From an uncultured archaeon (GTDB lineage Archaea > Halobacteriota > Methanosarcinia > Methanosarcinales > Methanoperedenaceae), in assembly GCA_902386205.1 (NCBI GenBank), contig CABMIH010000060.1, positions 1 to 64,000 of the forward strand: a stretch of DNA of 64,000 bases, given 5' to 3'. Below are positions 1 to 64,000 of this stretch, piece after piece. Within the stretch, counting starts at the first letter, position 1. Each line of letters begins with the position of its first letter. The notes beneath the pieces are model-generated. The model did no database searches. It was not told the DNA's origin and saw only the letters and a list, made by a program, of their open reading frames with translations. The translations under genes were made by a program, and so were the position numbers.

Positions 1-111
1 ATCGTTCCAATAGGAAAGCATATATTCTCATTCGGGATTATTTCATCTGTCCTTAGTTTTGTTTGGTACGTCATAAATAACAAACATGCTGAGGACAATA
101 TTATTATTTAA
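1..111 (+). CDS. C-terminal end of a membrane protein (partial)
   Basis: An open frame enters from the left edge and stops with TAA at 109-111, giving 36 residues. The visible part has one hydrophobic stretch (about residues 8-25) and ends in a short acidic then hydrophobic tail. It reads as the last transmembrane segment and cytoplasmic tail of a protein whose start lies outside the window. Nothing identifies the family. It is convergent with the gene that ends at 166. Confidence 0.4.
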   Translation: MVPIGKHIFSFGIISSVLSFVWYVINNKHAEDNIII

Positions 112-165
112 CTGTCAAAGTCAGGTATTATGTCTCTTGGTAAGAAAAGAGTTCTAAACCGCAGA

Positions 166-543
166 CTATTTCAGAGTAGCGCTGCTTTGCAGCCATTTGA
201 TACCTTCATGTAGGTCAAAAAAGAATTGTACTGTCTCTGTTTCCATTAATTCTTTTTCTGCTTTAGTATGTGGTGAATAAACCAAAACAATAGCTATGTA
301 GTCCACTTTTTCTGTCAGTTTACTTTGTGACCATATCTTCCACTTCTTATGTGCAGCCAAATCTGTAAAGCTAATGCCTCTTAGGTCGATAATCAAGTTA
401 AACCTACCATATTTGTCGATTATTTTATTTATTGCTTCATTGGCTTCATTTATACTGCGTTTTACCTCCTCAATATCTATATTGCCAGTTACTCGATGCA
501 TAATAGTTGCTGGAATCATTTTGCATTCTATTGTTTCAATCAT
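166..543 (-). CDS. STAS/SpoIIAA-like domain protein
   Basis: A soluble 125-aa protein with alternating strands and helices. The segment NLIIDLRGISF followed by a helix resembles the STAS/SpoIIAA-like (DUF3478-type) fold, where a strand-turn-helix binds a partner or ligand. The start at 543 is well supported: GGAGGT lies 5-6 nt upstream of the ATG. No kinase or anti-sigma partner is adjacent, so a role in partner-switch signalling is inference. A stand-alone PAS protein is encoded about 1 kb away on the same strand. Fold assignment is moderately sure, function unknown. Confidence 0.6.
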   Translation of the reverse strand: MIETIECKMIPATIMHRVTGNIDIEEVKRSINEANEAINKIIDKYGRFNLIIDLRGISFTDLAAHKKWKIWSQSKLTEKVDYIAIVLVYSPHTKAEKELMETETVQFFFDLHEGIKWLQSSATLK

Positions 544-681
544 TTTGAACCTCCAGCAATTATTGATATAACATTCTTAATTTATTTTTTCCAGTTTCTA
601 TATCCATTGAAATTTCTTGATTTTTTTTAATATCCTTTGATTGAATTTGTATCTATATCCTGGGTTCGCCTGCAATTCTTT

Positions 682-852
682 TTAGGTTTTTCTATTTTTG
701 TCTGATATGGATGTCAGATAAATAGTGACTATCAGAGCAATGAAGAACAGGATAAATACAAAAAGAAATACCTCTCTATATATGACACTATATATCAATA
801 GCACAATCATAAATGCCCAAATACATATAATTGCTACATTTTTCGTTTCCAT
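682..852 (-). CDS. Small two-helix membrane protein, 56 aa
   Basis: A short frame starts at ATG 852 (METKNVAIIC...) and stops with TAA at 684-682. Nearly the whole product is hydrophobic: two membrane segments (about residues 6-22 and 27-47) separated by a short basic/acidic turn (YRE), and a charged tail. AAGGG lies 8 nt before the ATG. It begins 35 nt after the stop of the membrane protein at 888-1151 on the same strand, so the two are probably co-transcribed. No family is recognised. Confidence 0.5.
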   Translation of the reverse strand: METKNVAIICIWAFMIVLLIYSVIYREVFLFVFILFFIALIVTIYLTSISDKNRKT

Positions 853-887
853 AGTTTTAACCCTTTAATGTTAAAATAATCTATCTT

Positions 888-1151
888 CTATTGTTTTTGC
901 ATTTCTAAAAATATGATTGAGATTAAGCAACCTAAACCACCAAGAAAAAAGATAACTGCCCCTATTATAGTGAATGAATTTGTATACCCTTGAAGAAGAT
1001 TTGCCCAAACTTCTGGAGACGTAGAACCTCCTCCTAGAGATGCACTTGCTGCTAAACTTCCCCATCCAGGACTACTTATAACTATTACTAATCCCGCAAT
1101 GAACGATATTAAAGATACTTTAGGTAAAATTTGAAGTTTCAGCTTATCCAT
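888..1151 (-). CDS. Small two-helix membrane protein, 87 aa
   Basis: The 87-aa product has a first membrane segment at about residues 12-32, a Gly/Ser-rich loop with ASLGGGSTSPE, and a second membrane segment at about 58-82. A TATA-like TTTATAATG sits close to 30 nt upstream of the ATG, which suggests a leaderless transcript. A second small membrane protein (682-852) follows directly. No family is recognised. The low GC content matches the rest of this accessory stretch. Confidence 0.5.
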   Translation of the reverse strand: MDKLKLQILPKVSLISFIAGLVIVISSPGWGSLAASASLGGGSTSPEVWANLLQGYTNSFTIIGAVIFFLGGLGCLISIIFLEMQKQ

Positions 1152-1251
1152 AATTACATAAACCGTATTGCATTATAAATTACTTTCCCTCTCAATATGC
1201 AAAATCTCATAATAATTACCCTGTCAGTCATTTGTCTGCATTAATTGTCAA

Positions 1252-1680
1252 TTAGATTTTTGATATAAAGTGGAGGGCGAGCAGTTCTCCCATATAACTT
1301 ATTGGCACCAGGATTACCTTTACATTTATTGACTCTCCTGTTTTCTTTTTTAATGAAATCTCAATACAAGAACCAATCTTATCTTCCATTGCATGTGTGT
1401 AAGCATGAACAAGAGCTTCCCGACTTTTTTCCACGATGAAAGCTTCTATAAATGGTTCTCTTACTTTTGACAATTCCTCGACTGATTTGTATCCTAACAA
1501 AGTGGCAAATCTCTGATTAAATGTCATATGGTGGTCATCGAGATATACATAGATAGCTTGCTTTGATTCATCGAGTACTTTTTTCAGTTGCTCATAGACT
1601 CCTTTTATTAATTCCTCGTGTGGATGCGCTTTAGATTCTATTTTTGCCAAGATTTCATCACTCCTTATTTTAGGATTCAT
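1252..1680 (-). CDS. Stand-alone PAS domain protein
   Basis: The 142-aa protein has a helical N-terminus (about 1-35) followed by one PAS domain (about 36-140): QAIYVYLDDHHMTFNQRFATLLGYKSVEEL is a typical PAS start, and the rest fits the central helix and five-stranded sheet. No transmitter or HTH domain is present, so it may sense a ligand or redox state and act by contact with another protein. It is transcribed divergently from the four-helix membrane protein at 1794, with about 110 nt between them. PAS assignment is firm, the partner unknown. Confidence 0.8.
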   Translation of the reverse strand: MNPKIRSDEILAKIESKAHPHEELIKGVYEQLKKVLDESKQAIYVYLDDHHMTFNQRFATLLGYKSVEELSKVREPFIEAFIVEKSREALVHAYTHAMEDKIGSCIEISLKKKTGESINVKVILVPISYMGELLALHFISKI

Positions 1681-1793
1681 TTATTTCTTTAAATATCCTT
1701 CTTAGCATGAAATAAAAACCACTGGAGCCGAAAGTCTTATACCTTTTAATGTCACAAACATTATGAAACACTGTTCAAAGAAGTGATAGGTTT

Positions 1794-2183
1794 TTGGAAG
1801 ATTGGAAGATAAAGATTTCAGTGCTGTGGCTATTTAGTGCAGTGGCTTTCTTGGCTCACCAGATATTGGCGTTAATAGAGCCAGGTGTAATAGCGGGAAT
1901 AATGGAGGGAGAAGTAGAGGGCATGAAAATAGGAACTGAACTGATACTGCTATTTGCAATCTTATTCTTAGTCCCATTGATAATGGCTTTCCTGTCCTTG
2001 ACCTTGAAGGATTCGATAAATCGCTGGGCAAACATCATCGTCGGAGCAGTCTTTGCCGCCCTTTTCACTGGCGTGATTGTGACTGTGGCAAAACTGTCTG
2101 GGGAGACACTAATGACGCTTTCAACAGTTGCGGCTCTAACATTGATTGTCTGGTATGCGTGGAAGTCTAAACAGAAAGTCTAA
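1794..2183 (+). CDS. Four-helix membrane protein, DUF6326-like
   Basis: The 129-aa protein has four predicted membrane segments (about residues 8-30, 45-65, 75-97, 102-120) and a short basic tail. The N-terminal pattern MEDWKIKISVLWLFSAVAF and the P-G motif after helix 1 resemble the DUF6326 family, recalled from memory. The most upstream start in frame is TTG at 1794, preceded by GTGATAGG, a plausible ribosome site; no in-frame ATG replaces it without losing helix 1. Function unknown. Confidence 0.55.
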   Translation: MEDWKIKISVLWLFSAVAFLAHQILALIEPGVIAGIMEGEVEGMKIGTELILLFAILFLVPLIMAFLSLTLKDSINRWANIIVGAVFAALFTGVIVTVAKLSGETLMTLSTVAALTLIVWYAWKSKQKV

Positions 2184-2318
2184 GTCTTTTATATCGAGAT
2201 TTTAGAATGTATCCTTATGAAACAAATGCGGCTATATCTGATAATTGCACAGTCTTTACCTCATAATTACGTATCGAGTGACAACTTTATTAATCAATGT
2301 GGGTCTTCAGGGATTATT

Positions 2319-2450
2319 ATGATACGAAAATTAAAAGCAATTAGCGGAATGAAGGGAGTAAGCATAACACTCAAAAAAGGCGATAGAGTAATAACAACTG
2401 GAAAAGGAAAAACCAAAATATGGGGTGATGTAGTAGGAGGAAAAAGTTGA
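2319..2450 (+). CDS. Hypothetical small basic protein, 43 aa
   Basis: A frame open from ATG 2217 contains a better start at ATG 2319 (MIRKLKAISGMK), preceded by AGGG about 8 nt upstream. The 43-residue product is basic and Gly-rich with short strands (VSITLKKGDRVITTGKGKTKIW) and could form a small beta-barrel. The upstream extension (2217-2318) is less convincing. A TATA-like TTTTATATC lies near 2187. No family is recognised; it may be a remnant. Confidence 0.3.
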   Translation: MIRKLKAISGMKGVSITLKKGDRVITTGKGKTKIWGDVVGGKS

Positions 2451-2490
2451 TGACGTTGAATGTTCTTTATTTAGAGCTACTTATAGTGAT

Positions 2491-2631
2491 ATGCGTCTAT
2501 TAATCTATTTAAAATATAATAAACTCGATATGTATGAAGATATTAAAGCTATAATAGACAATCCTAAGTTGTCAAATGATAAAGCTGATAAGCAGATAAA
2601 AACTTATTTTAAAATTAAAGAACTGATTTAA
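2491..2631 (+). CDS. Hypothetical 46-aa protein, possibly a gene remnant
   Basis: ATG 2491 opens a charged helical peptide (MRLLIYLKYNKLDMYEDIKA...) ending with TAA at 2629-2631. The frame stays open upstream to about 2437, past the stop of the preceding small frame, and that upstream part also reads like protein (VDDVECSLFRATYSD). This suggests a longer gene that has lost its start by a frameshift or stop. AT-rich, no recognised family. Confidence 0.25.
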   Translation: MRLLIYLKYNKLDMYEDIKAIIDNPKLSNDKADKQIKTYFKIKELI

Positions 2632-2833
2632 AAATAATAAATATCATGAATGCATAAAAATTCTTATCAAAATCATTTCTACATGATTAATTAGGATTTT
2701 TCCTTACTATTACTATTGTGGATTTAAAAAAATAAATATACAATAATTGATACAAAAAGGTGATCTATAAACCATTTCAGAACAAAAATAAAAGAAGTTA
2801 AAGTCATTAATTTTGATTCTCAAGAAATTATTC

Positions 2834-3109
2834 TCAATGACCATAGAATTTTTTCTTGTAGTATTCTTGCATTTTGTAAGAAAACATACCAGTAGGGGTA
2901 CGATTTAATTCATTATCGACTCTGAGTCTGCAAACATCGTGGTATTGACAGGTCATATCCTTCTTTTCAGCACCGAAATAATAACTGTAAAGAGTAAAAA
3001 GGACATGAAGAAATCCGATAAATGCAAAAATTTCCATAGCCGTCATCGTTAAATCTGTCCATATAGGATTATACCAAAGAGGTGCATCTAAAAAATTCAT
3101 GAATTCCAT
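2834..3109 (-). CDS. Small membrane protein with cytoplasmic Cys/His tail
   Basis: The 91-aa product has one clear membrane segment (about residues 22-43, MTAMEIFAFIGFLHVLFTLYSYYF) followed by a basic soluble tail that holds CQYHDVC. The start at 3109 is supported by GAGGT 6 nt upstream. The two Cys and one His in the tail could bind metal or form a disulfide, but this is only suggestive. It lies next to the SIR2-domain gene, with about 130 nt between the genes. No family is recognised. Confidence 0.5.
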   Translation of the reverse strand: MEFMNFLDAPLWYNPIWTDLTMTAMEIFAFIGFLHVLFTLYSYYFGAEKKDMTCQYHDVCRLRVDNELNRTPTGMFSYKMQEYYKKKFYGH

Positions 3110-3237
3110 ATCAATACCTCATTAATTTCTCATCCATATATCTTTTCTTTTGAACTCACTCATACTAAATCCAAAAAAAGAATATACTGTGGAATGTATT
3201 TTCCGATTTCTTTTCTGTATTTTTTGCCATATCTGTT

Positions 3238-4287
3238 TCACTTCATTCTAGGTGAATCTTGTAAACAAAAACTTTCGAATCCATCATCTACAAATTTAAA
3301 TTTTGGTTTGCTATTTATCTTAGAAATAATTGACAAATATCGTTCCTCAAAGTCAACTTTATAACGACCATATTTCTGGTCTGTAATAATAATAATCTCT
3401 TTTAGATTAGTATTGCTCTTCAATGCGTCTGAGATGAAATATTTTGTCTCAACATCGGTTTCTGGAAAAGAATAGCCAATGAAATATATTTTTTCACATG
3501 ACCTGAGATTTTCATGTGCACTGCTCCATATGGATTTAAGCTGGAAATAATTAGCTTTTGTCAATTTAGATATAGTAGGAGGAACTATAACTGGCTCTAA
3601 CTTGTTCCCGCATTTTGGGCATTTTAATCCCAAGGATGATGAGATCAGAACATTCCACATTTTTTCAGTATAATATATATTCCTATTCTCGCAATTTTTA
3701 CAAATCCCCCAGTTTAAAGAACCATGTAACTTAAGAATTTTGAAAATTTCAGTCGGATTTGTTTGATTAGAAGCATTATATGCAAAAATACCTTCTCCAT
3801 AATTTATCCACCCATCTCTAAGGTATGATCTCTTTGTGGACTCAAAAAGTATATCCCAATTAGTAGTAATAAAAACAAGGTCGGTACTTCCATCTTGAAG
3901 CTTCCATATAAGGTCAAAATAATACGGAATTTTACTAGTTTTACTATTTATGGATTCTTGAATTGTATTACAAATAACAGTTACAACTTTAGCCGATGTA
4001 ATGCAATCAGAATCTTCTTTTTTAATATTATTAAAGTTAAGTGTCTCGTGCATCTCGATAGTGGCATAATATTCTTCTATATTAGAATCTTTATAGCGAG
4101 TTCTCCAGTCCTTTAAAACGCATTGAAATACCTTCTTTTCAGGAGAATGTTCAGGTAATTTATCACAAACAATTTCAGCTTTTTTTTGGAAATCATTAAA
4201 AGTCGGAATACCCGCCCAAGCTGAAGCTCCTGCTCCGAAAAAACAAACGACTTTCGAAGTCTCCTCGTTAGGTTTTTGCTCTTCCAT
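3238..4287 (-). CDS. Stand-alone SIR2-domain protein (possible NADase or deacylase)
   Basis: The 349-aa protein has the SIR2/DHS-like Rossmann core: GAGAS at residues 18-22 (NAD phosphate loop), TTNWD at 141-145, the catalytic-type His in LKLHGSLNW (H188), and GYSFPETD at 271-278. A four-Cys zinc ribbon (CKNC 196-199, CPKC 223-226) is inserted, as in sirtuins. Such SIR2-like proteins are either protein deacylases or NAD-depleting effectors of phage defence (Thoeris, DSR, SIR2-Argonaute). No STALD, TIR or Argonaute partner is adjacent. The gene is AT-rich, alone on its transcript, and has hairpins and an orphan CRISPR-like repeat just upstream. Family sure, defence role inferred. Confidence 0.8.
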   Translation of the reverse strand: MEEQKPNEETSKVVCFFGAGASAWAGIPTFNDFQKKAEIVCDKLPEHSPEKKVFQCVLKDWRTRYKDSNIEEYYATIEMHETLNFNNIKKEDSDCITSAKVVTVICNTIQESINSKTSKIPYYFDLIWKLQDGSTDLVFITTNWDILFESTKRSYLRDGWINYGEGIFAYNASNQTNPTEIFKILKLHGSLNWGICKNCENRNIYYTEKMWNVLISSSLGLKCPKCGNKLEPVIVPPTISKLTKANYFQLKSIWSSAHENLRSCEKIYFIGYSFPETDVETKYFISDALKSNTNLKEIIIITDQKYGRYKVDFEERYLSIISKINSKPKFKFVDDGFESFCLQDSPRMK

Positions 4288-4346
4288 TTATAATCTTATA
4301 TGCACTGCTTGTTAATCAATTCTATGGAAGCACTGTGAAACTAAAC

Positions 4347-4399
4347 ATGAACCTCCAAAGGTTCATAGATACTGTATGAAAAAATTCCATTTTTCATAC
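4347..4399. repeat. Two adjacent perfect hairpins upstream of the SIR2 gene
   Basis: ATGAACCT (4347-4354) and AGGTTCAT (4359-4366) form an 8-bp stem with a 4-nt loop. Eight bases later GTATGAAAAA (4374-4383) and TTTTTCATAC (4390-4399) form a perfect 10-bp stem with a 6-nt loop. They lie in the gap between the divergent SIR2 and NucS-like genes, so a transcription terminator for those two genes is not needed here. They could be operators, or the structured part of a small RNA. Confidence 0.55.
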
Positions 4400-4455
4400 G
4401 AACTAATCATGGACTCTCCAACCCTTTATTAATGTAACATATTTCACATTAGGAA

Positions 4456-4475
4456 CTACCAACAAGGATTGAAAC
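4456..4475 (+). repeat. Orphan CRISPR-repeat-like sequence
   Basis: CTACCAACAAGGATTGAAAC ends in ATTGAAAC, the 8-nt form that becomes the 5' handle of crRNAs in many archaeal type I systems. The last 15 nt (AACAAGGATTGAAAC) agree with the 3' end of CRISPR repeats I remember from Methanosarcina species. Only one copy was seen; no second repeat follows within spacer distance and there is no cas gene in the window. It is either a relic of an array or a chance match. Confidence 0.35.
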
Positions 4476-4562
4476 ATCTCGAAATATAGGAAAAACTAAT
4501 ATAACATCGGATACAAAAGCACCAAACCCAATCCAACAACCCATTCTCACTACCTGTTCACG

Positions 4563-5303
4563 ATGTTTAAATACCACCTTTATAAAACTGCACAGAGTCC
4601 CCCGGAAGAGATAGAACATATCCGGGAATTGCTTGAAGAAGCCAGTAAAAAGCATGCGATAGACTATGATATTATCGATATCGCAACATTGGCCGGAGAA
4701 CAAAAAGAACAATTACTGGAATCTATTCGCATTATCAGCAGGAAAAGCGGGAAAAGCGTTGTAAGCAAAGGTAAAGGCGCACTCCCGATATCGCGTTCAG
4801 GCCAGCCCGGGAATATGGGGATACTGGTGCAGCTTGAAGATGGGAAACCAAAAGATGTTTTTCCCCATGTGAAGAACGGGAAACGGATAGACTGTATAAT
4901 GTATTTGAAAGGATTGGTACAGGCAGGAAGTATCCAGGAATTAATGGAAAACGAGAGTATTTCGGAGCAGGATATCTCAAGGATGATAACGTCCCTCCCG
5001 GAACTAATAGAGGACGGACTGGCATTCATGGAAACCGAAGTCGAGATCGAGGGGGGAAGAATTGATGCCGTATTCAGGGATAAAAACGGGAACGTGTTAC
5101 TGGTTGAAATAGAGCAAAGATCAAAAGATAATGCAACAGGCCAGGTCCAGAGGTTCAAGATCCCTTATTCTGAGAAATTCGAGGTTCCTCCCGGCAATAT
5201 CAGGCTGGGAATAGTCTGCACCGACATCGGAGAGAGCAGATTGAAGGCCTGTAAAAGTGCAGGAATAGAGGTTTATAAGCTTAACCTCGTGAAACTGGCC
5301 TGA
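4563..5303 (+). CDS. NucS/RecB-like nuclease-fold protein (DUF91-like C-terminus)
   Basis: The 246-aa protein has a helical and mixed N-terminal half (1-155) of unknown type and a C-terminal NucS/RecB-like PD-(D/E)XK fold (about 155-246). The motif GGRIDAVFRDKNGN...LLVEIEQR with D168 and E182 matches the NucS core, followed by TGQVQRF, like the helix after the active site. The usual catalytic lysine is a glutamate here (E184), so nuclease activity is doubtful. In archaea NucS/EndoMS cuts mismatched or flapped DNA and binds PCNA, but the N-terminal half here does not look like NucS. Confidence 0.65.
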   Translation: MFKYHLYKTAQSPPEEIEHIRELLEEASKKHAIDYDIIDIATLAGEQKEQLLESIRIISRKSGKSVVSKGKGALPISRSGQPGNMGILVQLEDGKPKDVFPHVKNGKRIDCIMYLKGLVQAGSIQELMENESISEQDISRMITSLPELIEDGLAFMETEVEIEGGRIDAVFRDKNGNVLLVEIEQRSKDNATGQVQRFKIPYSEKFEVPPGNIRLGIVCTDIGESRLKACKSAGIEVYKLNLVKLA

Positions 5304-5340
5304 TTTTTCAGGATAATCTTTTTATTATACTGCATCTTTA

Positions 5341-6177
5341 ATGTACATGAGTCCAATGACAAACCTTGAAAACAAGAAAATCGGATTTATCGGTACTGGA
5401 AAAATGGGCGAGGCCCTGATCAGAGGCATCCTCCAGGCCCGGCTCGTCCCGCATTCCAGGATATACGCAAGCGACATGGACACCCTGAAACTCCAGTCGC
5501 TTGAAAAGGATCATAAGATCAATACCTGCCGGGATAACTGCGCGTCGGTTACCAGTTCGGATATCATTATAATCGCGGTCAAGCCGCAGATAATCCCTGA
5601 TGTCTTAAAGGAGATCAGGAATTCCATAAAGGACCAGCTCATTATATCTATCGCAGCCGGAGTTCCGATAGAAACATTTGAAAATGCCCTTCCTGCCGGC
5701 ACTAAAGTAATAAGGGTGATGCCAAACATAGCGGCCACCGTTAAAGAAGCGGCGTCAGCCATCAGCCCCGGAAGCGCGGTATCAAAGGAAGACATATCGA
5801 TCGCAAGTGAGATATTTAATGCCGTCGGGCGCAGCGTGATATTGCCCGAGCGCCTGATGGATGCAGTCACGGGCCTGTCTGGAAGCGGACCAGCATATAT
5901 TTTCATGATCATCGAAGCGCTTGCGGACGGGGGCGTGCATGAGGGCCTTGACAGGAACACGGCAAAATTGCTTGCTGCCCAGACGGTACTTGGTGCGGCG
6001 AAGATGGTACTTGCTGACAGTACGCACACCGCAGAGCTGAAGGACATGGTGACCTCTCCGGGCGGCACAACGATACGGGGCATCAGGGTCATGGAAGAAA
6101 AGGGTGTCAGGGTGGCAATGATGAACGCAGTGATCGCCGCCTGCGAGCGTTCAAGGGAACTTGGCAAGAAGACCTGA
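5341..6177 (+). CDS. proC: Pyrroline-5-carboxylate reductase
   Basis: ProC reduces 1-pyrroline-5-carboxylate to proline with NAD(P)H, the last step of proline synthesis. The 278-aa protein shows the Rossmann motif GFIGTGKMGEAL (about residues 15-26), AVKPQ, the VMPNIAATV segment, and the C-terminal dimer helix signature with LSGSGPAYIFMIIEALADGGV and TSPGGTTIRGI. The first ATG (5341) is only about 15-20 nt from a TATA-like TTTATTATA, so ATG 5347 or 5359 may be the real start. The next gene (mtxX) starts about 1 nt after the stop. Confidence 0.93.
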   Translation: MYMSPMTNLENKKIGFIGTGKMGEALIRGILQARLVPHSRIYASDMDTLKLQSLEKDHKINTCRDNCASVTSSDIIIIAVKPQIIPDVLKEIRNSIKDQLIISIAAGVPIETFENALPAGTKVIRVMPNIAATVKEAASAISPGSAVSKEDISIASEIFNAVGRSVILPERLMDAVTGLSGSGPAYIFMIIEALADGGVHEGLDRNTAKLLAAQTVLGAAKMVLADSTHTAELKDMVTSPGGTTIRGIRVMEEKGVRVAMMNAVIAACERSRELGKKT

Positions 6178-6178
6178 A

Positions 6179-6982
6179 ATGGACATACTTTCAGAGATCA
6201 AAAAGAAAGCAGGGACCAGCCATGCAAGGATAGGACTTGGGGTCGGGGAGATCCCACAAGGACTGATCAACAGTGCAGAGAAGGCGGGTGAATTTGCAGA
6301 CGTCGTTCTTATCGGGGATGAAAAAAAGATCAAAGCTTCCGGCACAGGGCTTGAGATCATCGATTCGAACGAGCCTTCCAGGACACTTGTGGAATTAATG
6401 GCAGAAGGGAAGATAGACGGTGCTGTAAGGGGTACACTCAGCGCAACAAAGACCCTTTCCATGTTGAAAAAAAGGCTGGGTATCAGGAAATTGTACAGGA
6501 TCGCGCTTCTTGAGACGGCAGAAGGCATACCTTTTTTTCTTGCTCCTGTCGGGATCGATGAAGGGAATTCTGTCGATGATAAGATCGAGCTGGTAAAAAG
6601 GGGCGTATCTCATATCGAGCGCCTCGGCATCAAAGCAAAGGTCGGGATACTGTCGGGCGGACGGTTTGAAGATGTGGGAAGGGATGCAGAGGTGGATAAA
6701 ACGCTTGCGGATGCAGAAATCGTAACAAAAAAATTATGTGACAAAGGCATTGACGCAAAGAATTATTCAATATTGATAGAAGATGCAATTACACGGGCTA
6801 ATTTTATAGTCGCGCCTGATGGGATATCCGGGAACCTGATTTTCAGGACGCTTGTATTCCTTGGCGGGGGACATGGTTACGGCGCTCCCGTGCTGATGGA
6901 AAAGGTGTTCGTGGATACATCACGCGTAAAAACTGATATTGCAAAAGCCATAATGCTTGCAAGCGCGCTTGCGGACATTTAG
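6179..6982 (+). CDS. mtxX: MtxX, methanogenesis marker protein 4 (phosphotransacetylase-like fold)
   Basis: The 267-aa protein resembles the MtxX/methanogenesis marker 4 family, whose fold is related to phosphate acetyl/butyryltransferases: VLIGDEKKI near the N-terminus, [33 protein letters not shown] and a C-terminal [12 protein letters not shown]. The family is found in methanogens and relatives and its reaction is not established. I chose ATG 6179 just after the proC stop; an in-frame TTG at 6161 inside proC is possible. It forms an operon with proC and the downstream methyltransferase. Confidence 0.75.
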
Positions 6983-6989
6983 TGCGAGT

Positions 6990-7784
6990 ATGTCCCTCAG
7001 AGACCTGCTGGAAAACAAACTGCCAGAAGGAGAACTTTCACTTGTCCCGAAAGGTTTTGAGGTAATCGGCGACATCGCGGTCATCAATATCCCGCCTTTT
7101 CTTGATAATAGAAAAAATATTATCGCGCAGGTACTTTCGTCCCACAGGAAGGATATCAGGGGCGTTCTTCGAAAGATAAGTATGATTGATGGCGAAAAAC
7201 GAATCGGGGAATTCGAATTATTGCTTGGGAACAGCACAGAGACCATCCACAGGGAGAACGACTGTATATTTCACCTGGATGTTGCAAAAACGTTTTTTTC
7301 CGGGAAATTAGCGTATGAAAGGGCACGAATAGCACAATCAGTTAAAGACGGTGAGGATGTCCTCGTATTATTTGCAGGTGTGGGGCCGTTCCTGGTTCAA
7401 ATAAAGAAAAAAAGGAACGTCAATATCACAGGACTTGATAGTAATCCTGAGGCATGTGCATATCTAAAAAAAAATGCACTGGCCAATAACATCGATGCCG
7501 GGATAATACTTGGCGATGCGAATTCAGTTGGGAACCTTTTCAATAAAACATTTGACAGGATCGTTATGCCCACACCTTACGGACAGGATCATTTCCTGAA
7601 CATTTCAAGTACGGTATTAAAACCTGGGGGAATAATCCACTTTTATACATTTAAGAAAGATTTTGAGATCAGGCATTTTAAAAGATTACTTGAAGAAAGG
7701 GGATGGCAAATAAAGTTTATCAGGAACTGCGGAGGAGTAGCTCCCAGGGTGAACAGGTATGTTCTTGACCTGCAATTTCACTGA
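6990..7784 (+). CDS. Trm5-like tRNA methyltransferase (class I, AdoMet)
   Basis: The 264-aa protein begins with the Trm5/Taw2 signature PKGFEVIGDIAVINIP and continues into a Rossmann AdoMet domain (VLVLFAGVGPFLVQI, GLDSNPEACAYLKKNA, FDRIVMPTPYGQDHFL, GGIIHFYTF). Relatives make m1G at tRNA position 37 (Trm5) or transfer the aminocarboxypropyl group in wyosine synthesis (Taw2). The motif after the fourth strand is MPTPYG and not the NLP of typical Trm5b, and the N-terminal D1 domain is missing, so the exact reaction stays open. Start ATG 6990 follows the mtxX stop by 7 nt. Confidence 0.7.
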   Translation: MSLRDLLENKLPEGELSLVPKGFEVIGDIAVINIPPFLDNRKNIIAQVLSSHRKDIRGVLRKISMIDGEKRIGEFELLLGNSTETIHRENDCIFHLDVAKTFFSGKLAYERARIAQSVKDGEDVLVLFAGVGPFLVQIKKKRNVNITGLDSNPEACAYLKKNALANNIDAGIILGDANSVGNLFNKTFDRIVMPTPYGQDHFLNISSTVLKPGGIIHFYTFKKDFEIRHFKRLLEERGWQIKFIRNCGGVAPRVNRYVLDLQFH

Positions 7785-7815
7785 TTCGTGCCTAGTACCG
7801 AAAGAGACATAATAA

Positions 7816-9267
7816 TCATTTTCTGTCCTTCCGTATATCTTCTTTTCCGCGCATGGCTGATGCGATGATGGCAGGTACAGTGATCAATGCAGACAAAATG
7901 AATGCCCTCGTTATTCCACCTGTAAAAGCTTCCTGCACAGCTACGGGCATATGCGCTCCACCTACCACGAACATGTCCATCATCTCAGTAATTGAAATTG
8001 TTCCCATGATCAGCGGGAAGGCTATTCCCATGCTCAACACCATGCCTGCGCTATTGAAAAACGCCCTCATGGATGAAGCTACCCCGCGCCGCTGTGGAGT
8101 TACTGCCGACATGATGGCGCTGGTATTCGGGGGCTGGAACAACCCGGAACCGAAACTGTTGATGAACATCCATACGGCAAGTATCCAGTAGGGGGTATTG
8201 TAATGCATCGTCGCAAGACCCAGGAGACCGATGAGGGATATGATAAGTCCGACCGTGCTTATAATCCTGGAGCCGTATTTATCCGAGAGCACCCCGCCTA
8301 TCGGGCCTGTTATCGCAAGACCGATGGCGAGAGGAATGGTGAGTATGCTGGCTGTAAGCGGGTCATAGCCCCACGGCCCCTGGAAGAAAAGGATGAGGAG
8401 GATCATTACCGCTCCCCTGGCTATGGAATTTAAGAGGGCGCTTAACTGTCCATAGGAGAAGATTCTTATCTTGAAAAGATTCAAATCCATCAGCGGATAG
8501 GTTGCTACCCTTTCTATACGCAGGAAGACAGCAAAACTTATAATCGCGATAACAAGCAACAGAAGCATTGGTGGCGATGTCAAACCGAGAACAAATCCTG
8601 CAGTGAGGTATATCATAGATGTGAGGAAGGCGATGGTAAATAATATCATTCCCTTGAGGTCGAATTTTTCTCCTTTCGGAAGTACTGCAATATCCTTTAA
8701 TTTTAAATGCGCCCATACTGTGACGATAATACCGATTGGGACATTAATAAAGAAATTCAACCTCCAGTCGATTATTGTGAGGAAACCTCCCAGTATGGGT
8801 CCCACAACAAAAGCTGCAGCCATTATCATGCTCAGAATTCCCATTGCCTTTCCCAGCTCGCTCCGCCTGAAAGCGTCGGTTACTATTATGGTGCCGTTAG
8901 CCACGAGCATTGAGCCACCAACAGCCTGCAGCACCCTGAAAGCGATAAGCTGGCTTATGTTAGCTGAAAGGCCGCAGAGCAATGAACCGACCGTGAACAC
9001 TGCAAGACCATAAACGTATAATTTCTTTCGTCCGTAGATATCTGCAAGCCTGCCCCAGGCTGGTGCGAGTATGGTGAGGAGAAGAGTATAACTTATCAGT
9101 ACCCACATTATCCCGAAGAGGTCTGTGTTGAGTTTGACCATCATGGTGGGAAGAGCGATTATCAGGGTGCTGGCATTGAGGATCCCGACAAGCATTCCGA
9201 GAGAAGTTACCGAAAGGGCAGTCCATTTATAGCCATCTGGAATATTATTTTGTTCGATGTTCATCAT
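7816..9267 (-). CDS. MFS drug exporter, DHA2 (14-helix) type
   Basis: The 483-aa protein has about 14 membrane segments. The loop motif GRLADIYGRKKLYVYG is the MFS signature A, and the start (TLIIALPTMMVKLNTDLFGIMWVLISYTLLLTILAPAWG) is typical of the EmrB/QacA family of proton-driven exporters of drugs and other amphipathic compounds. It is the last gene of an operon with an iron-sulfur flavoprotein and a nitroreductase, starting 9 nt after the latter. This suggests joint detoxification: reduce the compound, then export it. The substrate cannot be read from sequence. Confidence 0.88.
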   Translation of the reverse strand: MMNIEQNNIPDGYKWTALSVTSLGMLVGILNASTLIIALPTMMVKLNTDLFGIMWVLISYTLLLTILAPAWGRLADIYGRKKLYVYGLAVFTVGSLLCGLSANISQLIAFRVLQAVGGSMLVANGTIIVTDAFRRSELGKAMGILSMIMAAAFVVGPILGGFLTIIDWRLNFFINVPIGIIVTVWAHLKLKDIAVLPKGEKFDLKGMILFTIAFLTSMIYLTAGFVLGLTSPPMLLLLVIAIISFAVFLRIERVATYPLMDLNLFKIRIFSYGQLSALLNSIARGAVMILLILFFQGPWGYDPLTASILTIPLAIGLAITGPIGGVLSDKYGSRIISTVGLIISLIGLLGLATMHYNTPYWILAVWMFINSFGSGLFQPPNTSAIMSAVTPQRRGVASSMRAFFNSAGMVLSMGIAFPLIMGTISITEMMDMFVVGGAHMPVAVQEAFTGGITRAFILSALITVPAIIASAMRGKEDIRKDRK

Positions 9268-9276
9268 ACAAACGCA

Positions 9277-9858
9277 CTACTGCATCCAGAATATTACCGG
9301 CTCGCGTTTTTCAGGGGTCGGAGGCACTGTCCTTGGATATCCGAAGATGAGCGGTGCTACGATTTTGTAATTATGGGGTATTTTTAGCTCTGCCATGAGT
9401 TCTTCGCTCTGCTGGATAACAGCAGCTCCGCCTATCCAGCAACTTCCAATGCCCAAAGAGTGGGCTGCAAGCATCATATTTCCTGCGCACATCGAGCAGT
9501 CATAATCGGTGAGGACATTGTTTTTGCTGCCAATCACAAGAATAAGAATCGGCGCATTATAGAACAGGTTAAAATTCTTATCCTGAAGCCTTTTCAGGAA
9601 ATTAACCGCTCCTGCATCATTCCTTCCTTCAAGGTTTTTTTCGAGAATAGGTCGCGCGTAATTTGAGAGTTTTTTCAGCATCACCTTATTTTGTACAACT
9701 ACGAAGCGCCATGGCTGAAGATTAAGCCCGGTGGGTGCATACCTGCCTGCATCAATAATTTTTCTGGTCGTTTCTTCAGAGAGCTGTGTATCGAGATATT
9801 CCCTGACACTGCGCCGGGTTCTTATGTTGACTATCACAGGATTTTCATCAGCCATCAT
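9277..9858 (-). CDS. Nitroreductase-family FMN protein
   Basis: The 193-aa protein begins with the family motif IRTRRSVREYLDTQLSEETTRKIIDAGRYAPTG, which binds FMN phosphate, and continues with QPWRFVVVQN and the C-terminal G-I-G-S-C-W region (HSLGIGSCWIGGA). Members reduce nitro groups, quinones or flavins with NAD(P)H. The ATG overlaps the stop of the upstream flavoprotein gene (TAATG), so translation is coupled. It may process xenobiotics or act in a flavin redox chain with the neighbouring Fe-S flavoprotein. Confidence 0.88.
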   Translation of the reverse strand: MMADENPVIVNIRTRRSVREYLDTQLSEETTRKIIDAGRYAPTGLNLQPWRFVVVQNKVMLKKLSNYARPILEKNLEGRNDAGAVNFLKRLQDKNFNLFYNAPILILVIGSKNNVLTDYDCSMCAGNMMLAAHSLGIGSCWIGGAAVIQQSEELMAELKIPHNYKIVAPLIFGYPRTVPPTPEKREPVIFWMQ

Positions 9859-10496
9859 TATCTTACCCCATTCTGGAACTTACCTGCAACCTCAGCTACA
9901 CGCAGGCCGACATGCCTTGCCATCGCAAGACCAATCTCGTCATTTGTGGCATCGCCCTTCATTCCGGCTTTGGCGCTTCCACCCAAACCGTAGTTATTGC
10001 CCACCACGATCATATTCTGCATAAGCATCCACTGGAGTATGGAGTTTATGGTAAAAAGCTGGCCTCCATCCCTGCCCCCGCCCACTGCTATGGCGCCACC
10101 TACTTTGTTTTTCAGCAGGAATTCGGGGCCACCGGGAACACCCGGCCTGTCCTGAGGCGTGCCTTTTGCATACCGCAGTATTATGCTCCTGTCAAAAAGA
10201 GCCTTGAGTTGGGCGGTTATAGAGAGGAAATACACAGGCGAAGCTATGATTATCCCATCTGCTTCCTTCAATGCTTCATAAATGCGGGGTACATCATCAT
10301 CTTTTATAGTGCATATCCCTTTTGATTTGTCAGTACGGCATGTCCCGCAACCGGTACATGGTTTGATTTTCTTGCCTGATAGGGCGATTAACTCTTGTTC
10401 AGCGCCCAGTTCAGACGCTGCTCTCAAAGCTTCCTGTACAAGTATGTCTGTGTTGCCTTTCGCTCTTGGACTTCCGGATATTCCTACAATTTTCAT
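9858..10496 (-). CDS. Iron-sulfur flavoprotein (Isf family)
   Basis: The 212-aa protein has a flavodoxin-like NADPH-dependent FMN reductase fold: VGISGSPRAKGNTDILV (FMN phosphate loop, residues 3-19), ADGIIIASPVYF, and a compact Cys cluster with CTGCGTC and a further Cys seven residues on. This pattern marks the Isf family of methanogens, homodimers with FMN and a [4Fe-4S] cluster that take electrons from ferredoxin and pass them to O2, H2O2 or quinone-like acceptors. It heads an operon with nitroreductase and an MFS exporter. Function in oxidative or chemical stress is inferred. Confidence 0.88.
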   Translation of the reverse strand: MKIVGISGSPRAKGNTDILVQEALRAASELGAEQELIALSGKKIKPCTGCGTCRTDKSKGICTIKDDDVPRIYEALKEADGIIIASPVYFLSITAQLKALFDRSIILRYAKGTPQDRPGVPGGPEFLLKNKVGGAIAVGGGRDGGQLFTINSILQWMLMQNMIVVGNNYGLGGSAKAGMKGDATNDEIGLAMARHVGLRVAEVAGKFQNGVR

Positions 10497-10578
10497 ATTG
10501 CCTCCTTTTTATTATTTTAGGATTTTTAATACGATTGTTAAATTTAATATTTTAATAATTTATTTCAAGCGATACATA

Positions 10579-11328
10579 TCATATCTCGATCTTCGAAAAC
10601 AGATAGCTTCCGATGACCATGAACAATGCTGTGACCGCGAAAAGCACCGCGAAATCGTTGAAGAAGCCAATATGTATCTGACCTGTGAGAGCCCCTCTTA
10701 ATCCATCTACACCGTATGTCAATGGGTTCAGGCTCGCAACTATGTCGATCGCTCCGGGAAGCCCCTCCAGGGGAAAGAGTGCCCCTGAGAGGAAAAAGAT
10801 GGGCATCACAAGGAAATTCATGACCATCTGGAAACCCTGCATGTCTTCAAGGAGCGATGCGATGGCAGTACCCATTGCGGTAAAAAGTAAAGCAGTCAGC
10901 ATCATTATTAACAGGGCAACTGGCAGGAGCGTGAGGTTTGCGGGGCGAAATCCGGCGGCAATAGATATGAAAAACACAATAATTCCCTGAAGGGTCGCGA
11001 CAGTCGCTCCGCCCAGCGTCCTTCCTATCATTATGTTAAACCTCGATACGGGAGCAACAAGCGTTTCTTTAAGAAATCCGAACTGCTTGTCCCATATAAT
11101 TTCTATTCCTGAGAAGATCGCAGTAAAAAGAATGCTCATGGCAATAACGCCGGGGGCCAGGAACTCAAGATAGTTCCCCTGGCCGGCTTTCTGGAATACA
11201 GGGCCGAAACCGTATCCAAGGGCGACGAGGAATAGAAGCGGCTGCCCCAGTGATCCAACGAGCCTTGATCGCGATCTTAAATATCGTTTGATCTGTCTTA
11301 GCCAGAGTATATAAATGGTTCGTATCAT
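10579..11328 (-). CDS. ABC-2 type exporter permease
   Basis: The 249-aa protein has six membrane segments and the ABC-2 pattern: YLEFLAPGVIAMSILFTAIFSGIEIIWDKQFGFLKETLVAPVSR and the PIFFLSGALFPLEGLP segment before the last helices. This is the DrrB/NodJ-like family exporting drugs, lipids or glycans. ATG 11328 shares one base with the stop of the ATPase gene (TAATG), so the two are made as a pair. An 82-nt gap separates it from the flavoprotein gene, which may be on the same transcript. Confidence 0.88.
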   Translation of the reverse strand: MIRTIYILWLRQIKRYLRSRSRLVGSLGQPLLFLVALGYGFGPVFQKAGQGNYLEFLAPGVIAMSILFTAIFSGIEIIWDKQFGFLKETLVAPVSRFNIMIGRTLGGATVATLQGIIVFFISIAAGFRPANLTLLPVALLIMMLTALLFTAMGTAIASLLEDMQGFQMVMNFLVMPIFFLSGALFPLEGLPGAIDIVASLNPLTYGVDGLRGALTGQIHIGFFNDFAVLFAVTALFMVIGSYLFSKIEI

Positions 11329-12143
11329 TATCTGCTCCACATCCTGCGGTTCATACGCATCTGATCTATGCTCCCTGCCTCTTCTTCGCGTATTTTCTTG
11401 CCTGTCAGCGACAGGAAAGCCTCCTCGAGCGAATTAGTGTTCGTGGTTTTCTTTAATTCTGCCGGGCTGCCCCCGGTAATAATCCTGCCATGATCTATGA
11501 TGGCAACGCTATCTGCCACACGCTCTGCTTCATCCATATAATGTGTGGTGAAAAGGACGGTAATATCTTCGGTGGAGTTCAGATCCTTCAGGTATTTCCA
11601 GATATGATTACGCGTCTGCGGATCAAGCCCGATCGTGGGCTCATCAAGGAACAATACTTTTGGCGTATGCAGGAGCCCGCGTGCGATCTCAAGCCTGCGT
11701 TTCATTCCCCCGGAAAAGTGTTTCACAAGATCGTTTTTCCTGTCCAACAGCTCAACGAAATTGAGAAGCTCTTCGATCCTTTGTTTCAATATTTTATCAG
11801 GCACTTTATAGAGGACCCCATGGAATTCCATGTTCTCATAAACCGTAAGCTCGTCGTCAAGGCTCGGATCCTGGAATACGATCCCAAAAGAACGCCTGAC
11901 AGCATCCTGATCATTGATCGGATCATAACCATTCACAAGCATAGTGCCGGACGTGGGTCTAAGAAGTGTCGTGAGCATTTTTATCGTCGTTGTCTTTCCT
12001 GCCCCGTTAGGCCCAAGGAATGCAAAGGTTTCACCGCGTTTTACTGAAAAAGAAATATTATCAACAGCAGTAAAGCTCCCGAACTTTTTTGTGAGTCCCT
12101 GCACCTGAATCGCGTAGTTTTCCTGATTTTTTGGTTGGCTCAT
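11328..12143 (-). CDS. ABC exporter ATPase (DrrA-like)
   Basis: The 271-aa ATPase has Walker A GPNGAGKT (about residues 44-51), the signature HFSGGMKRRLEIARGL, Walker B VLFLDEPTIGLD and the switch His in TTHYMDEAE, all typical of daunorubicin-resistance-type (DrrA) exporters. I chose ATG 12143 (MSQPKNQENYAIQ) over an upstream frame extension that would overlap the promoter. It is transcribed divergently from the Lrp-type regulator, and a 20-bp near-palindrome lies 24-43 nt upstream. Confidence 0.9.
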   Translation of the reverse strand: MSQPKNQENYAIQVQGLTKKFGSFTAVDNISFSVKRGETFAFLGPNGAGKTTTIKMLTTLLRPTSGTMLVNGYDPINDQDAVRRSFGIVFQDPSLDDELTVYENMEFHGVLYKVPDKILKQRIEELLNFVELLDRKNDLVKHFSGGMKRRLEIARGLLHTPKVLFLDEPTIGLDPQTRNHIWKYLKDLNSTEDITVLFTTHYMDEAERVADSVAIIDHGRIITGGSPAELKKTTNTNSLEEAFLSLTGKKIREEEAGSIDQMRMNRRMWSR

Positions 12144-12166
12144 AATTATAGAGGATAAATTGATAT

Positions 12167-12186
12167 ATTGTATGGAACCATACGAT
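12167..12186. promoter_or_regulatory. Near-perfect palindrome in the ABC exporter promoter
   Basis: ATTGTATGG and CCATACGAT flank AA, giving 9-bp arms with one mismatch. It lies 24-43 nt upstream of the exporter ATPase start, next to AT-rich promoter sequence, so it is placed to act as an operator. The adjacent Lrp-type regulator is the natural candidate to bind it. Confidence 0.5.
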
Positions 12187-12195
12187 AGTCTACCC

Positions 12196-12227
12196 ATATA
12201 TTTAATAGTTTGTGCGAATAATTCGCA
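12196..12227 (+). promoter_or_regulatory. TATA box and perfect palindrome before the Lrp-type gene
   Basis: A TATA-like ATATATTTAAT at about 12196-12206 precedes TGCGAAT-A-ATTCGCA (12213-12227), a perfect 7-bp inverted repeat with a 1-nt centre. The expected transcription start is near 12230, so the palindrome sits between TATA box and start, as repressor sites often do. It fits autoregulation by the Lrp-type protein. Confidence 0.5.
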
Positions 12228-12255
12228 TGAAGTTGCAATAAAAAAATGTGGTCAT

Positions 12256-12711
12256 ATGGACGAGACTGACAAGAAAATAATAGAACTGCTGCAGCAGGAT
12301 GGAAGGATGGAAGATGTTGAGATAGCCCGGAGAACCGGAATATCGCATGATACAGTCAAACGAAGAAGAAAGAAACTCGAAGACGCGGATTACATCAAAA
12401 TCCAGGCCAATATCAATCCGCGTAAGTTTGGCTATACAAATGTCTTCATCCTGGGGATAACTCTCGCTCCGGGCGTTGATGTGAGAAAAATATCAGAAAA
12501 ACTGGTTTCCAAGAAGGAGTTCTTTTTTGTGGCGCTGTCCCTGGGTCCTACTCATTCCATAGTTGCTTCATGCTTTGCCCAGGATCAGATAATTCTCAAT
12601 AAACTGGTTGAAGAATTAAGAACATGGAAAGAAATAGAAAAAATCGAGACCAATATCCTGTACGAAGTTTTAAAATCCGGATACCATGATATTCCAGTGA
12701 TATCACTCTAA
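12256..12711 (+). CDS. Lrp/AsnC-family transcriptional regulator
   Basis: The 151-aa protein has the Lrp N-terminal HTH (MDETDKKIIELLQQDGRMEDVEIARRTGISHDTVKRRRKKLEDADYI, residues 1-47) and a C-terminal ligand-binding/oligomer domain of ferredoxin-like fold (about 55-150). Lrp proteins bind small molecules, often amino acids, and form octamers. ATG 12256 is preceded by GGT about 7 nt upstream. It is divergent from the ABC exporter and palindromes lie between them, so it probably controls the exporter and its own gene. The inducer is unknown. Confidence 0.88.
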   Translation: MDETDKKIIELLQQDGRMEDVEIARRTGISHDTVKRRRKKLEDADYIKIQANINPRKFGYTNVFILGITLAPGVDVRKISEKLVSKKEFFFVALSLGPTHSIVASCFAQDQIILNKLVEELRTWKEIEKIETNILYEVLKSGYHDIPVISL

Positions 12712-12788
12712 GGAAACAATTATATTCAACATTCACGAATCAACCGTGAAACGGTACATTTAATCCCCGGAAAATCATTGTTCAGTCC

Positions 12789-13154
12789 ATGTTCATTAAA
12801 GACCTGGAAGATTGTGAAGAATTTACAGCCGGAGATAATTCAATACTGCGCGAACTCTTACATCCTGACAAGGCAGACCTGGCAATTCGCTACAGCCTGG
12901 CCCATGCGGTCGTCAGTCCCGGCCAGACCACGAGACCGCACAGGCTCAAAACCTCAGAAGTATATTACATCATGGAAGGCGAGGGAATTATGCATATTAA
13001 TGGTGGATCTGAAAAAGTGTATCAGGGCCAGGCTGTTTATATCCCCCCGCATTCAAAACAGTATATTGAGAATACCGGGAGGCTCCCATTGAAGTTTTTA
13101 TGCATAGTTGACCCTGCATGGAGGAAACAGGACGAGGAAGTATTACAAAGGTGA
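12789..13154 (+). CDS. Cupin-domain protein
   Basis: The 121-aa protein is a single cupin barrel: SPGQTTRPHRLKTSEVYYIMEGEGIMHINGG is cupin motif 1 (with H, E and a following G) and GQAVYIPPHSKQYIENTG is motif 2 (with H). These His and Glu residues bind a divalent metal. Such small cupins include sugar isomerases, dioxygenases and binding proteins, so the reaction cannot be assigned. It stands about 80 nt after the Lrp-type gene on the same strand. Confidence 0.85.
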   Translation: MFIKDLEDCEEFTAGDNSILRELLHPDKADLAIRYSLAHAVVSPGQTTRPHRLKTSEVYYIMEGEGIMHINGGSEKVYQGQAVYIPPHSKQYIENTGRLPLKFLCIVDPAWRKQDEEVLQR

Positions 13155-13208
13155 CACAGAAGGCAAAACCCACGAAAGTTTTAAAGTTAATGAATACTGA
13201 TTATAAGT

Positions 13209-13583
13209 TTGGATACGGTGATTTTTATACCTGAAACAGAAGAAGGAACAAAAAAAGTGGAACAACTTCCAGCAAAATGTATCCTTTGTTTGGAACATGA
13301 CCAAAAATTATGTGATCAGTGTGATATTTATCATACAAAGTATTTGTTTCTGCCACATTCAAATAACCCAATAAGAAGTACATCTGACGATAATAACCAT
13401 AACGAAGTAATAATGTCTGGTTTTACGTACTGGATGGTATCGAGTCATCATGACAACGCTTTGGAGAAAATAAAAAAGCAAGATAATCAATGTCTTCATA
13501 AAGGGTATCAAGAGGCACCGAAAGTACCGTCTGGTCACACATCATACATTTCACAACATTGGAACAAGTGGAGGAAGCGATGA
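13209..13583 (+). CDS. Hypothetical protein with CxxC...CxxC motif
   Basis: The 124-aa frame begins at TTG 13209 (or GTG 13218) and holds C24, C27, C35 and C38 (CILCLEHDQKLCDQC), a possible zinc knuckle, plus a His-rich C-terminal half. No family is recognised. There is no clear ribosome site at its start. Its last bases carry GGAGG and its stop overlaps the ATG of a 21-aa frame (ATGA), so both may form a small two-cistron unit. AT-rich compared with its neighbours. Confidence 0.4.
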   Translation: MDTVIFIPETEEGTKKVEQLPAKCILCLEHDQKLCDQCDIYHTKYLFLPHSNNPIRSTSDDNNHNEVIMSGFTYWMVSSHHDNALEKIKKQDNQCLHKGYQEAPKVPSGHTSYISQHWNKWRKR

Positions 13584-13645
13584 GTGAAGATGTTAAGAAA
13601 GTCGATGATAATTTGGACTTCTTTAACAAAGTCCTATATAGGTAA
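13580..13645 (+). CDS. 21-aa peptide with a strong ribosome binding site
   Basis: ATG 13580 overlaps the stop of the preceding gene (ATGA) and is preceded by GGAGG at a 5-nt distance, one of the best ribosome sites in the window. The peptide (MSEDVKKVDDNLDFFNKVLY plus R) is charged and helical and ends at TAA 13643-13645. It could be a real micropeptide or the start of a gene that was cut short. Confidence 0.3.
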   Translation: MSEDVKKVDDNLDFFNKVLYR

Positions 13646-13708
13646 TTCAAAGTATTTATATGGTTTATCTTCATACAGCTTTGGGTCAATTCATTAACAC
13701 CGATTTTT

Positions 13709-15313
13709 TCACTCAATCTTCGGCTTATAGAACAGCGTGACTCTGGCCTCTCCGGGAGGGACGTTCATCTTCCTGAAAAGCAGGTAATCCGGTGAAAGAT
13801 AATGGGGTATATCCTCAAACTTGAACCAGTACCAGGACATCTTTGCGCTGTCAAGCCTCTTATACTCGCTGCCGAGCCGCTCCTGCACAATATCAGGTTC
13901 GTGGCGTTCATCAGTATCCTTTACTACGATGAGAGGAGCATTAAGATCAGCATAATCAATGTTCACCTTCCATTTAACATTGGGATAATGCCGCAGGTAC
14001 CACAGGAACTGGGTCTCTATCCCGTCATCAGCAACCTCTACCTCGGTTGACTGGTTGCGGTACTGCCTGGATGTTTCAGATATCTTGCCCAGGAATTCAG
14101 AAAATCTCTGGGGGGGCTGTGCAGCCTGTATTAAAGGCCCTGCCGTGTTCGTATAACCATAGTAGTTCAGGAAAACGCTTGAATATACAAAAAAAGAGGA
14201 ACTCACAACAAGAAAAATGACAGCCGCCGCCCGAATCTTTGGGTTGTATATTATTTTTCCTGATAGAATTTCCCCGATATAAGCCCCTGCAATAATCACC
14301 AGGGGCAGCAGTGGATTAAGAACTAACCACGGCACTTTTTCCTGAACATAGGAATAAACTATGAGATTGGCCATTGCCCAGTATCCCAGGAAAATCATGA
14401 GAATGTCGTTTTTCCTGTAATAATAGAAAATCCCGGCGATCCCGAAAACCAGTACCGGGAGTTCATAAAGCGCTATTATCGGAATATAGAAATACAGTGG
14501 GCCGCCCATGCGCTGTATGGAGTGCATCTGGTACCAGTGCGATACTGCTTTTAAAAAAGCAGCCTTCATGCCATAAAGATCGAACCACTTTCCTGTATAA
14601 TAAAGCGAGAATATTACAAGAACAGCAATAATGAAAAAAGAACCTTCTGCAATTAAAATTAATGTTTTTCGGTTCCTGATTTTTGTGATCAGGCCCCTGT
14701 ACCATCTTTCCCTGATAAAGAACAGTACCAGGAAAAAAACTATAAGCGCCATTATTATATACGCATTTTCTTTAAGCGCCGCCATCGAAGCAAGGGCGAC
14801 CGCGCCGATAAACAGGTAAAAAATCCGCAGGATAGAATACCCTTCCCCGGCAAGTCCTTCCGCATATTTGACAGCGCATACCAGCGCCAGCAGTGTGAAG
14901 AAAGAGATGAAAATGTCTTCCCTGTAGAAGCGGGAATAATACAGGAACGATGGCGACAGGGCAAAAAAGAAAGCGCTGATCACAACCCCGGATTTTCCGA
15001 TATATTTCCTCAACGGGATCAATAAGAGCAGCATTGCCCCGCCAAAAACTGCCGGCAGTAGGCGGGATGCATATATGGTGTCCCCGAAATGCCTGTAAAT
15101 TTCAGACGTGGCGTAGTACATAAAAGGGCCGTGAAATGCAGGATCATATGAATAAATGCCGTCGTTGAACAATTTATATGTGAAAAAACCTACGGCAGCT
15201 TCGTCGTGGTGGAAAACCCTTTCGTCAAGATGGTAGAACCGGAGGAAGAAAGCAATCGCTATTATGATTATAAAAACAAGATACAGGCTTATGTCTTTCT
15301 TATTCACAGGCAT
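13709..15313 (-). CDS. GT-C membrane glycosyltransferase (TIGR03663-like)
   Basis: The 534-aa protein has an N-terminal signal-anchor and about 10-12 membrane segments. Its first outer loop has HHDEAAVGFF, the acidic motif of GT-C enzymes of the PMT/ArnT type that use polyprenyl-phosphate sugars, and a soluble C-terminal domain of about 150 residues follows. It resembles the archaeal TIGR03663 family. It probably adds sugar to S-layer or other exported protein or lipid on the outer membrane face. It stands alone. Confidence 0.8.
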   Translation of the reverse strand: MPVNKKDISLYLVFIIIIAIAFFLRFYHLDERVFHHDEAAVGFFTYKLFNDGIYSYDPAFHGPFMYYATSEIYRHFGDTIYASRLLPAVFGGAMLLLLIPLRKYIGKSGVVISAFFFALSPSFLYYSRFYREDIFISFFTLLALVCAVKYAEGLAGEGYSILRIFYLFIGAVALASMAALKENAYIIMALIVFFLVLFFIRERWYRGLITKIRNRKTLILIAEGSFFIIAVLVIFSLYYTGKWFDLYGMKAAFLKAVSHWYQMHSIQRMGGPLYFYIPIIALYELPVLVFGIAGIFYYYRKNDILMIFLGYWAMANLIVYSYVQEKVPWLVLNPLLPLVIIAGAYIGEILSGKIIYNPKIRAAAVIFLVVSSSFFVYSSVFLNYYGYTNTAGPLIQAAQPPQRFSEFLGKISETSRQYRNQSTEVEVADDGIETQFLWYLRHYPNVKWKVNIDYADLNAPLIVVKDTDERHEPDIVQERLGSEYKRLDSAKMSWYWFKFEDIPHYLSPDYLLFRKMNVPPGEARVTLFYKPKIE

Positions 15314-15364
15314 AATGTTATCTGACTTAAAATACCTTTTTTACTTTAAAAAGCTTTATCAGCA

Positions 15365-15760
15365 CTAATTCTTCAAATTTGTATCTGTCCGGCGTTCTGT
15401 CTCAGTAAGCTCTTGAGGCAATGATTTTTTATGTGCACTTTGTTTCAATACAATATACCATTCGTAAGCAAATAAAACGATACTGGTAAATCCTATCAAT
15501 TCAAACAGTTCAAAATATATCATGGCGGAAGGCAGGTTTGTGCCCTCTAAAAATTCATGAATTATAAATGATATGCTAAACAAAAATACATATATCCATA
15601 TTCTTTTAAAAAAAGGTTCATCAACAAATATCCCCAGCTTCAATTCTTTTTTATTCACATGCTTCCATGAGAACCATATTTGGATCGATAAGAAAATGAA
15701 AATCAGATACAATGAAAATATTATAAATTCCATATATCTATAAATGTCATATGCATTCAC
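15365..15760 (-). CDS. Four-helix membrane protein of unknown function
   Basis: The 131-aa protein has four predicted membrane segments (about 10-30, 47-66, 77-95, 97-113) and a charged tail rich in Glu, Thr and Lys. Length and helix spacing recall small archaeal membrane proteins of unknown role. It is divergent from the moaD-moeA operon with about 100 nt between starts. No family is recognised. Confidence 0.55.
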   Translation of the reverse strand: MNAYDIYRYMEFIIFSLYLIFIFLSIQIWFSWKHVNKKELKLGIFVDEPFFKRIWIYVFLFSISFIIHEFLEGTNLPSAMIYFELFELIGFTSIVLFAYEWYIVLKQSAHKKSLPQELTETERRTDTNLKN

Positions 15761-15863
15761 AATTTATACACTTACCGGATATTACTTAAAGCTTGGTGAC
15801 CGCAAATCATATCCCGGTAAAACATTCATAGCATTTATGGTTTTAAAAAAACATTATTGGGTC

Positions 15864-16136
15864 ATGCCAAAAATCAGGGTCAAGCTTTTTGCTAATTTCC
15901 GGGAATATGCAGGGACAAAAGAGCTTGAACTGGAAGGCGATACCGTGGCAGAAATTCTCGGAATTCTTTGCGAGAAGGTCCCGGCATTGGAAAAAATGAT
16001 ATTCAAAGGGAAAGAATTGCAGCCATACATCAATATTTTCTTAAATGGCAGGGATATACTTAATTCAGGAGGTATTGGAACAGTGCTGAACCAGGATGAT
16101 GAGATCGCGATTTTCCCCCCTGTGTCAGGTGGATAA
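15864..16136 (+). CDS. MoaD/SAMP-type ubiquitin-like protein
   Basis: The 90-aa protein is a beta-grasp fold (MPKIRVKLFANFREYAGTKELELEGDTVAEIL...) ending in the Gly-Gly tail FPPVSGG. MoaD carries the sulfur for molybdopterin synthase as a C-terminal thiocarboxylate; in archaea the same fold also acts as a small protein modifier (SAMP). I chose ATG 15864 because the fold starts there; the frame is open upstream. Its stop overlaps the moeA ATG (TAATG), which supports a role in Mo/W cofactor synthesis. Confidence 0.88.
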   Translation: MPKIRVKLFANFREYAGTKELELEGDTVAEILGILCEKVPALEKMIFKGKELQPYINIFLNGRDILNSGGIGTVLNQDDEIAIFPPVSGG

Positions 16137-17329
16137 TGTTTAAAAAAATAATGAATGCGGATCATGCAAGGGAGTTATTCCTGAAAGCGCTGGCACCTCT
16201 TACCGGATATGAACTTTTGCCGATAGAAGAAAGTGACGGAAGGATCGCTGCAGAGGAAATAATTGCCGGGATGGACGTACCTCATTACCGCCGCGCAGCT
16301 ATGGACGGGTTCGCTGTCAGGGCATCGGATACGCTGGGGGCGGGGGGCAATTCCCCTGTTATGCTAAAGTTGGGGAAGAATGTTGAAAAAGGCGTGTGCG
16401 GAAGGGTACATACAGGTTCGCCCGTCCCTGAGGGTGCTGATGCCGTCGTAATGCTTGAAGATACTGTTTTTCATGACAGTATGGTTGAGATATTTACCCA
16501 GATACACCCCTTCAAGAACGTGGGAGAAATCGGGGAGGACGTACAGAAGGGTGAAACCGTAATTGAGGAAGGGCACAGGCTCCGTCCCTGCGATATCGCG
16601 GTTCTTGCCTCGCTGGGTATTGAGAATGTAAAAGTTGCAAAAAAGCCCCGCGTTGCAATAATCCCGACAGGGGAAGAACTCGTCCCCCGCAGGAAAAGGA
16701 CGCTCAGGGATGGTGAGGTATATGAGACCAACGGGTTGATGGCCGACCTGTATATCAGGAAATGGGGAGGCATAACACGGCTTCATGATATCGTGACAGA
16801 TGATCCCGCAAAAATAAAAGAAGCTATTACTTCTGCTCTTGACACCGACCTTATCATAATCAGCGGGGGGACATCGGTCGGGAAAAGGGATTATGTTCCT
16901 GCCGTAGTAGGATCCATGGGAGAACTTCTCGTCCACGGTGTTGGCATCAGTCCAGGCAAACCTTCGGCCATTGGGATGATCAACGGTAAACCCGTTGTAT
17001 GCATGCCCGGATATCCTGTAGCCGGGATCGTGGCGCTTTACTGGTTCGCGCGGCCTGCTCTCTGGAAAATCGGGCGTGTCCCGGATGAACCGGAAAAGAT
17101 CGTTCGTGCCATATTGGCTGAGAAAATAACCTCACGAACAGGTTATATGACTTTCACCCGTGTCAGGCTGGAGACCCCGCATGCGGGGTCTTATAGAGCC
17201 ATACCCCTTGCAACATCCGGCGCCGGTATATTGAGTTCTGTCTCAAAAGCGGACGGGTTCGTAATAATATCTGAGAATGTCGAAGGGCGAAGCGCTGGGG
17301 AGGAAGTGGAAGTGGTGTTGATCGACTGA
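16136..17329 (+). CDS. moeA: MoeA, molybdopterin molybdenumtransferase
   Basis: The 397-aa protein inserts molybdate or tungstate into adenylated molybdopterin. It shows the MoeA order: domain with DVPHYRRAAMDGFAVRASDT (about residues 43-62), TGSPVPEGADAVVMLEDT, IIPTGEELV, the catalytic-domain motif SGGTSVGKRDYVPAVV and GKPVVCMPGYPVAGIV, then the C-terminal barrel. It is translationally coupled to the MoaD-like gene. The enzymes served are likely formate- or nitrate-type Mo/W enzymes elsewhere in the genome. Confidence 0.95.
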   Translation: MFKKIMNADHARELFLKALAPLTGYELLPIEESDGRIAAEEIIAGMDVPHYRRAAMDGFAVRASDTLGAGGNSPVMLKLGKNVEKGVCGRVHTGSPVPEGADAVVMLEDTVFHDSMVEIFTQIHPFKNVGEIGEDVQKGETVIEEGHRLRPCDIAVLASLGIENVKVAKKPRVAIIPTGEELVPRRKRTLRDGEVYETNGLMADLYIRKWGGITRLHDIVTDDPAKIKEAITSALDTDLIIISGGTSVGKRDYVPAVVGSMGELLVHGVGISPGKPSAIGMINGKPVVCMPGYPVAGIVALYWFARPALWKIGRVPDEPEKIVRAILAEKITSRTGYMTFTRVRLETPHAGSYRAIPLATSGAGILSSVSKADGFVIISENVEGRSAGEEVEVVLID

Positions 17330-17332
17330 AGC

Positions 17333-18940
17333 TTATTCCGGTTTTATAAGTTCCCCGGCTTTAGATATGCAAATACGGTAGGAAACAGTTGAGATCAGCG
17401 CTGTTAATACAAGGGTGATAACAGAGACGAGTATAAAATGAAGAACATTGCCCGTTTTAATTAAAAAGTATATCCCGAAAGGCGCAAGGAGGACACCCGC
17501 TGCAAGTGCTGCCAGGAACATCCCCAGCAGCGCGCCCGAAATGCTGATGAAACGGTTCCTCACGGTCTCAGTGAAATCAGGGAACATAATACCCACTGTC
17601 AATCCGATAAATGACTCCGTAAGGATAAGTGCGACCAGGATAACGAGAAAAGCTATCGAGGTCCTGGATGCCGGATGTCCAAGGAGGACTATCCCGATCC
17701 AGAATACCAGTGCGAGAGGCAGGGATATGATAAGATTTGAGCCCACCTTTGCCCTGACGAATTCCCCGGGCGATAACGGGGATGACTGGATGTTCCAGAA
17801 AGCAGGCCCCTCCTGCCCGACGCTTACCGAAGAGTTCATGTAGGCGAAAAGCATGGCCCCGAAAGCCAAAGGGAAGGCAAGGAACATGGCATCCCTGGAT
17901 AGGGAAAAACCATTTTTTGAGAAAAGAGAAGGGATTAGCATTGTGGCCATCATCACCACCGGGATTGCCAGGTAGTTCGCCATCTCCCTTCGTCTTGTGA
18001 GTGATTTGAAATCCTTCCTGATGACGGCGCTTTCAGCAGGATTCAAACCCAGCCTGCCAAGAATTCCTGGCGTGGGAGAATATACGCCGGTGGACAATTT
18101 GACCGACACTGGCACGGGCACCCAGTAAACCTGTCTTAACCTGACGCTGACCAGCAGGAGTACACCTGAAAAAGTGATCGTGAGAAATACATAAAGGGAT
18201 GCCCGCATCAGGTTTGCATCTGTGAAGCCTGTTATGGCAAGCGAGGGCCAGAACAACGGAATATACGATGCAGCCGTAGCTGCGCCTGTTACTTTCCCCA
18301 GGATAAAGAACATGACCTGCGGATTAAAGAGAAGCTGCATGAACACAAATGATGCGATCAGAACGACCATTCTAAGGAACAACACCGTTTTCCCGCTGCG
18401 CTTATACAACAGCGACGAAGCCCTGTTAGTGAACGCCTTCAGCACTTCCAGTCCAAATGCCCCGATGAACATCGCAAAAAGGCTCATTGCAGCGGTCATT
18501 ATCCATGCGCCGAAAAGCCCGAACTTCAAGACTATCCCGAGGGCTCCGCCCAATGCGAGGGCTAAGAAGGGGGAATAAGCATAGACCAGGGATAACGATG
18601 ATGCCAGAACGTACTCTGAAGCCGATATGGGCAGGTAGTTGATCATATCTGTTGACATGAAGCCTGAGGAATAGCTCATTTCCAGCATCAATCCCGAAAG
18701 CATAAGCATAAAGAGAAGGAACATCGGCAGGTTGACCATTACCTGGACTGCAAGCGAGGGGTCAGTCAATACTATTGATAGCGCCCTGGAAAATACCAGA
18801 GCAATGATGAACGCTGCGATATCTATGAGCAATATGACAGATGTTTTCCTCAGGAAATCAAACATGCTGCTTTTTCCTGTTGCCCTGACCTGTGAAAAAG
18901 TGAACACCTTCGCCAACCTAAATACTGTTCGGAGGTTCAT
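17333..18940 (-). CDS. Large ABC exporter permease (ABC-2 like)
   Basis: The 535-aa protein has about 12 membrane segments in two halves, joined by a soluble basic stretch (RLGLNPAESAVIRKDFKSLTRRREMANYLAIP) that is typical of fused ABC-2 permeases. The start overlaps the stop of the ATPase gene by 4 nt. It is the last gene of the operon that starts at 24,961. Substrate unknown; the context of cell-surface and membrane proteins suggests lipids or peptides. Confidence 0.75.
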   Translation of the reverse strand: MNLRTVFRLAKVFTFSQVRATGKSSMFDFLRKTSVILLIDIAAFIIALVFSRALSIVLTDPSLAVQVMVNLPMFLLFMLMLSGLMLEMSYSSGFMSTDMINYLPISASEYVLASSLSLVYAYSPFLALALGGALGIVLKFGLFGAWIMTAAMSLFAMFIGAFGLEVLKAFTNRASSLLYKRSGKTVLFLRMVVLIASFVFMQLLFNPQVMFFILGKVTGAATAASYIPLFWPSLAITGFTDANLMRASLYVFLTITFSGVLLLVSVRLRQVYWVPVPVSVKLSTGVYSPTPGILGRLGLNPAESAVIRKDFKSLTRRREMANYLAIPVVMMATMLIPSLFSKNGFSLSRDAMFLAFPLAFGAMLFAYMNSSVSVGQEGPAFWNIQSSPLSPGEFVRAKVGSNLIISLPLALVFWIGIVLLGHPASRTSIAFLVILVALILTESFIGLTVGIMFPDFTETVRNRFISISGALLGMFLAALAAGVLLAPFGIYFLIKTGNVLHFILVSVITLVLTALISTVSYRICISKAGELIKPE

Positions 18941-19710
18941 TTGAGCAGCGCCTCAACTATATCTTTTACATCCCCTGTCCCTGTCAGTTTGAGGAAAAGC
19001 TCTTCAAGCGTTGAGCCGGGCATGCCGGCCTGGCTTCGAAGGTTCGATGCTGTACCTTCAGCCAAAACTCTTCCCCCCGACATTATTGCTATGCGGTCGC
19101 ACACAGCCTCTGCTATCTCAAGGACATGGGTGCTGAATATCGTAGAGACGCCTTCTTTTGAAAGTTGATGTATCAGGTCTTTCACTATCCTTGCAGATCT
19201 CGGATCAAGGCCGTTCAGGGGCTCATCCATGACAAGGAGTTTGGGTTTATGGATTAGTGCTGCCGTTATTACGGCCTTTTGCTTCATGCCCTGCGAGTAG
19301 CCGCTTAACATCTCGTTCTCCCTTCCCTCAAGCTCGAAGGCCCTCAGGAACTCGCTTATCCTCTCTTTCTTTGCCCGCACATCCATCTGGTGGATGTCGG
19401 CTATGAAATCCAGGTATTCGATAGCTGTCAGGAATTCATAGACCCTTGGGGTTTCAGGTACGTAGCCCACTATGCGTCTTACCTGAAGCGGATCTTTCCT
19501 GACATCGATCCCATCGACTTTAATAATTCCTGCATCAGGCTTCATCAGGCCCATGATCATTTTCATCAGCGTGGATTTCCCTGAGCCGTTTGGTCCGAGC
19601 AATCCGAAGACTTCACCCCTTCCGACCGCGAGGTTTACATTATCCAGAGCCTTCAATGAGCCGAAATACTTTGAAACCGAATCGATTTCAAGAACATGAG
19701 AATTTTCCAT
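18937..19710 (-). CDS. ABC exporter ATPase
   Basis: The 257-aa ATPase has Walker A GPNGSGKS (about residues 39-46), signature LSGYSQGMKQKAVITAALIH, Walker B LLVMDEPLNGLD and the switch His in STHVLEIAE. It belongs to the CcmA/NatA group, which works with ABC-2 permeases. It overlaps the permease gene by 4 nt and begins only 5 nt after the membrane-protein gene at 19,716, within the nine-gene operon. Confidence 0.9.
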   Translation of the reverse strand: MENSHVLEIDSVSKYFGSLKALDNVNLAVGRGEVFGLLGPNGSGKSTLMKMIMGLMKPDAGIIKVDGIDVRKDPLQVRRIVGYVPETPRVYEFLTAIEYLDFIADIHQMDVRAKKERISEFLRAFELEGRENEMLSGYSQGMKQKAVITAALIHKPKLLVMDEPLNGLDPRSARIVKDLIHQLSKEGVSTIFSTHVLEIAEAVCDRIAIMSGGRVLAEGTASNLRSQAGMPGSTLEELFLKLTGTGDVKDIVEALLK

Positions 19711-19715
19711 TTTGT

Positions 19716-20189
19716 TTACCTCGGAGTTATTTTATTCCCGGCAATTTGGGTTTCCACTTTGCTTCGATGGCCGGGTTGATAAAGTATGAGAGTTGCCACA
19801 AAAATGAGTACGGTCGCAGGAATGAAAAGCAATCCCATGCTTGGAAGGGTCAGCACTTCGAGGATTGCATGAACAGCCAGTAAAACAATAATCAGAGCAT
19901 ATTGTTTTTTTAATAATAAGAGAATAGTCCCGCCAAAGAGCAATAAAGTAATAGCTATGATAGAAAATGCGAACAAAAAGCCCTGTGTTTGTGCCAAGGA
20001 TTCATAACCCTGATAACCAGTGCTCGTTCTGTATTCGTACAGTGGTCCAAAGGCAACGAAAAAGCCCATAAGAATACCGTAAAGTCCTCCTGCCCATAAT
20101 AAAATGCGGGCGTTCTTGAACAATTTTAAGTTCTTTTCGTTGTCGTTTTTGTCGGTTGCTTTAGAATTATCTTCCACGATTTTCTTCAT
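19716..20189 (-). CDS. Four-helix membrane protein, operon member
   Basis: The 157-aa protein has a charged N-terminus (MKKIVEDNSKATDKNDNEKN) and four membrane segments (about 29-49, 68-90, 95-113, 117-137) with a basic tail. It overlaps the preceding gene by 23 nt, so a later start is possible, but the first ATG fits the fold. No family is recognised. Position between two ABC systems suggests a membrane accessory subunit; this is inference. Confidence 0.65.
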   Translation of the reverse strand: MKKIVEDNSKATDKNDNEKNLKLFKNARILLWAGGLYGILMGFFVAFGPLYEYRTSTGYQGYESLAQTQGFLFAFSIIAITLLLFGGTILLLLKKQYALIIVLLAVHAILEVLTLPSMGLLFIPATVLIFVATLILYQPGHRSKVETQIAGNKITPR

Positions 20190-20442
20190 CCTTGATTTTG
20201 TTTATTTCTATAATTTTTTTATATTGTTTCTCTATTATAAGATATACAGCAGTTATCAGCAATGCCAAAATGAATGCCGGAACCAAATTCACTTTAAAGT
20301 AATCCTGTCCCATAAGGGAAGGGGTTGACATGATTTTCCAGAAATTTCCTTCAATCATGGTGCCTGCTGCAAAGATAAGAGCAATGAAAAAAACAGTTAT
20401 TATCCGCAATAATTCCTTTGTGAATGAATTTGATTTTGGCAT
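20167..20442 (-). CDS. Two-helix membrane protein, operon member
   Basis: The 91-aa protein has membrane segments at about residues 9-29 and 52-70, a short outer loop with PSLMGQDYFKVN, and a long charged tail (EKQYKKIIEINKIKDEENRGR). It starts 9 nt after the stop of the gene at 20,452 and overlaps the next gene. Not recognised. Confidence 0.6.
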   Translation of the reverse strand: MPKSNSFTKELLRIITVFFIALIFAAGTMIEGNFWKIMSTPSLMGQDYFKVNLVPAFILALLITAVYLIIEKQYKKIIEINKIKDEENRGR

Positions 20443-20451
20443 CCAGAGCTC

Positions 20452-21222
20452 CTACTTAACCATTGCTTCAACGAGCTGCTTCTCATCTATACCGGATTTT
20501 ATAACTATTATATACGAATTACCGGGTAAATAGCCCTCTTTCGCTCCTATAAGTTCGCCGTATATAAAATCGCTGTTTTCAAGGGCAAAGCTGTCAATTA
20601 GCGCAAATTTCCGTGTTTCGTTGACCTCTAATTCTGAACCTGATTTGTTGAACCCGTGCAAGATAAGTGACGAACTGTATTCTTCGAAAGCTTTCCCGGC
20701 TTTCTGTTGTTCCTGGTAATAGAATGAAGCAATGTATATCTTATCTTTATAGTTGCGCGAAAACTTTTCTTTATACCCGCGGGGTTCATAGAACGACCAG
20801 TCGTATTTTTGCCATGGAACCTGGGTCACTATTTTATCTTCCAGTTCATATCCCCTGAAGATCAAAGCCATCATCGGTATCTGCTCCCCTTTCGGGCCAA
20901 TTGTCGTAAGATCGAGTGCAAAATTAATTGAGGCGAATGAAACGATAATAAGAACCAGAAAGCCTGTGATTAATAGTTTCTTGTCGCCTGTATAGAATCT
21001 CTTTGAGACAAAATACCATACAACTATAATGACCGCAAGGGAAATAATCTGCGCCTGGGGAAGAGTCAGCTGGTTTGAAATTCCTAAATATGTGTTTATT
21101 TTTAGGTTACTGATAGTGATTGCCGAGAAAATAACAAGCAATCCGGCTGGAATTCCAAGGATTGCTGATAAGATCAAAAGTGCGATTTTTGAAGATTTAT
21201 AATTCATTTTTCCCATCCTCAC
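20452..21222 (-). CDS. Membrane-anchored protein with outer domain, operon member
   Basis: The 256-aa protein has three membrane segments in the first 110 residues and a soluble domain of about 140 residues with aromatic and charged pairs (WSFYEPRGYKEKFSRNYKDKIYIASFYYQEQ). The domain resembles EpsI-like or other outer-face domains only loosely. The GTG at 21222 overlaps the upstream stop (GTGA); ATG 21216 or 21207 are alternatives. Function unknown. Confidence 0.6.
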   Translation of the reverse strand: MRMGKMNYKSSKIALLILSAILGIPAGLLVIFSAITISNLKINTYLGISNQLTLPQAQIISLAVIIVVWYFVSKRFYTGDKKLLITGFLVLIIVSFASINFALDLTTIGPKGEQIPMMALIFRGYELEDKIVTQVPWQKYDWSFYEPRGYKEKFSRNYKDKIYIASFYYQEQQKAGKAFEEYSSSLILHGFNKSGSELEVNETRKFALIDSFALENSDFIYGELIGAKEGYLPGNSYIIVIKSGIDEKQLVEAMVK

Positions 21223-22424
21223 TCAGCCCGCAGTGCTTCCACAGGGTCAAGTTTTGCTGCCTTATTTGCAGGATAAGCCCCTGCCACGGTAGCTGTAACC
21301 ACACCGAAAACCAGTCCTGCCGCAAGCGAACTCCATATGACAGCTATCGGTATTTCGCCGAACCTTGAAATGAGGAATGAGATCCCGGCCCCGATCGTTA
21401 TGCCTATAAGGCCGCTCACGAAACCGAGAAGTCCTGATTCGAGTATGAAAATCATCCTGATGTTCTCCCTGCTTGCACCTACCGCCTTCATTACACCTAT
21501 TTCTTTTATCCTTTCATTTACAGTAAGCATCATAACATTTACTATACCCACGCCTCCTACGGCCAGGGATACAGCCCCGATGCCGCCGAGTGCGAATTTT
21601 ACCTTTGTCAGTATCTGGCTGAATCCTTCGATCCAGGTTTTCAGCATATAAACGATGTATCCCTCGTCTTTGTGCAGCCTTGCCAGGGATTCCTCTACCT
21701 TCTTTGATGTGGCCTCGATGCTGTCGGGATCTTCAACTGTTACGAGGATCTGGGAATAAGTATATTTTTTTATATCGAGCAAATCTTTCAATGCATCGTG
21801 AGTTGTATAAATCTCCATGCCTTCGAACAGGGAGTTCTGGTTTTTCTTTTTAAGTATCCCTGCGATCGTAAATTCCTTGCTTGCATTATTATTTTTATTC
21901 GTTATGGTCACCCTCATGCCCGGATTCAAAGGCATTTTAAACAACTTATCTGCGACATCACTGCCTATCACTAAGGCGCTCCTGTCGGATTCCTTCAGGA
22001 AGCGCCCTTTATCTATGGATTCCGATAAACCTGCTTCTTTTGTAGGTGAGATTGCTGTTATTGACGAGGCGCGCTCTTCATCCCTGAATTTGACAGACAT
22101 CCCTCCGCTGGTTCTTGGTTTTGCCATTTTAACGCCTGCGGTGTTCATAATGGCATGCACGTCTTTATCATCAAGTTCTGCAGGTTTCTGGTTGATGAAC
22201 ACTTTTTCACCCTCGATGCGATAAACAGCCGGGCTGACGGTGATTACGTCCATATCCAGTCCGCTGACTATTCCGCCTACTCCCACAAGGAGTCCCTCGC
22301 CTATAGAGAGCATGACCACGATGGCAATGACGCCTATTACTATGCCAAGACCCGACATGATCGTTTTGAACTTGTTGCTTTGAAAGTTCAAAAATACCTG
22401 CTCGATGGCATCAGCAAGCTTCAT
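21219..22424 (-). CDS. MacB-type ABC permease (FtsX family)
   Basis: The 401-aa protein has the MacB layout: one N-terminal membrane segment (about 20-43, KFKTIMSGLGIVIGVIAIVVMLSIGEG), a periplasm-side MacB_PCD domain of about 220 residues, then three helices of the FtsX domain with NVMMLTVNERIKEIGVMKAVGAS (about 300) and a final PANKAAKLDPVEALR tail. Such transporters work by mechanotransmission and export or extract lipoproteins, peptides or drugs. It overlaps its neighbours by 4 nt and pairs with the ATPase at 23,637. Confidence 0.92.
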   Translation of the reverse strand: MKLADAIEQVFLNFQSNKFKTIMSGLGIVIGVIAIVVMLSIGEGLLVGVGGIVSGLDMDVITVSPAVYRIEGEKVFINQKPAELDDKDVHAIMNTAGVKMAKPRTSGGMSVKFRDEERASSITAISPTKEAGLSESIDKGRFLKESDRSALVIGSDVADKLFKMPLNPGMRVTITNKNNNASKEFTIAGILKKKNQNSLFEGMEIYTTHDALKDLLDIKKYTYSQILVTVEDPDSIEATSKKVEESLARLHKDEGYIVYMLKTWIEGFSQILTKVKFALGGIGAVSLAVGGVGIVNVMMLTVNERIKEIGVMKAVGASRENIRMIFILESGLLGFVSGLIGITIGAGISFLISRFGEIPIAVIWSSLAAGLVFGVVTATVAGAYPANKAAKLDPVEALRAE

Positions 22425-23650
22425 CCGGATTTCGCTCTCCTGCGTCTCATAATTAAAAAGAATCCCGCAATTACAATAAGTGCCGCTGCAAGCGTAGCAA
22501 TCACAGGAAGGAGAGCGGAATTGTTGGCATTTGCTGTATTCGCAGTCTTTCCGCCGTCCATCACCACGGCCAAGGTATCCGATTCGTGCCAGTTGTCCCC
22601 GTTTTTGAACCTGATCCTGAAACTCATATTCCCGGAGTTGTTGTTCACTTTCGGGTCGAATTTAACCGTGAAAAGTTCATCCGGCTCCATAGTACCGATA
22701 AAATATTCGGCAGGCTCGAATGTGGCATTGCCGTAAGGAATCACTGTTGCCGCCATAACTGTATTGGGTCTCTTGTTCGCAACATTAAGTATGATATTGC
22801 CGGGATTCAATTCAGGGGTCTCAGAGAGCGAGGCTTCTATGGAAGAAGAATCCACCCTTACCGGTATCTTCAGGTTCAGGCCGTAGAGCCTTGCGCTTCC
22901 TCCAAGATCAAAACCAAGGAAATAAGTGCCATCCGGGGTATTATTTTTAACCATTATCGTATATGAAAGTTCAACCGAGTCCCCGGGACCTACGATGCCT
23001 GCATTGTAATAGGGTTCGCTTGTTACGTCTATTACATCGTTCCCGATGAGTTCTGCAGATTGGATCTGCGCATTCATGCTGTAATCTTTGCCGTCCAGTT
23101 TGATCGTGTACGCTGAGGCGCTATTTTTCAGTGTCAGTGTAACCGTGGCTGCATCGCCGGCCATGAGAACCTCCGGGGAAACGGTGTATTTCTCAAGTTT
23201 TACGGTTCCCCTGGAATCCACGACATCACTGCCCACTTCGATGTTGAATTCCTTTTTTGTGAGTGTGCCATCCAGCCTGTATCCAAGTTCGATGGTATTT
23301 GTGCCGACAAGGGCGTTTTTATCCACATGCACATCAAACCTGTATCCGGCTTTGTCGTTTTTCCTTATGGTTCCCGGATATTTTACTGCGCTTTCCCCGG
23401 ATTTGATGGAGAAAGGGTATTTGAGAACAAATTCAACAGATGCGCCGCTTACATCATTGTCCCCCGCGTTCTCGACCTGTACCCATATACTGAAATCCGA
23501 GCCAGGGCTCACAGGATATGGATCGTATTTTACAAGGTTGATTTTTAACGCATTTTCTGCTAATCCGGCGTGTGCCGCGCCTGAAAAAAATAGTATGATA
23601 AATAAGGCAAACAGGTTTTTCCATATTTGCGGGATATCAGGCATTTTCAA
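22421..23650 (-). CDS. Exported COG1361-like protein with C-terminal membrane anchor
   Basis: The 409-aa protein has a signal peptide (about 1-28, ending AAHAG), two or three Ig-like/CARDB domains with the motif VQVENAGDNDVSGASVEF and LTLKNSASAYTIKL, and one C-terminal membrane segment (about 383-403) followed by RRRRAKSG. This is the archaeal COG1361 (S-layer-domain) type. Lying between MacB-type permease and its ATPase, it probably serves as the outside partner of the transporter, in the place of MacA. This last point is inference. Confidence 0.75.
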   Translation of the reverse strand: MKMPDIPQIWKNLFALFIILFFSGAAHAGLAENALKINLVKYDPYPVSPGSDFSIWVQVENAGDNDVSGASVEFVLKYPFSIKSGESAVKYPGTIRKNDKAGYRFDVHVDKNALVGTNTIELGYRLDGTLTKKEFNIEVGSDVVDSRGTVKLEKYTVSPEVLMAGDAATVTLTLKNSASAYTIKLDGKDYSMNAQIQSAELIGNDVIDVTSEPYYNAGIVGPGDSVELSYTIMVKNNTPDGTYFLGFDLGGSARLYGLNLKIPVRVDSSSIEASLSETPELNPGNIILNVANKRPNTVMAATVIPYGNATFEPAEYFIGTMEPDELFTVKFDPKVNNNSGNMSFRIRFKNGDNWHESDTLAVVMDGGKTANTANANNSALLPVIATLAAALIVIAGFFLIMRRRRAKSG

Positions 23651-24311
23651 TCCTCCCGTCCTTTAAACTCACAATCCTGTCGCAGCTCTGCGCAAGCCCC
23701 CGGTCATGGGTTACCATGAGTATCGTTCTCCCCTCACCATGTAGTTCATTGAATATCTGCATTATTTCCTGCCCCGTTCTTGAGTCCAGGTTTCCTGTCG
23801 GCTCATCGGCGAGCAGGATATCAGGTTCATTTGCCAGCGCCCTTGCAATCGCAACCCTCTGGCGCTGCCCGCCTGACAGTTCGGCGGGTTTGTGGTCTGC
23901 CCTGTCCCCGAGGCCGAGCATTGTAAGAAGCCGAAGAGCCCTTTTTACTCTCTGCGCTTTCGGGATGTCCTGGTAAACCATTGGCAGTTCCACGTTCTTC
24001 TGCGCTGTCAGGCGGGATATCAGGTTGAAAGTCTGGAATACGAAACCGATTTTCTTGCCCCTTATCCTTGCAAGTTCAATTTCGGAAAGGAGTGAAGTAT
24101 CCCTGTCGCCTATGATTATCTTCCCGGATGTGGGTTGATCCAGGCAGCCGATGAGGTTCATGAGGGTGCTTTTCCCGCTCCCGGACGGCCCCATTATTGC
24201 CGCGAATTCGCCTTCTCTGATATCGAGGTTGATATCGTGCAGCACAGGCACTGCAATCCTGCCAAGATGATAAGATTTGGATACTTCCTCGATTTTCAGT
24301 ACTGTTCTCAT
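23637..24311 (-). CDS. MacB/LolD-type ABC ATPase
   Basis: The 224-aa ATPase has Walker A GPSGSGKS (about residues 41-48), signature LSGGQRQRVAIARALANEP, Walker B ILLADEPTGNLDS and switch His in VTHDRGLAQ, the typical LolD/MacB order. It overlaps the YIP1-like gene at 24,308 and the exported protein gene at 23,650, and works with the MacB-type permease at 21,219. Strong assignment. Confidence 0.95.
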   Translation of the reverse strand: MRTVLKIEEVSKSYHLGRIAVPVLHDINLDIREGEFAAIMGPSGSGKSTLMNLIGCLDQPTSGKIIIGDRDTSLLSEIELARIRGKKIGFVFQTFNLISRLTAQKNVELPMVYQDIPKAQRVKRALRLLTMLGLGDRADHKPAELSGGQRQRVAIARALANEPDILLADEPTGNLDSRTGQEIMQIFNELHGEGRTILMVTHDRGLAQSCDRIVSLKDGRIENA

Positions 24312-24961
24312 AGGATACCGCTTATCCTGAGGCTCCAGGCCATGGACAGGACGCTTATCACAAGCGGAATTCCTGCTACGATTGCCGATCTGGAGGGCGT
24401 GAGCCTGTGGGCGCTCTGTATGCCGAAAAAGAGGATTACCGATGCCCAGACCTGCATGAGCGTTGCGATTATGCCTGTGGCAAGCATGTAAGGATTATTA
24501 TCCATTGCCGCCGGGTTTGTTTTTGATATTGTTATTGTCACTGGCTCCATCATAAAAAGCAATGCAAGCGTTATGATGCTTGCAAAAATCATGGGAATAA
24601 AACTGTAACCCGCAATAGTCAACATCTGCGGGGAGAACCTGCCTTCCCCGCCCAGTGCCAGTGATATCACGTGAATTATACCGGTGCCCACAACCCACAG
24701 GATGAAAATACTGACGATGCTGAATACTATGCCAACCATACTGATTATTGTCGTCATCGCCTCCATTGAGGACGGCATGTTCTCAAAACCCTCGTAACCG
24801 ATGGTGACTTTGTTCAGCCGTATGAACGCAGCAAGTGCACCCAGGATGGCGTATATCCCCAGTATCGTTACAGCCTCTTCGATCATGGGATGCTCTGCTA
24901 TGCTTTTCATTGCATTTTTGGGGTTTAGTAACGTTGCTTTTATTTTTTCTACGAAATTCAT
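24308..24961 (-). CDS. YIP1-family membrane protein, first gene of the ABC operon
   Basis: The 217-aa protein starts with KIKATLLNPKNAMKSIAEHP, the typical N-terminus of prokaryotic YIP1-domain proteins, and has five membrane segments, with the TMIISMVGIVF and GYSFIPMIFASIITL blocks. It lacks the MGWCP tag of its paralogues at 25,129 and 25,948 but its membrane part is alike. ATG 24961 is preceded by AGGTGA at 5 nt and is preferred to GTG 24970. A TATA box and operator lie about 80-110 nt upstream. Confidence 0.8.
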   Translation of the reverse strand: MNFVEKIKATLLNPKNAMKSIAEHPMIEEAVTILGIYAILGALAAFIRLNKVTIGYEGFENMPSSMEAMTTIISMVGIVFSIVSIFILWVVGTGIIHVISLALGGEGRFSPQMLTIAGYSFIPMIFASIITLALLFMMEPVTITISKTNPAAMDNNPYMLATGIIATLMQVWASVILFFGIQSAHRLTPSRSAIVAGIPLVISVLSMAWSLRISGIL

Positions 24962-25042
24962 GATATTCACCTGGATTTATTAATCAATTTGAATTTGTTT
25001 TTGCACTATCGGGTTTGCTCCTGTTCATTCAGTGGTGCAATT

Positions 25043-25071
25043 AGTCAACATATGCGTGTTGACTATTTAAA
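25043..25071 (-). promoter_or_regulatory. TATA box plus perfect palindromic operator of the ABC operon
   Basis: On the minus strand TTTAAAT (25071-25065) is followed at once by AGTCAACA, a 6-nt spacer and TGTTGACT (25064-25043). The arms are a perfect 8-bp inverted repeat. The expected start of transcription falls at the end of the palindrome, about 70-80 nt before the ATG at 24961. The 29-nt block is 25/29 identical to the one at 29,743-29,771. Confidence 0.8.
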
Positions 25072-25128
25072 GTTTTTGGCAAAAAGAGATGGTCCTAACC
25101 TGCATTATCTTTCAAATAATTTTTTTAC

Positions 25129-25920
25129 TTAATTTATTTGTCCTACTTTAATATATTTTGTCATGAATATTAAATACCCAATTATTAATATCAATACTAA
25201 AATTGGTATTATTACCAGATCGTATCTGAGGCCCCCCAGGGAAGCAAGGAAAAACACAAGCGGAATACCTGCTACGACCGCCGATCTGGCAGGTGTGAGT
25301 TTCTGGATTCTCTGCACCCCTAGAAAGAGTATTACAGATGCGAATATCTGGAGGACTGCCGCTATTGTGCTTGAGCCGAAGATGTAGGGATTATCATAGA
25401 TTTCTTTCCCTGCCGCAGGATTCGCAGGAGAAAGTATGATTGTCATGGGTTCTACCATAAAAAGTAACCCGAGGCTGATGAGACTTGCCAGAATCATGGG
25501 AAGAAAGCTGTAACCTGCGACAGTCATCATGTGGGGATAGAATTTGCCTTTCCCGCCCAGGAACTTTGAGGCCAGATGGATTATTCCCGTGCCGATGAAC
25601 CATAGAATAAAAATACTTATAAAAGAAAATGCTGCTATTTCCGTATTCGACAAACGTGGGATGTCCCCAAATCCTTCGAAAACAAATGTGACCCTGTAGG
25701 ATTGTATGTATGTAGAAAGCGCACCCAGCACTGCATATATCCCGACTATCACCAGAGCGTTCCTGATATCTGGCTGCTCTGCTATGCGTTTCATGGCGCC
25801 GCCGCCCGGCATGCTTATTACCGGGTTATCGAACCGGACTTTGTTTCTTGTCTCAAATGAGTTCGCATTCGGGCACCACCCCATTGTTTTTCTTACAACT
25901 TCTGTCACATTTACTGTCAT
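25129..25920 (-). CDS. MGWCP-tagged YIP1-like membrane protein
   Basis: The 263-aa protein begins MTVNVTEVVRKTMGWCPNANSFE and then a region like the 25,948 paralogue (KVRFDNPVI). After a soluble first 60 residues it has five or six membrane segments of the YIP1 type, with LASKFLGGKGKFYPHMMTVAGYSFLPMILASLISLGLLF. It starts 27 nt after the paralogue's stop and is the last gene of the proximal operon. No partner or substrate is known. The tag is shared with five other proteins of this operon. Confidence 0.8.
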   Translation of the reverse strand: MTVNVTEVVRKTMGWCPNANSFETRNKVRFDNPVISMPGGGAMKRIAEQPDIRNALVIVGIYAVLGALSTYIQSYRVTFVFEGFGDIPRLSNTEIAAFSFISIFILWFIGTGIIHLASKFLGGKGKFYPHMMTVAGYSFLPMILASLISLGLLFMVEPMTIILSPANPAAGKEIYDNPYIFGSSTIAAVLQIFASVILFLGVQRIQKLTPARSAVVAGIPLVFFLASLGGLRYDLVIIPILVLILIIGYLIFMTKYIKVGQIN

Positions 25921-25947
25921 GCTGGCCTCCTTACTTTATTATTAAAA

Positions 25948-26682
25948 TCATAACAGGCTGCTCCGCAAAATCGATGCAAGTGACAGGATGTTAAATGCCA
26001 GGGGAATTCCTGCTACAACCGCCGATTTTGCGGGTGTGAGCCCGTGTATCCTTCGCACACCGAAAAAGAGTATTGCTGAAACCATGACCTGCATAATTAT
26101 CGCGAATATGGTTGAGGCGAGCATGTAGGGATTACCATAGATTTGTGTATAACCCATTGGATTTCCCGGTGACACTGTAACTGTCATGGGTTCCATTATT
26201 AAGAGCAATGCAAGGCTGGCCAGACCCGCAAAAAGGAAGGGAATAAAGCTGTAGCCAACCATCGTTATCATGTGTGGATAGAATTTACCTTTCCCGCCAA
26301 GAACCTTTGAGACAATATGGACTACTTCTGTTCCTATAACCCACATAATGAAAGCGGATACCAGTGCGCCCAGAACGATAAATTTTTTCATTATTGACAT
26401 CAGGCCCCCCATGTCAAAATTCCCATATCCCTCGAACACATATGATATTTTTTCAGCCGATATATACACACCGAGTGCATTCAGGATGGCATAAATCCCC
26501 ACTACCACCAAAGCGCCCTTCATCCCCTGCATCTCTGAAATTCTCCTGATGGCGCCGCCGATACCGCCTGAGGCGCCTGCCGGAATGTTATCGAACCGCA
26601 CCGGTTTTCGTGCCTCAAACGCGCTCGCATTCGGGCACCAGCCCATTGTTTTCCTTATGATGTCAGTTACATTTATCGCCAT
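25948..26682 (-). CDS. MGWCP-tagged YIP1-like membrane protein
   Basis: The 244-aa protein (start ATG 26682, preceded by GGTGATT) begins MAINVTDIIRKTMGWCPNAS and is clearly a duplicate of the 25,129 gene: both share VRFDN, GKGKFYPHM and GYSF blocks. It has five or six membrane segments after a soluble N-terminus with a Gly-rich stretch. Its start lies 1 nt after the stop of the 59-aa gene upstream. Confidence 0.8.
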   Translation of the reverse strand: MAINVTDIIRKTMGWCPNASAFEARKPVRFDNIPAGASGGIGGAIRRISEMQGMKGALVVVGIYAILNALGVYISAEKISYVFEGYGNFDMGGLMSIMKKFIVLGALVSAFIMWVIGTEVVHIVSKVLGGKGKFYPHMITMVGYSFIPFLFAGLASLALLLIMEPMTVTVSPGNPMGYTQIYGNPYMLASTIFAIIMQVMVSAILFFGVRRIHGLTPAKSAVVAGIPLAFNILSLASILRSSLL

Positions 26683-26683
26683 T

Positions 26684-26863
26684 TCAATCACCCGGCCTTT
26701 TATTCTTATGGAAAAAAGCAACAAGTATGAAAGTGGCGATCGGCCCAAGCAGGAGAGAAATAAGGAACCAGTTAAGGCCGCTCCTGTTCTTTCCCTGGGC
26801 TATCCCTGCATTGATCAATGCAAGCGTCCCCCAGCCGATAGCGTAATCAGGTGCCGGGGTCAT
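26684..26863 (-). CDS. 59-aa membrane protein, operon member
   Basis: ATG 26863 opens a frame (MTPAPDYAIGWGTLALINAG...) that stops at TGA 26686-26684. It has GAGGTG about 8 nt upstream, overlaps the preceding gene's stop (ATGA), and sits 1 nt before the next ATG. One membrane segment holds NWFLISLLLGPIATFILVAFF, a pattern common in small prokaryotic membrane proteins (R-S-x-L-x-W-F...GP). No function is known. Context makes it a firm coding gene despite its size. Confidence 0.7.
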   Translation of the reverse strand: MTPAPDYAIGWGTLALINAGIAQGKNRSGLNWFLISLLLGPIATFILVAFFHKNKRPGD

Positions 26864-27606
26864 GGAAAGACACCTCTGATTGAGTCCCTGCCTCCAATAT
26901 GCAATTCAATAATATCGCTTATCTCAGATGCTGTTTTTTCGTCTGTTATAATGGAATAGTAAGGCGAAATCTCATACCATTTTTTCGTTTTGGATTCGAT
27001 ATACAATTGTGTGTCCAGGCCATGATGATGCCTCTCTTCTTTCCTTTTTAACAGAAGATAAAGGGGAAGTGCGGGCGTTGCTAATAATATAACCCGCCAT
27101 TCCTGCATTATTACGAATATAATAAATGCGGCAAACAATATACCCAGTAAAATAACTTTGGTTTTCATTGAATATTTTTTGAGTTCCCATTTGAAGGACT
27201 TGATCGATCTGATATCGCTGTAATTTAATGTAAATTGTCTCAGCCTGAAGGAATTATAATACACTCCATTTTTATCTACACGGATGCCTGCCTGAAAACT
27301 CTTGAGACTTATGAAGTAATAGAAGGCATAAAGTGTAACAACCGCTACGAACAGGACTGAATAATCCATATGGCGGGAGAAATTAGCCAGTATGGAAAAG
27401 CCTGCTACAAAGAAGAAAGTCATTATGGCCGTATTGGCAGGGAAGACGACATTGCAGGATTGGATTGGCCGGATTTGAACTGATTTACCTCCCGGGCTTA
27501 TTGGGTGATTTGCATAATAAAAGGGTTGTTCTGGTTTGTATGTCCACGAATTTACAGACGGGCACCAGCCCATCATTTTCCTGATATTCTCGATAAATGC
27601 AGTCAT
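26860..27606 (-). CDS. MGWCP-tagged membrane protein, DUF1673-like
   Basis: The 248-aa protein starts MTAFIENIRKMMGWCPSVNS. It has two pairs of membrane segments (about 56-95 and 150-185) around a soluble stretch with VYYNSFRLRQFTLNYSDIRSIKSF, and a polar C-terminal domain (DTQLYIESKTKKWYEISPYYSIITDE). The layout resembles DUF1673 proteins known from Methanosarcina, recalled from memory. The ATG overlaps the upstream stop and AGAGGAA lies upstream. Function unknown. Confidence 0.7.
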   Translation of the reverse strand: MTAFIENIRKMMGWCPSVNSWTYKPEQPFYYANHPISPGGKSVQIRPIQSCNVVFPANTAIMTFFFVAGFSILANFSRHMDYSVLFVAVVTLYAFYYFISLKSFQAGIRVDKNGVYYNSFRLRQFTLNYSDIRSIKSFKWELKKYSMKTKVILLGILFAAFIIFVIMQEWRVILLATPALPLYLLLKRKEERHHHGLDTQLYIESKTKKWYEISPYYSIITDEKTASEISDIIELHIGGRDSIRGVFP

Positions 27607-28280
27607 TTATTCCTCTTATCGTCAGAAGCAATATCTTTCAATAAAAAAAATTCATAGTCGTTGCGGGGATAAACCAATATTTCCCTTTCATCTGCCTTGA
27701 TTTTAATTATCTTTGGATATCCGGATATCCTGAACATAGAATACGATACATAAGCCATTCCAAATATTGCAATAATGTACAGATTTTTCATGACTGGATT
27801 TTGAGTTTCAATTGCATTCAAAATCAACGAAATAAAAAACAGTGTAAATACGATCGGGCCAAGCTTATATTTTTTAGCAGGATTTTCAAAAATTACTACG
27901 CTGTTGACACTATTTATTGGGATTACGATATTTTTTAAAAAAGAAGATATCCTGAATGTTGCATTATTGACAGAAAGTTTTGTTTGAAATAATATGAAAA
28001 GCAGTTCACAAAGGATATACGCCAAAACAAATACATACCTGAATGTTCCTGCCCATGCACTTCCGATCAAAATTAAACCGGTGAGTGCCAGGAAAATAGC
28101 CAGTATGAGCCTATCAAATATCTGGACTTGCACATTTATGCCATCCAGAAACCCGGTATTAGCACTCTTCTTACTGTTATATGTATTGTCCTGGATAAAC
28201 ACTTTTTCAGTGATTGAAAATTTTGTTTTTTGCGGGCACCAGCCCATGATTTTTCTAATGTTCTCAGTAAAAGCAGTCAT
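27603..28280 (-). CDS. MGWCP-tagged membrane protein, DUF1673-like
   Basis: The 225-aa protein starts at ATG 28280 (MTAFTENIRKIMGWCPQKTK) with GGGTGG upstream; an ATG three codons earlier is in frame. It has four membrane segments (two about 60-100, two about 140-180) with the KNIVIPINSVNSVVIFENPAKK stretch between, and a short end rich in charged residues (KADEREILVYPRNDYEFFLLKDI). It is a close paralogue of the 28,292 gene: both have YPRN-EFFLLK/EFLILK ends. Confidence 0.7.
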   Translation of the reverse strand: MTAFTENIRKIMGWCPQKTKFSITEKVFIQDNTYNSKKSANTGFLDGINVQVQIFDRLILAIFLALTGLILIGSAWAGTFRYVFVLAYILCELLFILFQTKLSVNNATFRISSFLKNIVIPINSVNSVVIFENPAKKYKLGPIVFTLFFISLILNAIETQNPVMKNLYIIAIFGMAYVSYSMFRISGYPKIIKIKADEREILVYPRNDYEFFLLKDIASDDKRNK

Positions 28281-28291
28281 TTCATCCACCC

Positions 28292-28978
28292 TTATGTTGG
28301 CTTACTACCAGCAAATTCTTTCAAAATCAAAAACTCGTGTTCGTTGCGGGGGTAAAGAAATATGTCACTGCCATCTGCATTGATTTTTACGATCTTCGTG
28401 TTATTATATATACGGATGCTGAAATATAGGAAGTATACCCATGAAAATATTGATATAATGAACATGTTAGTCCATATCGGGCCTTTGAGAGTGAATAACA
28501 GGAAGATCAATTGCATTGAGGCCAATATTAACAAGGCCAAATGCCGAAATTTGTTCCTGCCGGCGCTGTTCTCAATTATTTCCACGTTGCGGATGCTATT
28601 TTTAGGGATCAGGATCTCTTTTGATAATGGCGCGCTTATTTTCAATGCTCCATTTCCTACAGATGCCTTTGAACGGCTGAATATGAAAACCAGAGCAATA
28701 TAAACAAAAAATGAAGGGAGCACGTATCCATATGTGCCTGCCTTCTCACTTCCGAACAAAACCAGGGCTATGAAACCCAGAAGGACTGCCAGCACGCGCC
28801 ATTCAAACCCACTCTGGATGGGGATATCCATACTCCCGACAGATTGATCATTAAAGGCACGGTTCTTACTGCAATTGGCATAACCTGATATGAACAAATC
28901 TTCAGCACTTGAGACGATTTTTTTCTGCGGACACCAGCCCATGATTTTTCGAATGGCTGCTGTTACATGGAGCGTCAT
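28292..28978 (-). CDS. MGWCP-tagged membrane protein, DUF1673-like
   Basis: The 228-aa protein starts MTLHVTAAIRKIMGWCPQKK and matches the 27,603 gene in order and motifs: paired membrane segments, then SKEILIPKNSIRNVEIIENSAGR, paired segments, and INADGSDIFLYPRNEHEFLILKEF. The repeated YPRN tail and shared tag show duplication. The gene overlaps its upstream neighbour by 4 nt. Function unknown. Confidence 0.7.
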   Translation of the reverse strand: MTLHVTAAIRKIMGWCPQKKIVSSAEDLFISGYANCSKNRAFNDQSVGSMDIPIQSGFEWRVLAVLLGFIALVLFGSEKAGTYGYVLPSFFVYIALVFIFSRSKASVGNGALKISAPLSKEILIPKNSIRNVEIIENSAGRNKFRHLALLILASMQLIFLLFTLKGPIWTNMFIISIFSWVYFLYFSIRIYNNTKIVKINADGSDIFLYPRNEHEFLILKEFAGSKPT

Positions 28979-29298
28979 GATCTCTCTCGATTCTTTTTTC
29001 TTATATTATTCAGAATCAGAATGCTCGCAAACGAGCCTCCTCCAAGGATGGGTAATACCCGGTTCATATACTGTGTTCCCTCAAGAATCGTTGAAATAGC
29101 AACGATAACAGACGCCCAGATTAATGCTATCAAAATAACTTCGGTATTTCCAGAGCAAAGGTTTTTTTTAATTCTTTGCCATGGCAATATCGAGTCTTTT
29201 ATCTCCATTTCAGGCACAATTATCCCCGCAGTTTTTGTATTCACATTCGGACACCATCCCATCAATTTTCTCTTTTTTTCAATATCAGTTGTCGTCAT
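28975..29298 (-). CDS. MGWCP-tagged short membrane protein, 107 aa
   Basis: The protein starts MTTTDIEKKRKLMGWCPNVN, then has a short polar link and two membrane segments (about 51-70 and 80-97), ending in RKKNRERS. It is the shortest tagged member and may be a reduced version of the others. It overlaps both the regulator gene upstream and the next gene by 4 nt. Confidence 0.65.
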   Translation of the reverse strand: MTTTDIEKKRKLMGWCPNVNTKTAGIIVPEMEIKDSILPWQRIKKNLCSGNTEVILIALIWASVIVAISTILEGTQYMNRVLPILGGGSFASILILNNIRKKNRERS

Positions 29299-29741
29299 GC
29301 CAGCCCCCTCAATTTCTCGAACAATTCCTCAGCCAGCTTCGTCGGGTCATCGGTCCTCTCAAGCTTGATCTTCATTTCATCCGCAAAGTCCCACAGCAAC
29401 TCAATACACTGCGCGTACCTCGTGCAAGCGCCGCAGTTCCCTTCATGCTCGTACCATACCTGCATCCCATGCTTTGCAGACACGAATATAATTGCGCCGG
29501 CATTGAAAGGGACAGAGTGCCCGAACAGGATGCCGCGCTTTGCGTTCACTCTCTCCATTTCTATCTGGTTCGCGCGCGCCATCTCAAGCAGCGTCTTTTC
29601 TATCCTCTCATCCATTGTTAGAAGCGCCCGTGATACCGCCTGCTTGGATATGTTGAACGTGCGCGCGATGTTCACATTCAGAAGACCGCTGCGTCGCAGC
29701 TTCCAGAACTCGAACTGTTTATCGTTTAGAGGCAGGAACAT
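29295..29741 (-). CDS. HTH regulator with a Cys cluster, first gene of the operon
   Basis: The 148-aa protein has an N-terminal HTH (about residues 6-45, DKQFEFWKLRRSGLLNVNIARTFNISKQAVSRAL) resembling Tfx- or sigma-type HTH units, then a helix and a ligand-type C-terminal domain with C103, C106 and C112 (CGACTRYAQC). The three Cys could bind zinc, iron or a cluster. ATG 29741 lies 24-30 nt after the TATA box and 2 nt after the operator, so the mRNA is probably leaderless and the protein likely controls itself. Confidence 0.75.
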   Translation of the reverse strand: MFLPLNDKQFEFWKLRRSGLLNVNIARTFNISKQAVSRALLTMDERIEKTLLEMARANQIEMERVNAKRGILFGHSVPFNAGAIIFVSAKHGMQVWYEHEGNCGACTRYAQCIELLWDFADEMKIKLERTDDPTKLAEELFEKLRGLA

Positions 29742-29742
29742 G

Positions 29743-29771
29743 AGTCAATATATGTATGTTTACTATTTAAA
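29743..29771 (-). promoter_or_regulatory. TATA box plus operator of the regulator operon
   Basis: On the minus strand TTTAAAT (29771-29765) is followed by AGTAAACA, a 6-nt spacer and TATTGACT (29764-29743), an imperfect inverted repeat. The block matches that at 25,043-25,071 at 25 of 29 positions with identical spacing. The ATG of the regulator gene lies directly behind it. Confidence 0.8.
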
Positions 29772-29892
29772 CATTATGAGTTGTAAAAAGGTAATATATA
29801 AATTCCTATCGTAGCCGCAAGCGTTATTTAATTTTGTTTTTTTTAATACTCTTGATTAACATATATGCCTTGGTATCGTAAGATTAAAATAT

Positions 29893-29904
29893 TAAGAATT
29901 CTTA
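29893..29904. promoter_or_regulatory. 12-bp perfect palindrome before the TrmB-like gene
   Basis: TAAGAATTCTTA is self-complementary and sits about 20 nt before ATG 29924, beside an AT-rich TATA-like stretch. It is a possible operator for the downstream HTH gene. Short AT palindromes also occur by chance. Confidence 0.35.
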
Positions 29905-29923
29905 TTATGGTATGGGAGCAAAC

Positions 29924-30301
29924 ATGAAATCTATTGAGATAAAACAACTTGACGAGAAAAATGAAGAAATCGCAGACGCTCTTATTGCCATAGGCATGAG
30001 CAGGAATATCGCACGAACACTCAGCTATCTTCAGAACGTAAATGAAGCCACATCAGTGAACCTCGAAAGGGGGACCGGGTTGCGGCAGCCTGAAGTCAGC
30101 ATTGCCATGAAGCAGTTGAAAGAACGTAACTGGATAGTTGAGCGGGAAGAGAAAAAACCTGGCAAAGGAAGACCATACAGAATCTATTCCCTCAAAGTCG
30201 GGTTTAATAATATAATCTCTGACCTTGAAAAGCAAAAGAGAAAATCTGCCGATGAAGTGCAACTCAGGCTAAAACGATTGAAGGAATTAGGGAAAGAATA
30301 A
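29924..30301 (+). CDS. Winged-helix regulator, TrmB/ArsR-like
   Basis: The 125-aa protein starts MKSIEIKQLDEKNEEIADAL and has a winged helix (about 20-100): SRNIARTLSYLQNVNEATSVNLERGTGLRQPEVSIAMKQLKERNWIVEREE, then a Gly-Arg-Pro wing and a charged C-terminal coil. It resembles small TrmB-type archaeal regulators that lack a sensor domain. It is followed by PRC-barrel and Thg1 genes on the same strand. Target unknown. Confidence 0.75.
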   Translation: MKSIEIKQLDEKNEEIADALIAIGMSRNIARTLSYLQNVNEATSVNLERGTGLRQPEVSIAMKQLKERNWIVEREEKKPGKGRPYRIYSLKVGFNNIISDLEKQKRKSADEVQLRLKRLKELGKE

Positions 30302-30356
30302 ACCGAATCAATAAAGTATATATTGCAATCCTTCATATTCAGATGAGGTGATAACG

Positions 30357-30656
30357 ATGCAGGCGGAAGTTTCAACATTGTTCGGTTTAAACATGTACAC
30401 TAATAAAGGGATTTACATCGGAAAAGTAAATGATGTTATGCTTGAAGTAAATGATAAAAAAGTTGTAGGTCTTGCAGTGGGGAAACTGAACCCGGATGTG
30501 TTTGATACTTCTTCCAGCAAAGGAGTTGTCATCCCATATAGGTGGGTCACGGCCGTAGGCGATGTTGTTCTTATCAGGCATGTCAAGGACCAGTTCAAGA
30601 AACCCGAAGACATGGCTGAAGATTATGAGATAGGTGAAGAAGAGGAAGAACAATAG
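30357..30656 (+). CDS. PRC-barrel domain protein
   Basis: The 99-aa protein is one PRC barrel: STLFGLNMYTNKGIYIGKVNDVMLEVNDKKVVGLAVG, then GVVIPYRWVTAVGDVVLIRHV and an acidic tail. The barrel is shared by RimM and photosynthetic PuhA, and short archaeal versions are thought to bind RNA or ribosome-linked partners. ATG 30357 has GGTGAT upstream. It directly precedes Thg1, suggesting a link to RNA processing. Confidence 0.85.
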   Translation: MQAEVSTLFGLNMYTNKGIYIGKVNDVMLEVNDKKVVGLAVGKLNPDVFDTSSSKGVVIPYRWVTAVGDVVLIRHVKDQFKKPEDMAEDYEIGEEEEEQ

Positions 30657-30659
30657 ATC

Positions 30660-31412
30660 TTGAATGGCGGTTTTCCAGAAAACGAGATGAAGGAGAGGGA
30701 AATCTATTCCAGCCTCCGCATATTCCCTCCTTTTGCAGTAAGGATTGACGGGCGAGGCTTTCGGCGCGCTCTTGAAATACTGGAATTGAAAAAACCATAT
30801 GACGAAAAGTTTGCCCGCGCCATGGCAAATTCTGTGGAGGTCTTCTTTAAGGAAAGCGGTTTAAACCCGTTGTTCGCCTTCACGTTCTCAGATGAGATAA
30901 GTTTCTTTTTCTTTGAGATGGCGTATAATTACAGGATCGAAAAGATCGATTCGATAATTCCGAGCTTCATTTCTTCAGCGTTTGCCATCCAGCTTGGCCT
31001 GAAAAATCCTCTATCCTTTGATTCAAGGGTCATCCTGCTGGGAAGAGAGGACATTTACAGGTACCTTTTATGGAGACAGGCCGAGACATGGAGAAACCAT
31101 GTAAGTTCTTATGGATACTATACGCTGCGAAACACCGGATTGAGCGAAAACGATGCCGCATGTCGTTTAAAAAATATGAAGGCAAGCGAGATACATGAAC
31201 TTGTGTTCCGCCACGGCGTCAATCTTGCAGAAACTCCTGCCTGGCAGAGATGCGGCATACTGGTTTACAGGGAGACCTTTGAAAAACAGGGCTATGATCC
31301 TATCAAAAAAACCGAGGTCAGGACGCAAAGGACCAGGATAATCCAGGAATGGAATACGCCAATATTCAAGACCCAAAAGGGGCAGGAACTCATCCATCGA
31401 CTGGTATCCTGA
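30660..31412 (+). CDS. thg1: tRNA(His) guanylyltransferase, Thg1 family
   Basis: The protein of up to 250 aa adds or repairs nucleotides at tRNA 5' ends in the 3'-to-5' direction; archaeal members are templated. It shows the palm-domain RIDGRGFRR, the acid pair in AFTFSDEISFFF, and QAETWRNHVSSYGYY, which match Thg1 metal-binding motifs. Start TTG 30660 is close to the PRC-barrel stop; ATG 30687 (MKEREIYSS) is the alternative and begins close to the known family N-terminus. Clear family assignment. Confidence 0.85.
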   Translation: MNGGFPENEMKEREIYSSLRIFPPFAVRIDGRGFRRALEILELKKPYDEKFARAMANSVEVFFKESGLNPLFAFTFSDEISFFFFEMAYNYRIEKIDSIIPSFISSAFAIQLGLKNPLSFDSRVILLGREDIYRYLLWRQAETWRNHVSSYGYYTLRNTGLSENDAACRLKNMKASEIHELVFRHGVNLAETPAWQRCGILVYRETFEKQGYDPIKKTEVRTQRTRIIQEWNTPIFKTQKGQELIHRLVS

Positions 31413-31490
31413 TATTTGGGTCAATTTTTGCCTGTATCAATACATTATATTATCTATGAAATAGTAGCTCGTCGGATTTGAGGCGTCCAT

Positions 31491-32465
31491 ATGGAAATCA
31501 CACTTATACTCATTGCAGCTTTTGCGGTAGCCGTTTTCATGGGTCTAAATATCGGCGGCAATAATGCCGCCGCCGCAATGGGAGCGGCCTATGGTGCAAA
31601 AGTCCGCACAAAATACCAGGCAGTGATGTTAATAGGCGTATTTTCCCTGCTCGGGGCTGTATTCAGCGGCGAGGAAGTGATAAAGACGCTCGGCAAAGGG
31701 ATACTCCCTTCAGGGACGATACTGATGGAAGGGGCCATAATCGCAGTCGCTGCCGCCGGGATTACCGTATTCCTTGCAAACATACTGCGCGTCCCCATAT
31801 CCACAAGTCAGGCAGCCGTGGGAGCCGTCGTCGGGATCGGGCTTTTCTATGGCCCCTCAAAAATAAACACTCCACTTCTCGGATACATCGTAAGCTGGTG
31901 GGTGGTCACGCCGATCCTGGCATGGCTGCTTGCGTATATAATGCGAAAATACCTTTACACTGACATTCTTGTATGGCTTGCGGACCACCATGAATCGGAT
32001 GTCTCGATACGTAAATCCCTGAATATACTCTTGACAATTTCAGGATGCTATGTTGCTTATTCAGCCGGGGCAAACAACGCTGCAAACGCGGTCGGCCCCA
32101 TTGTCGGTGCAGGTGGGATGCAATCTCTTTACGGCGCCATATTTGCCGGCCTTGCCATCGGTCTTGGCGCCCTTCTCATGGGCGGCCGCGTGCTTGATAC
32201 CGTGGGAAAGGAGATCACTGAACTCTGCGTGATCCGGGCAACGTTCGTTGAGTTCACATCCGCCATAATCGTCCATATAGCCTCGATCCTTGGAGTCCCT
32301 GTATCGCTCGGGGAGATAGTAGCTGCCGGTGTGATAGGGATAGGATGCGCGAACAGCGGCATGCATATAGTAAGAGGGGAAGTTGTAAAGAAAATCGTGA
32401 TCGCCTGGGTTATTTCACCGCTCCTCGCAGGGACAGTGGCATTTGTTTTAATGAACCTGATTTAG
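31491..32465 (+). CDS. pit: PiT-type phosphate transporter
   Basis: The 324-aa protein has about 10 membrane segments and two copies of the PiT signature: GLNIGGNNAAAAMGAAYGAK near the N-terminus and YSAGANNAANAVGPIVGAGG in the second half. PiT proteins take up phosphate with Na+ or H+. The N-N pair in place of N-D in both repeats is common in archaeal members as far as I recall. It is convergent with, and overlaps by 18 nt, the histidine kinase gene. Confidence 0.88.
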   Translation: MEITLILIAAFAVAVFMGLNIGGNNAAAAMGAAYGAKVRTKYQAVMLIGVFSLLGAVFSGEEVIKTLGKGILPSGTILMEGAIIAVAAAGITVFLANILRVPISTSQAAVGAVVGIGLFYGPSKINTPLLGYIVSWWVVTPILAWLLAYIMRKYLYTDILVWLADHHESDVSIRKSLNILLTISGCYVAYSAGANNAANAVGPIVGAGGMQSLYGAIFAGLAIGLGALLMGGRVLDTVGKEITELCVIRATFVEFTSAIIVHIASILGVPVSLGEIVAAGVIGIGCANSGMHIVRGEVVKKIVIAWVISPLLAGTVAFVLMNLI

Positions 32466-35400
32466 ATATTTTGGTATTTCAACAACAAAAACCGCCCCAC
32501 CTTCGGGATTATCTTCCACCCATGTCCTGCCGTTATGCAGTTCCACGATCCTTCTGGCAATTGCAAGGCCCAGGCCCGAACCCTTAACACCTGTCTTATC
32601 CATACGATTGAACCTCTCAAATATCCTGACCTTATTTGTGTCGTTTATGCCTTCACCGAAATCAATTATTTTTATATTCCAGGATTTTACGCTATCTTCT
32701 CCTTCCAGAACGACCTTTTTACCCCTGGAGGCGTATTTTATGGCATTGGATATGAAATTATCAAAAACTTCTTCAATTATTCTATTACATCTGGCTGGCA
32801 TGCTCCAGGTAATGTTATTTTCTATCTTCATTTCCTCCCCGGCTGCAAGAGGAGCAAGAGTTTCAATAACTTTTTCGATTATATCTTTCAAGTCAGTATA
32901 TTTCAATTCAATACTTTCCAGACTCTCAAGCCTGGAATACCGGGTGGCGGAATCAATCAGATCCATTCCCTTTACAAGATTTCTTTTAACGGTTTCCAGA
33001 TAAGCTATTCTCTCAGGATTTGTCTCACTTTCCTTAAGAATTTCAATATAGCCATTTGCAGTGTTAAGAGGATTTAAGAGATCATGGTGCATAATATCAA
33101 TAAAAAGTTCCTTCATGCGGTTGGATTCTTCAAGCTCTTTTGTATATTTCTTTATCGCTTCCTCGGCCAGTTTACGCTCCGTTATATCCCTGTCAAATGC
33201 AAGTATATATTTATGATTACCAAGTTCAAGTAATCCTGCATTCATCTCGACCGGAAATACAGTGCCGTTCTTCCTGCAATGGTAAATATCTTTTTTGATC
33301 TTCTCTCCTTCCAGCATGCGCTGGATAAGTTGAGGGGCGACTCTGGCAACATCAGGTGTATCAAGCTCTGTTATTTTCATAGCCAGTAGTTCATTGATAG
33401 AATATCCATCCATTTCTGCTGCTGCCTGATTTGCGGCTACTATGCGACCTGCTTTTTCCCCCTCTGCATCCAGTATAAAAATGGCGTCGCTGGCATTTTC
33501 GAACAGCATCCGATAACGTGTCTCACTCTCCTGAAGCACCTCCTCCGCCCGCTTGCGTTCAGTGATGTCCCTCATGACGCCAACCAAAGCTATGGGTTTA
33601 CCGCTGGTATCTTTAACCATGGATGTGGTAAGCCATATAGGGATTTCACGCCCGTCCTTATGTTTTACCATGAGTTCTCCTTCCCATGTACCAGTATCCC
33701 GTATAGAGGGAAGGATCACCCTGGTAGCAAACCAGGGATCAACATTCAGTTCATTGACGTGCTTTCCATTTAATTCCAAACGGGAAAAACCATAGATCTT
33801 CTCCACCGCCTTGTTAGAATAGACTATATGGCCATCCAGGTTCACAATTTGAAATCCATCCGGGGCTTCTTCCACGGCATTAGAGTAAAGTCTCAGCTCC
33901 TCCTCTGTGCGCTTTCGCTCAGTGATGTCGCGTACATATTCGATAGCCCCTCTCATCTGCCCTGTTGCTGAATCTATCATCGGGAAACTATAAATTTCAA
34001 TCCACCCGATATTCTCTCCATGGGGCCCGCTTTTTTGAACAACTTCATGTGCTGATTCGCCGGTTTTAAGTGTTTTAATGGCGGGGCAGACTTCACACGG
34101 TTCACTCCGGCTGTGATAGGCTTCGTAGCATTTCTTACCAACCAGCGGCACGTTATGCGGATACCACTTTTCAGCCGTAGGGTTTGTACGGATAATATTC
34201 ATGTCCTTATCAATGATGCCAATACCGTCCTGTATACTGGCAAAAATGCTTTCCAGGAAGCGTTCAGCTTCCCGTATCTTCTCTTCTGCCCGCCTGCGGT
34301 CCGTGATATCTCTTACGACTTTTATTCCTGCAATGATATTACCTGTCGAATCCCTTAAAGGCGAAGTCGTAAATTCAAAGTAGGAAGTTCCTCCATCTGT
34401 GACCACTTTTTTTTCCGCCCTGTGGATCTTTCCATCCTTTAAGGATAATTCAACAGGGCAACCTTTACAGATTGTATCCTTATCCCCATACGTTTTATAA
34501 CAGTACTCGCCAACACGGTCCCCAAACAAATCATTCTGTATCTGGTTTTGATATGTTATTTTATAATCAGTATCCTGGATGATAATCCCGTCACCTATGG
34601 CTGAAATGATCGCATTTGACTTGTTTTTCTCTTCCTCAGCTCTTGCGATGGCCGACCCAAGCGCTTTCTCCACCTGCTTGCGCTCGGTAATGTCCCTGAT
34701 TATCGCCATTTCCGCAGGCCTGCCATCGTATTCGATTAGAGATGCATTTATTTCAACGGGTATGTTTTTGCCATCTTTTGAGATTATCCCTATTTCACAT
34801 TTATTCGGGACATCTTCTCCTGCCATTCTTCTTTTATACCTGGCAAGCACAAATCCTTTGAAATCAGGGGAAATAAAATCAATGAATGGCTTTCCTATTG
34901 CATCAGTTATTTTGAAACCTGTGATTTCAGCCATCATTGAATTCACAAATTTTAGCCTGCCGTCCTGGACAATAACAATGCCGTCATTTCCTTTTTCAAC
35001 AAGGGTTGAATATTTTTTTTCACTTTCCTGCAATGCTTTTTCTGCTATTTTTTGCTTGGTAATATCACGTGCGATCCCCATGCTTGCTATCTTGCCGTGA
35101 TAATTTATCAGGACAATTTTCATATTGGCCAGGATTTTTGTCCCATCCTTGCGCAGTCCATGAAATTCGTATTCATTGGGGACATTTTCACCATTTAACC
35201 TTCGATGATATCGATCAATAACAAACTCCAGGTCCTCAGGAGCAACAAATTCCCCAAACTCCCTGCCGATTATTTCTTCGATCTTGTAACCAGTAGTCCT
35301 GGCAAAAGCCTCGTTGACATACTGGATTTTAGCATCCTGGATAATGAAGACGCCATCCTGGATATTTTCAACCAGCATGCGGTACTTTTCTTCTGATTGC

Positions 35401-35852
35401 AGTAGCGTATCCTCTGCACGCTTGCGTTCTGTAATGTCGCGTGCCGTGGTAATGAGTAATCTCTGCCCGCCAATATCCAGCAAATCCACATTCATCAGTG
35501 CTGAATAAATTGTCCCGTCTTTGCGCTTCAGCCTGACCTCAAGGTCTCGCACATTTCCATTTTCAACCAGTGCCCTGATCAACAACTTGCGCTCCTCTGG
35601 ATCAACATATGTAGCACCAACACCTGTTTTTCTTAGTTCTTCCAATGTGTAGCCGCTCATCTCCTGAATAACCCTATTCGCATCAAGGATGTTGCCTTCA
35701 AGATCGGCGATCCCTATCCCCACAGAAGCGGCATCGAATAGAAAACGGTACTTCTCTTCCGATTTCCAGAGCGCTTCCAGTGCTTTGGTATTCTTTAAGT
35801 TTTTCCTCTTTGTTGCTTTCCTGGCAGTATTTTGTGCGTTTTTTGCAGTCAT
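32448..35852 (-). CDS. Multi-PAS sensor histidine kinase (7 PAS domains)
   Basis: The 1134-aa soluble protein has seven PAS domains in a row (about residues 25-900), each ending in a D-I-T-E-R-K type link, then a phosphoacceptor helix with MHHDLLNPLN (H922/H923) and a HATPase domain (about 1010-1130) with NAIKYASRGKK and GSGLGLAIARRIV. Two PAS units hold Cys sets (CYKTYGDKDTICKGC and KCYEAYHSRSEPCEVC) that could bind metal or heme. No membrane segment is seen. No response regulator is adjacent, as is usual in methanogens. Confidence 0.92.
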   Translation of the reverse strand: MTAKNAQNTARKATKRKNLKNTKALEALWKSEEKYRFLFDAASVGIGIADLEGNILDANRVIQEMSGYTLEELRKTGVGATYVDPEERKLLIRALVENGNVRDLEVRLKRKDGTIYSALMNVDLLDIGGQRLLITTARDITERKRAEDTLLQSEEKYRMLVENIQDGVFIIQDAKIQYVNEAFARTTGYKIEEIIGREFGEFVAPEDLEFVIDRYHRRLNGENVPNEYEFHGLRKDGTKILANMKIVLINYHGKIASMGIARDITKQKIAEKALQESEKKYSTLVEKGNDGIVIVQDGRLKFVNSMMAEITGFKITDAIGKPFIDFISPDFKGFVLARYKRRMAGEDVPNKCEIGIISKDGKNIPVEINASLIEYDGRPAEMAIIRDITERKQVEKALGSAIARAEEEKNKSNAIISAIGDGIIIQDTDYKITYQNQIQNDLFGDRVGEYCYKTYGDKDTICKGCPVELSLKDGKIHRAEKKVVTDGGTSYFEFTTSPLRDSTGNIIAGIKVVRDITDRRRAEEKIREAERFLESIFASIQDGIGIIDKDMNIIRTNPTAEKWYPHNVPLVGKKCYEAYHSRSEPCEVCPAIKTLKTGESAHEVVQKSGPHGENIGWIEIYSFPMIDSATGQMRGAIEYVRDITERKRTEEELRLYSNAVEEAPDGFQIVNLDGHIVYSNKAVEKIYGFSRLELNGKHVNELNVDPWFATRVILPSIRDTGTWEGELMVKHKDGREIPIWLTTSMVKDTSGKPIALVGVMRDITERKRAEEVLQESETRYRMLFENASDAIFILDAEGEKAGRIVAANQAAAEMDGYSINELLAMKITELDTPDVARVAPQLIQRMLEGEKIKKDIYHCRKNGTVFPVEMNAGLLELGNHKYILAFDRDITERKLAEEAIKKYTKELEESNRMKELFIDIMHHDLLNPLNTANGYIEILKESETNPERIAYLETVKRNLVKGMDLIDSATRYSRLESLESIELKYTDLKDIIEKVIETLAPLAAGEEMKIENNITWSMPARCNRIIEEVFDNFISNAIKYASRGKKVVLEGEDSVKSWNIKIIDFGEGINDTNKVRIFERFNRMDKTGVKGSGLGLAIARRIVELHNGRTWVEDNPEGGAVFVVEIPKYLNQVH

Positions 35853-35961
35853 AGCTATTCTAATGGTTCTGCGAGCATGACTATTGAATAAAGTACTTCC
35901 TATCTACATCCCAATATGAAACAGGACACATTTATGTTTTTTGATGTGTGATTCTCTTTTT

Positions 35962-36954
35962 TTAGTCAGATCCCTTAACTGATCCTTTAATTGCTCTGGA
36001 AACTTCATCGGTGGAACTGGAGCCCCCAAGATCCGGGGTAACTATTCCATTCATAAGTGCATTGTCCACAGCCATGCCGATGACACCTGCTTCTTTTACC
36101 TTTCCCATCCATTCAAGCATCATCCTGACGCTAAGGATGGCAGCTATGGGATTGGCTATCCCCGCTCCTGCAATATCAGGGGCGCTGCCATGGATGGGCT
36201 CAAAAAGCGCATAGCGATCCCCGATGTTCGCACTCGCGCACAGGCCAAGCCCGCCTGCTATGGCCGCGGCTTCATCGCTCAGGATATCCCCAAAAAGGTT
36301 CGTTGTCACTATGACATCATACTTTTCAGGGCTAAGGATCAGATCATATGCCATTGAATCCACGAGCTTTTCACGATACGCGATACCGTTTTTCTTTGCA
36401 ACGCCTATGCAGATATCGCGGAAGAAGGAATCTGATTTCAATACGTTTGCTTTGTGCACAATGGTTATTTCTTTATTCCTTCCTTTTGCCAGGATGCATG
36501 CGCGTTGTGCTATCCTCTCGCTGCCCCTTCGCGTTATGACCCTGGTAGTGTAAGCAGCATCCTGTTGCAGTTCCTCTATGCCGGAATACATACCTTCCGT
36601 GTTTTCCCTGACAATGACAAAATCAAATTTTTTAACGCATGGCAATTTGACTTTTTTAAGGGGCGCAAAAGGACGTATGTTAGCATACAGGTCAAGTTCT
36701 TTCCGCAGGCGTACAAGCACGCTTTTATAATTGGGATCTGGCGGAGTGGTGATCGCCCCGAACAGCACGCAGTCGCATTCCTTGATGATGCTGATATCCT
36801 CATCTGTGATCGCGCTTCCCGTACGCTCCCACTTCCCGTAGCCTATTTCAAGAGGTATTTTCTCGATATCAAGACCAAGGGCATCAAGCACGCTCAATGC
36901 AGCAGGTAATACTTCCAAACCGATGCCGTCACCGGGGATTACTGCGAGCTTCAT
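35962..36954 (-). CDS. leuB: Isopropylmalate/isohomocitrate dehydrogenase
   Basis: The 330-aa NAD-dependent decarboxylating dehydrogenase shows IPGDGIGLEVLPAA, the substrate-binding RKELDLYANIRPF, VRENTEGMYSG, DSMAYDLI..YDVIVTTNLFGDILSDEAA and the NAD motif EPIHGSAPDIAGAGIANP. The NAD motif and length fit archaeal LeuB and AksF. AksF acts in coenzyme B synthesis and LeuB in leucine synthesis; they cannot be told apart by eye. The homoaconitase-like small subunit in the same operon points to AksF. Its ATG overlaps the toxin gene. Confidence 0.85.
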   Translation of the reverse strand: MKLAVIPGDGIGLEVLPAALSVLDALGLDIEKIPLEIGYGKWERTGSAITDEDISIIKECDCVLFGAITTPPDPNYKSVLVRLRKELDLYANIRPFAPLKKVKLPCVKKFDFVIVRENTEGMYSGIEELQQDAAYTTRVITRRGSERIAQRACILAKGRNKEITIVHKANVLKSDSFFRDICIGVAKKNGIAYREKLVDSMAYDLILSPEKYDVIVTTNLFGDILSDEAAAIAGGLGLCASANIGDRYALFEPIHGSAPDIAGAGIANPIAAILSVRMMLEWMGKVKEAGVIGMAVDNALMNGIVTPDLGGSSSTDEVSRAIKGSVKGSD

Positions 36955-37208
36955 TTTTCATAAACATGTTTTCGATGTTCAACATCTATCACAAAGAGCA
37001 TGAGTTTTTCATCCTGTATTTGGTATAATATTCTATATTTCCCTATACGAAATGACCACATCCCTTTAAGTTTTCCTTTCAGCAGTTTACCTTTATACGG
37101 ATTCTCGCTTAATTCCCTGAGACCTTCAACGACCCTATCTTGTATAGGTCTTTCAAGCATAGAGAAGTCTCTATCAAACCTATGCGACAGAATAAGTTTA
37201 TACTTCAT
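36951..37208 (-). CDS. RelE/ParE-type toxin
   Basis: The 85-aa basic protein starts MKYKLILSHRFDRDFSML and has the RelE pattern PYKGKLLKGKLKGMWSFRIGKYRILYQIQDEKLMLFVIDVEHRKHVYE, including the conserved R-G-x-Y-R-I/L-x-Y core. RelE toxins cleave mRNA on the ribosome. The upstream gene encodes a partner antitoxin (11-nt overlap). The stop of this gene overlaps the ATG of the leuB-like gene by 4 nt, an unusual place for a toxin. Confidence 0.85.
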   Translation of the reverse strand: MKYKLILSHRFDRDFSMLERPIQDRVVEGLRELSENPYKGKLLKGKLKGMWSFRIGKYRILYQIQDEKLMLFVIDVEHRKHVYEK

Positions 37209-37410
37209 ATCTATGTTTCTTTAAGAAATCCTCGAAACTAATAACTCTGCCACCTTTTATGTCCTGTAAACCATCTTCTATTGCCCTCAAAGTCTCACTA
37301 TCATTTAGGATCTCAAGGGTCTCGATTGTAGATTCTATTTCAATATCAATCTTTTTTAAGGTTTCAATAAAGATCTCGGTTGTATTTTCTGCTTCAGCCG
37401 CTGAATTCAT
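37198..37410 (-). CDS. RelB-like antitoxin
   Basis: The 70-aa acidic protein (MNSAAEAENTTEIFIETLKK...) has a helical N-terminus and a tail with GGRVISFEDFLKKHRYEV, which is the ISFEDFLKKH ending of many Phd/RelB-type antitoxins. It is preceded by AGAGGA 7 nt before the ATG and overlaps the toxin gene by 11 nt. It lies 53 nt after the unknown gene at 37,464. Confidence 0.75.
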   Translation of the reverse strand: MNSAAEAENTTEIFIETLKKIDIEIESTIETLEILNDSETLRAIEDGLQDIKGGRVISFEDFLKKHRYEV

Positions 37411-37463
37411 CTCTTTATCCTCTTAATGCCTTCTTACATTTATCTTCCATTGTATTTGAGTCT

Positions 37464-38318
37464 TTATGAGTTCTTAGATTGATTCCCTTTCAAAACCTTC
37501 ACGAGCATCCTTATCGCATCCACGATATCGTACTCCGATGCCCCCCAGTGCACCACTGCCCCGTCAATGCCATTGATGTTTACCATGCCCGATTTCTTGC
37601 TCTGGCAACACCTTGTGATGAACGGCTTCGTTGGCATGTACAGCTCTGCCTTGAGAGGACACATGTTTATGTGCCTGTAAGTGAGATTCGGGAACCGCAG
37701 TTCGAATATCTGTTTTGAGATATCACAGCCCACAAGTTCTGAATTGTCCTCGATATCAGTATCTGTGTCAAGATATTTTCCTTTAAGTTCCGAGGCATAG
37801 AACGGGAACACCATCTTCTCGCTCTCGAACTGGCGCAGGTCGATGAGTTTCTTGCCAAACCTTACGTTCATCTCACCCAGTATCCCACTTTTTACAAGCC
37901 TGTCTATGGCAGAGGCCAGCCAGGGAGGTTCAGGAGGTGATATATCGATTATCTCTATCTCCGTCACCTCATGAAGGCTCGGTTCATGCACAAAAGTGAT
38001 GTGCCTATCCATGCCTTCAAAAATAACTGTGTTCACAGTTCCTTTGCACAGCGGGATTGCGGCTTCGATAAGGCGCGTCCTGTCATGGGCATCAAGTTTT
38101 TCCTGGAATTTCTTCACCTGGTTCCCTTCTGCAATAAGTTCAAGCGAGACCAGTTTTTTTAGCAGTCCCTCTCCTTCGCTTTTTGCCCTGTATATCGCAT
38201 AGCCACCGGCCATCTCGGAAATAAGATATTCCGTTGAAAAATATATCGGGCACCCGATCCTTTGCGTGGGGTCGGTCCTTGTCACGCCAACGCTTTTATA
38301 ATCCTGGGGAAAAATCAT
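37464..38318 (-). CDS. Conserved archaeal protein of unknown function, operon with leuD-like gene
   Basis: The 284-aa soluble protein contains several Cys (C23, the MCPLK and RCCQ motifs) and a strand-rich C-terminal half ([34 protein letters not shown]). I have seen proteins like it in methanogens and haloarchaea as a DUF family but cannot name the function. It overlaps the leuD-like gene by 4 nt, so it is probably linked to leucine or coenzyme B synthesis. It may be a regulator; this is open. Confidence 0.6.
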
Positions 38319-38809
38319 TGCAGTGCCTTCTTTTTCCTGTGTTCCACAAGCCCGCCGTCAGTGAGTATATCAAGCAGGAAATCGGGAAGTTTCATCCCTT
38401 GATATATATTATTTTTATTCTTCACAAGCCCTTTTTCAAGGTCGATCTCTATGATATCCCCTTTTTCGCATTCGATTTTAGCTTCAATGATCGGAAGGCC
38501 GACATTGACAGCGTTCCTGAAAAATATCCTGGCAAAAGACCGGGCGACTATGCATGCAACCCCGGCATGCTTTAAAGAAAGGGGCGCCTGTTCCCTGGAC
38601 GAACCGCACCCGAAGTTCTCACCAGCCACTATCACATCTCCTTTTTTCACTTTCTGCGGGAACTGCGGATCTATACCTTCCATGACATGCGCCGCGAACA
38701 CGCTCATATCAGTAGTTCGCAGGTATTTGCCCGGAATAATTACATCTGTATCGATATTATCGCCGAATTTCCATACTCTTCCTGATATCTTGTTAAAGCC
38801 TGTCTTCAT
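38315..38809 (-). CDS. leuD: 3-isopropylmalate/homoaconitate dehydratase small subunit
   Basis: The 164-aa swivel-domain subunit has [20 protein letters not shown] (loop Y29-L30-R31-T32) and [18 protein letters not shown]. In Methanocaldococcus the YLRT loop marks the homoaconitase subunit (HacB/AksE), which accepts homoaconitate chains for coenzyme B, while YLVY/M marks isopropylmalate isomerase. The large subunit is not in the window. Start ATG 38809. Confidence 0.85.
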
Positions 38810-38906
38810 TGCGTTGGGTATTGTTCACTGCAAACATAATGATTTTGGTAAAGCGATGTTTTTATTATTAATAAAAAATGAAAAAAAAGGAATGTTCAAC
38901 CGGGCT

Positions 38907-39779
38907 TTATCTTTTATTTTGCCTGAAGAGATAAATTGCGCCCAAAATCGTTATTGCCAGCAACAATTCAAATCCCGGGGCTTTTTCTGTTGTGCCCGGC
39001 TTTGTAGCATTGGCCGTTTGGGTCGGGCCTGCCGCCGTTGTCGCAACCGCCGCAGCCCTTGTTGCGACAGGAACTGCCACACCTTTAATTCCGCTTATTG
39101 CAAAACTTGAGAAAGAGTCTGTCATGGCATCATAATAGGTATAGGTATTGTCTGTTGACGTTTCCTTTGTTTCGATTTGCATCCACTGGCTTCCATCCCA
39201 CCTGACCATCTTCACATCGCTCCTTGCAACGTTATTCTCATCAATCCATGAATTTGCGACTTTGAATTTGATAACGGCTTCCTTTATGTTCCTTGGCACA
39301 GCAAAACCGTATGTACCGACCCATATGTTAATATTTGAATAAACTTTACCGGGGGGAGGGCTTTTTACAAGAACTGAAGTATTTCTCAGCACCTCAACTG
39401 CGGTATTGATCTCACCTGCACTGACATTACCCGTTATATCGACGGATGATATCGGGTTGCTGCTGTTCGTAAATACGTAGGATGTGGTCTTATCTTTATA
39501 AATATGCATGTCGTATTTTTCTTTTACTATTATATTGCTGAAAGCCTCACCTGAAGCGCCTCCTCCGCCACCGCCGCCACCTCCGCCTCCAGGCGGGCTT
39601 CCATCTCCGCTATATGTGGCGGTAGGTGTGCCTGTTGTATAAGTACTGGTCGGAGTACCGGTGACAAGGGTCGAGGTAGGAGTACCTTCGACGCTAACCG
39701 CAATTCCCGGCACAACCCAGAATAGGAGCATTCCCAGCAATACAAATAGTATCATTTTTTTTCGATCATGTGAAAACAT
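38907..39779 (-). CDS. PGF-CTERM surface protein with PGF-pre-PGF domain
   Basis: The 290-aa exported protein has a signal segment (about 8-30), a Thr/Ser/Pro-rich link with GTPTST repeats, a Gly-rich run, a PGF-pre-PGF domain (about 80-230, from FSNIIVKEKYDMHIYKD to SFSSFAISGIKG) and a C-terminal APGFELLLAITILGAIYL tail, followed by basic residues. Such tails are cut by archaeosortase A, which anchors the protein to a lipid. It is paralogous to the end of the giant protein next door. Confidence 0.85.
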   Translation of the reverse strand: MFSHDRKKMILFVLLGMLLFWVVPGIAVSVEGTPTSTLVTGTPTSTYTTGTPTATYSGDGSPPGGGGGGGGGGGASGEAFSNIIVKEKYDMHIYKDKTTSYVFTNSSNPISSVDITGNVSAGEINTAVEVLRNTSVLVKSPPPGKVYSNINIWVGTYGFAVPRNIKEAVIKFKVANSWIDENNVARSDVKMVRWDGSQWMQIETKETSTDNTYTYYDAMTDSFSSFAISGIKGVAVPVATRAAAVATTAAGPTQTANATKPGTTEKAPGFELLLAITILGAIYLFRQNKR

Positions 39780-39881
39780 ATTATCATCGCAGACAGTAAG
39801 TTTTACACCTTAATATTACTTCTTATTTTTTATGAACCCGGAAAATTAAAGAAGGAGATATTTACATATCTCCTTCAGGAT

Positions 39882-42788
39882 TTATCTCTTTCTCCCCGAC
39901 AAGTACAAAATTCCAATCGTGACAACTGCCAGGATTACTTCAAATCCCGGCGTTTCGGTGGGAGTAGCTACCGGAGGTTTTGTTTCTGTCGGGCTTGGTG
40001 CAGATATTAAAGCTTCGGTTGAACCCGCATCATTTTTTATCCCGCTTATTGCGAAACTTGAGAAAGAGTCAGTCATTCCTTCAAAGAAGGTATATGTGTC
40101 ATTTTTCCCTGTCTCTTTTGTCTCCAGTTTATTCCAATCATCGTTCTTCCATTTAAGGAGGGTGATCTCCTTGCCTGAGATGCTATTGTCAGCCATCCAT
40201 GAATTTTCAACCCTGAACTTTATTACTGCTTCCTTTATGTTCTTGGGCACCGCAAATCCGGTTGTGCCTACCCAGATATTTATGTTCTTATAAACAATTC
40301 CCTGTGCCGGTTTCTTAACAAGGGTTGAGGTATCTCTCAGCACCTCCACTGCAGTATTGATCTCTCCTGCATTAACATTGCCTGTAATATCAACAGATGA
40401 GATCGGGTTGCTACTGTTTTTAAAAGCATAGGATGTAGTCTGGTCTTTGAAAATATGCATATCGTATTTTTCTCTTACTATGATATTACTATAATTCTCA
40501 GCCGAAGCGCCGCCGCCACCACCGCCACCACCGCCTCCGCCGCTGCTGCTTGAGGTTGTGGTTGTAGTGGTAGTCGGTACTCCGATAAGAGCAAAGGTGC
40601 TGAAGTGGCTGGCGTTGGCAATGATATAATCTGCGGTTGTATTGCGAGATACTGTCAGGGATTCCCATGCGCCTGCCGATGTGTTATAGAATTTTACTGT
40701 CAGTTCAGATTCTGCTATTCCCGCAGCCGTAAGCTGTGAATGCGTATAGTTGAAGCGTATCTGTATATCCGGACTGAAGATTGCTCCATCAGGGCCGAGG
40801 GTCAGGTTCTCTCCGATAAATTTATAGCTTGTACCCAGATTTGTCACGAAAGTAGAATTTAGCTGGGCAAGTGAATCCAGGGAGATAGATGTAAGTGCAG
40901 TACCATTGACAGAAGCGTTAGTGCCATTTGGTATAGTGACAGTGGTATTTCCGCTGGGAGCCACAATTTCCAATGATGCATTTACCAGGAAGGTCGATGC
41001 GTTAATAATATTATTAATCGACGTGTTCACTGTGGTCCTGTTCACAGTTATATTTCTTGCAGCAGATTCGTTAGTAATACTATTTGAGTCGTTTGCGTAT
41101 ATCCTGAAGCTATAGTTCCCGCTGAGCAAACCTGTTTTGTTCTTATAGAATCCTGCCCCTGAACCATCCATCGACTCGTTTGTTCCCTGCCAGTTAAGGG
41201 TCGCTGCTCCGGTCCTGTTGAGGGTCACCGTGACATTTACATAACTATTGCTGGTTTCACTGTTGTTGGCAGGTGAGATTGCATTAAAGACCAGTGCAGG
41301 TGCACCGACGCTTACTGTTATTGTTTCATTGTCCTGGCCGCCATAATTGTCGGTTGATGTGAATTGCCATGTATATGTTCCAGCTTCACTTACTGTGGGT
41401 GCCCATGAATAATTGCCTGTCGTAGAATTCAGGGTTCCTCCGGTCGCATTAGTACCATAAGTCATGGTATCTGAATCCGCATCAGTAGCATTTATTGTGA
41501 AATTCAGCCAGTTGCCAACGATCACGGATTTTGCTCCGATTGATGCCAGTACAGGCGCATTGTTCGTGACCTGTGTGGTCTGTGATGCAGAGGTCAGACT
41601 TAAACTGCTGTTTGAACTGTTGTAAGCATATACTGTTATATTCGCCCATCCATGCGGGTTCATTCCCGTGGTATTTTTATAAGTACTAGTGGAATTCGTC
41701 CATGTCCCGTTCACGCTGACATTATAGCTGTTCGTTACATTTTCAGTTCCTGCCTGCCATGTATGGTTTACCCAGAAATTCCCTGATGTGTTGGCAAGGC
41801 CATCTGGGGCAGGCGGATAGTAAGTTGCTGCATAAATGGTCGTTGTTGTATTGATGTATCCGAACTTGCTCGTATCGTTGTTCGAGCGAGCCGTGACATT
41901 TACACGGAATGTTCCGGCCGTTGTATTGGTCACGTTCAGGAGCAGGGTCTGTACCGCATTTGATGTTAAAGTGATGTTCGTTGTGATATTAAGGGCTGCA
42001 ACCGTTGCGCTGTCCCGGTTGTCAACAGTCAGGTTATAGGTATCTGTTGCGCTCCCGTTGTTCATGAGGGTAAGCGTATAGGTGGTATTAGTTGATGTCG
42101 TTGTCGTCCTTGCATTTGAATCCACTGACAGGTTAACGCCATAGGACGGTACGGTCGTCGTGGTGTTGATATAAGCGATCTTTGTCGGATCATTTGTAGA
42201 TGTTGCCGTGACATTTACATAAAAAGTCCCTGCTGTAGTATTGGTCACGTTAAGGGCGATTATCTGGGTCAAACCAGAGGCTAATGTCTTGGGTGATGAA
42301 ATATTAATGCTTGCTATCGAGGCATTGCTTATGTTATCGACAACAAGGTTATATGCATCAGTTCCGGTTCCGTTGTTTGTAAGGTTAAGAAGGTATGTAG
42401 CATTGGTCAATGCGTTAGTTGTCTGGGCAAGTGCGGTAATATTCGTCAGGATAACACCGCGCACATGCACTGTCGTCGTTGTATTGATGTATCCGAACTT
42501 GCTCGTATCGTTGTTCGAGCGGGCCGTGACATTGATAGGGAATGTCCCTGCTGCTGTATTTGTCACATTCAGGAGGAGGGTCTGCACAGAATTTGATGCT
42601 AAAGTGATATTCCCACTGACATTAAGGGCAGCAGTTGTGGCGCCACCAGGATTGTCAATTGTCAGGTTATAGGTATCGGTTGCAGTACCATTGTTTTGAA
42701 GTATAAGCGTATAGTTTGCATTCGTTCCAGCATTTGTTGTCTGGGTAAATACTCCCGATAGCGTAAGGTTCGCTCCATATGAAGCCAC
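39882..42788 (-). pseudogene. Giant PGF-CTERM surface protein, C-terminal part after a frameshift
   Basis: This 968-aa part continues the gene at 42,803-45,478 in another frame; the two join near 42,824 where one T is missing relative to the other copies of the repeat. It holds three ~106-aa repeats (YGANLTVDSNARTTT type), FN3-like and Ig-like domains, a PGF-pre-PGF domain, a Gly run, and TPGFEVILAVVTIGILYLSGRKR as the sorting tail. Without the lost base it would be one protein of about 1860 aa. Assembly error and true mutation both fit. Confidence 0.8.
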
Positions 42789-43100
42789 CGTAGTTGTCGT
42801 ATTTATGTATCCGAACTTGCTTGTTCGTTGTTCGAGCGGGCCGTGACATTTACACGGAATGTTCCGACTGTGGTATTGGTCACGTTCAGGAGAAGGGTCT
42901 GAACTGCATTTGACGCCAAAGTGATATTCCCGCTGATATTAAGGGCCGCAGTTGTGGCGACACCGGGATTATCGATCGTCAAATTATATGTATCAGTCAC
43001 ACTCCCGTTATTCTGGAGGGTGAGAGTGTAAGTAGCGTTAGTTGATGTTGTGGTCGTCCTTGCGTTTGAATCAACTGTCAGGTTAGCACCATAGGTAATC
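41829..43100 (-). repeat. Four tandem repeats of about 318 nt in the surface-protein gene
   Basis: Copies of ATTGATGTATCCG-type sequence begin at about 41850, 42165, 42483 and 42801, giving spacings of 315, 318 and 318 nt. Each encodes about 106 residues with NVTARSNNDTSKFGYINTTTT and LTLxNNGxxTDTYNLT motifs, a NEW3/COG1470-like Ig fold. Copies 1, 2 and 4 are more alike at the DNA level than copy 3, suggesting recent exchange. Confidence 0.85.
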
Positions 43101-45478
43101 ACGGTATAATTCAACGAGGCCATCAAGCTGTTACTTGTTGTGACATTTATCGTATAATTTCCCGCAGACGATGGCACAGTAATATTGCTGATATTGATAT
43201 ATTGATTAGTGCTGAAGTTCGCGACTGCAGCGGGATCGCTTGCGGAGACATTCACGTAGAGCGCGGCAAAGTTCCCGCTGTTCCAGCTTTGCGGGTCTTG
43301 CGTGCCATTAATGGTCGAATTGATAATGGCATTTGCAGCATCGAATCCGTCCTGAAACGTGAAATTGTACCATGATGTCGTATTTGCAGTATCCTTCAGT
43401 GTGAAATTCAGGTTTGCCTTGTTTCCTGCAAGGGCCGTACTATTAAGGGTTGCAGTGAAATTACCGCTCGTACCCGAAACCGTAGTATCTACTCCCGAGA
43501 AGTGAGGAATTGTCACCCAGACCATCCTGTCTGCTATACTTACATAACACGCTGCGTTTTGATTGATTGTACTGCACTGCATGCCTCCCGGATTGAAAAA
43601 CGACAGGTTAAAGGCGCTGTAATCTGACGGTAAATCCCCTGTGGTATTTCCAGCGCTGCTGTTCCATACTTCTCCCCAGTTCTCATTGTAGAGCTTTCCG
43701 AATTTGACTGAGACGTTGTTCGCATTTACACCCGAGGCGAGGGGAATGCCGATAAGGACCTCATCGTATATTTCAGGCCCCATGCTGCCGAATCTTCGCG
43801 CATGCTCCATTGAAGAGCCATTCTGCGATTGTGTCGCATTGCTGTCAAAAAGCGCATCGGGCGGGCCGGAAGCCAGCATATCCACGTTCTTGTAATGCAC
43901 GGTTATGTTGTTGAAATTGCTCCTCATCCTGAGGCTTATCTTTCCGCCACCGACAACTATCTTGAAGGGATTAAAATCAGACATATCTTGCTGCTGCGGG
44001 AATAAAGAACAGCCTGCCTGAGGATTTGGAACATCGCAGAGTGGTGTGCTCTTCAGCATGTCTATAAATATGGGGGGTGGCCCTTCGCTTATATTTATCG
44101 CGCCGGGATTGAATGCCGAGAGATTGATCCTAACTGGCGAAGTTGCAAGCTGGGCAGCGGTCTTTGAAGTTTTTAACGGGGCGGAGCCCTGTGTATATAT
44201 ATTGATCTTATTTATGTTCGCGCTGATCGCAGGAATGCTGAACTGGCCGCTGTTTGTCGGAGTAACATCCGCCATCCAGTTAAAAGCAGAGCCGTTATAG
44301 GCCGAGTAATCGACCTCTACCTCAACGTGTGCATTGTTTATGTCTGCACCTGATGAATTCTTCAAACTGAAAGAGAGTTTCTTTGTAGTGACATTGACAG
44401 TAGAAGGTCCCTCTCCTCCCCCGCCAGCATTGTTTATTGAAATGTTGGTTTCATCTCCCAGAAGCGGCTGGAGAGTAAAATTAAAGTTGGTTACCGCTTC
44501 TTCCGAGTAATCCAGTGATACGTTCCTGAAAATGCCGTAATATTCATCTGTAGCATTCTTTGCTGTTGCAAATAAAAGTATATTTGCCGTCATGGCGGCA
44601 CCCGGAAGGGTTATGTTGTAATATCCAGTGGTCGCGTTATAAACGTCGCCCGCACAGCCATCATACTGGCACCACTGGCTCATATTGTAAGGAAGGGGAT
44701 AGTCCTGGAAGATCATATTCCCGGGTTCCATGAGGTAGGCTATTATCTTGAGATCGTTGAAATTGGATGACCCGTCGGATAAATTAGCATAACCTGATAC
44801 CTTTCTTAAGGTGTTTGAGGTATTGAAAGAGACGTTAGCAACATAATCATAGGTACTGTTCAACAGGGAACTGCTCAGGTCAAAACTTACAGGAAAACTC
44901 CTGTTAGGGTAGATCATGATAGAATAATTCCTGTCTGCAGGAAGGTATATCGTGACGTTTGAAACCTCGGTTGTAAAGTTTTCAACTATCGGGTATCCCA
45001 GCCTTGTGTCTTTTACCATGTAATTGAATGTTTGGGGATATGTCCCATTCGTTGCCGTCAGGTTTATCGTACCACCCTGCTTCAGGTAAAAATCAACCGG
45101 CGTTCCATTTGCAAGTTGTGCTGTTTCAAAGTAAGGAAACGTCGGTAATGATTGCCCGATATAATCAAGATTTCCTGTGGTTGCATTAAAGTGTCTTAAT
45201 ATTATTTTAAAATTCGATGACTGGGTATCTGGAATGTTCTGAACATTGAAATATCCTGTCGCATTGCTTGTATTTGTATAAGACCCAATCAATGTCGGAG
45301 GGCCCTGCCCAAAAGAATATTCCTCTACAATAACTGTAGTGTTGCTTAACTGACCTTTTGTAACATTGTATGTATTCCCTGCCAAATTAAACGCGCTCGC
45401 AGTTCCTGACGCTGCCCCGAAAAGCAGCAGCCCGGCCAGCAAAAAAGTAAAAATTTTGTCCATACAGATCTTCTTCAT
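42803..45478 (-). pseudogene. Giant surface protein, N-terminal part before a frameshift
   Basis: The 891-aa part begins with a signal peptide (about 1-30) and GAGGAG 9 nt before its ATG. It has carboxypeptidase-regulatory-like and Ig-like domains rich in Asn, Thr and Ser (many N-glycosylation sequons), then one ~106-aa repeat, and ends out of frame with NNEQASSDT where other copies read NNDTSKFGY. With the part at 39,882-42,788 it makes one gene. Function: S-layer or other cell-surface protein, by composition. Confidence 0.8.
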
Positions 45479-45735
45479 ATTGTTTTTCTCCTCAAACCTG
45501 ATTCCACCGCAACGTCAAAGGTGAATTTTATGATTTCATATTAATGATATTGATGTATATAAACATTATTATCATAATTATTATGTATGTTTGATTGATC
45601 TTTTTGGGAGACAAAAAACCAAAACTGTTTTGTTCCCGAATTGCCAAATCAAAATCATCGGTTGTGGGAAAAAATTTAAGCTATAAAGGATATAATAGTG
45701 ATTATTACCATCATATTGATCCAGGGTTGTGAAAA

Positions 45736-46605
45736 ATGGATAAAAAGGAGTATAAAAATAAAATCCTCGTTGTGGATGACACGCCACTTAATGTAAAAAT
45801 AATTGAGGATTACCTGAAAAAAGATTACGATATAATACAGGCCTACAATGGGAAAGAAGCGCTTGAAAAAATAATCTCTGAGAAACCGGATATCGTGCTG
45901 CTTGATATTGTGATGCCCGGAATGAGCGGTTATGAGGTTTGCGAAAAAATCAAGCAGGCCGATACCACCCGCTTCATGCCTGTAGTGATGGTAACAAGCC
46001 TTTCGGAACTGGAAGACAAAGTAAGAGCTTTAGAGGCGGGAGCTGATGATTTTCTCACAAAGCCGGTAAATAGCCTGGAACTTGCTACCCGCGTAAGATC
46101 ACTGCTAAAGGCAAAACATTTTCACGACCAGCTTATAAAAAGCAAGGAGAAGATAGAGGCCCATAATGAATTCAAAACTATTATGGCCAACATCCTGCCC
46201 CTCCTCCTGCAAAATATGCCGCCGGAAAAAAAGACTGAAATAATACGCCAGATGAGCCAGCAGGTGGAAGCGGTCATATGGACTAAATATATCCAGGATT
46301 TGCCGACCGAGATTTCACAACTGGCCGATATTTCATGCAACGTCATGAACAGGCTCGGCGGGGACTTCAAAGTAGAAAAGGTAAGCGAGAACAGCTATAC
46401 TATATTAAATAACAGGTGCCCCTGGGGAGAATACGGCAGCTTGAACCCTGTGCTGTGCATGCTGACACGATCCATTTTTTCAAGGATAGGTGTCCACGTA
46501 TTCAAAGATATAAATGTCGATATTGACAAAACAATAGCGGGTGGGGATGGTTCTTGCTTTGTGGAGGTATTTCTGGGCAGTATGAATCTGAAAAAAAAGC
46601 AATGA
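45736..46605 (+). CDS. Response regulator with methanogen-type output domain
   Basis: The 289-aa protein has a REC domain (about 8-125; D57 is the phospho-acceptor, with LVVDDT, VMPGM and the TKP Lys) and a C-terminal domain with NRCPWGEYGSLNPVLCMLTRSIFSRIG. This resembles methanogen output domain 1 (MetOD1), with Cys that may bind a cofactor or metal. It should link a histidine kinase to an unknown output. It is followed by a KaiC-like ATPase. Confidence 0.85.
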   Translation: MDKKEYKNKILVVDDTPLNVKIIEDYLKKDYDIIQAYNGKEALEKIISEKPDIVLLDIVMPGMSGYEVCEKIKQADTTRFMPVVMVTSLSELEDKVRALEAGADDFLTKPVNSLELATRVRSLLKAKHFHDQLIKSKEKIEAHNEFKTIMANILPLLLQNMPPEKKTEIIRQMSQQVEAVIWTKYIQDLPTEISQLADISCNVMNRLGGDFKVEKVSENSYTILNNRCPWGEYGSLNPVLCMLTRSIFSRIGVHVFKDINVDIDKTIAGGDGSCFVEVFLGSMNLKKKQ

Positions 46606-46697
46606 AAACATGAAGCCCAAATTTAATTTTAAGATTTTATATATTCTACATAAACTATATATCGAATGGAATGGTTATATTCACTTGTCGGAGGATT

Positions 46698-47405
46698 ATG
46701 GAACGAATCCCTATAGGCATAAAGGATTTTGAATCAATGATCGAAGGCGGTTATCCTAAAAACCGCACGATGTTAGTAATAGGTGCCACAGGTTCGGGTA
46801 AAACCATCCTTGGTCTCCACTTCATAAACCAAGGCTGTATGGATGGTAAAAAATGTATGATCATTGCAACTGAAGAAATCCCCGAAGACATCCTGGCCCA
46901 ATCCAGATCCCTTGGAATGCATCTTGACAGGTACCAGGAAAAAGGAAACCTGATAATAGAAAGGGTATATGAGGAACGCGCAGGGAATGTTAAGAACGTA
47001 CTTGGTTTTGGGATAGAAAAAATCGATGACCTGGAATCAAACATTCTTGGATTGATTGACAGGATCCCTGAAGGTACTGAGATCGTCCTGATAGACAACG
47101 TTGGAGTACTCACACTTAACATGTCGGTCAATGAATTCAGGGCCCAATTTGACCTTTTGATCTACGGCCTGAATAAAAGGAAGATCACGTCCATGGTTAT
47201 TATAGATATATCTGCCAATGAACGCACAGGGGACACGGCGGCATATTCAGTGTCAGGGGTCATCAGGATGTCAATTAAAGAGAACCCATTTACCGGTGCA
47301 CGGGAACGGTTATTGGATATCATGAAGATCAGGAATACAAAAATCCCGCTTGAACCTATCAGGTTCGATATCACTTCCAGCGGAATAGTTTTTCTGAAAA
47401 AATAA
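46698..47405 (+). CDS. KaiC/RadA-like ATPase
   Basis: The 235-aa protein starts at ATG 46698 with GGAGG close upstream. It has Walker A GATGSGKT (about residues 30-37), the E of ATEEIPED, and Walker B EIVLIDNVG, of the KaiC-like RecA family. Single-domain archaeal KaiC-like proteins often accompany response regulators and sensory kinases, including GvpD-type and archaellum-linked ones. It lies 92 nt after the response regulator gene. Function not assigned. Confidence 0.85.
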   Translation: MERIPIGIKDFESMIEGGYPKNRTMLVIGATGSGKTILGLHFINQGCMDGKKCMIIATEEIPEDILAQSRSLGMHLDRYQEKGNLIIERVYEERAGNVKNVLGFGIEKIDDLESNILGLIDRIPEGTEIVLIDNVGVLTLNMSVNEFRAQFDLLIYGLNKRKITSMVIIDISANERTGDTAAYSVSGVIRMSIKENPFTGARERLLDIMKIRNTKIPLEPIRFDITSSGIVFLKK

Positions 47406-47450
47406 TTTCGGGATAAACTTAAGTTATATTGAAATAGTCATGACCAGCAA

Positions 47451-48095
47451 ATGTTGTTTGATCTAAATTCTTTATATGCGTTAATCGGCCAGGCCGTAGT
47501 ATACGGTGCCCTCTTCTTATTCATTATCGCAGTACTCGGATCTTTTCTGATCGCATATTCCTTCAAAACAGAGCGGTTCATCTTTCCCAATTTCATGCTA
47601 TTTTGCATCTCTCTTCTTGAAAATCTTGTCAAGGCGTTGTTCCGCCTTGTCAGGATGGATGATTCCATCGTGGATGAAGTCGGTATCTCCCTTAAGAACA
47701 AGATCGGGCTTAAAAAATACAAAGAAACGCCCTTTAATAAAAGGATGATCTTTCTCCCCCAGTGCCTGAGAGCTGCGGACTGCCCCTCCAAATTGAGCCC
47801 TGAAGGCATGCAGTGCATAAACTGCGGAAAATGTGAGATCGGAAAAGCAAGGAAACACGCTGAGGAAATGGGATACAGGGTCTTCATAGTCCCTGGTTCA
47901 AGCTTTATCGTAAGACTTGTGCGAGAACATAGACCGCATGCCATACTCGGTGTCGGGTGCATGGGTGAGGTGAAAGCGGGTCTTGAAATGTGTGAAAAAT
48001 TGAATCTTTACGGAGTAGGTCTTGTACTGGATAAGGATGGCTGTGTTTCCACAATACTTGACTGGAAAAAATTCTATGATTTTATTGTTACCTGA
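47451..48095 (+). CDS. DUF116 family membrane-anchored Cys protein
   Basis: The 214-aa protein has an N-terminal membrane segment (about 10-36) and a soluble domain with Cys-rich CLRAADCPSKLSPEGMQCINCGKCEIGKA (six Cys, as a probable metal or Fe-S site), and VGCMGEVKAGLEM and LDKDGCVST near the end. This is the DUF116 family of anaerobes and methanogens, thought to act near lipoate or radical-SAM enzymes; function is not proven. Convergent with, and overlapping by 8 nt, the next gene. Confidence 0.8.
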   Translation: MLFDLNSLYALIGQAVVYGALFLFIIAVLGSFLIAYSFKTERFIFPNFMLFCISLLENLVKALFRLVRMDDSIVDEVGISLKNKIGLKKYKETPFNKRMIFLPQCLRAADCPSKLSPEGMQCINCGKCEIGKARKHAEEMGYRVFIVPGSSFIVRLVREHRPHAILGVGCMGEVKAGLEMCEKLNLYGVGLVLDKDGCVSTILDWKKFYDFIVT

Positions 48096-49740
48096 GGGCT
48101 TTGTAACTATTGTAATCGTGTATTGCGAATCCCTTAAAACTTGATTTAGATGAAAACGAATAATTGACTTGTCTAAAAGCATTTTCTAAAGCTACATTTC
48201 CTTCTTCAAAGAATGTCGACTCAGGATTATCCAGTTTCTGTGTTTCAAATGCTATCACAACATATTTGCCGGCTGCAATTCCATAATTTATTTCATATGC
48301 TGCCCAGGTAATCGCATTATTGTAATTGTCTGTATAATCCATTACCGTGATAAAATCCGTCTGGTCCTGGATATGTGAACTGAGTAATTTGGTTTTCCCA
48401 TTGTAAGTAAGATCAAATCCATTGCTATCAAGCCAGAATGGAATATCCTCCCCGAATGTTAGAGTCTCTCCGCTTGCTGATATCGTGTTGTTTATGCTTG
48501 AGAGCAAATGAAGGTATTGGATTGCCAGATTCTTATTTACAGAACTCCTGGCCAGTGAGAAGCTGTTCCCGTCGGGATCTTTTTCCCATGAACTCAAGGT
48601 GTAGGGCTCAATGTCCAGATAAATTCCATCAAATTTTTCAGTTGGTTGAGAGTTCTTGTTATAGTTTAAGACTGTCATGATATAGTTGACAGCCGCCTGA
48701 TGATCGGTTGTCCACGCGCTCCTGCCATTCAACGCGTGGACATAAAGATTGTTGCTGTGAGCTTTTAAAATGAATTCCCTATAAAGCGCGGGATTGCCTG
48801 TGAGACCTGAAGTATCCGTATAGAAAAAGAACGTGTTAATTCCATGATCTCTGGCGAATTGAATTAAATTACCTGTTTCTATCGGGCTTTCAAGTATTTT
48901 ATAAGCATTGCCCCAGACATAGATGGCACGCGGCTGGAATTTGAAGGGGTCAGATGGTATTCTGAAAGCTTTTTGGGAGCTTTTTGAATCATATTGAGGC
49001 GATTCCATCAAATCTTTAACGGGATCATAGCCATTCCAGATTCTGGTTACTGCATTATAATTGCCGTATGGAGCATCCTGAGGCAGGTTCCAGTTAAAGA
49101 TTAAAGTCTGCTGGCTGCCCGGAAATAGGATGTTTGTCTGTTGAGGCCCAAGATTATAGAACGTTCCATCAGGTTTCTGGTAACCGAAGCCGACCCAATA
49201 AGATCTGGTATTTACCCCTATATTCTTTACAGTCACCCGGGAAGACAAAGAATTTCCGGGATTCTTTATGCCTGTTGGCGGACTCAAAGAAATTATCGAG
49301 GCTGCATCGACTTGCATGATCCATGTTGCCGGCTGGGAACTGTATGCATTTTGAGCATCGAAAACGAGTGCTTCAACCGTGTACATCCCTGAAGCATTGA
49401 AAATATGTCTCCAGCTATCTGTGCCAATTGTACCGGAAAGAATAAAATGGCTGGTTTGATACTTGCCGTTTATGTACCATTCAGTTCCTCTCAAATTCCC
49501 ATCGGGGTCTGTTCCTCTTAAAAGAAAATTCCGGGTATCTCCAATAACCAGATTTACTTTATCAGTGACAGGATCGATCTTTGAAGCTGATGGGGCAGTA
49601 TTTTGATTTATCGTAATCGCATCTACGGTTCCTGCCGTGAACAATACCCCGATCATCGCTATAATTGCTGTTGTTACAGACCATTTTCTTTCCAGTATCT
49701 TTTCATCATGATAATTTCTGCAATCCGTTTCCCTGATCAT
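48088..49740 (-). CDS. Exported protein with glycosidase-like (TIM-barrel) domain
   Basis: The 550-aa protein has a signal or anchor (about 20-42), Ig-like domains (PKD-like about 55-140 and CARDB-like about 155-245) and a C-terminal TIM-barrel type domain (about 265-545) with FDGIYLDIEPY (a D-x-E pair as in GH18-like or GH153-like enzymes) and FITVMDYTDNYNN. It lies at the end of an operon with a GT2 polysaccharide synthase, so it may trim or release the polymer. Activity is inferred. Confidence 0.65.
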   Translation of the reverse strand: MIRETDCRNYHDEKILERKWSVTTAIIAMIGVLFTAGTVDAITINQNTAPSASKIDPVTDKVNLVIGDTRNFLLRGTDPDGNLRGTEWYINGKYQTSHFILSGTIGTDSWRHIFNASGMYTVEALVFDAQNAYSSQPATWIMQVDAASIISLSPPTGIKNPGNSLSSRVTVKNIGVNTRSYWVGFGYQKPDGTFYNLGPQQTNILFPGSQQTLIFNWNLPQDAPYGNYNAVTRIWNGYDPVKDLMESPQYDSKSSQKAFRIPSDPFKFQPRAIYVWGNAYKILESPIETGNLIQFARDHGINTFFFYTDTSGLTGNPALYREFILKAHSNNLYVHALNGRSAWTTDHQAAVNYIMTVLNYNKNSQPTEKFDGIYLDIEPYTLSSWEKDPDGNSFSLARSSVNKNLAIQYLHLLSSINNTISASGETLTFGEDIPFWLDSNGFDLTYNGKTKLLSSHIQDQTDFITVMDYTDNYNNAITWAAYEINYGIAAGKYVVIAFETQKLDNPESTFFEEGNVALENAFRQVNYSFSSKSSFKGFAIHDYNSYKALR

Positions 49741-49755
49741 TTCTATCGACCCTTA

Positions 49756-50589
49756 TTAAGTGGTTGAAGCTGTCGGAGTAGGTGTTGGGGTTGGTACAGC
49801 TGTCGGAGTGGGTGTCGGGGTTGGTACGGTTGTCGGAGTGGGTGTCGGGGTTGGTACGATTGCCGGGGTGGGCGTCGGATCAGACGATACCGCTGGTTGC
49901 TGCGGTGAAGGCTCCTTCCAAATAATGTACCATGGCCATGAAGGTTGTGCCGAGGCAGGGGTTGGCGTCGGAGAAGGTGTTGGAACAATTTTGAGAATAT
50001 TTATTTTTACGGTTCCAGAAACAGGTTCTATGTCCTCTGACATAAGTATCAGAGTTCCTTCATTCACTCTGGGAGCATCTCCTGCTTTTAACTGCAGGTA
50101 ACCGCTCTTATCTCCTGGCGGTATATCTCCTAAATACAGGATATCTGAGCCAATATCAAAATTGGATTTTGCCTCAAAAAGATTTAATCCAACAAATTTT
50201 ATTGTAGCATTATGGATTATTTTCGTAGAGGGATTATAAACTTTGAACGATATTGTATATTCTTCGCCTGTTTTTATATTCTCCTGGTAGGAGAGGCCGA
50301 GAAATACTGAAGCGTTTTTTCCTGGTATTTCAGGCACTGGTGTTTGATTATTATCTATCTGATTTTGAAGTTTTTCAGGTTGATACATCGCCTGGGCAAA
50401 GAAGTAGAACATCCCGCTTGCCAGGAACAGTATGCCTATCAGAAAAATGGTCTTTACAACCTGGATTTTGACGCTTTTTTCTTCTCTAAACGTTTCTTTC
50501 ACCCTGAAAGCAAGGTATAATACAATAGCTGAAAGCGATATTATCGCAAATGTAACCGCAATTCCAATTCCAATTATGTTAAAATTCAT
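49756..50589 (-). CDS. Membrane protein with outer Ig-like domain and Pro-Thr tail
   Basis: The 277-aa protein starts at ATG 50589, coupled to the synthase gene (TAATG). It has two membrane segments (about 4-25 and 43-60), an outer domain of about 110 residues (ENIKTGEEYTISFKVYNPSTKIIHNATIKFVG), and a C-terminal Pro-Thr-rich tail with 10-residue repeats (PTPTPT). The tail may carry glycans or bind the polymer. No family recognised. Confidence 0.65.
   Translation of the reverse strand: MNFNIIGIGIAVTFAIISLSAIVLYLAFRVKETFREEKSVKIQVVKTIFLIGILFLASGMFYFFAQAMYQPEKLQNQIDNNQTPVPEIPGKNASVFLGLSYQENIKTGEEYTISFKVYNPSTKIIHNATIKFVGLNLFEAKSNFDIGSDILYLGDIPPGDKSGYLQLKAGDAPRVNEGTLILMSEDIEPVSGTVKINILKIVPTPSPTPTPASAQPSWPWYIIWKEPSPQQPAVSSDPTPTPAIVPTPTPTPTTVPTPTPTPTAVPTPTPTPTASTT
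49771..49879. repeat. 30-nt tandem repeat encoding a VPTPTPTPTx tail
   Basis: Units begin at 49771, 49801, 49831 and 49861 (the last partial). Each 30-nt unit encodes a 10-residue Val-Pro-Thr motif at the C-terminal end of the membrane protein. Such repeats vary in number easily. Confidence 0.9.
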
Positions 50590-52016
50590 TATCCGAGTTC
50601 CTCCCTTTTTGGTTTTTCCCATCGCATAGCAATACTCAATGTTTCCTCAATGAACGCCATAATGCTTATCCCGTCTATGAAAATATTGTAAAAAAGAAAC
50701 AATGGACTTATAATAATCTCTTTGATACTTGGCTTTGGGTCTATAAGGACAGAATAGATTGATACTCCTATCATCAATGCCCAGTATGTCAGCATCCCGG
50801 TAGTCAGAGAACTCATATCTGTCATAAATATGCTTGCTACTAACAGAATGCAAAGCAATACCATGTTTATCAATGATGAGCTCAGCTCAAGCCACATATA
50901 AGGAACTCCTATCATTCCGGCTGTACCGTATTTTGGGTTAAGATACATATTTTTGTATTTCGCAAGGACCTGGGTCATTCCCCGATGCCATCTTCTTCTC
51001 TGCTTTATGATATCCTCTATGCTCTCAGGAGCCTGGGTGAAAGCCATGGCGCGGGATTCGTACTCCACATGGTAACCTGCTTTAAGGATTTTCATAGTTA
51101 TGTCAAAATCTTCGGCGAAAGTGTCCTCAGGAAAGAAGCCAACCTCACGAAGAACACTGGTCTTGAGGGCCGCAATGGCGCCGGGTACAATCATGACGCA
51201 GTGCAGGAGGGACTGGGACTTTCTCCCAAGGTTTATACTGGACGTATATTCAAGTGATTGCAGGGTCTTGAGAATACTGTTCGGTTTATCTATTTTTACG
51301 TTTCCGGCTACTGCCCCGAGCCGGGGATTACCCGAGAACCTTCTTGATAACCACTTAAGAGCATCAGGATGCAGTTTTGAATCTGCATCCACTGTGATCA
51401 CTATCTCTCCCGATGCATTCTTTATACCTGTATTGATGGCGCCAGGCTTTCCGGTATTTTCCTGACGTATCACTTTTACCCCTTTCCCGGAAAATTTCGA
51501 TGCCTCATTGTAAGTATTGTCAGAAGATCCATCATCCACAACCACGACTTCGTAGCAGGGATAGTTCAAACTCAGCATGGACTCTATGCAACTCGATATT
51601 GTGACTTCTTCATTGAAAGCCGGAATAATTATGGAAATCTTAAGGTATTTATCGATCCCCTCTTTCTTTCTTAAGAAACGGTAATAAAAATTGTAAATAG
51701 AGGAGTGAATAGTGTAGATAAAAGAAAGAAATGTAAAACTAATAAGTCGAAAAATAAGGATGAAAAGAGAGCCATAAAATAGAAGGGAATAACTTAAATT
51801 GAAATCACGCTCTGCGAAAAGATTATATTTCGTGGATAAATTAAATATTATATTGTAATCAGGGATATTAAGTTTCGTCCATAAATCCATTGCGGATTCC
51901 TTTACGAATATTGCAGATTCCTTCACAGGGGTATATTTCGTTATTGGTGTCGTTCCTAACGATGACAGCAATAATATAGCTACAAAAGCAAAAATCAATA
52001 ATGGCATCCCTCTCAT
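50589..52016 (-). CDS. GT2 polysaccharide synthase (BcsA/PgaC/HAS-like)
   Basis: The 475-aa protein has two N-terminal membrane segments (about 8-22 and 78-106) and a GT2 catalytic domain (about 125-375) with IIIPAFNEEVTISSCIESML, VVDDGSSDNT, the DADS-type TVDADSKLHPDAL and the QxxRW product motif QRRRWHRG, then three C-terminal helices. This is the cellulose/hyaluronan/poly-GlcNAc synthase family. It starts the operon with the two exported proteins at 49,756 and 48,088. The sugar is unknown. Confidence 0.92.
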   Translation of the reverse strand: MRGMPLLIFAFVAILLLSSLGTTPITKYTPVKESAIFVKESAMDLWTKLNIPDYNIIFNLSTKYNLFAERDFNLSYSLLFYGSLFILIFRLISFTFLSFIYTIHSSIYNFYYRFLRKKEGIDKYLKISIIIPAFNEEVTISSCIESMLSLNYPCYEVVVVDDGSSDNTYNEASKFSGKGVKVIRQENTGKPGAINTGIKNASGEIVITVDADSKLHPDALKWLSRRFSGNPRLGAVAGNVKIDKPNSILKTLQSLEYTSSINLGRKSQSLLHCVMIVPGAIAALKTSVLREVGFFPEDTFAEDFDITMKILKAGYHVEYESRAMAFTQAPESIEDIIKQRRRWHRGMTQVLAKYKNMYLNPKYGTAGMIGVPYMWLELSSSLINMVLLCILLVASIFMTDMSSLTTGMLTYWALMIGVSIYSVLIDPKPSIKEIIISPLFLFYNIFIDGISIMAFIEETLSIAMRWEKPKREELG

Positions 52017-52356
52017 AGTCTCATTTCCAAGAACAAGATAACCACTACAGATAAATAAATACCGAAGATTTTTAAAGTTTCCAAGGTATCTTAAAGTTTA
52101 TGTTGGTTTTTTACTATTTTTCAATGATTTTTTTTGACATTAGAGCTATAGTGTTGAATAGAAACGTATTAAGAGTAAAATCCTGTTAATTGAAGGGTAA
52201 GAATAAATAAATTGTATAGGTTCAATAAATTCACGGAGTATGTGATAGCGAATCTGCATTAATTTGTGTTCGTCTGCGATTTTTTGAATTCTAACACGGG
52301 ATTTTACACCACTTTAAAACAAAACCTTCATTAACATGTATTCTGGTCTTTAGCAC
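52017..52356. other. AT-rich intergenic stretch
   Basis: About 340 nt between the divergent synthase gene (start 52,016) and mfnA (52,357). No open frame of use and no clear structured RNA were seen. It must hold the promoters of both operons. Confidence 0.5.
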
Positions 52357-53484
52357 ATGAACCAAAAAGGGCTTTCTGAAAAAGAAGTGCTGGCTTTACT
52401 GAATAATGCCAGGCTAAAAGACACTTCATACTCTAAAGTGCTCAGCGCAATGTGCACAAGACCACATCCGATCGCAGTTAAAGCCCACATGCAGTTCATC
52501 GAATCAAACCTTGGAGATTTCGGATTATTCCCCGGAACTAAAGAACTCGAAGAAAAGGTCATAAAGTTGATGGGGGAGTTGTTCGGCTACCCGGGTGCCT
52601 GTGGTTATATCACAACAGGCGGCACGGAATCAAATATCCAGGCTTTAAGGACCGCCAGGAACCTGTGTAAGAAACGACATCCGAACGTGGTCGTTCCGGC
52701 TTCAGCCCATTTCTCTTTCGATAAGATCGCAGACATCCTTGGAATAGAGGTCAGGAAAGCAGGACTGGATAGCGAATTTAAAGTGGATGCGGGTTCGGTG
52801 GAGAATCTTATAGACGATAACACCGTAGCGCTGGTTGGAATTGCCGGTTCGACCGAGTTCGGCCAGGTCGACCCCATAGATAAGCTTGCCCGTCTTGCTT
52901 TATCACACGATATATTCCTGCATATAGATGCTGCTTTTGGGGGTTTTGTCATACCTTTTCTTGATAAAAAATACGATTTTGATTTTTCTATAAGAGGAGT
53001 GACATCGATAACGGCAGATCCCCACAAGATGGGCCTGTCGACAATACCGGCAGGCGGGCTGCTTTTCAGGGACGAAGCATGCCTTCTTCCGCTCCAGATA
53101 GATACGCCGTATCTTACTATCAGGAAGCAGCATTCCCTTGCAGGTACACGAAGCGGTGCGGCTGTGGCGGCGGCTTATGCCGTTATGATGCACCTGGGCA
53201 TGGATGGGTACAGGAAAATAGTGGACAGGTGCATGAAAATGACTTACAGGCTCGTTGAAGGCACAAAAGAGCTGGGTATCCATCCTTTTATCGATCCTGT
53301 AATGAACATAGTGGCGCTTGATGTTCCTGAGCTGGAAAAAGTAAGAAAAAAATTGCGTGAAAAAGGATGGTTCACCTCAGTAACACGGAATCCAAGAGCC
53401 ATGAGGCTTGTAATCATGCCTCATATGGATGAATACATTATTGAGCTTTTTATTTCTGATCTGGGGGATTGCCTTGGGGATTAA
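52357..53484 (+). CDS. mfnA: Tyrosine/aspartate decarboxylase MfnA
   Basis: The 375-aa PLP enzyme makes tyramine for the methanofuran side chain, and in some archaea beta-alanine for coenzyme A. It has the group II decarboxylase motif [18 protein letters not shown] with the PLP Lys K224, the [20 protein letters not shown] substrate/PLP segment and [13 protein letters not shown]. Length fits archaeal MfnA. ATG 52357. It overlaps by 4 nt the convergent DUF3795-like gene. Confidence 0.93.
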
Positions 53485-53714
53485 CCGATATTGATATCAG
53501 TAAATACAGGACAATAGGCCTTTGATAAACCACGCATCAGCTTGCAAGGGAACTCCTGACATTTAATACAGAATTCATTATTCTTTTTTTCGGCACAAAT
53601 AAAGATCAGACATCTTTTCTTGATGGTGTTTTCCTTCACGCAGCCAAGACAACCCTGGTTAAAATGACCACACACCTCGCAGGCAACACCACACCTGCCT
53701 ATCATGATTTCCAA
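53481..53714 (-). CDS. Cys-rich DUF3795-like protein, 77 aa
   Basis: The protein has 9-10 Cys in CxxC-type pairs ([41 protein letters not shown]) and a PCKLMRGLS pattern, typical of DUF3795, a small metal-binding domain in anaerobes. The start may be TTG 53714, with GGAGG 9 nt upstream, or ATG 53705. Function is unknown. Convergent to mfnA. Confidence 0.7.
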
Positions 53715-53789
53715 TACCGTTTTCCTCCTATCCTACTATCCTATCATTATTACTTAGGAGTTAATGTTACTATATATAAATCTGACGAT

Positions 53790-54074
53790 TCAGGGAAGAT
53801 TTCCTTCCCCGCTCAATTCATGCTGTCGCTCTATATTCATCTTGATAAGAATTTCAAAAACCCTCCTCACCGACTCACCGTCAAGCCCGCGCTCGGTAGC
53901 AGCATTGGTTACCCTGTCCAGGACAACTTTGTTCTGCTCAACATCGTTAATCGGCAAGCCTGATGCTTTCTTGGCATCAAGCACTTCTTTTGAAAGCCCT
54001 GTCCTTTGTTCAATGAGTTCAAGAATCTTGTTATCAAGGTTCTCTATCCGGGCCCTTACCTCTTTTAACGGCAT
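53790..54074 (-). CDS. aroQ: Chorismate mutase, AroQ type
   Basis: The 94-aa all-helical protein has VRARIENLDNKILELIEQRTGLSKEVLDAKKASGLPI with the conserved Arg and Lys of the AroQ fold, and a C-terminal helix FEILIKMNIERQHELSG. It converts chorismate to prephenate for Phe and Tyr. It overlaps by 10 nt the shikimate kinase gene, which lies earlier in the same pathway. Confidence 0.88.
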   Translation of the reverse strand: MPLKEVRARIENLDNKILELIEQRTGLSKEVLDAKKASGLPINDVEQNKVVLDRVTNAATERGLDGESVRRVFEILIKMNIERQHELSGEGNLP

Positions 54075-54916
54075 GTTTTTCCACCACTATTATTTACCTT
54101 TGTCCTTATCACTTTTCCGCCCATCCTCTGCCAGACAGGTTCAAGCCTGTCAAGAAGTTTCGGGTTTCCAAGTGCTGTATATGCCGGTCCCGTACCTGAT
54201 AAGCTCACGCCCTCGATACCGGTTTCAAGAGCGGCAATCATTGGTTCGGTACTGAACCCAAGTGCGGCACAATACAGGAAGCCGTTCAGGGTCATGGCTT
54301 TTTCATAATTCCCGGCTATTGCTTCATTATAAGCAAGTTCGACCCAGGGCCCGATAAGCCTTGAATGCGACACGTTTGTGGCTGAACTGTAAACCTTTTT
54401 TTCCGGGGCAAGGATGAGCACCTCAGAATCATGTTCCACTCTTTTGATAAGCTCTTTTTTCCTGTTGTCCGTGATAACGAACCCGCCAAGCATAGAAGCA
54501 CATGCATCATCAAAAGCGCCCGTTATCGTTACTTTTGAATCCAGCGCCGCCTGCACACCGATTTTTATCGCCTCGATCGGTGAAAGCTTTTCACCAAGCG
54601 CGTCAAGGGTCGCAAGCACAGTCGCGTTTGCAGCAGCGCTTGAACTCTTAAGCCCGCTTGCTATCGGTATCTCGCTTTTCGTCGATACTTTGGCGCCGTA
54701 GTCCGAACCGAACCGCGAAAGGACAAGCTCAACGCAGCGTTCTATGAGCCTTGTATCCCCCCCTTCTTCGATGTAACCCTGTATTTTTTTTTCCCCGGTC
54801 AGGTTCACCCAGGCATTTGTTCTCAGGTCAATGCCAAAGGCTGCGCCTTTCCACGTTGCTATAGCATTGATTATCGTTCCTGCTCCGCAGGCTGTGGCAC
54901 ATCCGGACGGATTCAT
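54065..54916 (-). CDS. aroK: Archaeal shikimate kinase (GHMP family)
   Basis: The 283-aa GHMP kinase starts MNPSGCATACGAGTIINAIATWKGAAFGIDLRTNAWVNL and has the ATP loop PIASGLKSSSAAANATVLATLDALG and the C-terminal GVSLSGTGPAYTALG motif, the order seen in archaeal shikimate kinases. It phosphorylates shikimate. AAGGTGA lies 9 nt before the ATG. Operon with chorismate mutase. Confidence 0.93.
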   Translation of the reverse strand: MNPSGCATACGAGTIINAIATWKGAAFGIDLRTNAWVNLTGEKKIQGYIEEGGDTRLIERCVELVLSRFGSDYGAKVSTKSEIPIASGLKSSSAAANATVLATLDALGEKLSPIEAIKIGVQAALDSKVTITGAFDDACASMLGGFVITDNRKKELIKRVEHDSEVLILAPEKKVYSSATNVSHSRLIGPWVELAYNEAIAGNYEKAMTLNGFLYCAALGFSTEPMIAALETGIEGVSLSGTGPAYTALGNPKLLDRLEPVWQRMGGKVIRTKVNNSGGKTCR

Positions 54917-55063
54917 ATTATTTATTCACCTTCGCGATTTTTCAGATCCAACACTTGTTCATGATTAACTTCAATATTTTTAAATAAATCGATACCTTTA
55001 AGTGTTCACAGGGACACCAGTTTAAATGGAGACTGACATCTTTAAAGGATGCCATAGATATAA

Positions 55064-55192
55064 ATGAATAAAAAAATATCTGAAATCCATCAAAAACGAC
55101 CTGAATTGATGAACGTGGGGAAAAAAAAAGAAACCGAGGATATCGAATCTTGGATGATTGAAGAATACTACGTTCCTTACCAGGCTTCTTAG
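55064..55192 (+). CDS. Hypothetical 42-aa protein
   Basis: ATG 55064 opens a charged peptide ending at TAG 55190-55192 (MNKKISEIHQKRPELMN...). Its stop is 24 nt before the 51-aa zinc-finger gene on the same strand. The ribosome site is weak. It is not recognised and may not be real. Confidence 0.3.
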   Translation: MNKKISEIHQKRPELMNVGKKKETEDIESWMIEEYYVPYQAS

Positions 55193-55216
55193 TATTTTCC
55201 TTCAGGGAGAAAGAAT

Positions 55217-55372
55217 ATGGAGGCAATGGGTGTTTGTAGCATCTGCGGCCGTCCGGGAAAGCTATATACCTGCATGCTGTGCGGAAGAACTGTATGTTCC
55301 AGATGCATCACAAGAGAAGGAGTATGTACCAGTTGTTCTCACGGCAGGGTTTACTCGGCTTCCAGGACATGA
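55217..55372 (+). CDS. 51-aa zinc-finger protein
   Basis: ATG 55217 (MEAMGVCSICGRPGKLYTCM) is preceded by GGGAG 7 nt upstream. The peptide has four CxxC pairs: C7/C10, C19/C22, C27/C30 and C37/C40, and a His/Arg tail. The spacing is like a two-zinc cross-brace or HIT-type finger. It is convergent with the DHH gene, overlapping by 22 nt. Partner unknown; protein or RNA binding is inferred. Confidence 0.7.
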   Translation: MEAMGVCSICGRPGKLYTCMLCGRTVCSRCITREGVCTSCSHGRVYSASRT

Positions 55373-56352
55373 AAATATTTTGAGGATATGGAATCGCCAA
55401 TAGACCTTAAAAGGAGCTGTTTTGCTTTTTCATTATCGGCAGCGATGCTAAAAACCCCAAGCGGTATAGAAATGCTTGCATTGGACGTCCCCCCTATAAC
55501 TTCACCCCAATCACCGAATGCTTTTTTAAGGATATTTTTCATATTCATTTCCATGTTCTTGGATTCTGCAAAAATATAAATTTTAGTCGCGTTAACTGCA
55601 AAAACAAGAGATGTTGAAATTCCTTCGATATCAAGCATGTATTTGCATACTTTGGGAATTGTCCCCGGGTCTTTCACGTAACCGACAGTTGTGAAAAGGG
55701 AAGCTCCTTTTATCACCCTGTTCCCGATGGCACGGGATAAATCTTCAAAAGTATCAAGCTTCACTGCCGGATGTTCCAGGCTATTCAGCAATTCCATATC
55801 CACATACTTATGAATGAACCAGTAAGCTTCAAGGTCAGGAAGCGTAATGTTCGTTATGAGAGTCTTTGTCTTATCCCTTATCGCAAAAAGAAGGAGGGTT
55901 GCCAGTTGTTTATCTATCGCCACGCCAAGTTTATTCAGGTATTCTATTAAGATGCTCGATGTGGTTTCAGTAGTCCTGATATCACGATAAGAACAGCGGA
56001 TCCCTTCTGTGTTGCCCAGGGTATGTCCCAGTACTATTGCAGGAACGATCTTTTCACCTATCTCCGTGGGCAGGATGTCAACAAAAGCTATGGGATTCTG
56101 GGATGGTGAGATCGAAGGCGTGTTTATCGCATCATCACCGAGAATATTAATGAGGGTCTTATTCTGTATTGTCCCGGTATAATAGATGCCGGCATCTATA
56201 TTATAATGCTCTGCTATCCTTTTGAGTGCAAGCGAGCTTGCGAGGGCATCTGAATCCGGGTTGTTCCTGGTATATATAGTAAGCCTCTTGTCCTGCTGGG
56301 ACATATGTCGCTTAAAAGCCCGCTGTTTCCAGAAATTGAAGGTCTTGAACAT
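55351..56352 (-). CDS. DHH-family phosphoesterase-like protein
   Basis: The 333-aa protein has the DHH fold: TRNNPDSDALASSLALKRIA (motif I), FVDILPTEIG (motif II) and a DHHA1-like C-terminal domain with GGTSNASISIPLGVF. But the usual His of motif I is Arg (R28) and the DHH motif III reads GHT, so the metal site looks degenerate. The start may be ATG 56304. It is next to priL and pcn, a DNA-replication setting like that of GAN/RecJ-like proteins. Confidence 0.75.
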   Translation of the reverse strand: MFKTFNFWKQRAFKRHMSQQDKRLTIYTRNNPDSDALASSLALKRIAEHYNIDAGIYYTGTIQNKTLINILGDDAINTPSISPSQNPIAFVDILPTEIGEKIVPAIVLGHTLGNTEGIRCSYRDIRTTETTSSILIEYLNKLGVAIDKQLATLLLFAIRDKTKTLITNITLPDLEAYWFIHKYVDMELLNSLEHPAVKLDTFEDLSRAIGNRVIKGASLFTTVGYVKDPGTIPKVCKYMLDIEGISTSLVFAVNATKIYIFAESKNMEMNMKNILKKAFGDWGEVIGGTSNASISIPLGVFSIAADNEKAKQLLLRSIGDSISSKYFHVLEAE

Positions 56353-56398
56353 TCATTGCCTATATAGAAATTCTTTGGATATATGTTTTCGTAATGAT

Positions 56399-57448
56399 TT
56401 AATCTTTCTTTTCCTTTATGGGATCATTCCCGGTTTTTCTTTTATTCAATATCCATGATTTTTTCCTGTAATAACCCAGCGGATGTGAAATCCTCTCGCA
56501 CAGATGTTCCTTCCCGTAACAATTCCCATAGGTTATCATGGTCGCACATGAAGGTGATTTATAAACTGTTCCGGTGGCACCATGGATATGCATGACCTGG
56601 TACCTTGTTCGTTCCTCATCAAAATCGGGTGAAGTTTTGTATAACTCAATTATTCCTTCGGCGTTCATTCCGATATTCAGAAGAAAAGAAGTAAGGGCAA
56701 AACGCATCGAATGGGGAAGATTGATCCCTGCGCCTGCACTTCCGAGCGCATACGACATGCAAGGGGGGAAACATATAGGGTTTATCTCCTTGAACTCCCC
56801 GATATCGAACTCGGATTTTCGTGCCGCCAGGGCACTGCGTATTTCTGTAAGGTAGGTTTCAAGCGCCGCACATATCTCTGCCGGCACGTCAAGAGGCAGC
56901 CCCGACTCGATCCTTCTTCTTATGGCTTCTTCCAGGACGCGCGCGAAATCTTCTTTAATAAGCGACAAACTGCCATGATCCATGTTCCTGTTTATCAGTT
57001 TCCATTTAGGTTCGTGGATCGCACTTGCATAACGGATGTAATCTGAAAAATGCATGATCATCGACCGCTCCCTGGTTCCGAAAGAGATATTAAAATCAAA
57101 AGCTATTTCCTTTATTTCCTCATTGGAAAGTTCTTTTAGAATCACGTTGGCAGATTTTGCTTCAGCGAGGGCATATCTTCGTATGAGATAACCGTCGTTC
57201 GAACATGAAACGAGTATCCGGGCAACAGGATATGAAAGAAGTTCCTTTTGTGCACTGATACCATCCGAAACAGTGTGCCTGGTAACAGTACCCTCCCTGA
57301 TGGCTTCAAGAACGCGCTCTTTGCCCCTTTCCCTCACCTGCTCGAACATCCTTTCGGAAAAAAGCTCTTCAAGCTTGAAACCAAGACTTTCCACATATCT
57401 TGCTGCTGCGCCAAAAAAAGGAAAATTCGCATATCCGAAAACATCCAT
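56399..57448 (-). CDS. priL: DNA primase large subunit PriL
   Basis: The 349-aa protein starts MDVFGYANFPFFGAAARYVESLGF, which fits archaeal PriL, and ends with the Fe-S domain whose Cys are in CFPPCMSYALGSAG, SPSCATMITYGNCYGKEHLC and HPLGYY. It binds PriS and starts RNA primers. The ATG lies 2 nt after the pcn stop, so pcn and priL form an operon. Confidence 0.93.
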   Translation of the reverse strand: MDVFGYANFPFFGAAARYVESLGFKLEELFSERMFEQVRERGKERVLEAIREGTVTRHTVSDGISAQKELLSYPVARILVSCSNDGYLIRRYALAEAKSANVILKELSNEEIKEIAFDFNISFGTRERSMIMHFSDYIRYASAIHEPKWKLINRNMDHGSLSLIKEDFARVLEEAIRRRIESGLPLDVPAEICAALETYLTEIRSALAARKSEFDIGEFKEINPICFPPCMSYALGSAGAGINLPHSMRFALTSFLLNIGMNAEGIIELYKTSPDFDEERTRYQVMHIHGATGTVYKSPSCATMITYGNCYGKEHLCERISHPLGYYRKKSWILNKRKTGNDPIKEKKD

Positions 57449-57450
57449 AG

Positions 57451-58188
57451 TTATTCGGATTCGACCCTGGGAGCCAGCATATAACTGACCTCGCCGTGGC
57501 CCCCGGCGATTTTTAGCTTCATTTTCATCGGATAATCCTTTCCGAGGTCGATAGTGACCTCGCTTGCTTTTCCAGCGATCTTGCCGATATCAGTGAGATA
57601 GTCAAGTGAGAATAATGATTTCGATTCTGCGGGCGCAAGATCTATAAGCTGGTCTTTTGTCATCTCAAGCCTTACATTATCAGTATCCCCTTCAGCTTCC
57701 ATGAAAAAGATGTTCCCTGTGACACCCATGGACATATAATCGCTTACTTTTTCGGCTGCTTTTACCGCCCTTTTCAGGTCCTCTCCCCTGATAACGACCC
57801 GCGCGGGAAGGTCAAGAGTAGGGACTTTAGGTTCTTTCCTGATAGAAGACGGATCAAGCAGTGACATAGTATAGGAGAGCCCCCGCATCCTGACAATAAG
57901 TTTATGTGCGGTCTCATCGAGTTCAAGTTCGATATTATCGTTCCTGTCCGCCATTTCCATTATGCCATTCAATTTCGCCAGGTCTATTCCGATCTCTCCT
58001 TCAGTCGCTTCAAAGGATTCAAAAGCATCCTTTGCAAGGTCAAAACTCACCATTGCAACATTTGCAGGGTCCACAGCCCTTACTGAAATCCCATTCTGGG
58101 CAAGCCTGAATCTTGCTTCATCCACCAGTGTTGATATCGATTCAATTGAATCCTTGAGTTTTTCTGCACCGATTACTGCCTTGAACAT
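57451..58188 (-). CDS. pcn: DNA sliding clamp PCNA
   Basis: The 245-aa protein is PCNA: MFKAVIGAEKLKDSIESISTLVDEA, VDPANVAMVSFDLAKDAFE, and the C-terminal DLGKDYPMKMKLKIAGGHGEVSYMLAPRVE. It forms a ring clamp for polymerase, ligase and repair enzymes. GGGAGG lies 8 nt before ATG 58188. It is the first gene of the pcn-priL operon. Confidence 0.95.
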   Translation of the reverse strand: MFKAVIGAEKLKDSIESISTLVDEARFRLAQNGISVRAVDPANVAMVSFDLAKDAFESFEATEGEIGIDLAKLNGIMEMADRNDNIELELDETAHKLIVRMRGLSYTMSLLDPSSIRKEPKVPTLDLPARVVIRGEDLKRAVKAAEKVSDYMSMGVTGNIFFMEAEGDTDNVRLEMTKDQLIDLAPAESKSLFSLDYLTDIGKIAGKASEVTIDLGKDYPMKMKLKIAGGHGEVSYMLAPRVESE

Positions 58189-58297
58189 TTTCAGCCTCCC
58201 GGATATATTATTATCCATGATATTAATAATTTGCTAAATGAAATATAGGGCATAACGTCGATACCTTCATATCTAACTTCCGCTTTTATTGTAGGAC

Positions 58298-58783
58298 ATG
58301 CCGGAACGTTCTATCGATTTTTCACTCACACAAGCAGAAGCCGGGGAAGGCACCGAAACGCTCTATGAAAATGTATGCACACTTTATACCGAGCCTGAAC
58401 TGTGCTTTAATTATGCGACAAATGAAGAATTAAAAGATTGGGGTTTCACGGAAGGATGTTTTACGTGTTTCCTGCTGGATAAGAAAGACGTAATTATCCA
58501 GGTCATTACTGCATACCAGTACGAAGAAGGGGCAACCAGCGCATACAATGCTGATGTCGAATATTTAAATAATAATGATTATGGCAGCCAGTTGAATATA
58601 AAAAAGATCGGTGAATCTTCAGCCCTGTTCAAGAAAAAACAAAGCGATGGAACTACTTATAACCTCCTTTTTTTAAAAAACAAACTTTTTATAGCGATAA
58701 GCGCCAAATATAAGGTCGATAAAACCGACAATATGGCCCATATTACAGGTCTTGCTGAGAAATTATCAGATAAGATTAAATAG
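58298..58783 (+). CDS. Unknown soluble protein, 161 aa
   Basis: The 161-aa acidic protein is strand- and helix-rich (MPERSIDFSLTQAEAGEGTETLYENVCT...), with Cys at YENVC, PELC and GCFTC. It has no signal or membrane segment. It is divergent from pcn with about 110 nt between. No family recognised. Confidence 0.5.
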   Translation: MPERSIDFSLTQAEAGEGTETLYENVCTLYTEPELCFNYATNEELKDWGFTEGCFTCFLLDKKDVIIQVITAYQYEEGATSAYNADVEYLNNNDYGSQLNIKKIGESSALFKKKQSDGTTYNLLFLKNKLFIAISAKYKVDKTDNMAHITGLAEKLSDKIK

Positions 58784-58829
58784 TTACTAATTGAATAATC
58801 TGTTTGTTCAAATTTTAACGGGCTTAAAT

Positions 58830-59402
58830 ATGAGTATGCACTGGCGAGAGAAGCAATTATTTGATGTGATAAAAGAGGGAAAATTCACAACCAGCGAGAT
58901 TGTCAGCAGGGTAAACATGAGTAAGGTGACAGCCCTGAAATACCTGGAAAGCCTTAAAGAAAAAGGGGTGGTCGATTACGAATCCATAGGCGCTGCAAAA
59001 GTCTGGTTTTTAAAAAAAGAGGGAACTACGATCGAGAAAAAAACCAAAGTACTGGTAGTGGACGACGACCGGAACGTAATTAATATTATACGGGATTCCC
59101 TGGAACCCGATATTTTTGAAATTATTGAAGCAGCGAACGGAAAAGAAGCCCTGGGTATGGTTTTTGCTGAATCGCCGGATATAATGATACTGGATGTCAT
59201 GATGCCTGAGATGGATGGTTACAGGGTATGCGAGGAATTAAGAGAACATGATTGCATGGACATGCCCATAATAATACTATCGGCCAGGGCGGGCATAGAT
59301 GACAAGCTCAGGGCGATGGATATGGGTATTAGCGATTACGTTGTGAAACCATTTGATCCAAGAGAGTTGAAAGCGCGGATAAAAATGGTGCTGAAATTAT
59401 AG
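58830..59402 (+). CDS. HTH-REC fusion regulator
   Basis: The 190-aa protein has a winged helix first (about 1-65, EIVSRVNMSKVTALKYLESLKEKGVVDYE), then a REC domain (about 72-188) with VLVVDDD, phospho-acceptor D122 in LDVMMPEMDG and the YVVKPFD motif. The order HTH before REC is the reverse of most bacterial regulators. It may act with the nearby histidine kinase at 60,019. Confidence 0.85.
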   Translation: MSMHWREKQLFDVIKEGKFTTSEIVSRVNMSKVTALKYLESLKEKGVVDYESIGAAKVWFLKKEGTTIEKKTKVLVVDDDRNVINIIRDSLEPDIFEIIEAANGKEALGMVFAESPDIMILDVMMPEMDGYRVCEELREHDCMDMPIIILSARAGIDDKLRAMDMGISDYVVKPFDPRELKARIKMVLKL

Positions 59403-59441
59403 AAAAATTAAAAACACATTTATGAAAAAATTATAAGGAGA

Positions 59442-59663
59442 TTAAGCTTCAATTTCCGGGGACTGGCTGATTATCCCGTATGTAGCAGTGGCATCCACGA
59501 TGTTCTCCCGCAGGATCTTGCTTTTTGCCTCTGTGAACCTTTCCTGCCACAGGCTTATCTGCTCTATTGCGAACTTTGCCCGCTGGTAATGGTTGAACCC
59601 CTGGTATTCCTTTGCCACATCCCTCAACAATTCTTTGATCCTGTCTTCATTTTCCATTTTCAT
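59442..59663 (-). CDS. Helical 73-aa protein of unknown function
   Basis: The protein (start ATG 59663 or 59657) is helical and charged, with AKEYQGFNHYQRAKFAIEQISLWQERFTEAKSK. It may dimerise. Its 5' flank (59,664-59,800) holds a hairpin and GC-rich sequence. Not recognised. Confidence 0.45.
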   Translation of the reverse strand: MKMENEDRIKELLRDVAKEYQGFNHYQRAKFAIEQISLWQERFTEAKSKILRENIVDATATYGIISQSPEIEA

Positions 59664-60018
59664 AGCCTCCTGTGTCCATACTCACATTGGTTATTGGGAT
59701 GCACCCCCCTCTTTGGGAACTGGATGTTCCCGCAAGAGAAGGGCACGATAATCCCACTCCCAAGCTTTTTTAACGCTTACAAAATGTTCTCATGTTTTGA
59801 TAGTATATAAAACTTTCTAATCTATTCATTCAGTTTTGAACAATATGTAAAAAGACACTATAGGAACTCGGATTACACGGATGGGCACGGATTAAAATTA
59901 TCTGTGAAAATCCATCCAATCCGTGAACCACAGTTCGTGACCGCTTTGAAATGTTTGAATATCTATACCAGTTTTATTCTCCGCAAAACTTATCATAATT
60001 CAAATCAATTAAGCCTGA
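59664..60018. other. Intergenic region with hairpin and dispersed-repeat-like sequence
   Basis: About 355 nt between divergent genes. It holds the stem at 59,715-59,731 and a sequence at about 59,868-59,940 built from CACGGAT and ATCCGTG segments (CGGATTACACGGATGGG ... ATCCATCCAATCCGTGAACC), of the kind found as interspersed repeats in many genomes. No clear gene. Confidence 0.5.
59715..59731. repeat. Hairpin in the leader of the 73-aa gene
   Basis: GGGAAC and GTTCCC form a perfect 6-bp stem with a 5-nt loop. On the minus strand it lies 52 nt upstream of the 59,442-59,663 gene and is flanked by GC-rich sequence. It may be part of a structured 5' leader. Confidence 0.4.
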
Positions 60019-63000
60019 ATGAAAGGTGAAAGGATCGCTGTAAAAAACCAGGATGATATAAAAAACAGGATTGAAGAGGAGAAAAGCCCTTCTGTAAAAA
60101 TGAAGCTGGCATTTCTTAATCTTGCGGCTCATTCTCCGCACGATTTTGACAAGATATGCGAATTCTTTGGCGTTGCGGCATCAACAGGTTACCAGTGGGT
60201 CAGGGAGTGGAATAAAAAGGGATACGAAAGCATAAAAGAAAAAAAGAACAGGGGGGGAAGACCCCCAAAACTTTCAGACAAGGATTTACTGCAACTTGGG
60301 AAATACCTTGAAGAAAAAAATCAATGGAACACAAAAGAAGTAAAAAAGCTCATAAAGGAAAAGTTCGGCGTTGATCTTTCAGACGACCAGGTCGCTCGGA
60401 TAATAAGGCAAAAACTGGAAATTGGTTTTTCAAAAAATGATTTCTTTGAAAATGCCAGTGATGCGATCATAATAACCGATCTGGAAGACAGGGTAACTGA
60501 CTGGAACCAGGGCGCAGAGAAAATTTTCGGATGGAACGCCAAGGAGGCAACAGGAAAGAAACCTGCTGAATTGATAGTTCCGTCGGATCTGGAGGAAGAG
60601 AGATATCGGCTCATGCGCAGCGCTCTCTCTGGCAGTAAGATCAATGGGATCGATACAATCCGTATACGCAAGGACGGGACAAGAATAAATGTAAGCATCA
60701 CCGTCTTTCCCTTGCGTGATAAATACTATAATATAATTGGCCTGTCATATATGCTCAGGGATATCACCAGGCGACATAAAGCCGAAGAAGCGCTGAAAGA
60801 ATCCGAGGAAAAGTTAAGGAACGTCATAGAAAGTGCTCCAATCGGCATTTTGATCACCGACCCCGAAGACAGGGTCATCGAAATAAATTCTACCGGATTG
60901 AAAATTTTCGGTTACGTCTCAAAGGAAGAATTCTTAAGAATACCCGCATCTGCTCACTATTATGACCCTGAAGACCGGAAGCGAGTCCATGAAATCCCAG
61001 GAAAAGAAAAAGCCGGGGATTTTGAAGCACGATTCAGGCGCCAGGATGGGACTGTGTTGTGGTGTTCCGTGACCTCAACAGTTAATTCCACCTCGGCAGG
61101 AACTACCCAATCCATCAACGTATTCCGGGATATCACAGAGCGCAGGCGGACAGAAGAAGTCCTGCGTGTCATATATGATGAGATGGAAACAAAAATCCAG
61201 GAACGTACCGCAGACCTGGAAAAAGCCGGCGAAGTCGTACAGGTTGAGATCAATGAGCGCCGGCGGGCTTACGAGGCGCTGCGGGAAAGCGAGGAGCGCT
61301 ATCGCAAGCTTGTAGAATTGTCTCCTGATGCGATCGCGATTCTTAGCGAAGGGAAGATGGTATTCACAAACAAGGCAGGGGCAAAGCTTCTGGGTACAGA
61401 AAAGCCTGAACAACTTATCGGAAAAAATATTCTGGAAATCGTACACCCGGATTATCGGGAATTTGTAAGAGAAAAGGTTCCACTCATGGAAGAAAAAGGA
61501 AATATTATTCCACTCACTGAAGAAAAATTCATCCGGCTTGACGGGTCAGTTATTGACGTGGAAGTTACAGCAATTCCTTTCACATTCCGCAAAAAGGCCG
61601 GGATGCAGGTTATTATCCGTGATATCACGGAACGCAAGCGGAACGAACGACGATTACTGGAACAAACCAATCTTCTGGAAAAGGAGATCATTGAGCGCAA
61701 GCGGGCTGAGAAAGCATTACACATGGTCCAGGATGAATTAGAAATAAGGATCCGGGAGCGAACCGCTGAACTTGCAAGGACCAACGAAGCCCTAGAGGCT
61801 GAAATCGTAGAGCACAGGCTTGTTGAAAAAGAGCGCGAGCGCCTGATAAAGGAACTCCTGCGAGAGAAAAAGCATGCAGAAAACCTGGCTATAGCTATTA
61901 AGAAGGAACGGGATACACTCAATATAATTATGGAAAATACCGAAACCCAGCTTGCCTACCTTGATTCAAAGTTCAATTTCATCAGGGTGAACTCCGCTTA
62001 CGCAAATGGTTCAGGCCATAAAAAAGAGGAACTGGCAGGTAGCAATCATTTCGAGCTTTTCCCCAATCCTGAGAACCAGGCCATATTCGAAAAAGTCAGG
62101 GATACCTGTGAATCCGTGGAATTCAAAGCCAGGCCCTTTGAATTTCAAGATCAGCCCTGGCGCGGCATTACTTACTGGGACTGGACCCTCACCCCGTTAA
62201 AGGACGCAGAAGGACGCGTTGACAGGCTGGTGCTGTCTCTTACGGATGTGACCGAACGTATAATAGCCGAACAAATCCTTCAGAAGGCCCTTGCACATGC
62301 AGAAACAATCATAGATACAATACCGCAACCACTTGTGATCCTGGACGCACAATTACGGGTGAATACGGCGAACCATGCTTTTTATAAATTTTTCAAAGTC
62401 CCGATAGAAGATACCAGGAACAAATTGCTATATGAGCTTGGGAACCGGCAGTGGGATATTCCTGAATTTCAAGCGCTGCTCCAGGAAATTATCCCAAAAA
62501 ATAAATATATCCAGAATTTTGAAATTATACGGGAGTTCCCCAACATCGGGCGAAAGACTATGTTGCTCAATGCGCGCCAATTCTACCAGGAAGGAAAAGG
62601 GATGATACTGCTTGCCATCGAAGATATAACAGAACGAAAAAAAATTGAGGAAATTCGCTTTGAGAACGAACGTCTCGTCTCTGCAAGCAAAACAAGATCA
62701 GAGTTCCTGGCCATCGTAAGCCATGAACTGCGCACCCCGCTCACATCTATCCTTGGCTATTCAATACTCCTGAATGAGAAAACCTTTGGTGATCTGAATC
62801 AAAAACAGGGATTCTATGTTGATAATATCCTTTCAAGCAGCAACCATTTGCTTTCCCTGATCAACACTATTCTTGATATAGCCAAGATGGAAGCCGGAAA
62901 GCTGGAACTGGCAATTGAGGAAATACCTGTGCGTGAAACGATCACCGAAATAATCATTCTTATCAAAGAAAAGGCAGAAAAACGTCATATCGTCCTTGAA

Positions 63001-63390
63001 ACACAATTCGATCCCCGGCTTGGGCATATAGCGGCAGACAGGCAGAAATTCAAACAGATACTTTTCAACCTGCTCAGCAACGCTATTAAATTCAGCAAAG
63101 AAGACGGGGGGATCATTACGATATCCACAAAATATGAAGGCGGTACCGGGATGTTCTCTGTCAGGGATACAGGCATAGGGATTAAGAAAGAAGATATGCA
63201 AAAACTATTCCAGGAGTTTGTGCAGCTTGACTCCGGGATATCCAGAAAATATGAAGGCACGGGCCTTGGACTTGCGATCACAAAACAGCTTGTAGAACTG
63301 CATGGAGGCAAAATAATGGTTGAGAGCGAGTACGGTGAAGGCAGCGTTTTTACATTTTTACTGCCGCTTGCCGGCCAGCCAAAAAAATAA
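60019..63390 (+). CDS. Histidine kinase with transposase-like HTH domain and five PAS domains
   Basis: The 1123-aa protein starts with about 135 residues that match the DNA-binding part of IS630-type transposases: KICEFFGVAASTGYQWVREWNKKG, GGRPPKLSDKDLLQLGKYL and DDQVARIIRQKL. Five PAS domains follow (three at about 140-545, two at about 650-880, with a coiled coil between), then HisKA with H902 in SHELRTPLTSILGYS and a HATPase with LSNAIKFSKE and GTGLGLAITKQLV. No membrane segment is seen. It may sense and bind DNA at once. Confidence 0.9.
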   Translation: MKGERIAVKNQDDIKNRIEEEKSPSVKMKLAFLNLAAHSPHDFDKICEFFGVAASTGYQWVREWNKKGYESIKEKKNRGGRPPKLSDKDLLQLGKYLEEKNQWNTKEVKKLIKEKFGVDLSDDQVARIIRQKLEIGFSKNDFFENASDAIIITDLEDRVTDWNQGAEKIFGWNAKEATGKKPAELIVPSDLEEERYRLMRSALSGSKINGIDTIRIRKDGTRINVSITVFPLRDKYYNIIGLSYMLRDITRRHKAEEALKESEEKLRNVIESAPIGILITDPEDRVIEINSTGLKIFGYVSKEEFLRIPASAHYYDPEDRKRVHEIPGKEKAGDFEARFRRQDGTVLWCSVTSTVNSTSAGTTQSINVFRDITERRRTEEVLRVIYDEMETKIQERTADLEKAGEVVQVEINERRRAYEALRESEERYRKLVELSPDAIAILSEGKMVFTNKAGAKLLGTEKPEQLIGKNILEIVHPDYREFVREKVPLMEEKGNIIPLTEEKFIRLDGSVIDVEVTAIPFTFRKKAGMQVIIRDITERKRNERRLLEQTNLLEKEIIERKRAEKALHMVQDELEIRIRERTAELARTNEALEAEIVEHRLVEKERERLIKELLREKKHAENLAIAIKKERDTLNIIMENTETQLAYLDSKFNFIRVNSAYANGSGHKKEELAGSNHFELFPNPENQAIFEKVRDTCESVEFKARPFEFQDQPWRGITYWDWTLTPLKDAEGRVDRLVLSLTDVTERIIAEQILQKALAHAETIIDTIPQPLVILDAQLRVNTANHAFYKFFKVPIEDTRNKLLYELGNRQWDIPEFQALLQEIIPKNKYIQNFEIIREFPNIGRKTMLLNARQFYQEGKGMILLAIEDITERKKIEEIRFENERLVSASKTRSEFLAIVSHELRTPLTSILGYSILLNEKTFGDLNQKQGFYVDNILSSSNHLLSLINTILDIAKMEAGKLELAIEEIPVRETITEIIILIKEKAEKRHIVLETQFDPRLGHIAADRQKFKQILFNLLSNAIKFSKEDGGIITISTKYEGGTGMFSVRDTGIGIKKEDMQKLFQEFVQLDSGISRKYEGTGLGLAITKQLVELHGGKIMVESEYGEGSVFTFLLPLAGQPKK

Positions 63391-63391
63391 T

Positions 63392-63426
63392 GGAAGGATC
63401 AAACGCCTCCGACCCTTGATCCTTCC
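63392..63426. terminator. Bidirectional terminator hairpin
   Basis: GGAAGGATCAA (63392-63402) and TTGATCCTTCC (63416-63426) form a perfect 11-bp stem with a 13-nt loop. It lies between the convergent histidine kinase and NrfD-like genes, where a shared terminator is expected. No long T run follows. Confidence 0.6.
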
Positions 63427-63441
63427 TGCATTCCCTCAGTA

Positions 63442-64000
63442 TTAATGCCCGTCTCCCACAAAATCCGGATGGTCTGCAAGAACAGGCATCCTGTTTACAA
63501 TCCAGCGGTAGACCAGTATCTCAATGATGACAACGGCCACCACTACCAGGGCTTCTTTCCAGAAGAAAAGCTCTCTGTCGGGAAGCTGCCAGTTGAACGT
63601 TATCAATGTCAGATTGAAACGGTTAAGGAAGATGCCTATTATTGTTAATACACCCGTGAACTGAATGAGAACCACTTTCTTCTTCTGCACCCCGTAATAG
63701 TACAGGAAAGGAAGAATGGCAAGCAGCGTTATTTCCACAAGGAACCAGCCGCCGATGGGCGAATCCAGGTATTTCCATGCCCCTTCATGCGTTATGCTTA
63801 TGAGCCGGAGGCCAACGTACGTGAAAAGGACGAATGAAGATGCCGTGCCAAGACCAAGCGTGATCTCATCGATGCTTTCAAGGTAATGAGGTGACGCACG
63901 GTGCTTGAAGAAGATGGTCGTGAGTTTACTTACAACTATCATTAAAGCAAGTGCGGCCCCAATGGCAGAAATAAAGGCAAGCCAGGGCAGGTATGATGTG
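63442..64000 (-). CDS. NrfD/PsrC-like quinone-interacting membrane subunit (5' end outside window)
   Basis: The frame is open to the right edge; the first visible residues read YLPWLAFISAIGAAALALM. It has five membrane segments and RFNLTLITFNWQLPDRELFFW, which fits the last helices of NrfD-family subunits that exchange electrons with menaquinone. The product here is at least 185 aa and lacks its start. In Methanoperedens such subunits occur in complexes for menaquinone and electron acceptor enzymes. Partner genes would lie to the right. Confidence 0.7.
   Translation of the reverse strand, partial: TSYLPWLAFISAIGAALALMIVVSKLTTIFFKHRASPHYLESIDEITLGLGTASSFVLFTYVGLRLISITHEGAWKYLDSPIGGWFLVEITLLAILPFLYYYGVQKKKVVLIQFTGVLTIIGIFLNRFNLTLITFNWQLPDRELFFWKEALVVVAVVIIEILVYRWIVNRMPVLADHPDFVGDGH

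Follow-up and report, generated by a model that had tools for sequence, protein, structure and literature searches.

Conserved promoter-operator sites suggest an autoregulated repressor of two membrane-protein gene arrays in Candidatus Methanoperedens

The minus strand of the window, by which we mean the whole 64,000-nt stretch of DNA analysed here, which comes from a methane-oxidising archaeon, carries two co-directional gene arrays, each preceded by a 29-nt block. The initial annotation had claimed that the two blocks agree in 25 of their 29 nucleotides and share one layout of TATA box and inverted repeat, and the sequence confirms this: on the plus strand positions 25043-25071 read AGTCAACATATGCGTGTTGACTATTTAAA and positions 29743-29771 read AGTCAATATATGTATGTTTACTATTTAAA, while on the minus strand both blocks contain the TATA box TTTAAATA with the palindrome directly after it. 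The perfect 8-bp arms described for the 25043 block are there as well (AGTCAACA at 25043-25050 and TGTTGACT at 25057-25064), and so is the minus-strand placement, one block lying before an HTH regulator gene and the other before a Yip1-ABC operon. The estimate of about 17 genes was also right, with 8 genes from 29741 to 25129 and 9 from 24970 to 17333. Read along the minus strand, the features are as follows.

29743..29771, minus strand: operator-promoter 1, TATA box TTTAAATA and palindrome GTAAACATACATATATTGAC, separated by 2 nt from the regulator ATG
29295..29741, minus strand: regulator, 148 aa, with N-terminal HTH and C-terminal alpha/beta domain
28975..29298, minus strand: operon 1, membrane protein of 107 aa that starts with an MGWCP head (DUF1673 19.9 bits, under the cut-off of 30.4)
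28292..28978, minus strand: operon 1, 228-aa membrane protein with MGWCP head
27603..28289, minus strand: operon 1, 228-aa DUF1673 protein (PF07895 38.2 bits, over the cut-off)
26860..27606, minus strand: operon 1, 248-aa membrane protein with MGWCP head (DUF1673 22.4 bits, under the cut-off)
26684..26863, minus strand: operon 1, 59-aa ORF, probably a membrane protein on a reading of its sequence alone
25948..26682, minus strand: operon 1, fusion of MGWCP head and Yip1 domain (PF04893 5e-15)
25129..25920, minus strand: operon 1, fusion of MGWCP head and Yip1 domain (PF04893 1.3e-19)
25043..25071, minus strand: operator-promoter 2, TATA box TTTAAATA and palindrome GTCAACACGCATATGTTGAC
24308..24970, minus strand: operon 2, Yip1 protein lacking an MGWCP head and distantly similar to YknW (PF04893 2.5e-22; YknW_fam 34 bits, cut-off 110)
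23637..24311, minus strand: operon 2, ABC ATPase, probably of MacB/LolD type (PF00005 1.4e-36)
22421..23650, minus strand: operon 2, CARDB-like, probably an exported protein with a C-terminal anchor (weak CARDB/NPCBM matches)
21219..22424, minus strand: operon 2, MacB/FtsX-type permease (PF12704 2.6e-26, PF02687 2.7e-21)
within 17333..21222, minus strand: operon 2 distal, proteins of 256, 91 and 157 aa of no assigned kind
18937..19710, minus strand: operon 2 distal, second ABC ATPase
17333..18940, minus strand: operon 2 distal, 535-aa protein, probably the permease of the second ABC ATPase

The block at 29743 stands directly before the HTH gene, whose ATG is at 29741, and the block at 25043 lies 81 nt 5' of the Yip1 start codon (ATG at 24961), with AGGTGA in front of that codon. 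The Yip1 gene is the head of the tight nine-gene operon 2, whose distal neighbours overlap or are separated by gaps of at most 10 nt. The gathering score of Yip1 (PF04893) is reached at 24308-24970, 25129-25920 and 25948-26682, and that of DUF1673 (PF07895) in operon 1 is reached at 27603-28289, the other MGWCP-headed proteins staying below 30.4. We infer that the two arrays are separate transcripts; as neighbours in the same orientation they could also be joined by read-through from the first, and the 25043 site could serve as a promoter inside a single long array. Near the array, 32448-35852 on the minus strand encodes a 1134-aa protein whose sequence looks like that of a sensor histidine kinase with several PAS domains.

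As for the regulator's own promoter, the operator occurs in 45 of 45 cases (44 relatives and the window), always between the TATA box and the ATG and at a fixed distance, with the consensus TWTAWATA-GTMAAYAT-NCAT-ATRTTKAC followed by 2 nt and the ATG. Eight operator positions are invariant, GT.AA and TT.AC of the arms, with free variation at some inner and outer bases. The TATA box is centred about 26 nt ahead of the regulator ATG, which predicts a leaderless transcript from operator-promoter 1, the palindrome occupying the gap from TATA box to start. The same operator recurs beside the regulator in several methane-cycling families; for a family with 52-59% identical regulators the pattern search gave no matches, and one locus whose regulator is 52% identical (L070) has a diverged site. 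In MnB_21 (L031, 4782-8444) two intact regulator copies, each with its own operator, lie about 3.2 kb apart in an array that resembles that of the window but lacks the block from Yip1 to the 157-aa protein.

A search of the 2.79-Mb genome, which its nearest named relatives place in Candidatus Methanoperedens, for TATA box plus palindrome with at most 3 mismatches returned exactly two matches, and the reversed control returned none. On a score matrix built from the 45 regulator promoters, the window's own among them, with a maximum of 46, the Yip1 site at 25043 reaches 43.7 versus 41.9 for the regulator's own site at 29743, and a scan of 557 kb of reversed sequence gave no score above 6. Of the 186 genomes compared, regulator and site are both present in 69, the regulator alone in 18, the site alone in 2 and neither in 97; the site was thus found in 69 of the 87 genomes with the regulator versus 2 of the 99 without it (Fisher p = 3e-31, genomes of one genus not being independent). 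Matches in G023 and G133, genomes without the regulator, fit poorly and occur at a rate like that of the reversed control, and they were taken as chance. The association of site and regulator comes largely from the regulator's own promoter, and therefore its independent weight rests on the extra sites.

The initial annotation had set beforehand that absence of the two sites from relatives keeping the genes would refute a shared regulon, and the sites withstand this check; besides its presence in all 45 regulator promoters, the site is kept before Yip1 in G012, which holds the only close orthologue of the window's Yip1 found in the genus (91% identical) and has it on a contig other than the regulator's. 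From CAAAAAC through GTTGAC the window and G012 agree in 34 of 35 bases, and their leaders differ by a large gap. Most Yip1 loci are without the operator, among them the paralogue in the window's own genome (contig C65), and the family's other Yip1 loci, at most 64% identical, have none of their own; two site matches among them are explained, one belonging to a neighbouring regulator gene and one overlapping the window site. The operator also precedes Yip1 in four Methanosarcina genomes whose Yip1 genes form one close group (G149, G150, G152, G174; 78-100% identical), and ten more distant Methanosarcina Yip1 genes (45-56%) have no operator. Behind Yip1 in G150 and G152 lie a homologous CARDB-like gene and the first part of a gene for an ABC ATPase, and the G150 set compares with the window module at 34% identity for CARDB (1e-30), 54% for the partial ATPase and about 25% for Yip1. 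Moreover, the module stands downstream of the regulator itself in three ANME-2/Methanosarcinaceae genomes: after the regulator and two other genes come Yip1, CARDB, ATPase and permease in L056 and ATPase, CARDB, permease and Yip1 in L057, and in L058 the ATPase is next after the regulator, across a short N run in the record. Operator and Yip1-ABC genes therefore seem to have come together on more than one occasion.

The regulator itself matches no Pfam family over cut-off, and its best NCBIfam match, tfx (TIGR00721), stays at 19.7 bits, far under the cut-off of 60.25. Within the family 24 of 34 genomes have an orthologue, and within the order 87 of 186, in a few cases as a fragment only; records under the names Methanolinea and Methanoregula contain orthologues as well. 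The monomer was modelled with a pLDDT of 91, and H99, C103, C106 and C112 of the C-terminal domain are invariant across 42 regulator sequences; it is a reasonable reading of this invariant His and three Cys that the domain senses a metal or redox signal. Divergent from the regulator, 29912-30301 on the plus strand encodes an MreA-family transcriptional regulator (NCBIfam 141.8 bits, cut-off 100). This neighbour was rejected as the protein acting at the site, which it adjoins only in L031 among the annotated loci; the HTH gene accompanies the site in all.

By profile (8hno, E 0.09) and by fold (8hnp) alike, the regulator matches best, although weakly, EnfR (TON_1525, Tfx family) of Thermococcus onnurineus. 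EnfR is a repressor whose dimer binds near the start codon, at a pseudo-palindrome covering a TATA-like element (PMC10570040), and like the window protein it is archaeal, of similar size and has an N-terminal HTH. EnfR entries rank among the first fold matches with weak values (E 0.12-0.39, TM 0.32-0.34, a monomer model being compared with the 'eighth note' fold of EnfR), and a TM of about 0.34 does not establish overall fold agreement. The palindrome in the window, directly downstream of TATA, overlaps the core promoter as that of EnfR does, which is a shared principle and no proof of membership. In contrast, EnfR has an operator sequence of its own, unlike the present one, and controls a CODH cluster, and the text of its paper (PMC10570040) does not mention cysteine, of which the window regulator has three invariant residues.

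The same operator stands before the regulator's own gene and before target operons and is kept in relatives, the pattern expected of an autoregulated repressor with a regulon. Since the sites are conserved, recur before homologous operons and co-occur with the regulator, it is very probable, on sequence grounds, that the two blocks serve as promoter-operators for a single autoregulated repressor, which would control both arrays and their 17 genes. We infer that the 148-aa HTH protein, as a dimer, would bind the palindrome GTMAAYAT-NCAT-ATRTTKAC between TATA box and start point and hinder the initiation complex or RNA polymerase, in the way that archaeal repressors block initiation between TATA and start (PMC10570040). 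Repression would silence the regulator's own leaderless transcript, with its MGWCP/DUF1673/Yip1 membrane proteins, as well as the second transcript for a Yip1-ABC-CARDB-FtsX exporter and a further ABC pair, until a signal sensed by the C-terminal domain releases the dimer. In this way an uncharacterised regulator present in 87 of 186 genomes, including genetically tractable Methanosarcina, gains a precise operator and a target list.

Archaeal activators usually bind upstream of BRE/TATA, and the position of the present site downstream of TATA therefore disfavours the idea that the regulator recruits factors at both promoters; with the palindrome abutting the TATA box and ending at the start codon, a bound dimer would block initiation. 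We thus regard activation as improbable, although sequence alone leaves the sign unfixed and Methanosarcina barkeri has an activator in HdrR (PMC11218639); HdrR was set aside as a relative, nothing found linking it to this family. Still less credit is due to the proposal that the blocks, instead of being a protein operator, act as RNA hairpins or as a strong core promoter of generic type. The perfect dyad at 25043 would be in keeping with it, but the TATA box position places the palindrome upstream of the expected start, hence in untranscribed DNA; the genome has only two such sites, and across genomes the site tracks the regulator.

Beyond the regulator promoters, about 22 sites precede something other than an intact regulator; these sites were classed from short stretches, and remnant scores were taken against simple shuffles, uncorrected for the number of sites. 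Their targets are MGWCP/DUF1673 proteins, Yip1-ABC operons, ABC exporters, STT3/AglB-like proteins and LolA-like lipoproteins. Behind most of these operators the DNA resembles the regulator gene, either its start or inner parts (L141, L146, L147, L163, L168, L169, L182, L185, L186, L188, L189, L190, L193, L194), and the search behind the operators of L140 (G012) and L165 detected no remains, its outcome being equivocal for the window, L184 and L167. In G004, G006 and G025 the target starts V-F-L-P-L-N, to be compared with M-F-L-P-L-N of the regulator. Small BLAST matches of the L137/L138 leaders to one reference were discarded, as that reference extends into an MGWCP gene. The relatives display tandem intact copies, truncated copies, internally deleted copies, bare operators and, as another stage, six leftover codons fused to the target gene. 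Because most extra sites have decayed regulator remains behind them, the regulon probably, though with less assurance than attaches to the repressor itself, spreads by copying of the whole autoregulated gene and decay of its ORF, which leaves the operator-promoter before the next cell-envelope gene. Such growth by duplication and decay would have its stages visible side by side, and the literature consulted, which covered few subscription papers, contained no earlier account of it, of the regulator family or of MGWCP. In Methanosarcina G156 (L193:232-2337) two similar lipoprotein genes, of which the one tested is LolA-like, lie behind an operator and a decayed regulator.

These remains also bear on whether the 25043 site is just the vestigial promoter of a duplicated regulator gene that now controls nothing important, as does the second intact regulator copy in the similar array of MnB_21. 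The window leader bears a weak likeness to the 5' end of the regulator gene, with p values of 0.07 and 0.017 from two uncorrected tests, and on these values a remnant behind the site was not accepted. The near-identity of promoter and operator in G012, where the leader has changed, and the retention of the operator before Yip1 in the four Methanosarcina genomes make us doubt a functionless vestige strongly, and control of both arrays by one repressor remains the preferred reading.

Regarding the genes so controlled, the Yip1 protein of operon 2 beside a MacB-type ATPase and permease recalls the Bacillus exporter YknWXYZ, which is connected with SDP toxin efflux (PMC4887032). However, the window Yip1 protein attains 34 bits against YknW (NF052650), below the equivalog cut-off of 110, and the window module has a further component, the CARDB-like protein. 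Membrane proteins with the MGWCP motif (DUF1673/arCOG06827) have been described as a lineage-specific expansion in Methanosarcina (PMC4158269, PMC4390880); the operon 1 proteins share this head and one passes the Pfam cut-off. The passages concerned deal with the expansion only, a regulator, operator or operon context being absent from them, and the present data tie these expanded, unexplained proteins to one regulator. An MGWCP-headed gene lies at most 4 kb downstream of the regulator in 36 of 40 loci, and two of the four exceptions (L057, L058) carry the ABC-Yip1 module instead; such ORFs number 106 in 150 kb downstream versus 2 in 280 kb upstream. The head motif, E-x-I-R/K-K-x-M-G-W-C-P-N-A, is joined to unlike membrane parts, namely Yip1 domains, an AglB-core-like domain (L052, below cut-off) and others without Pfam match. 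Its occurrence on Yip1, DUF1673 and AglB-core-like modules (window 25129-29298, L031-L076) resembles that of a tag for targeting or assembly. At L137:7894-9156 the head precedes a C-terminal part which, with no significant Pfam match, contains a WWDYG motif like that of STT3/AglB catalytic regions.
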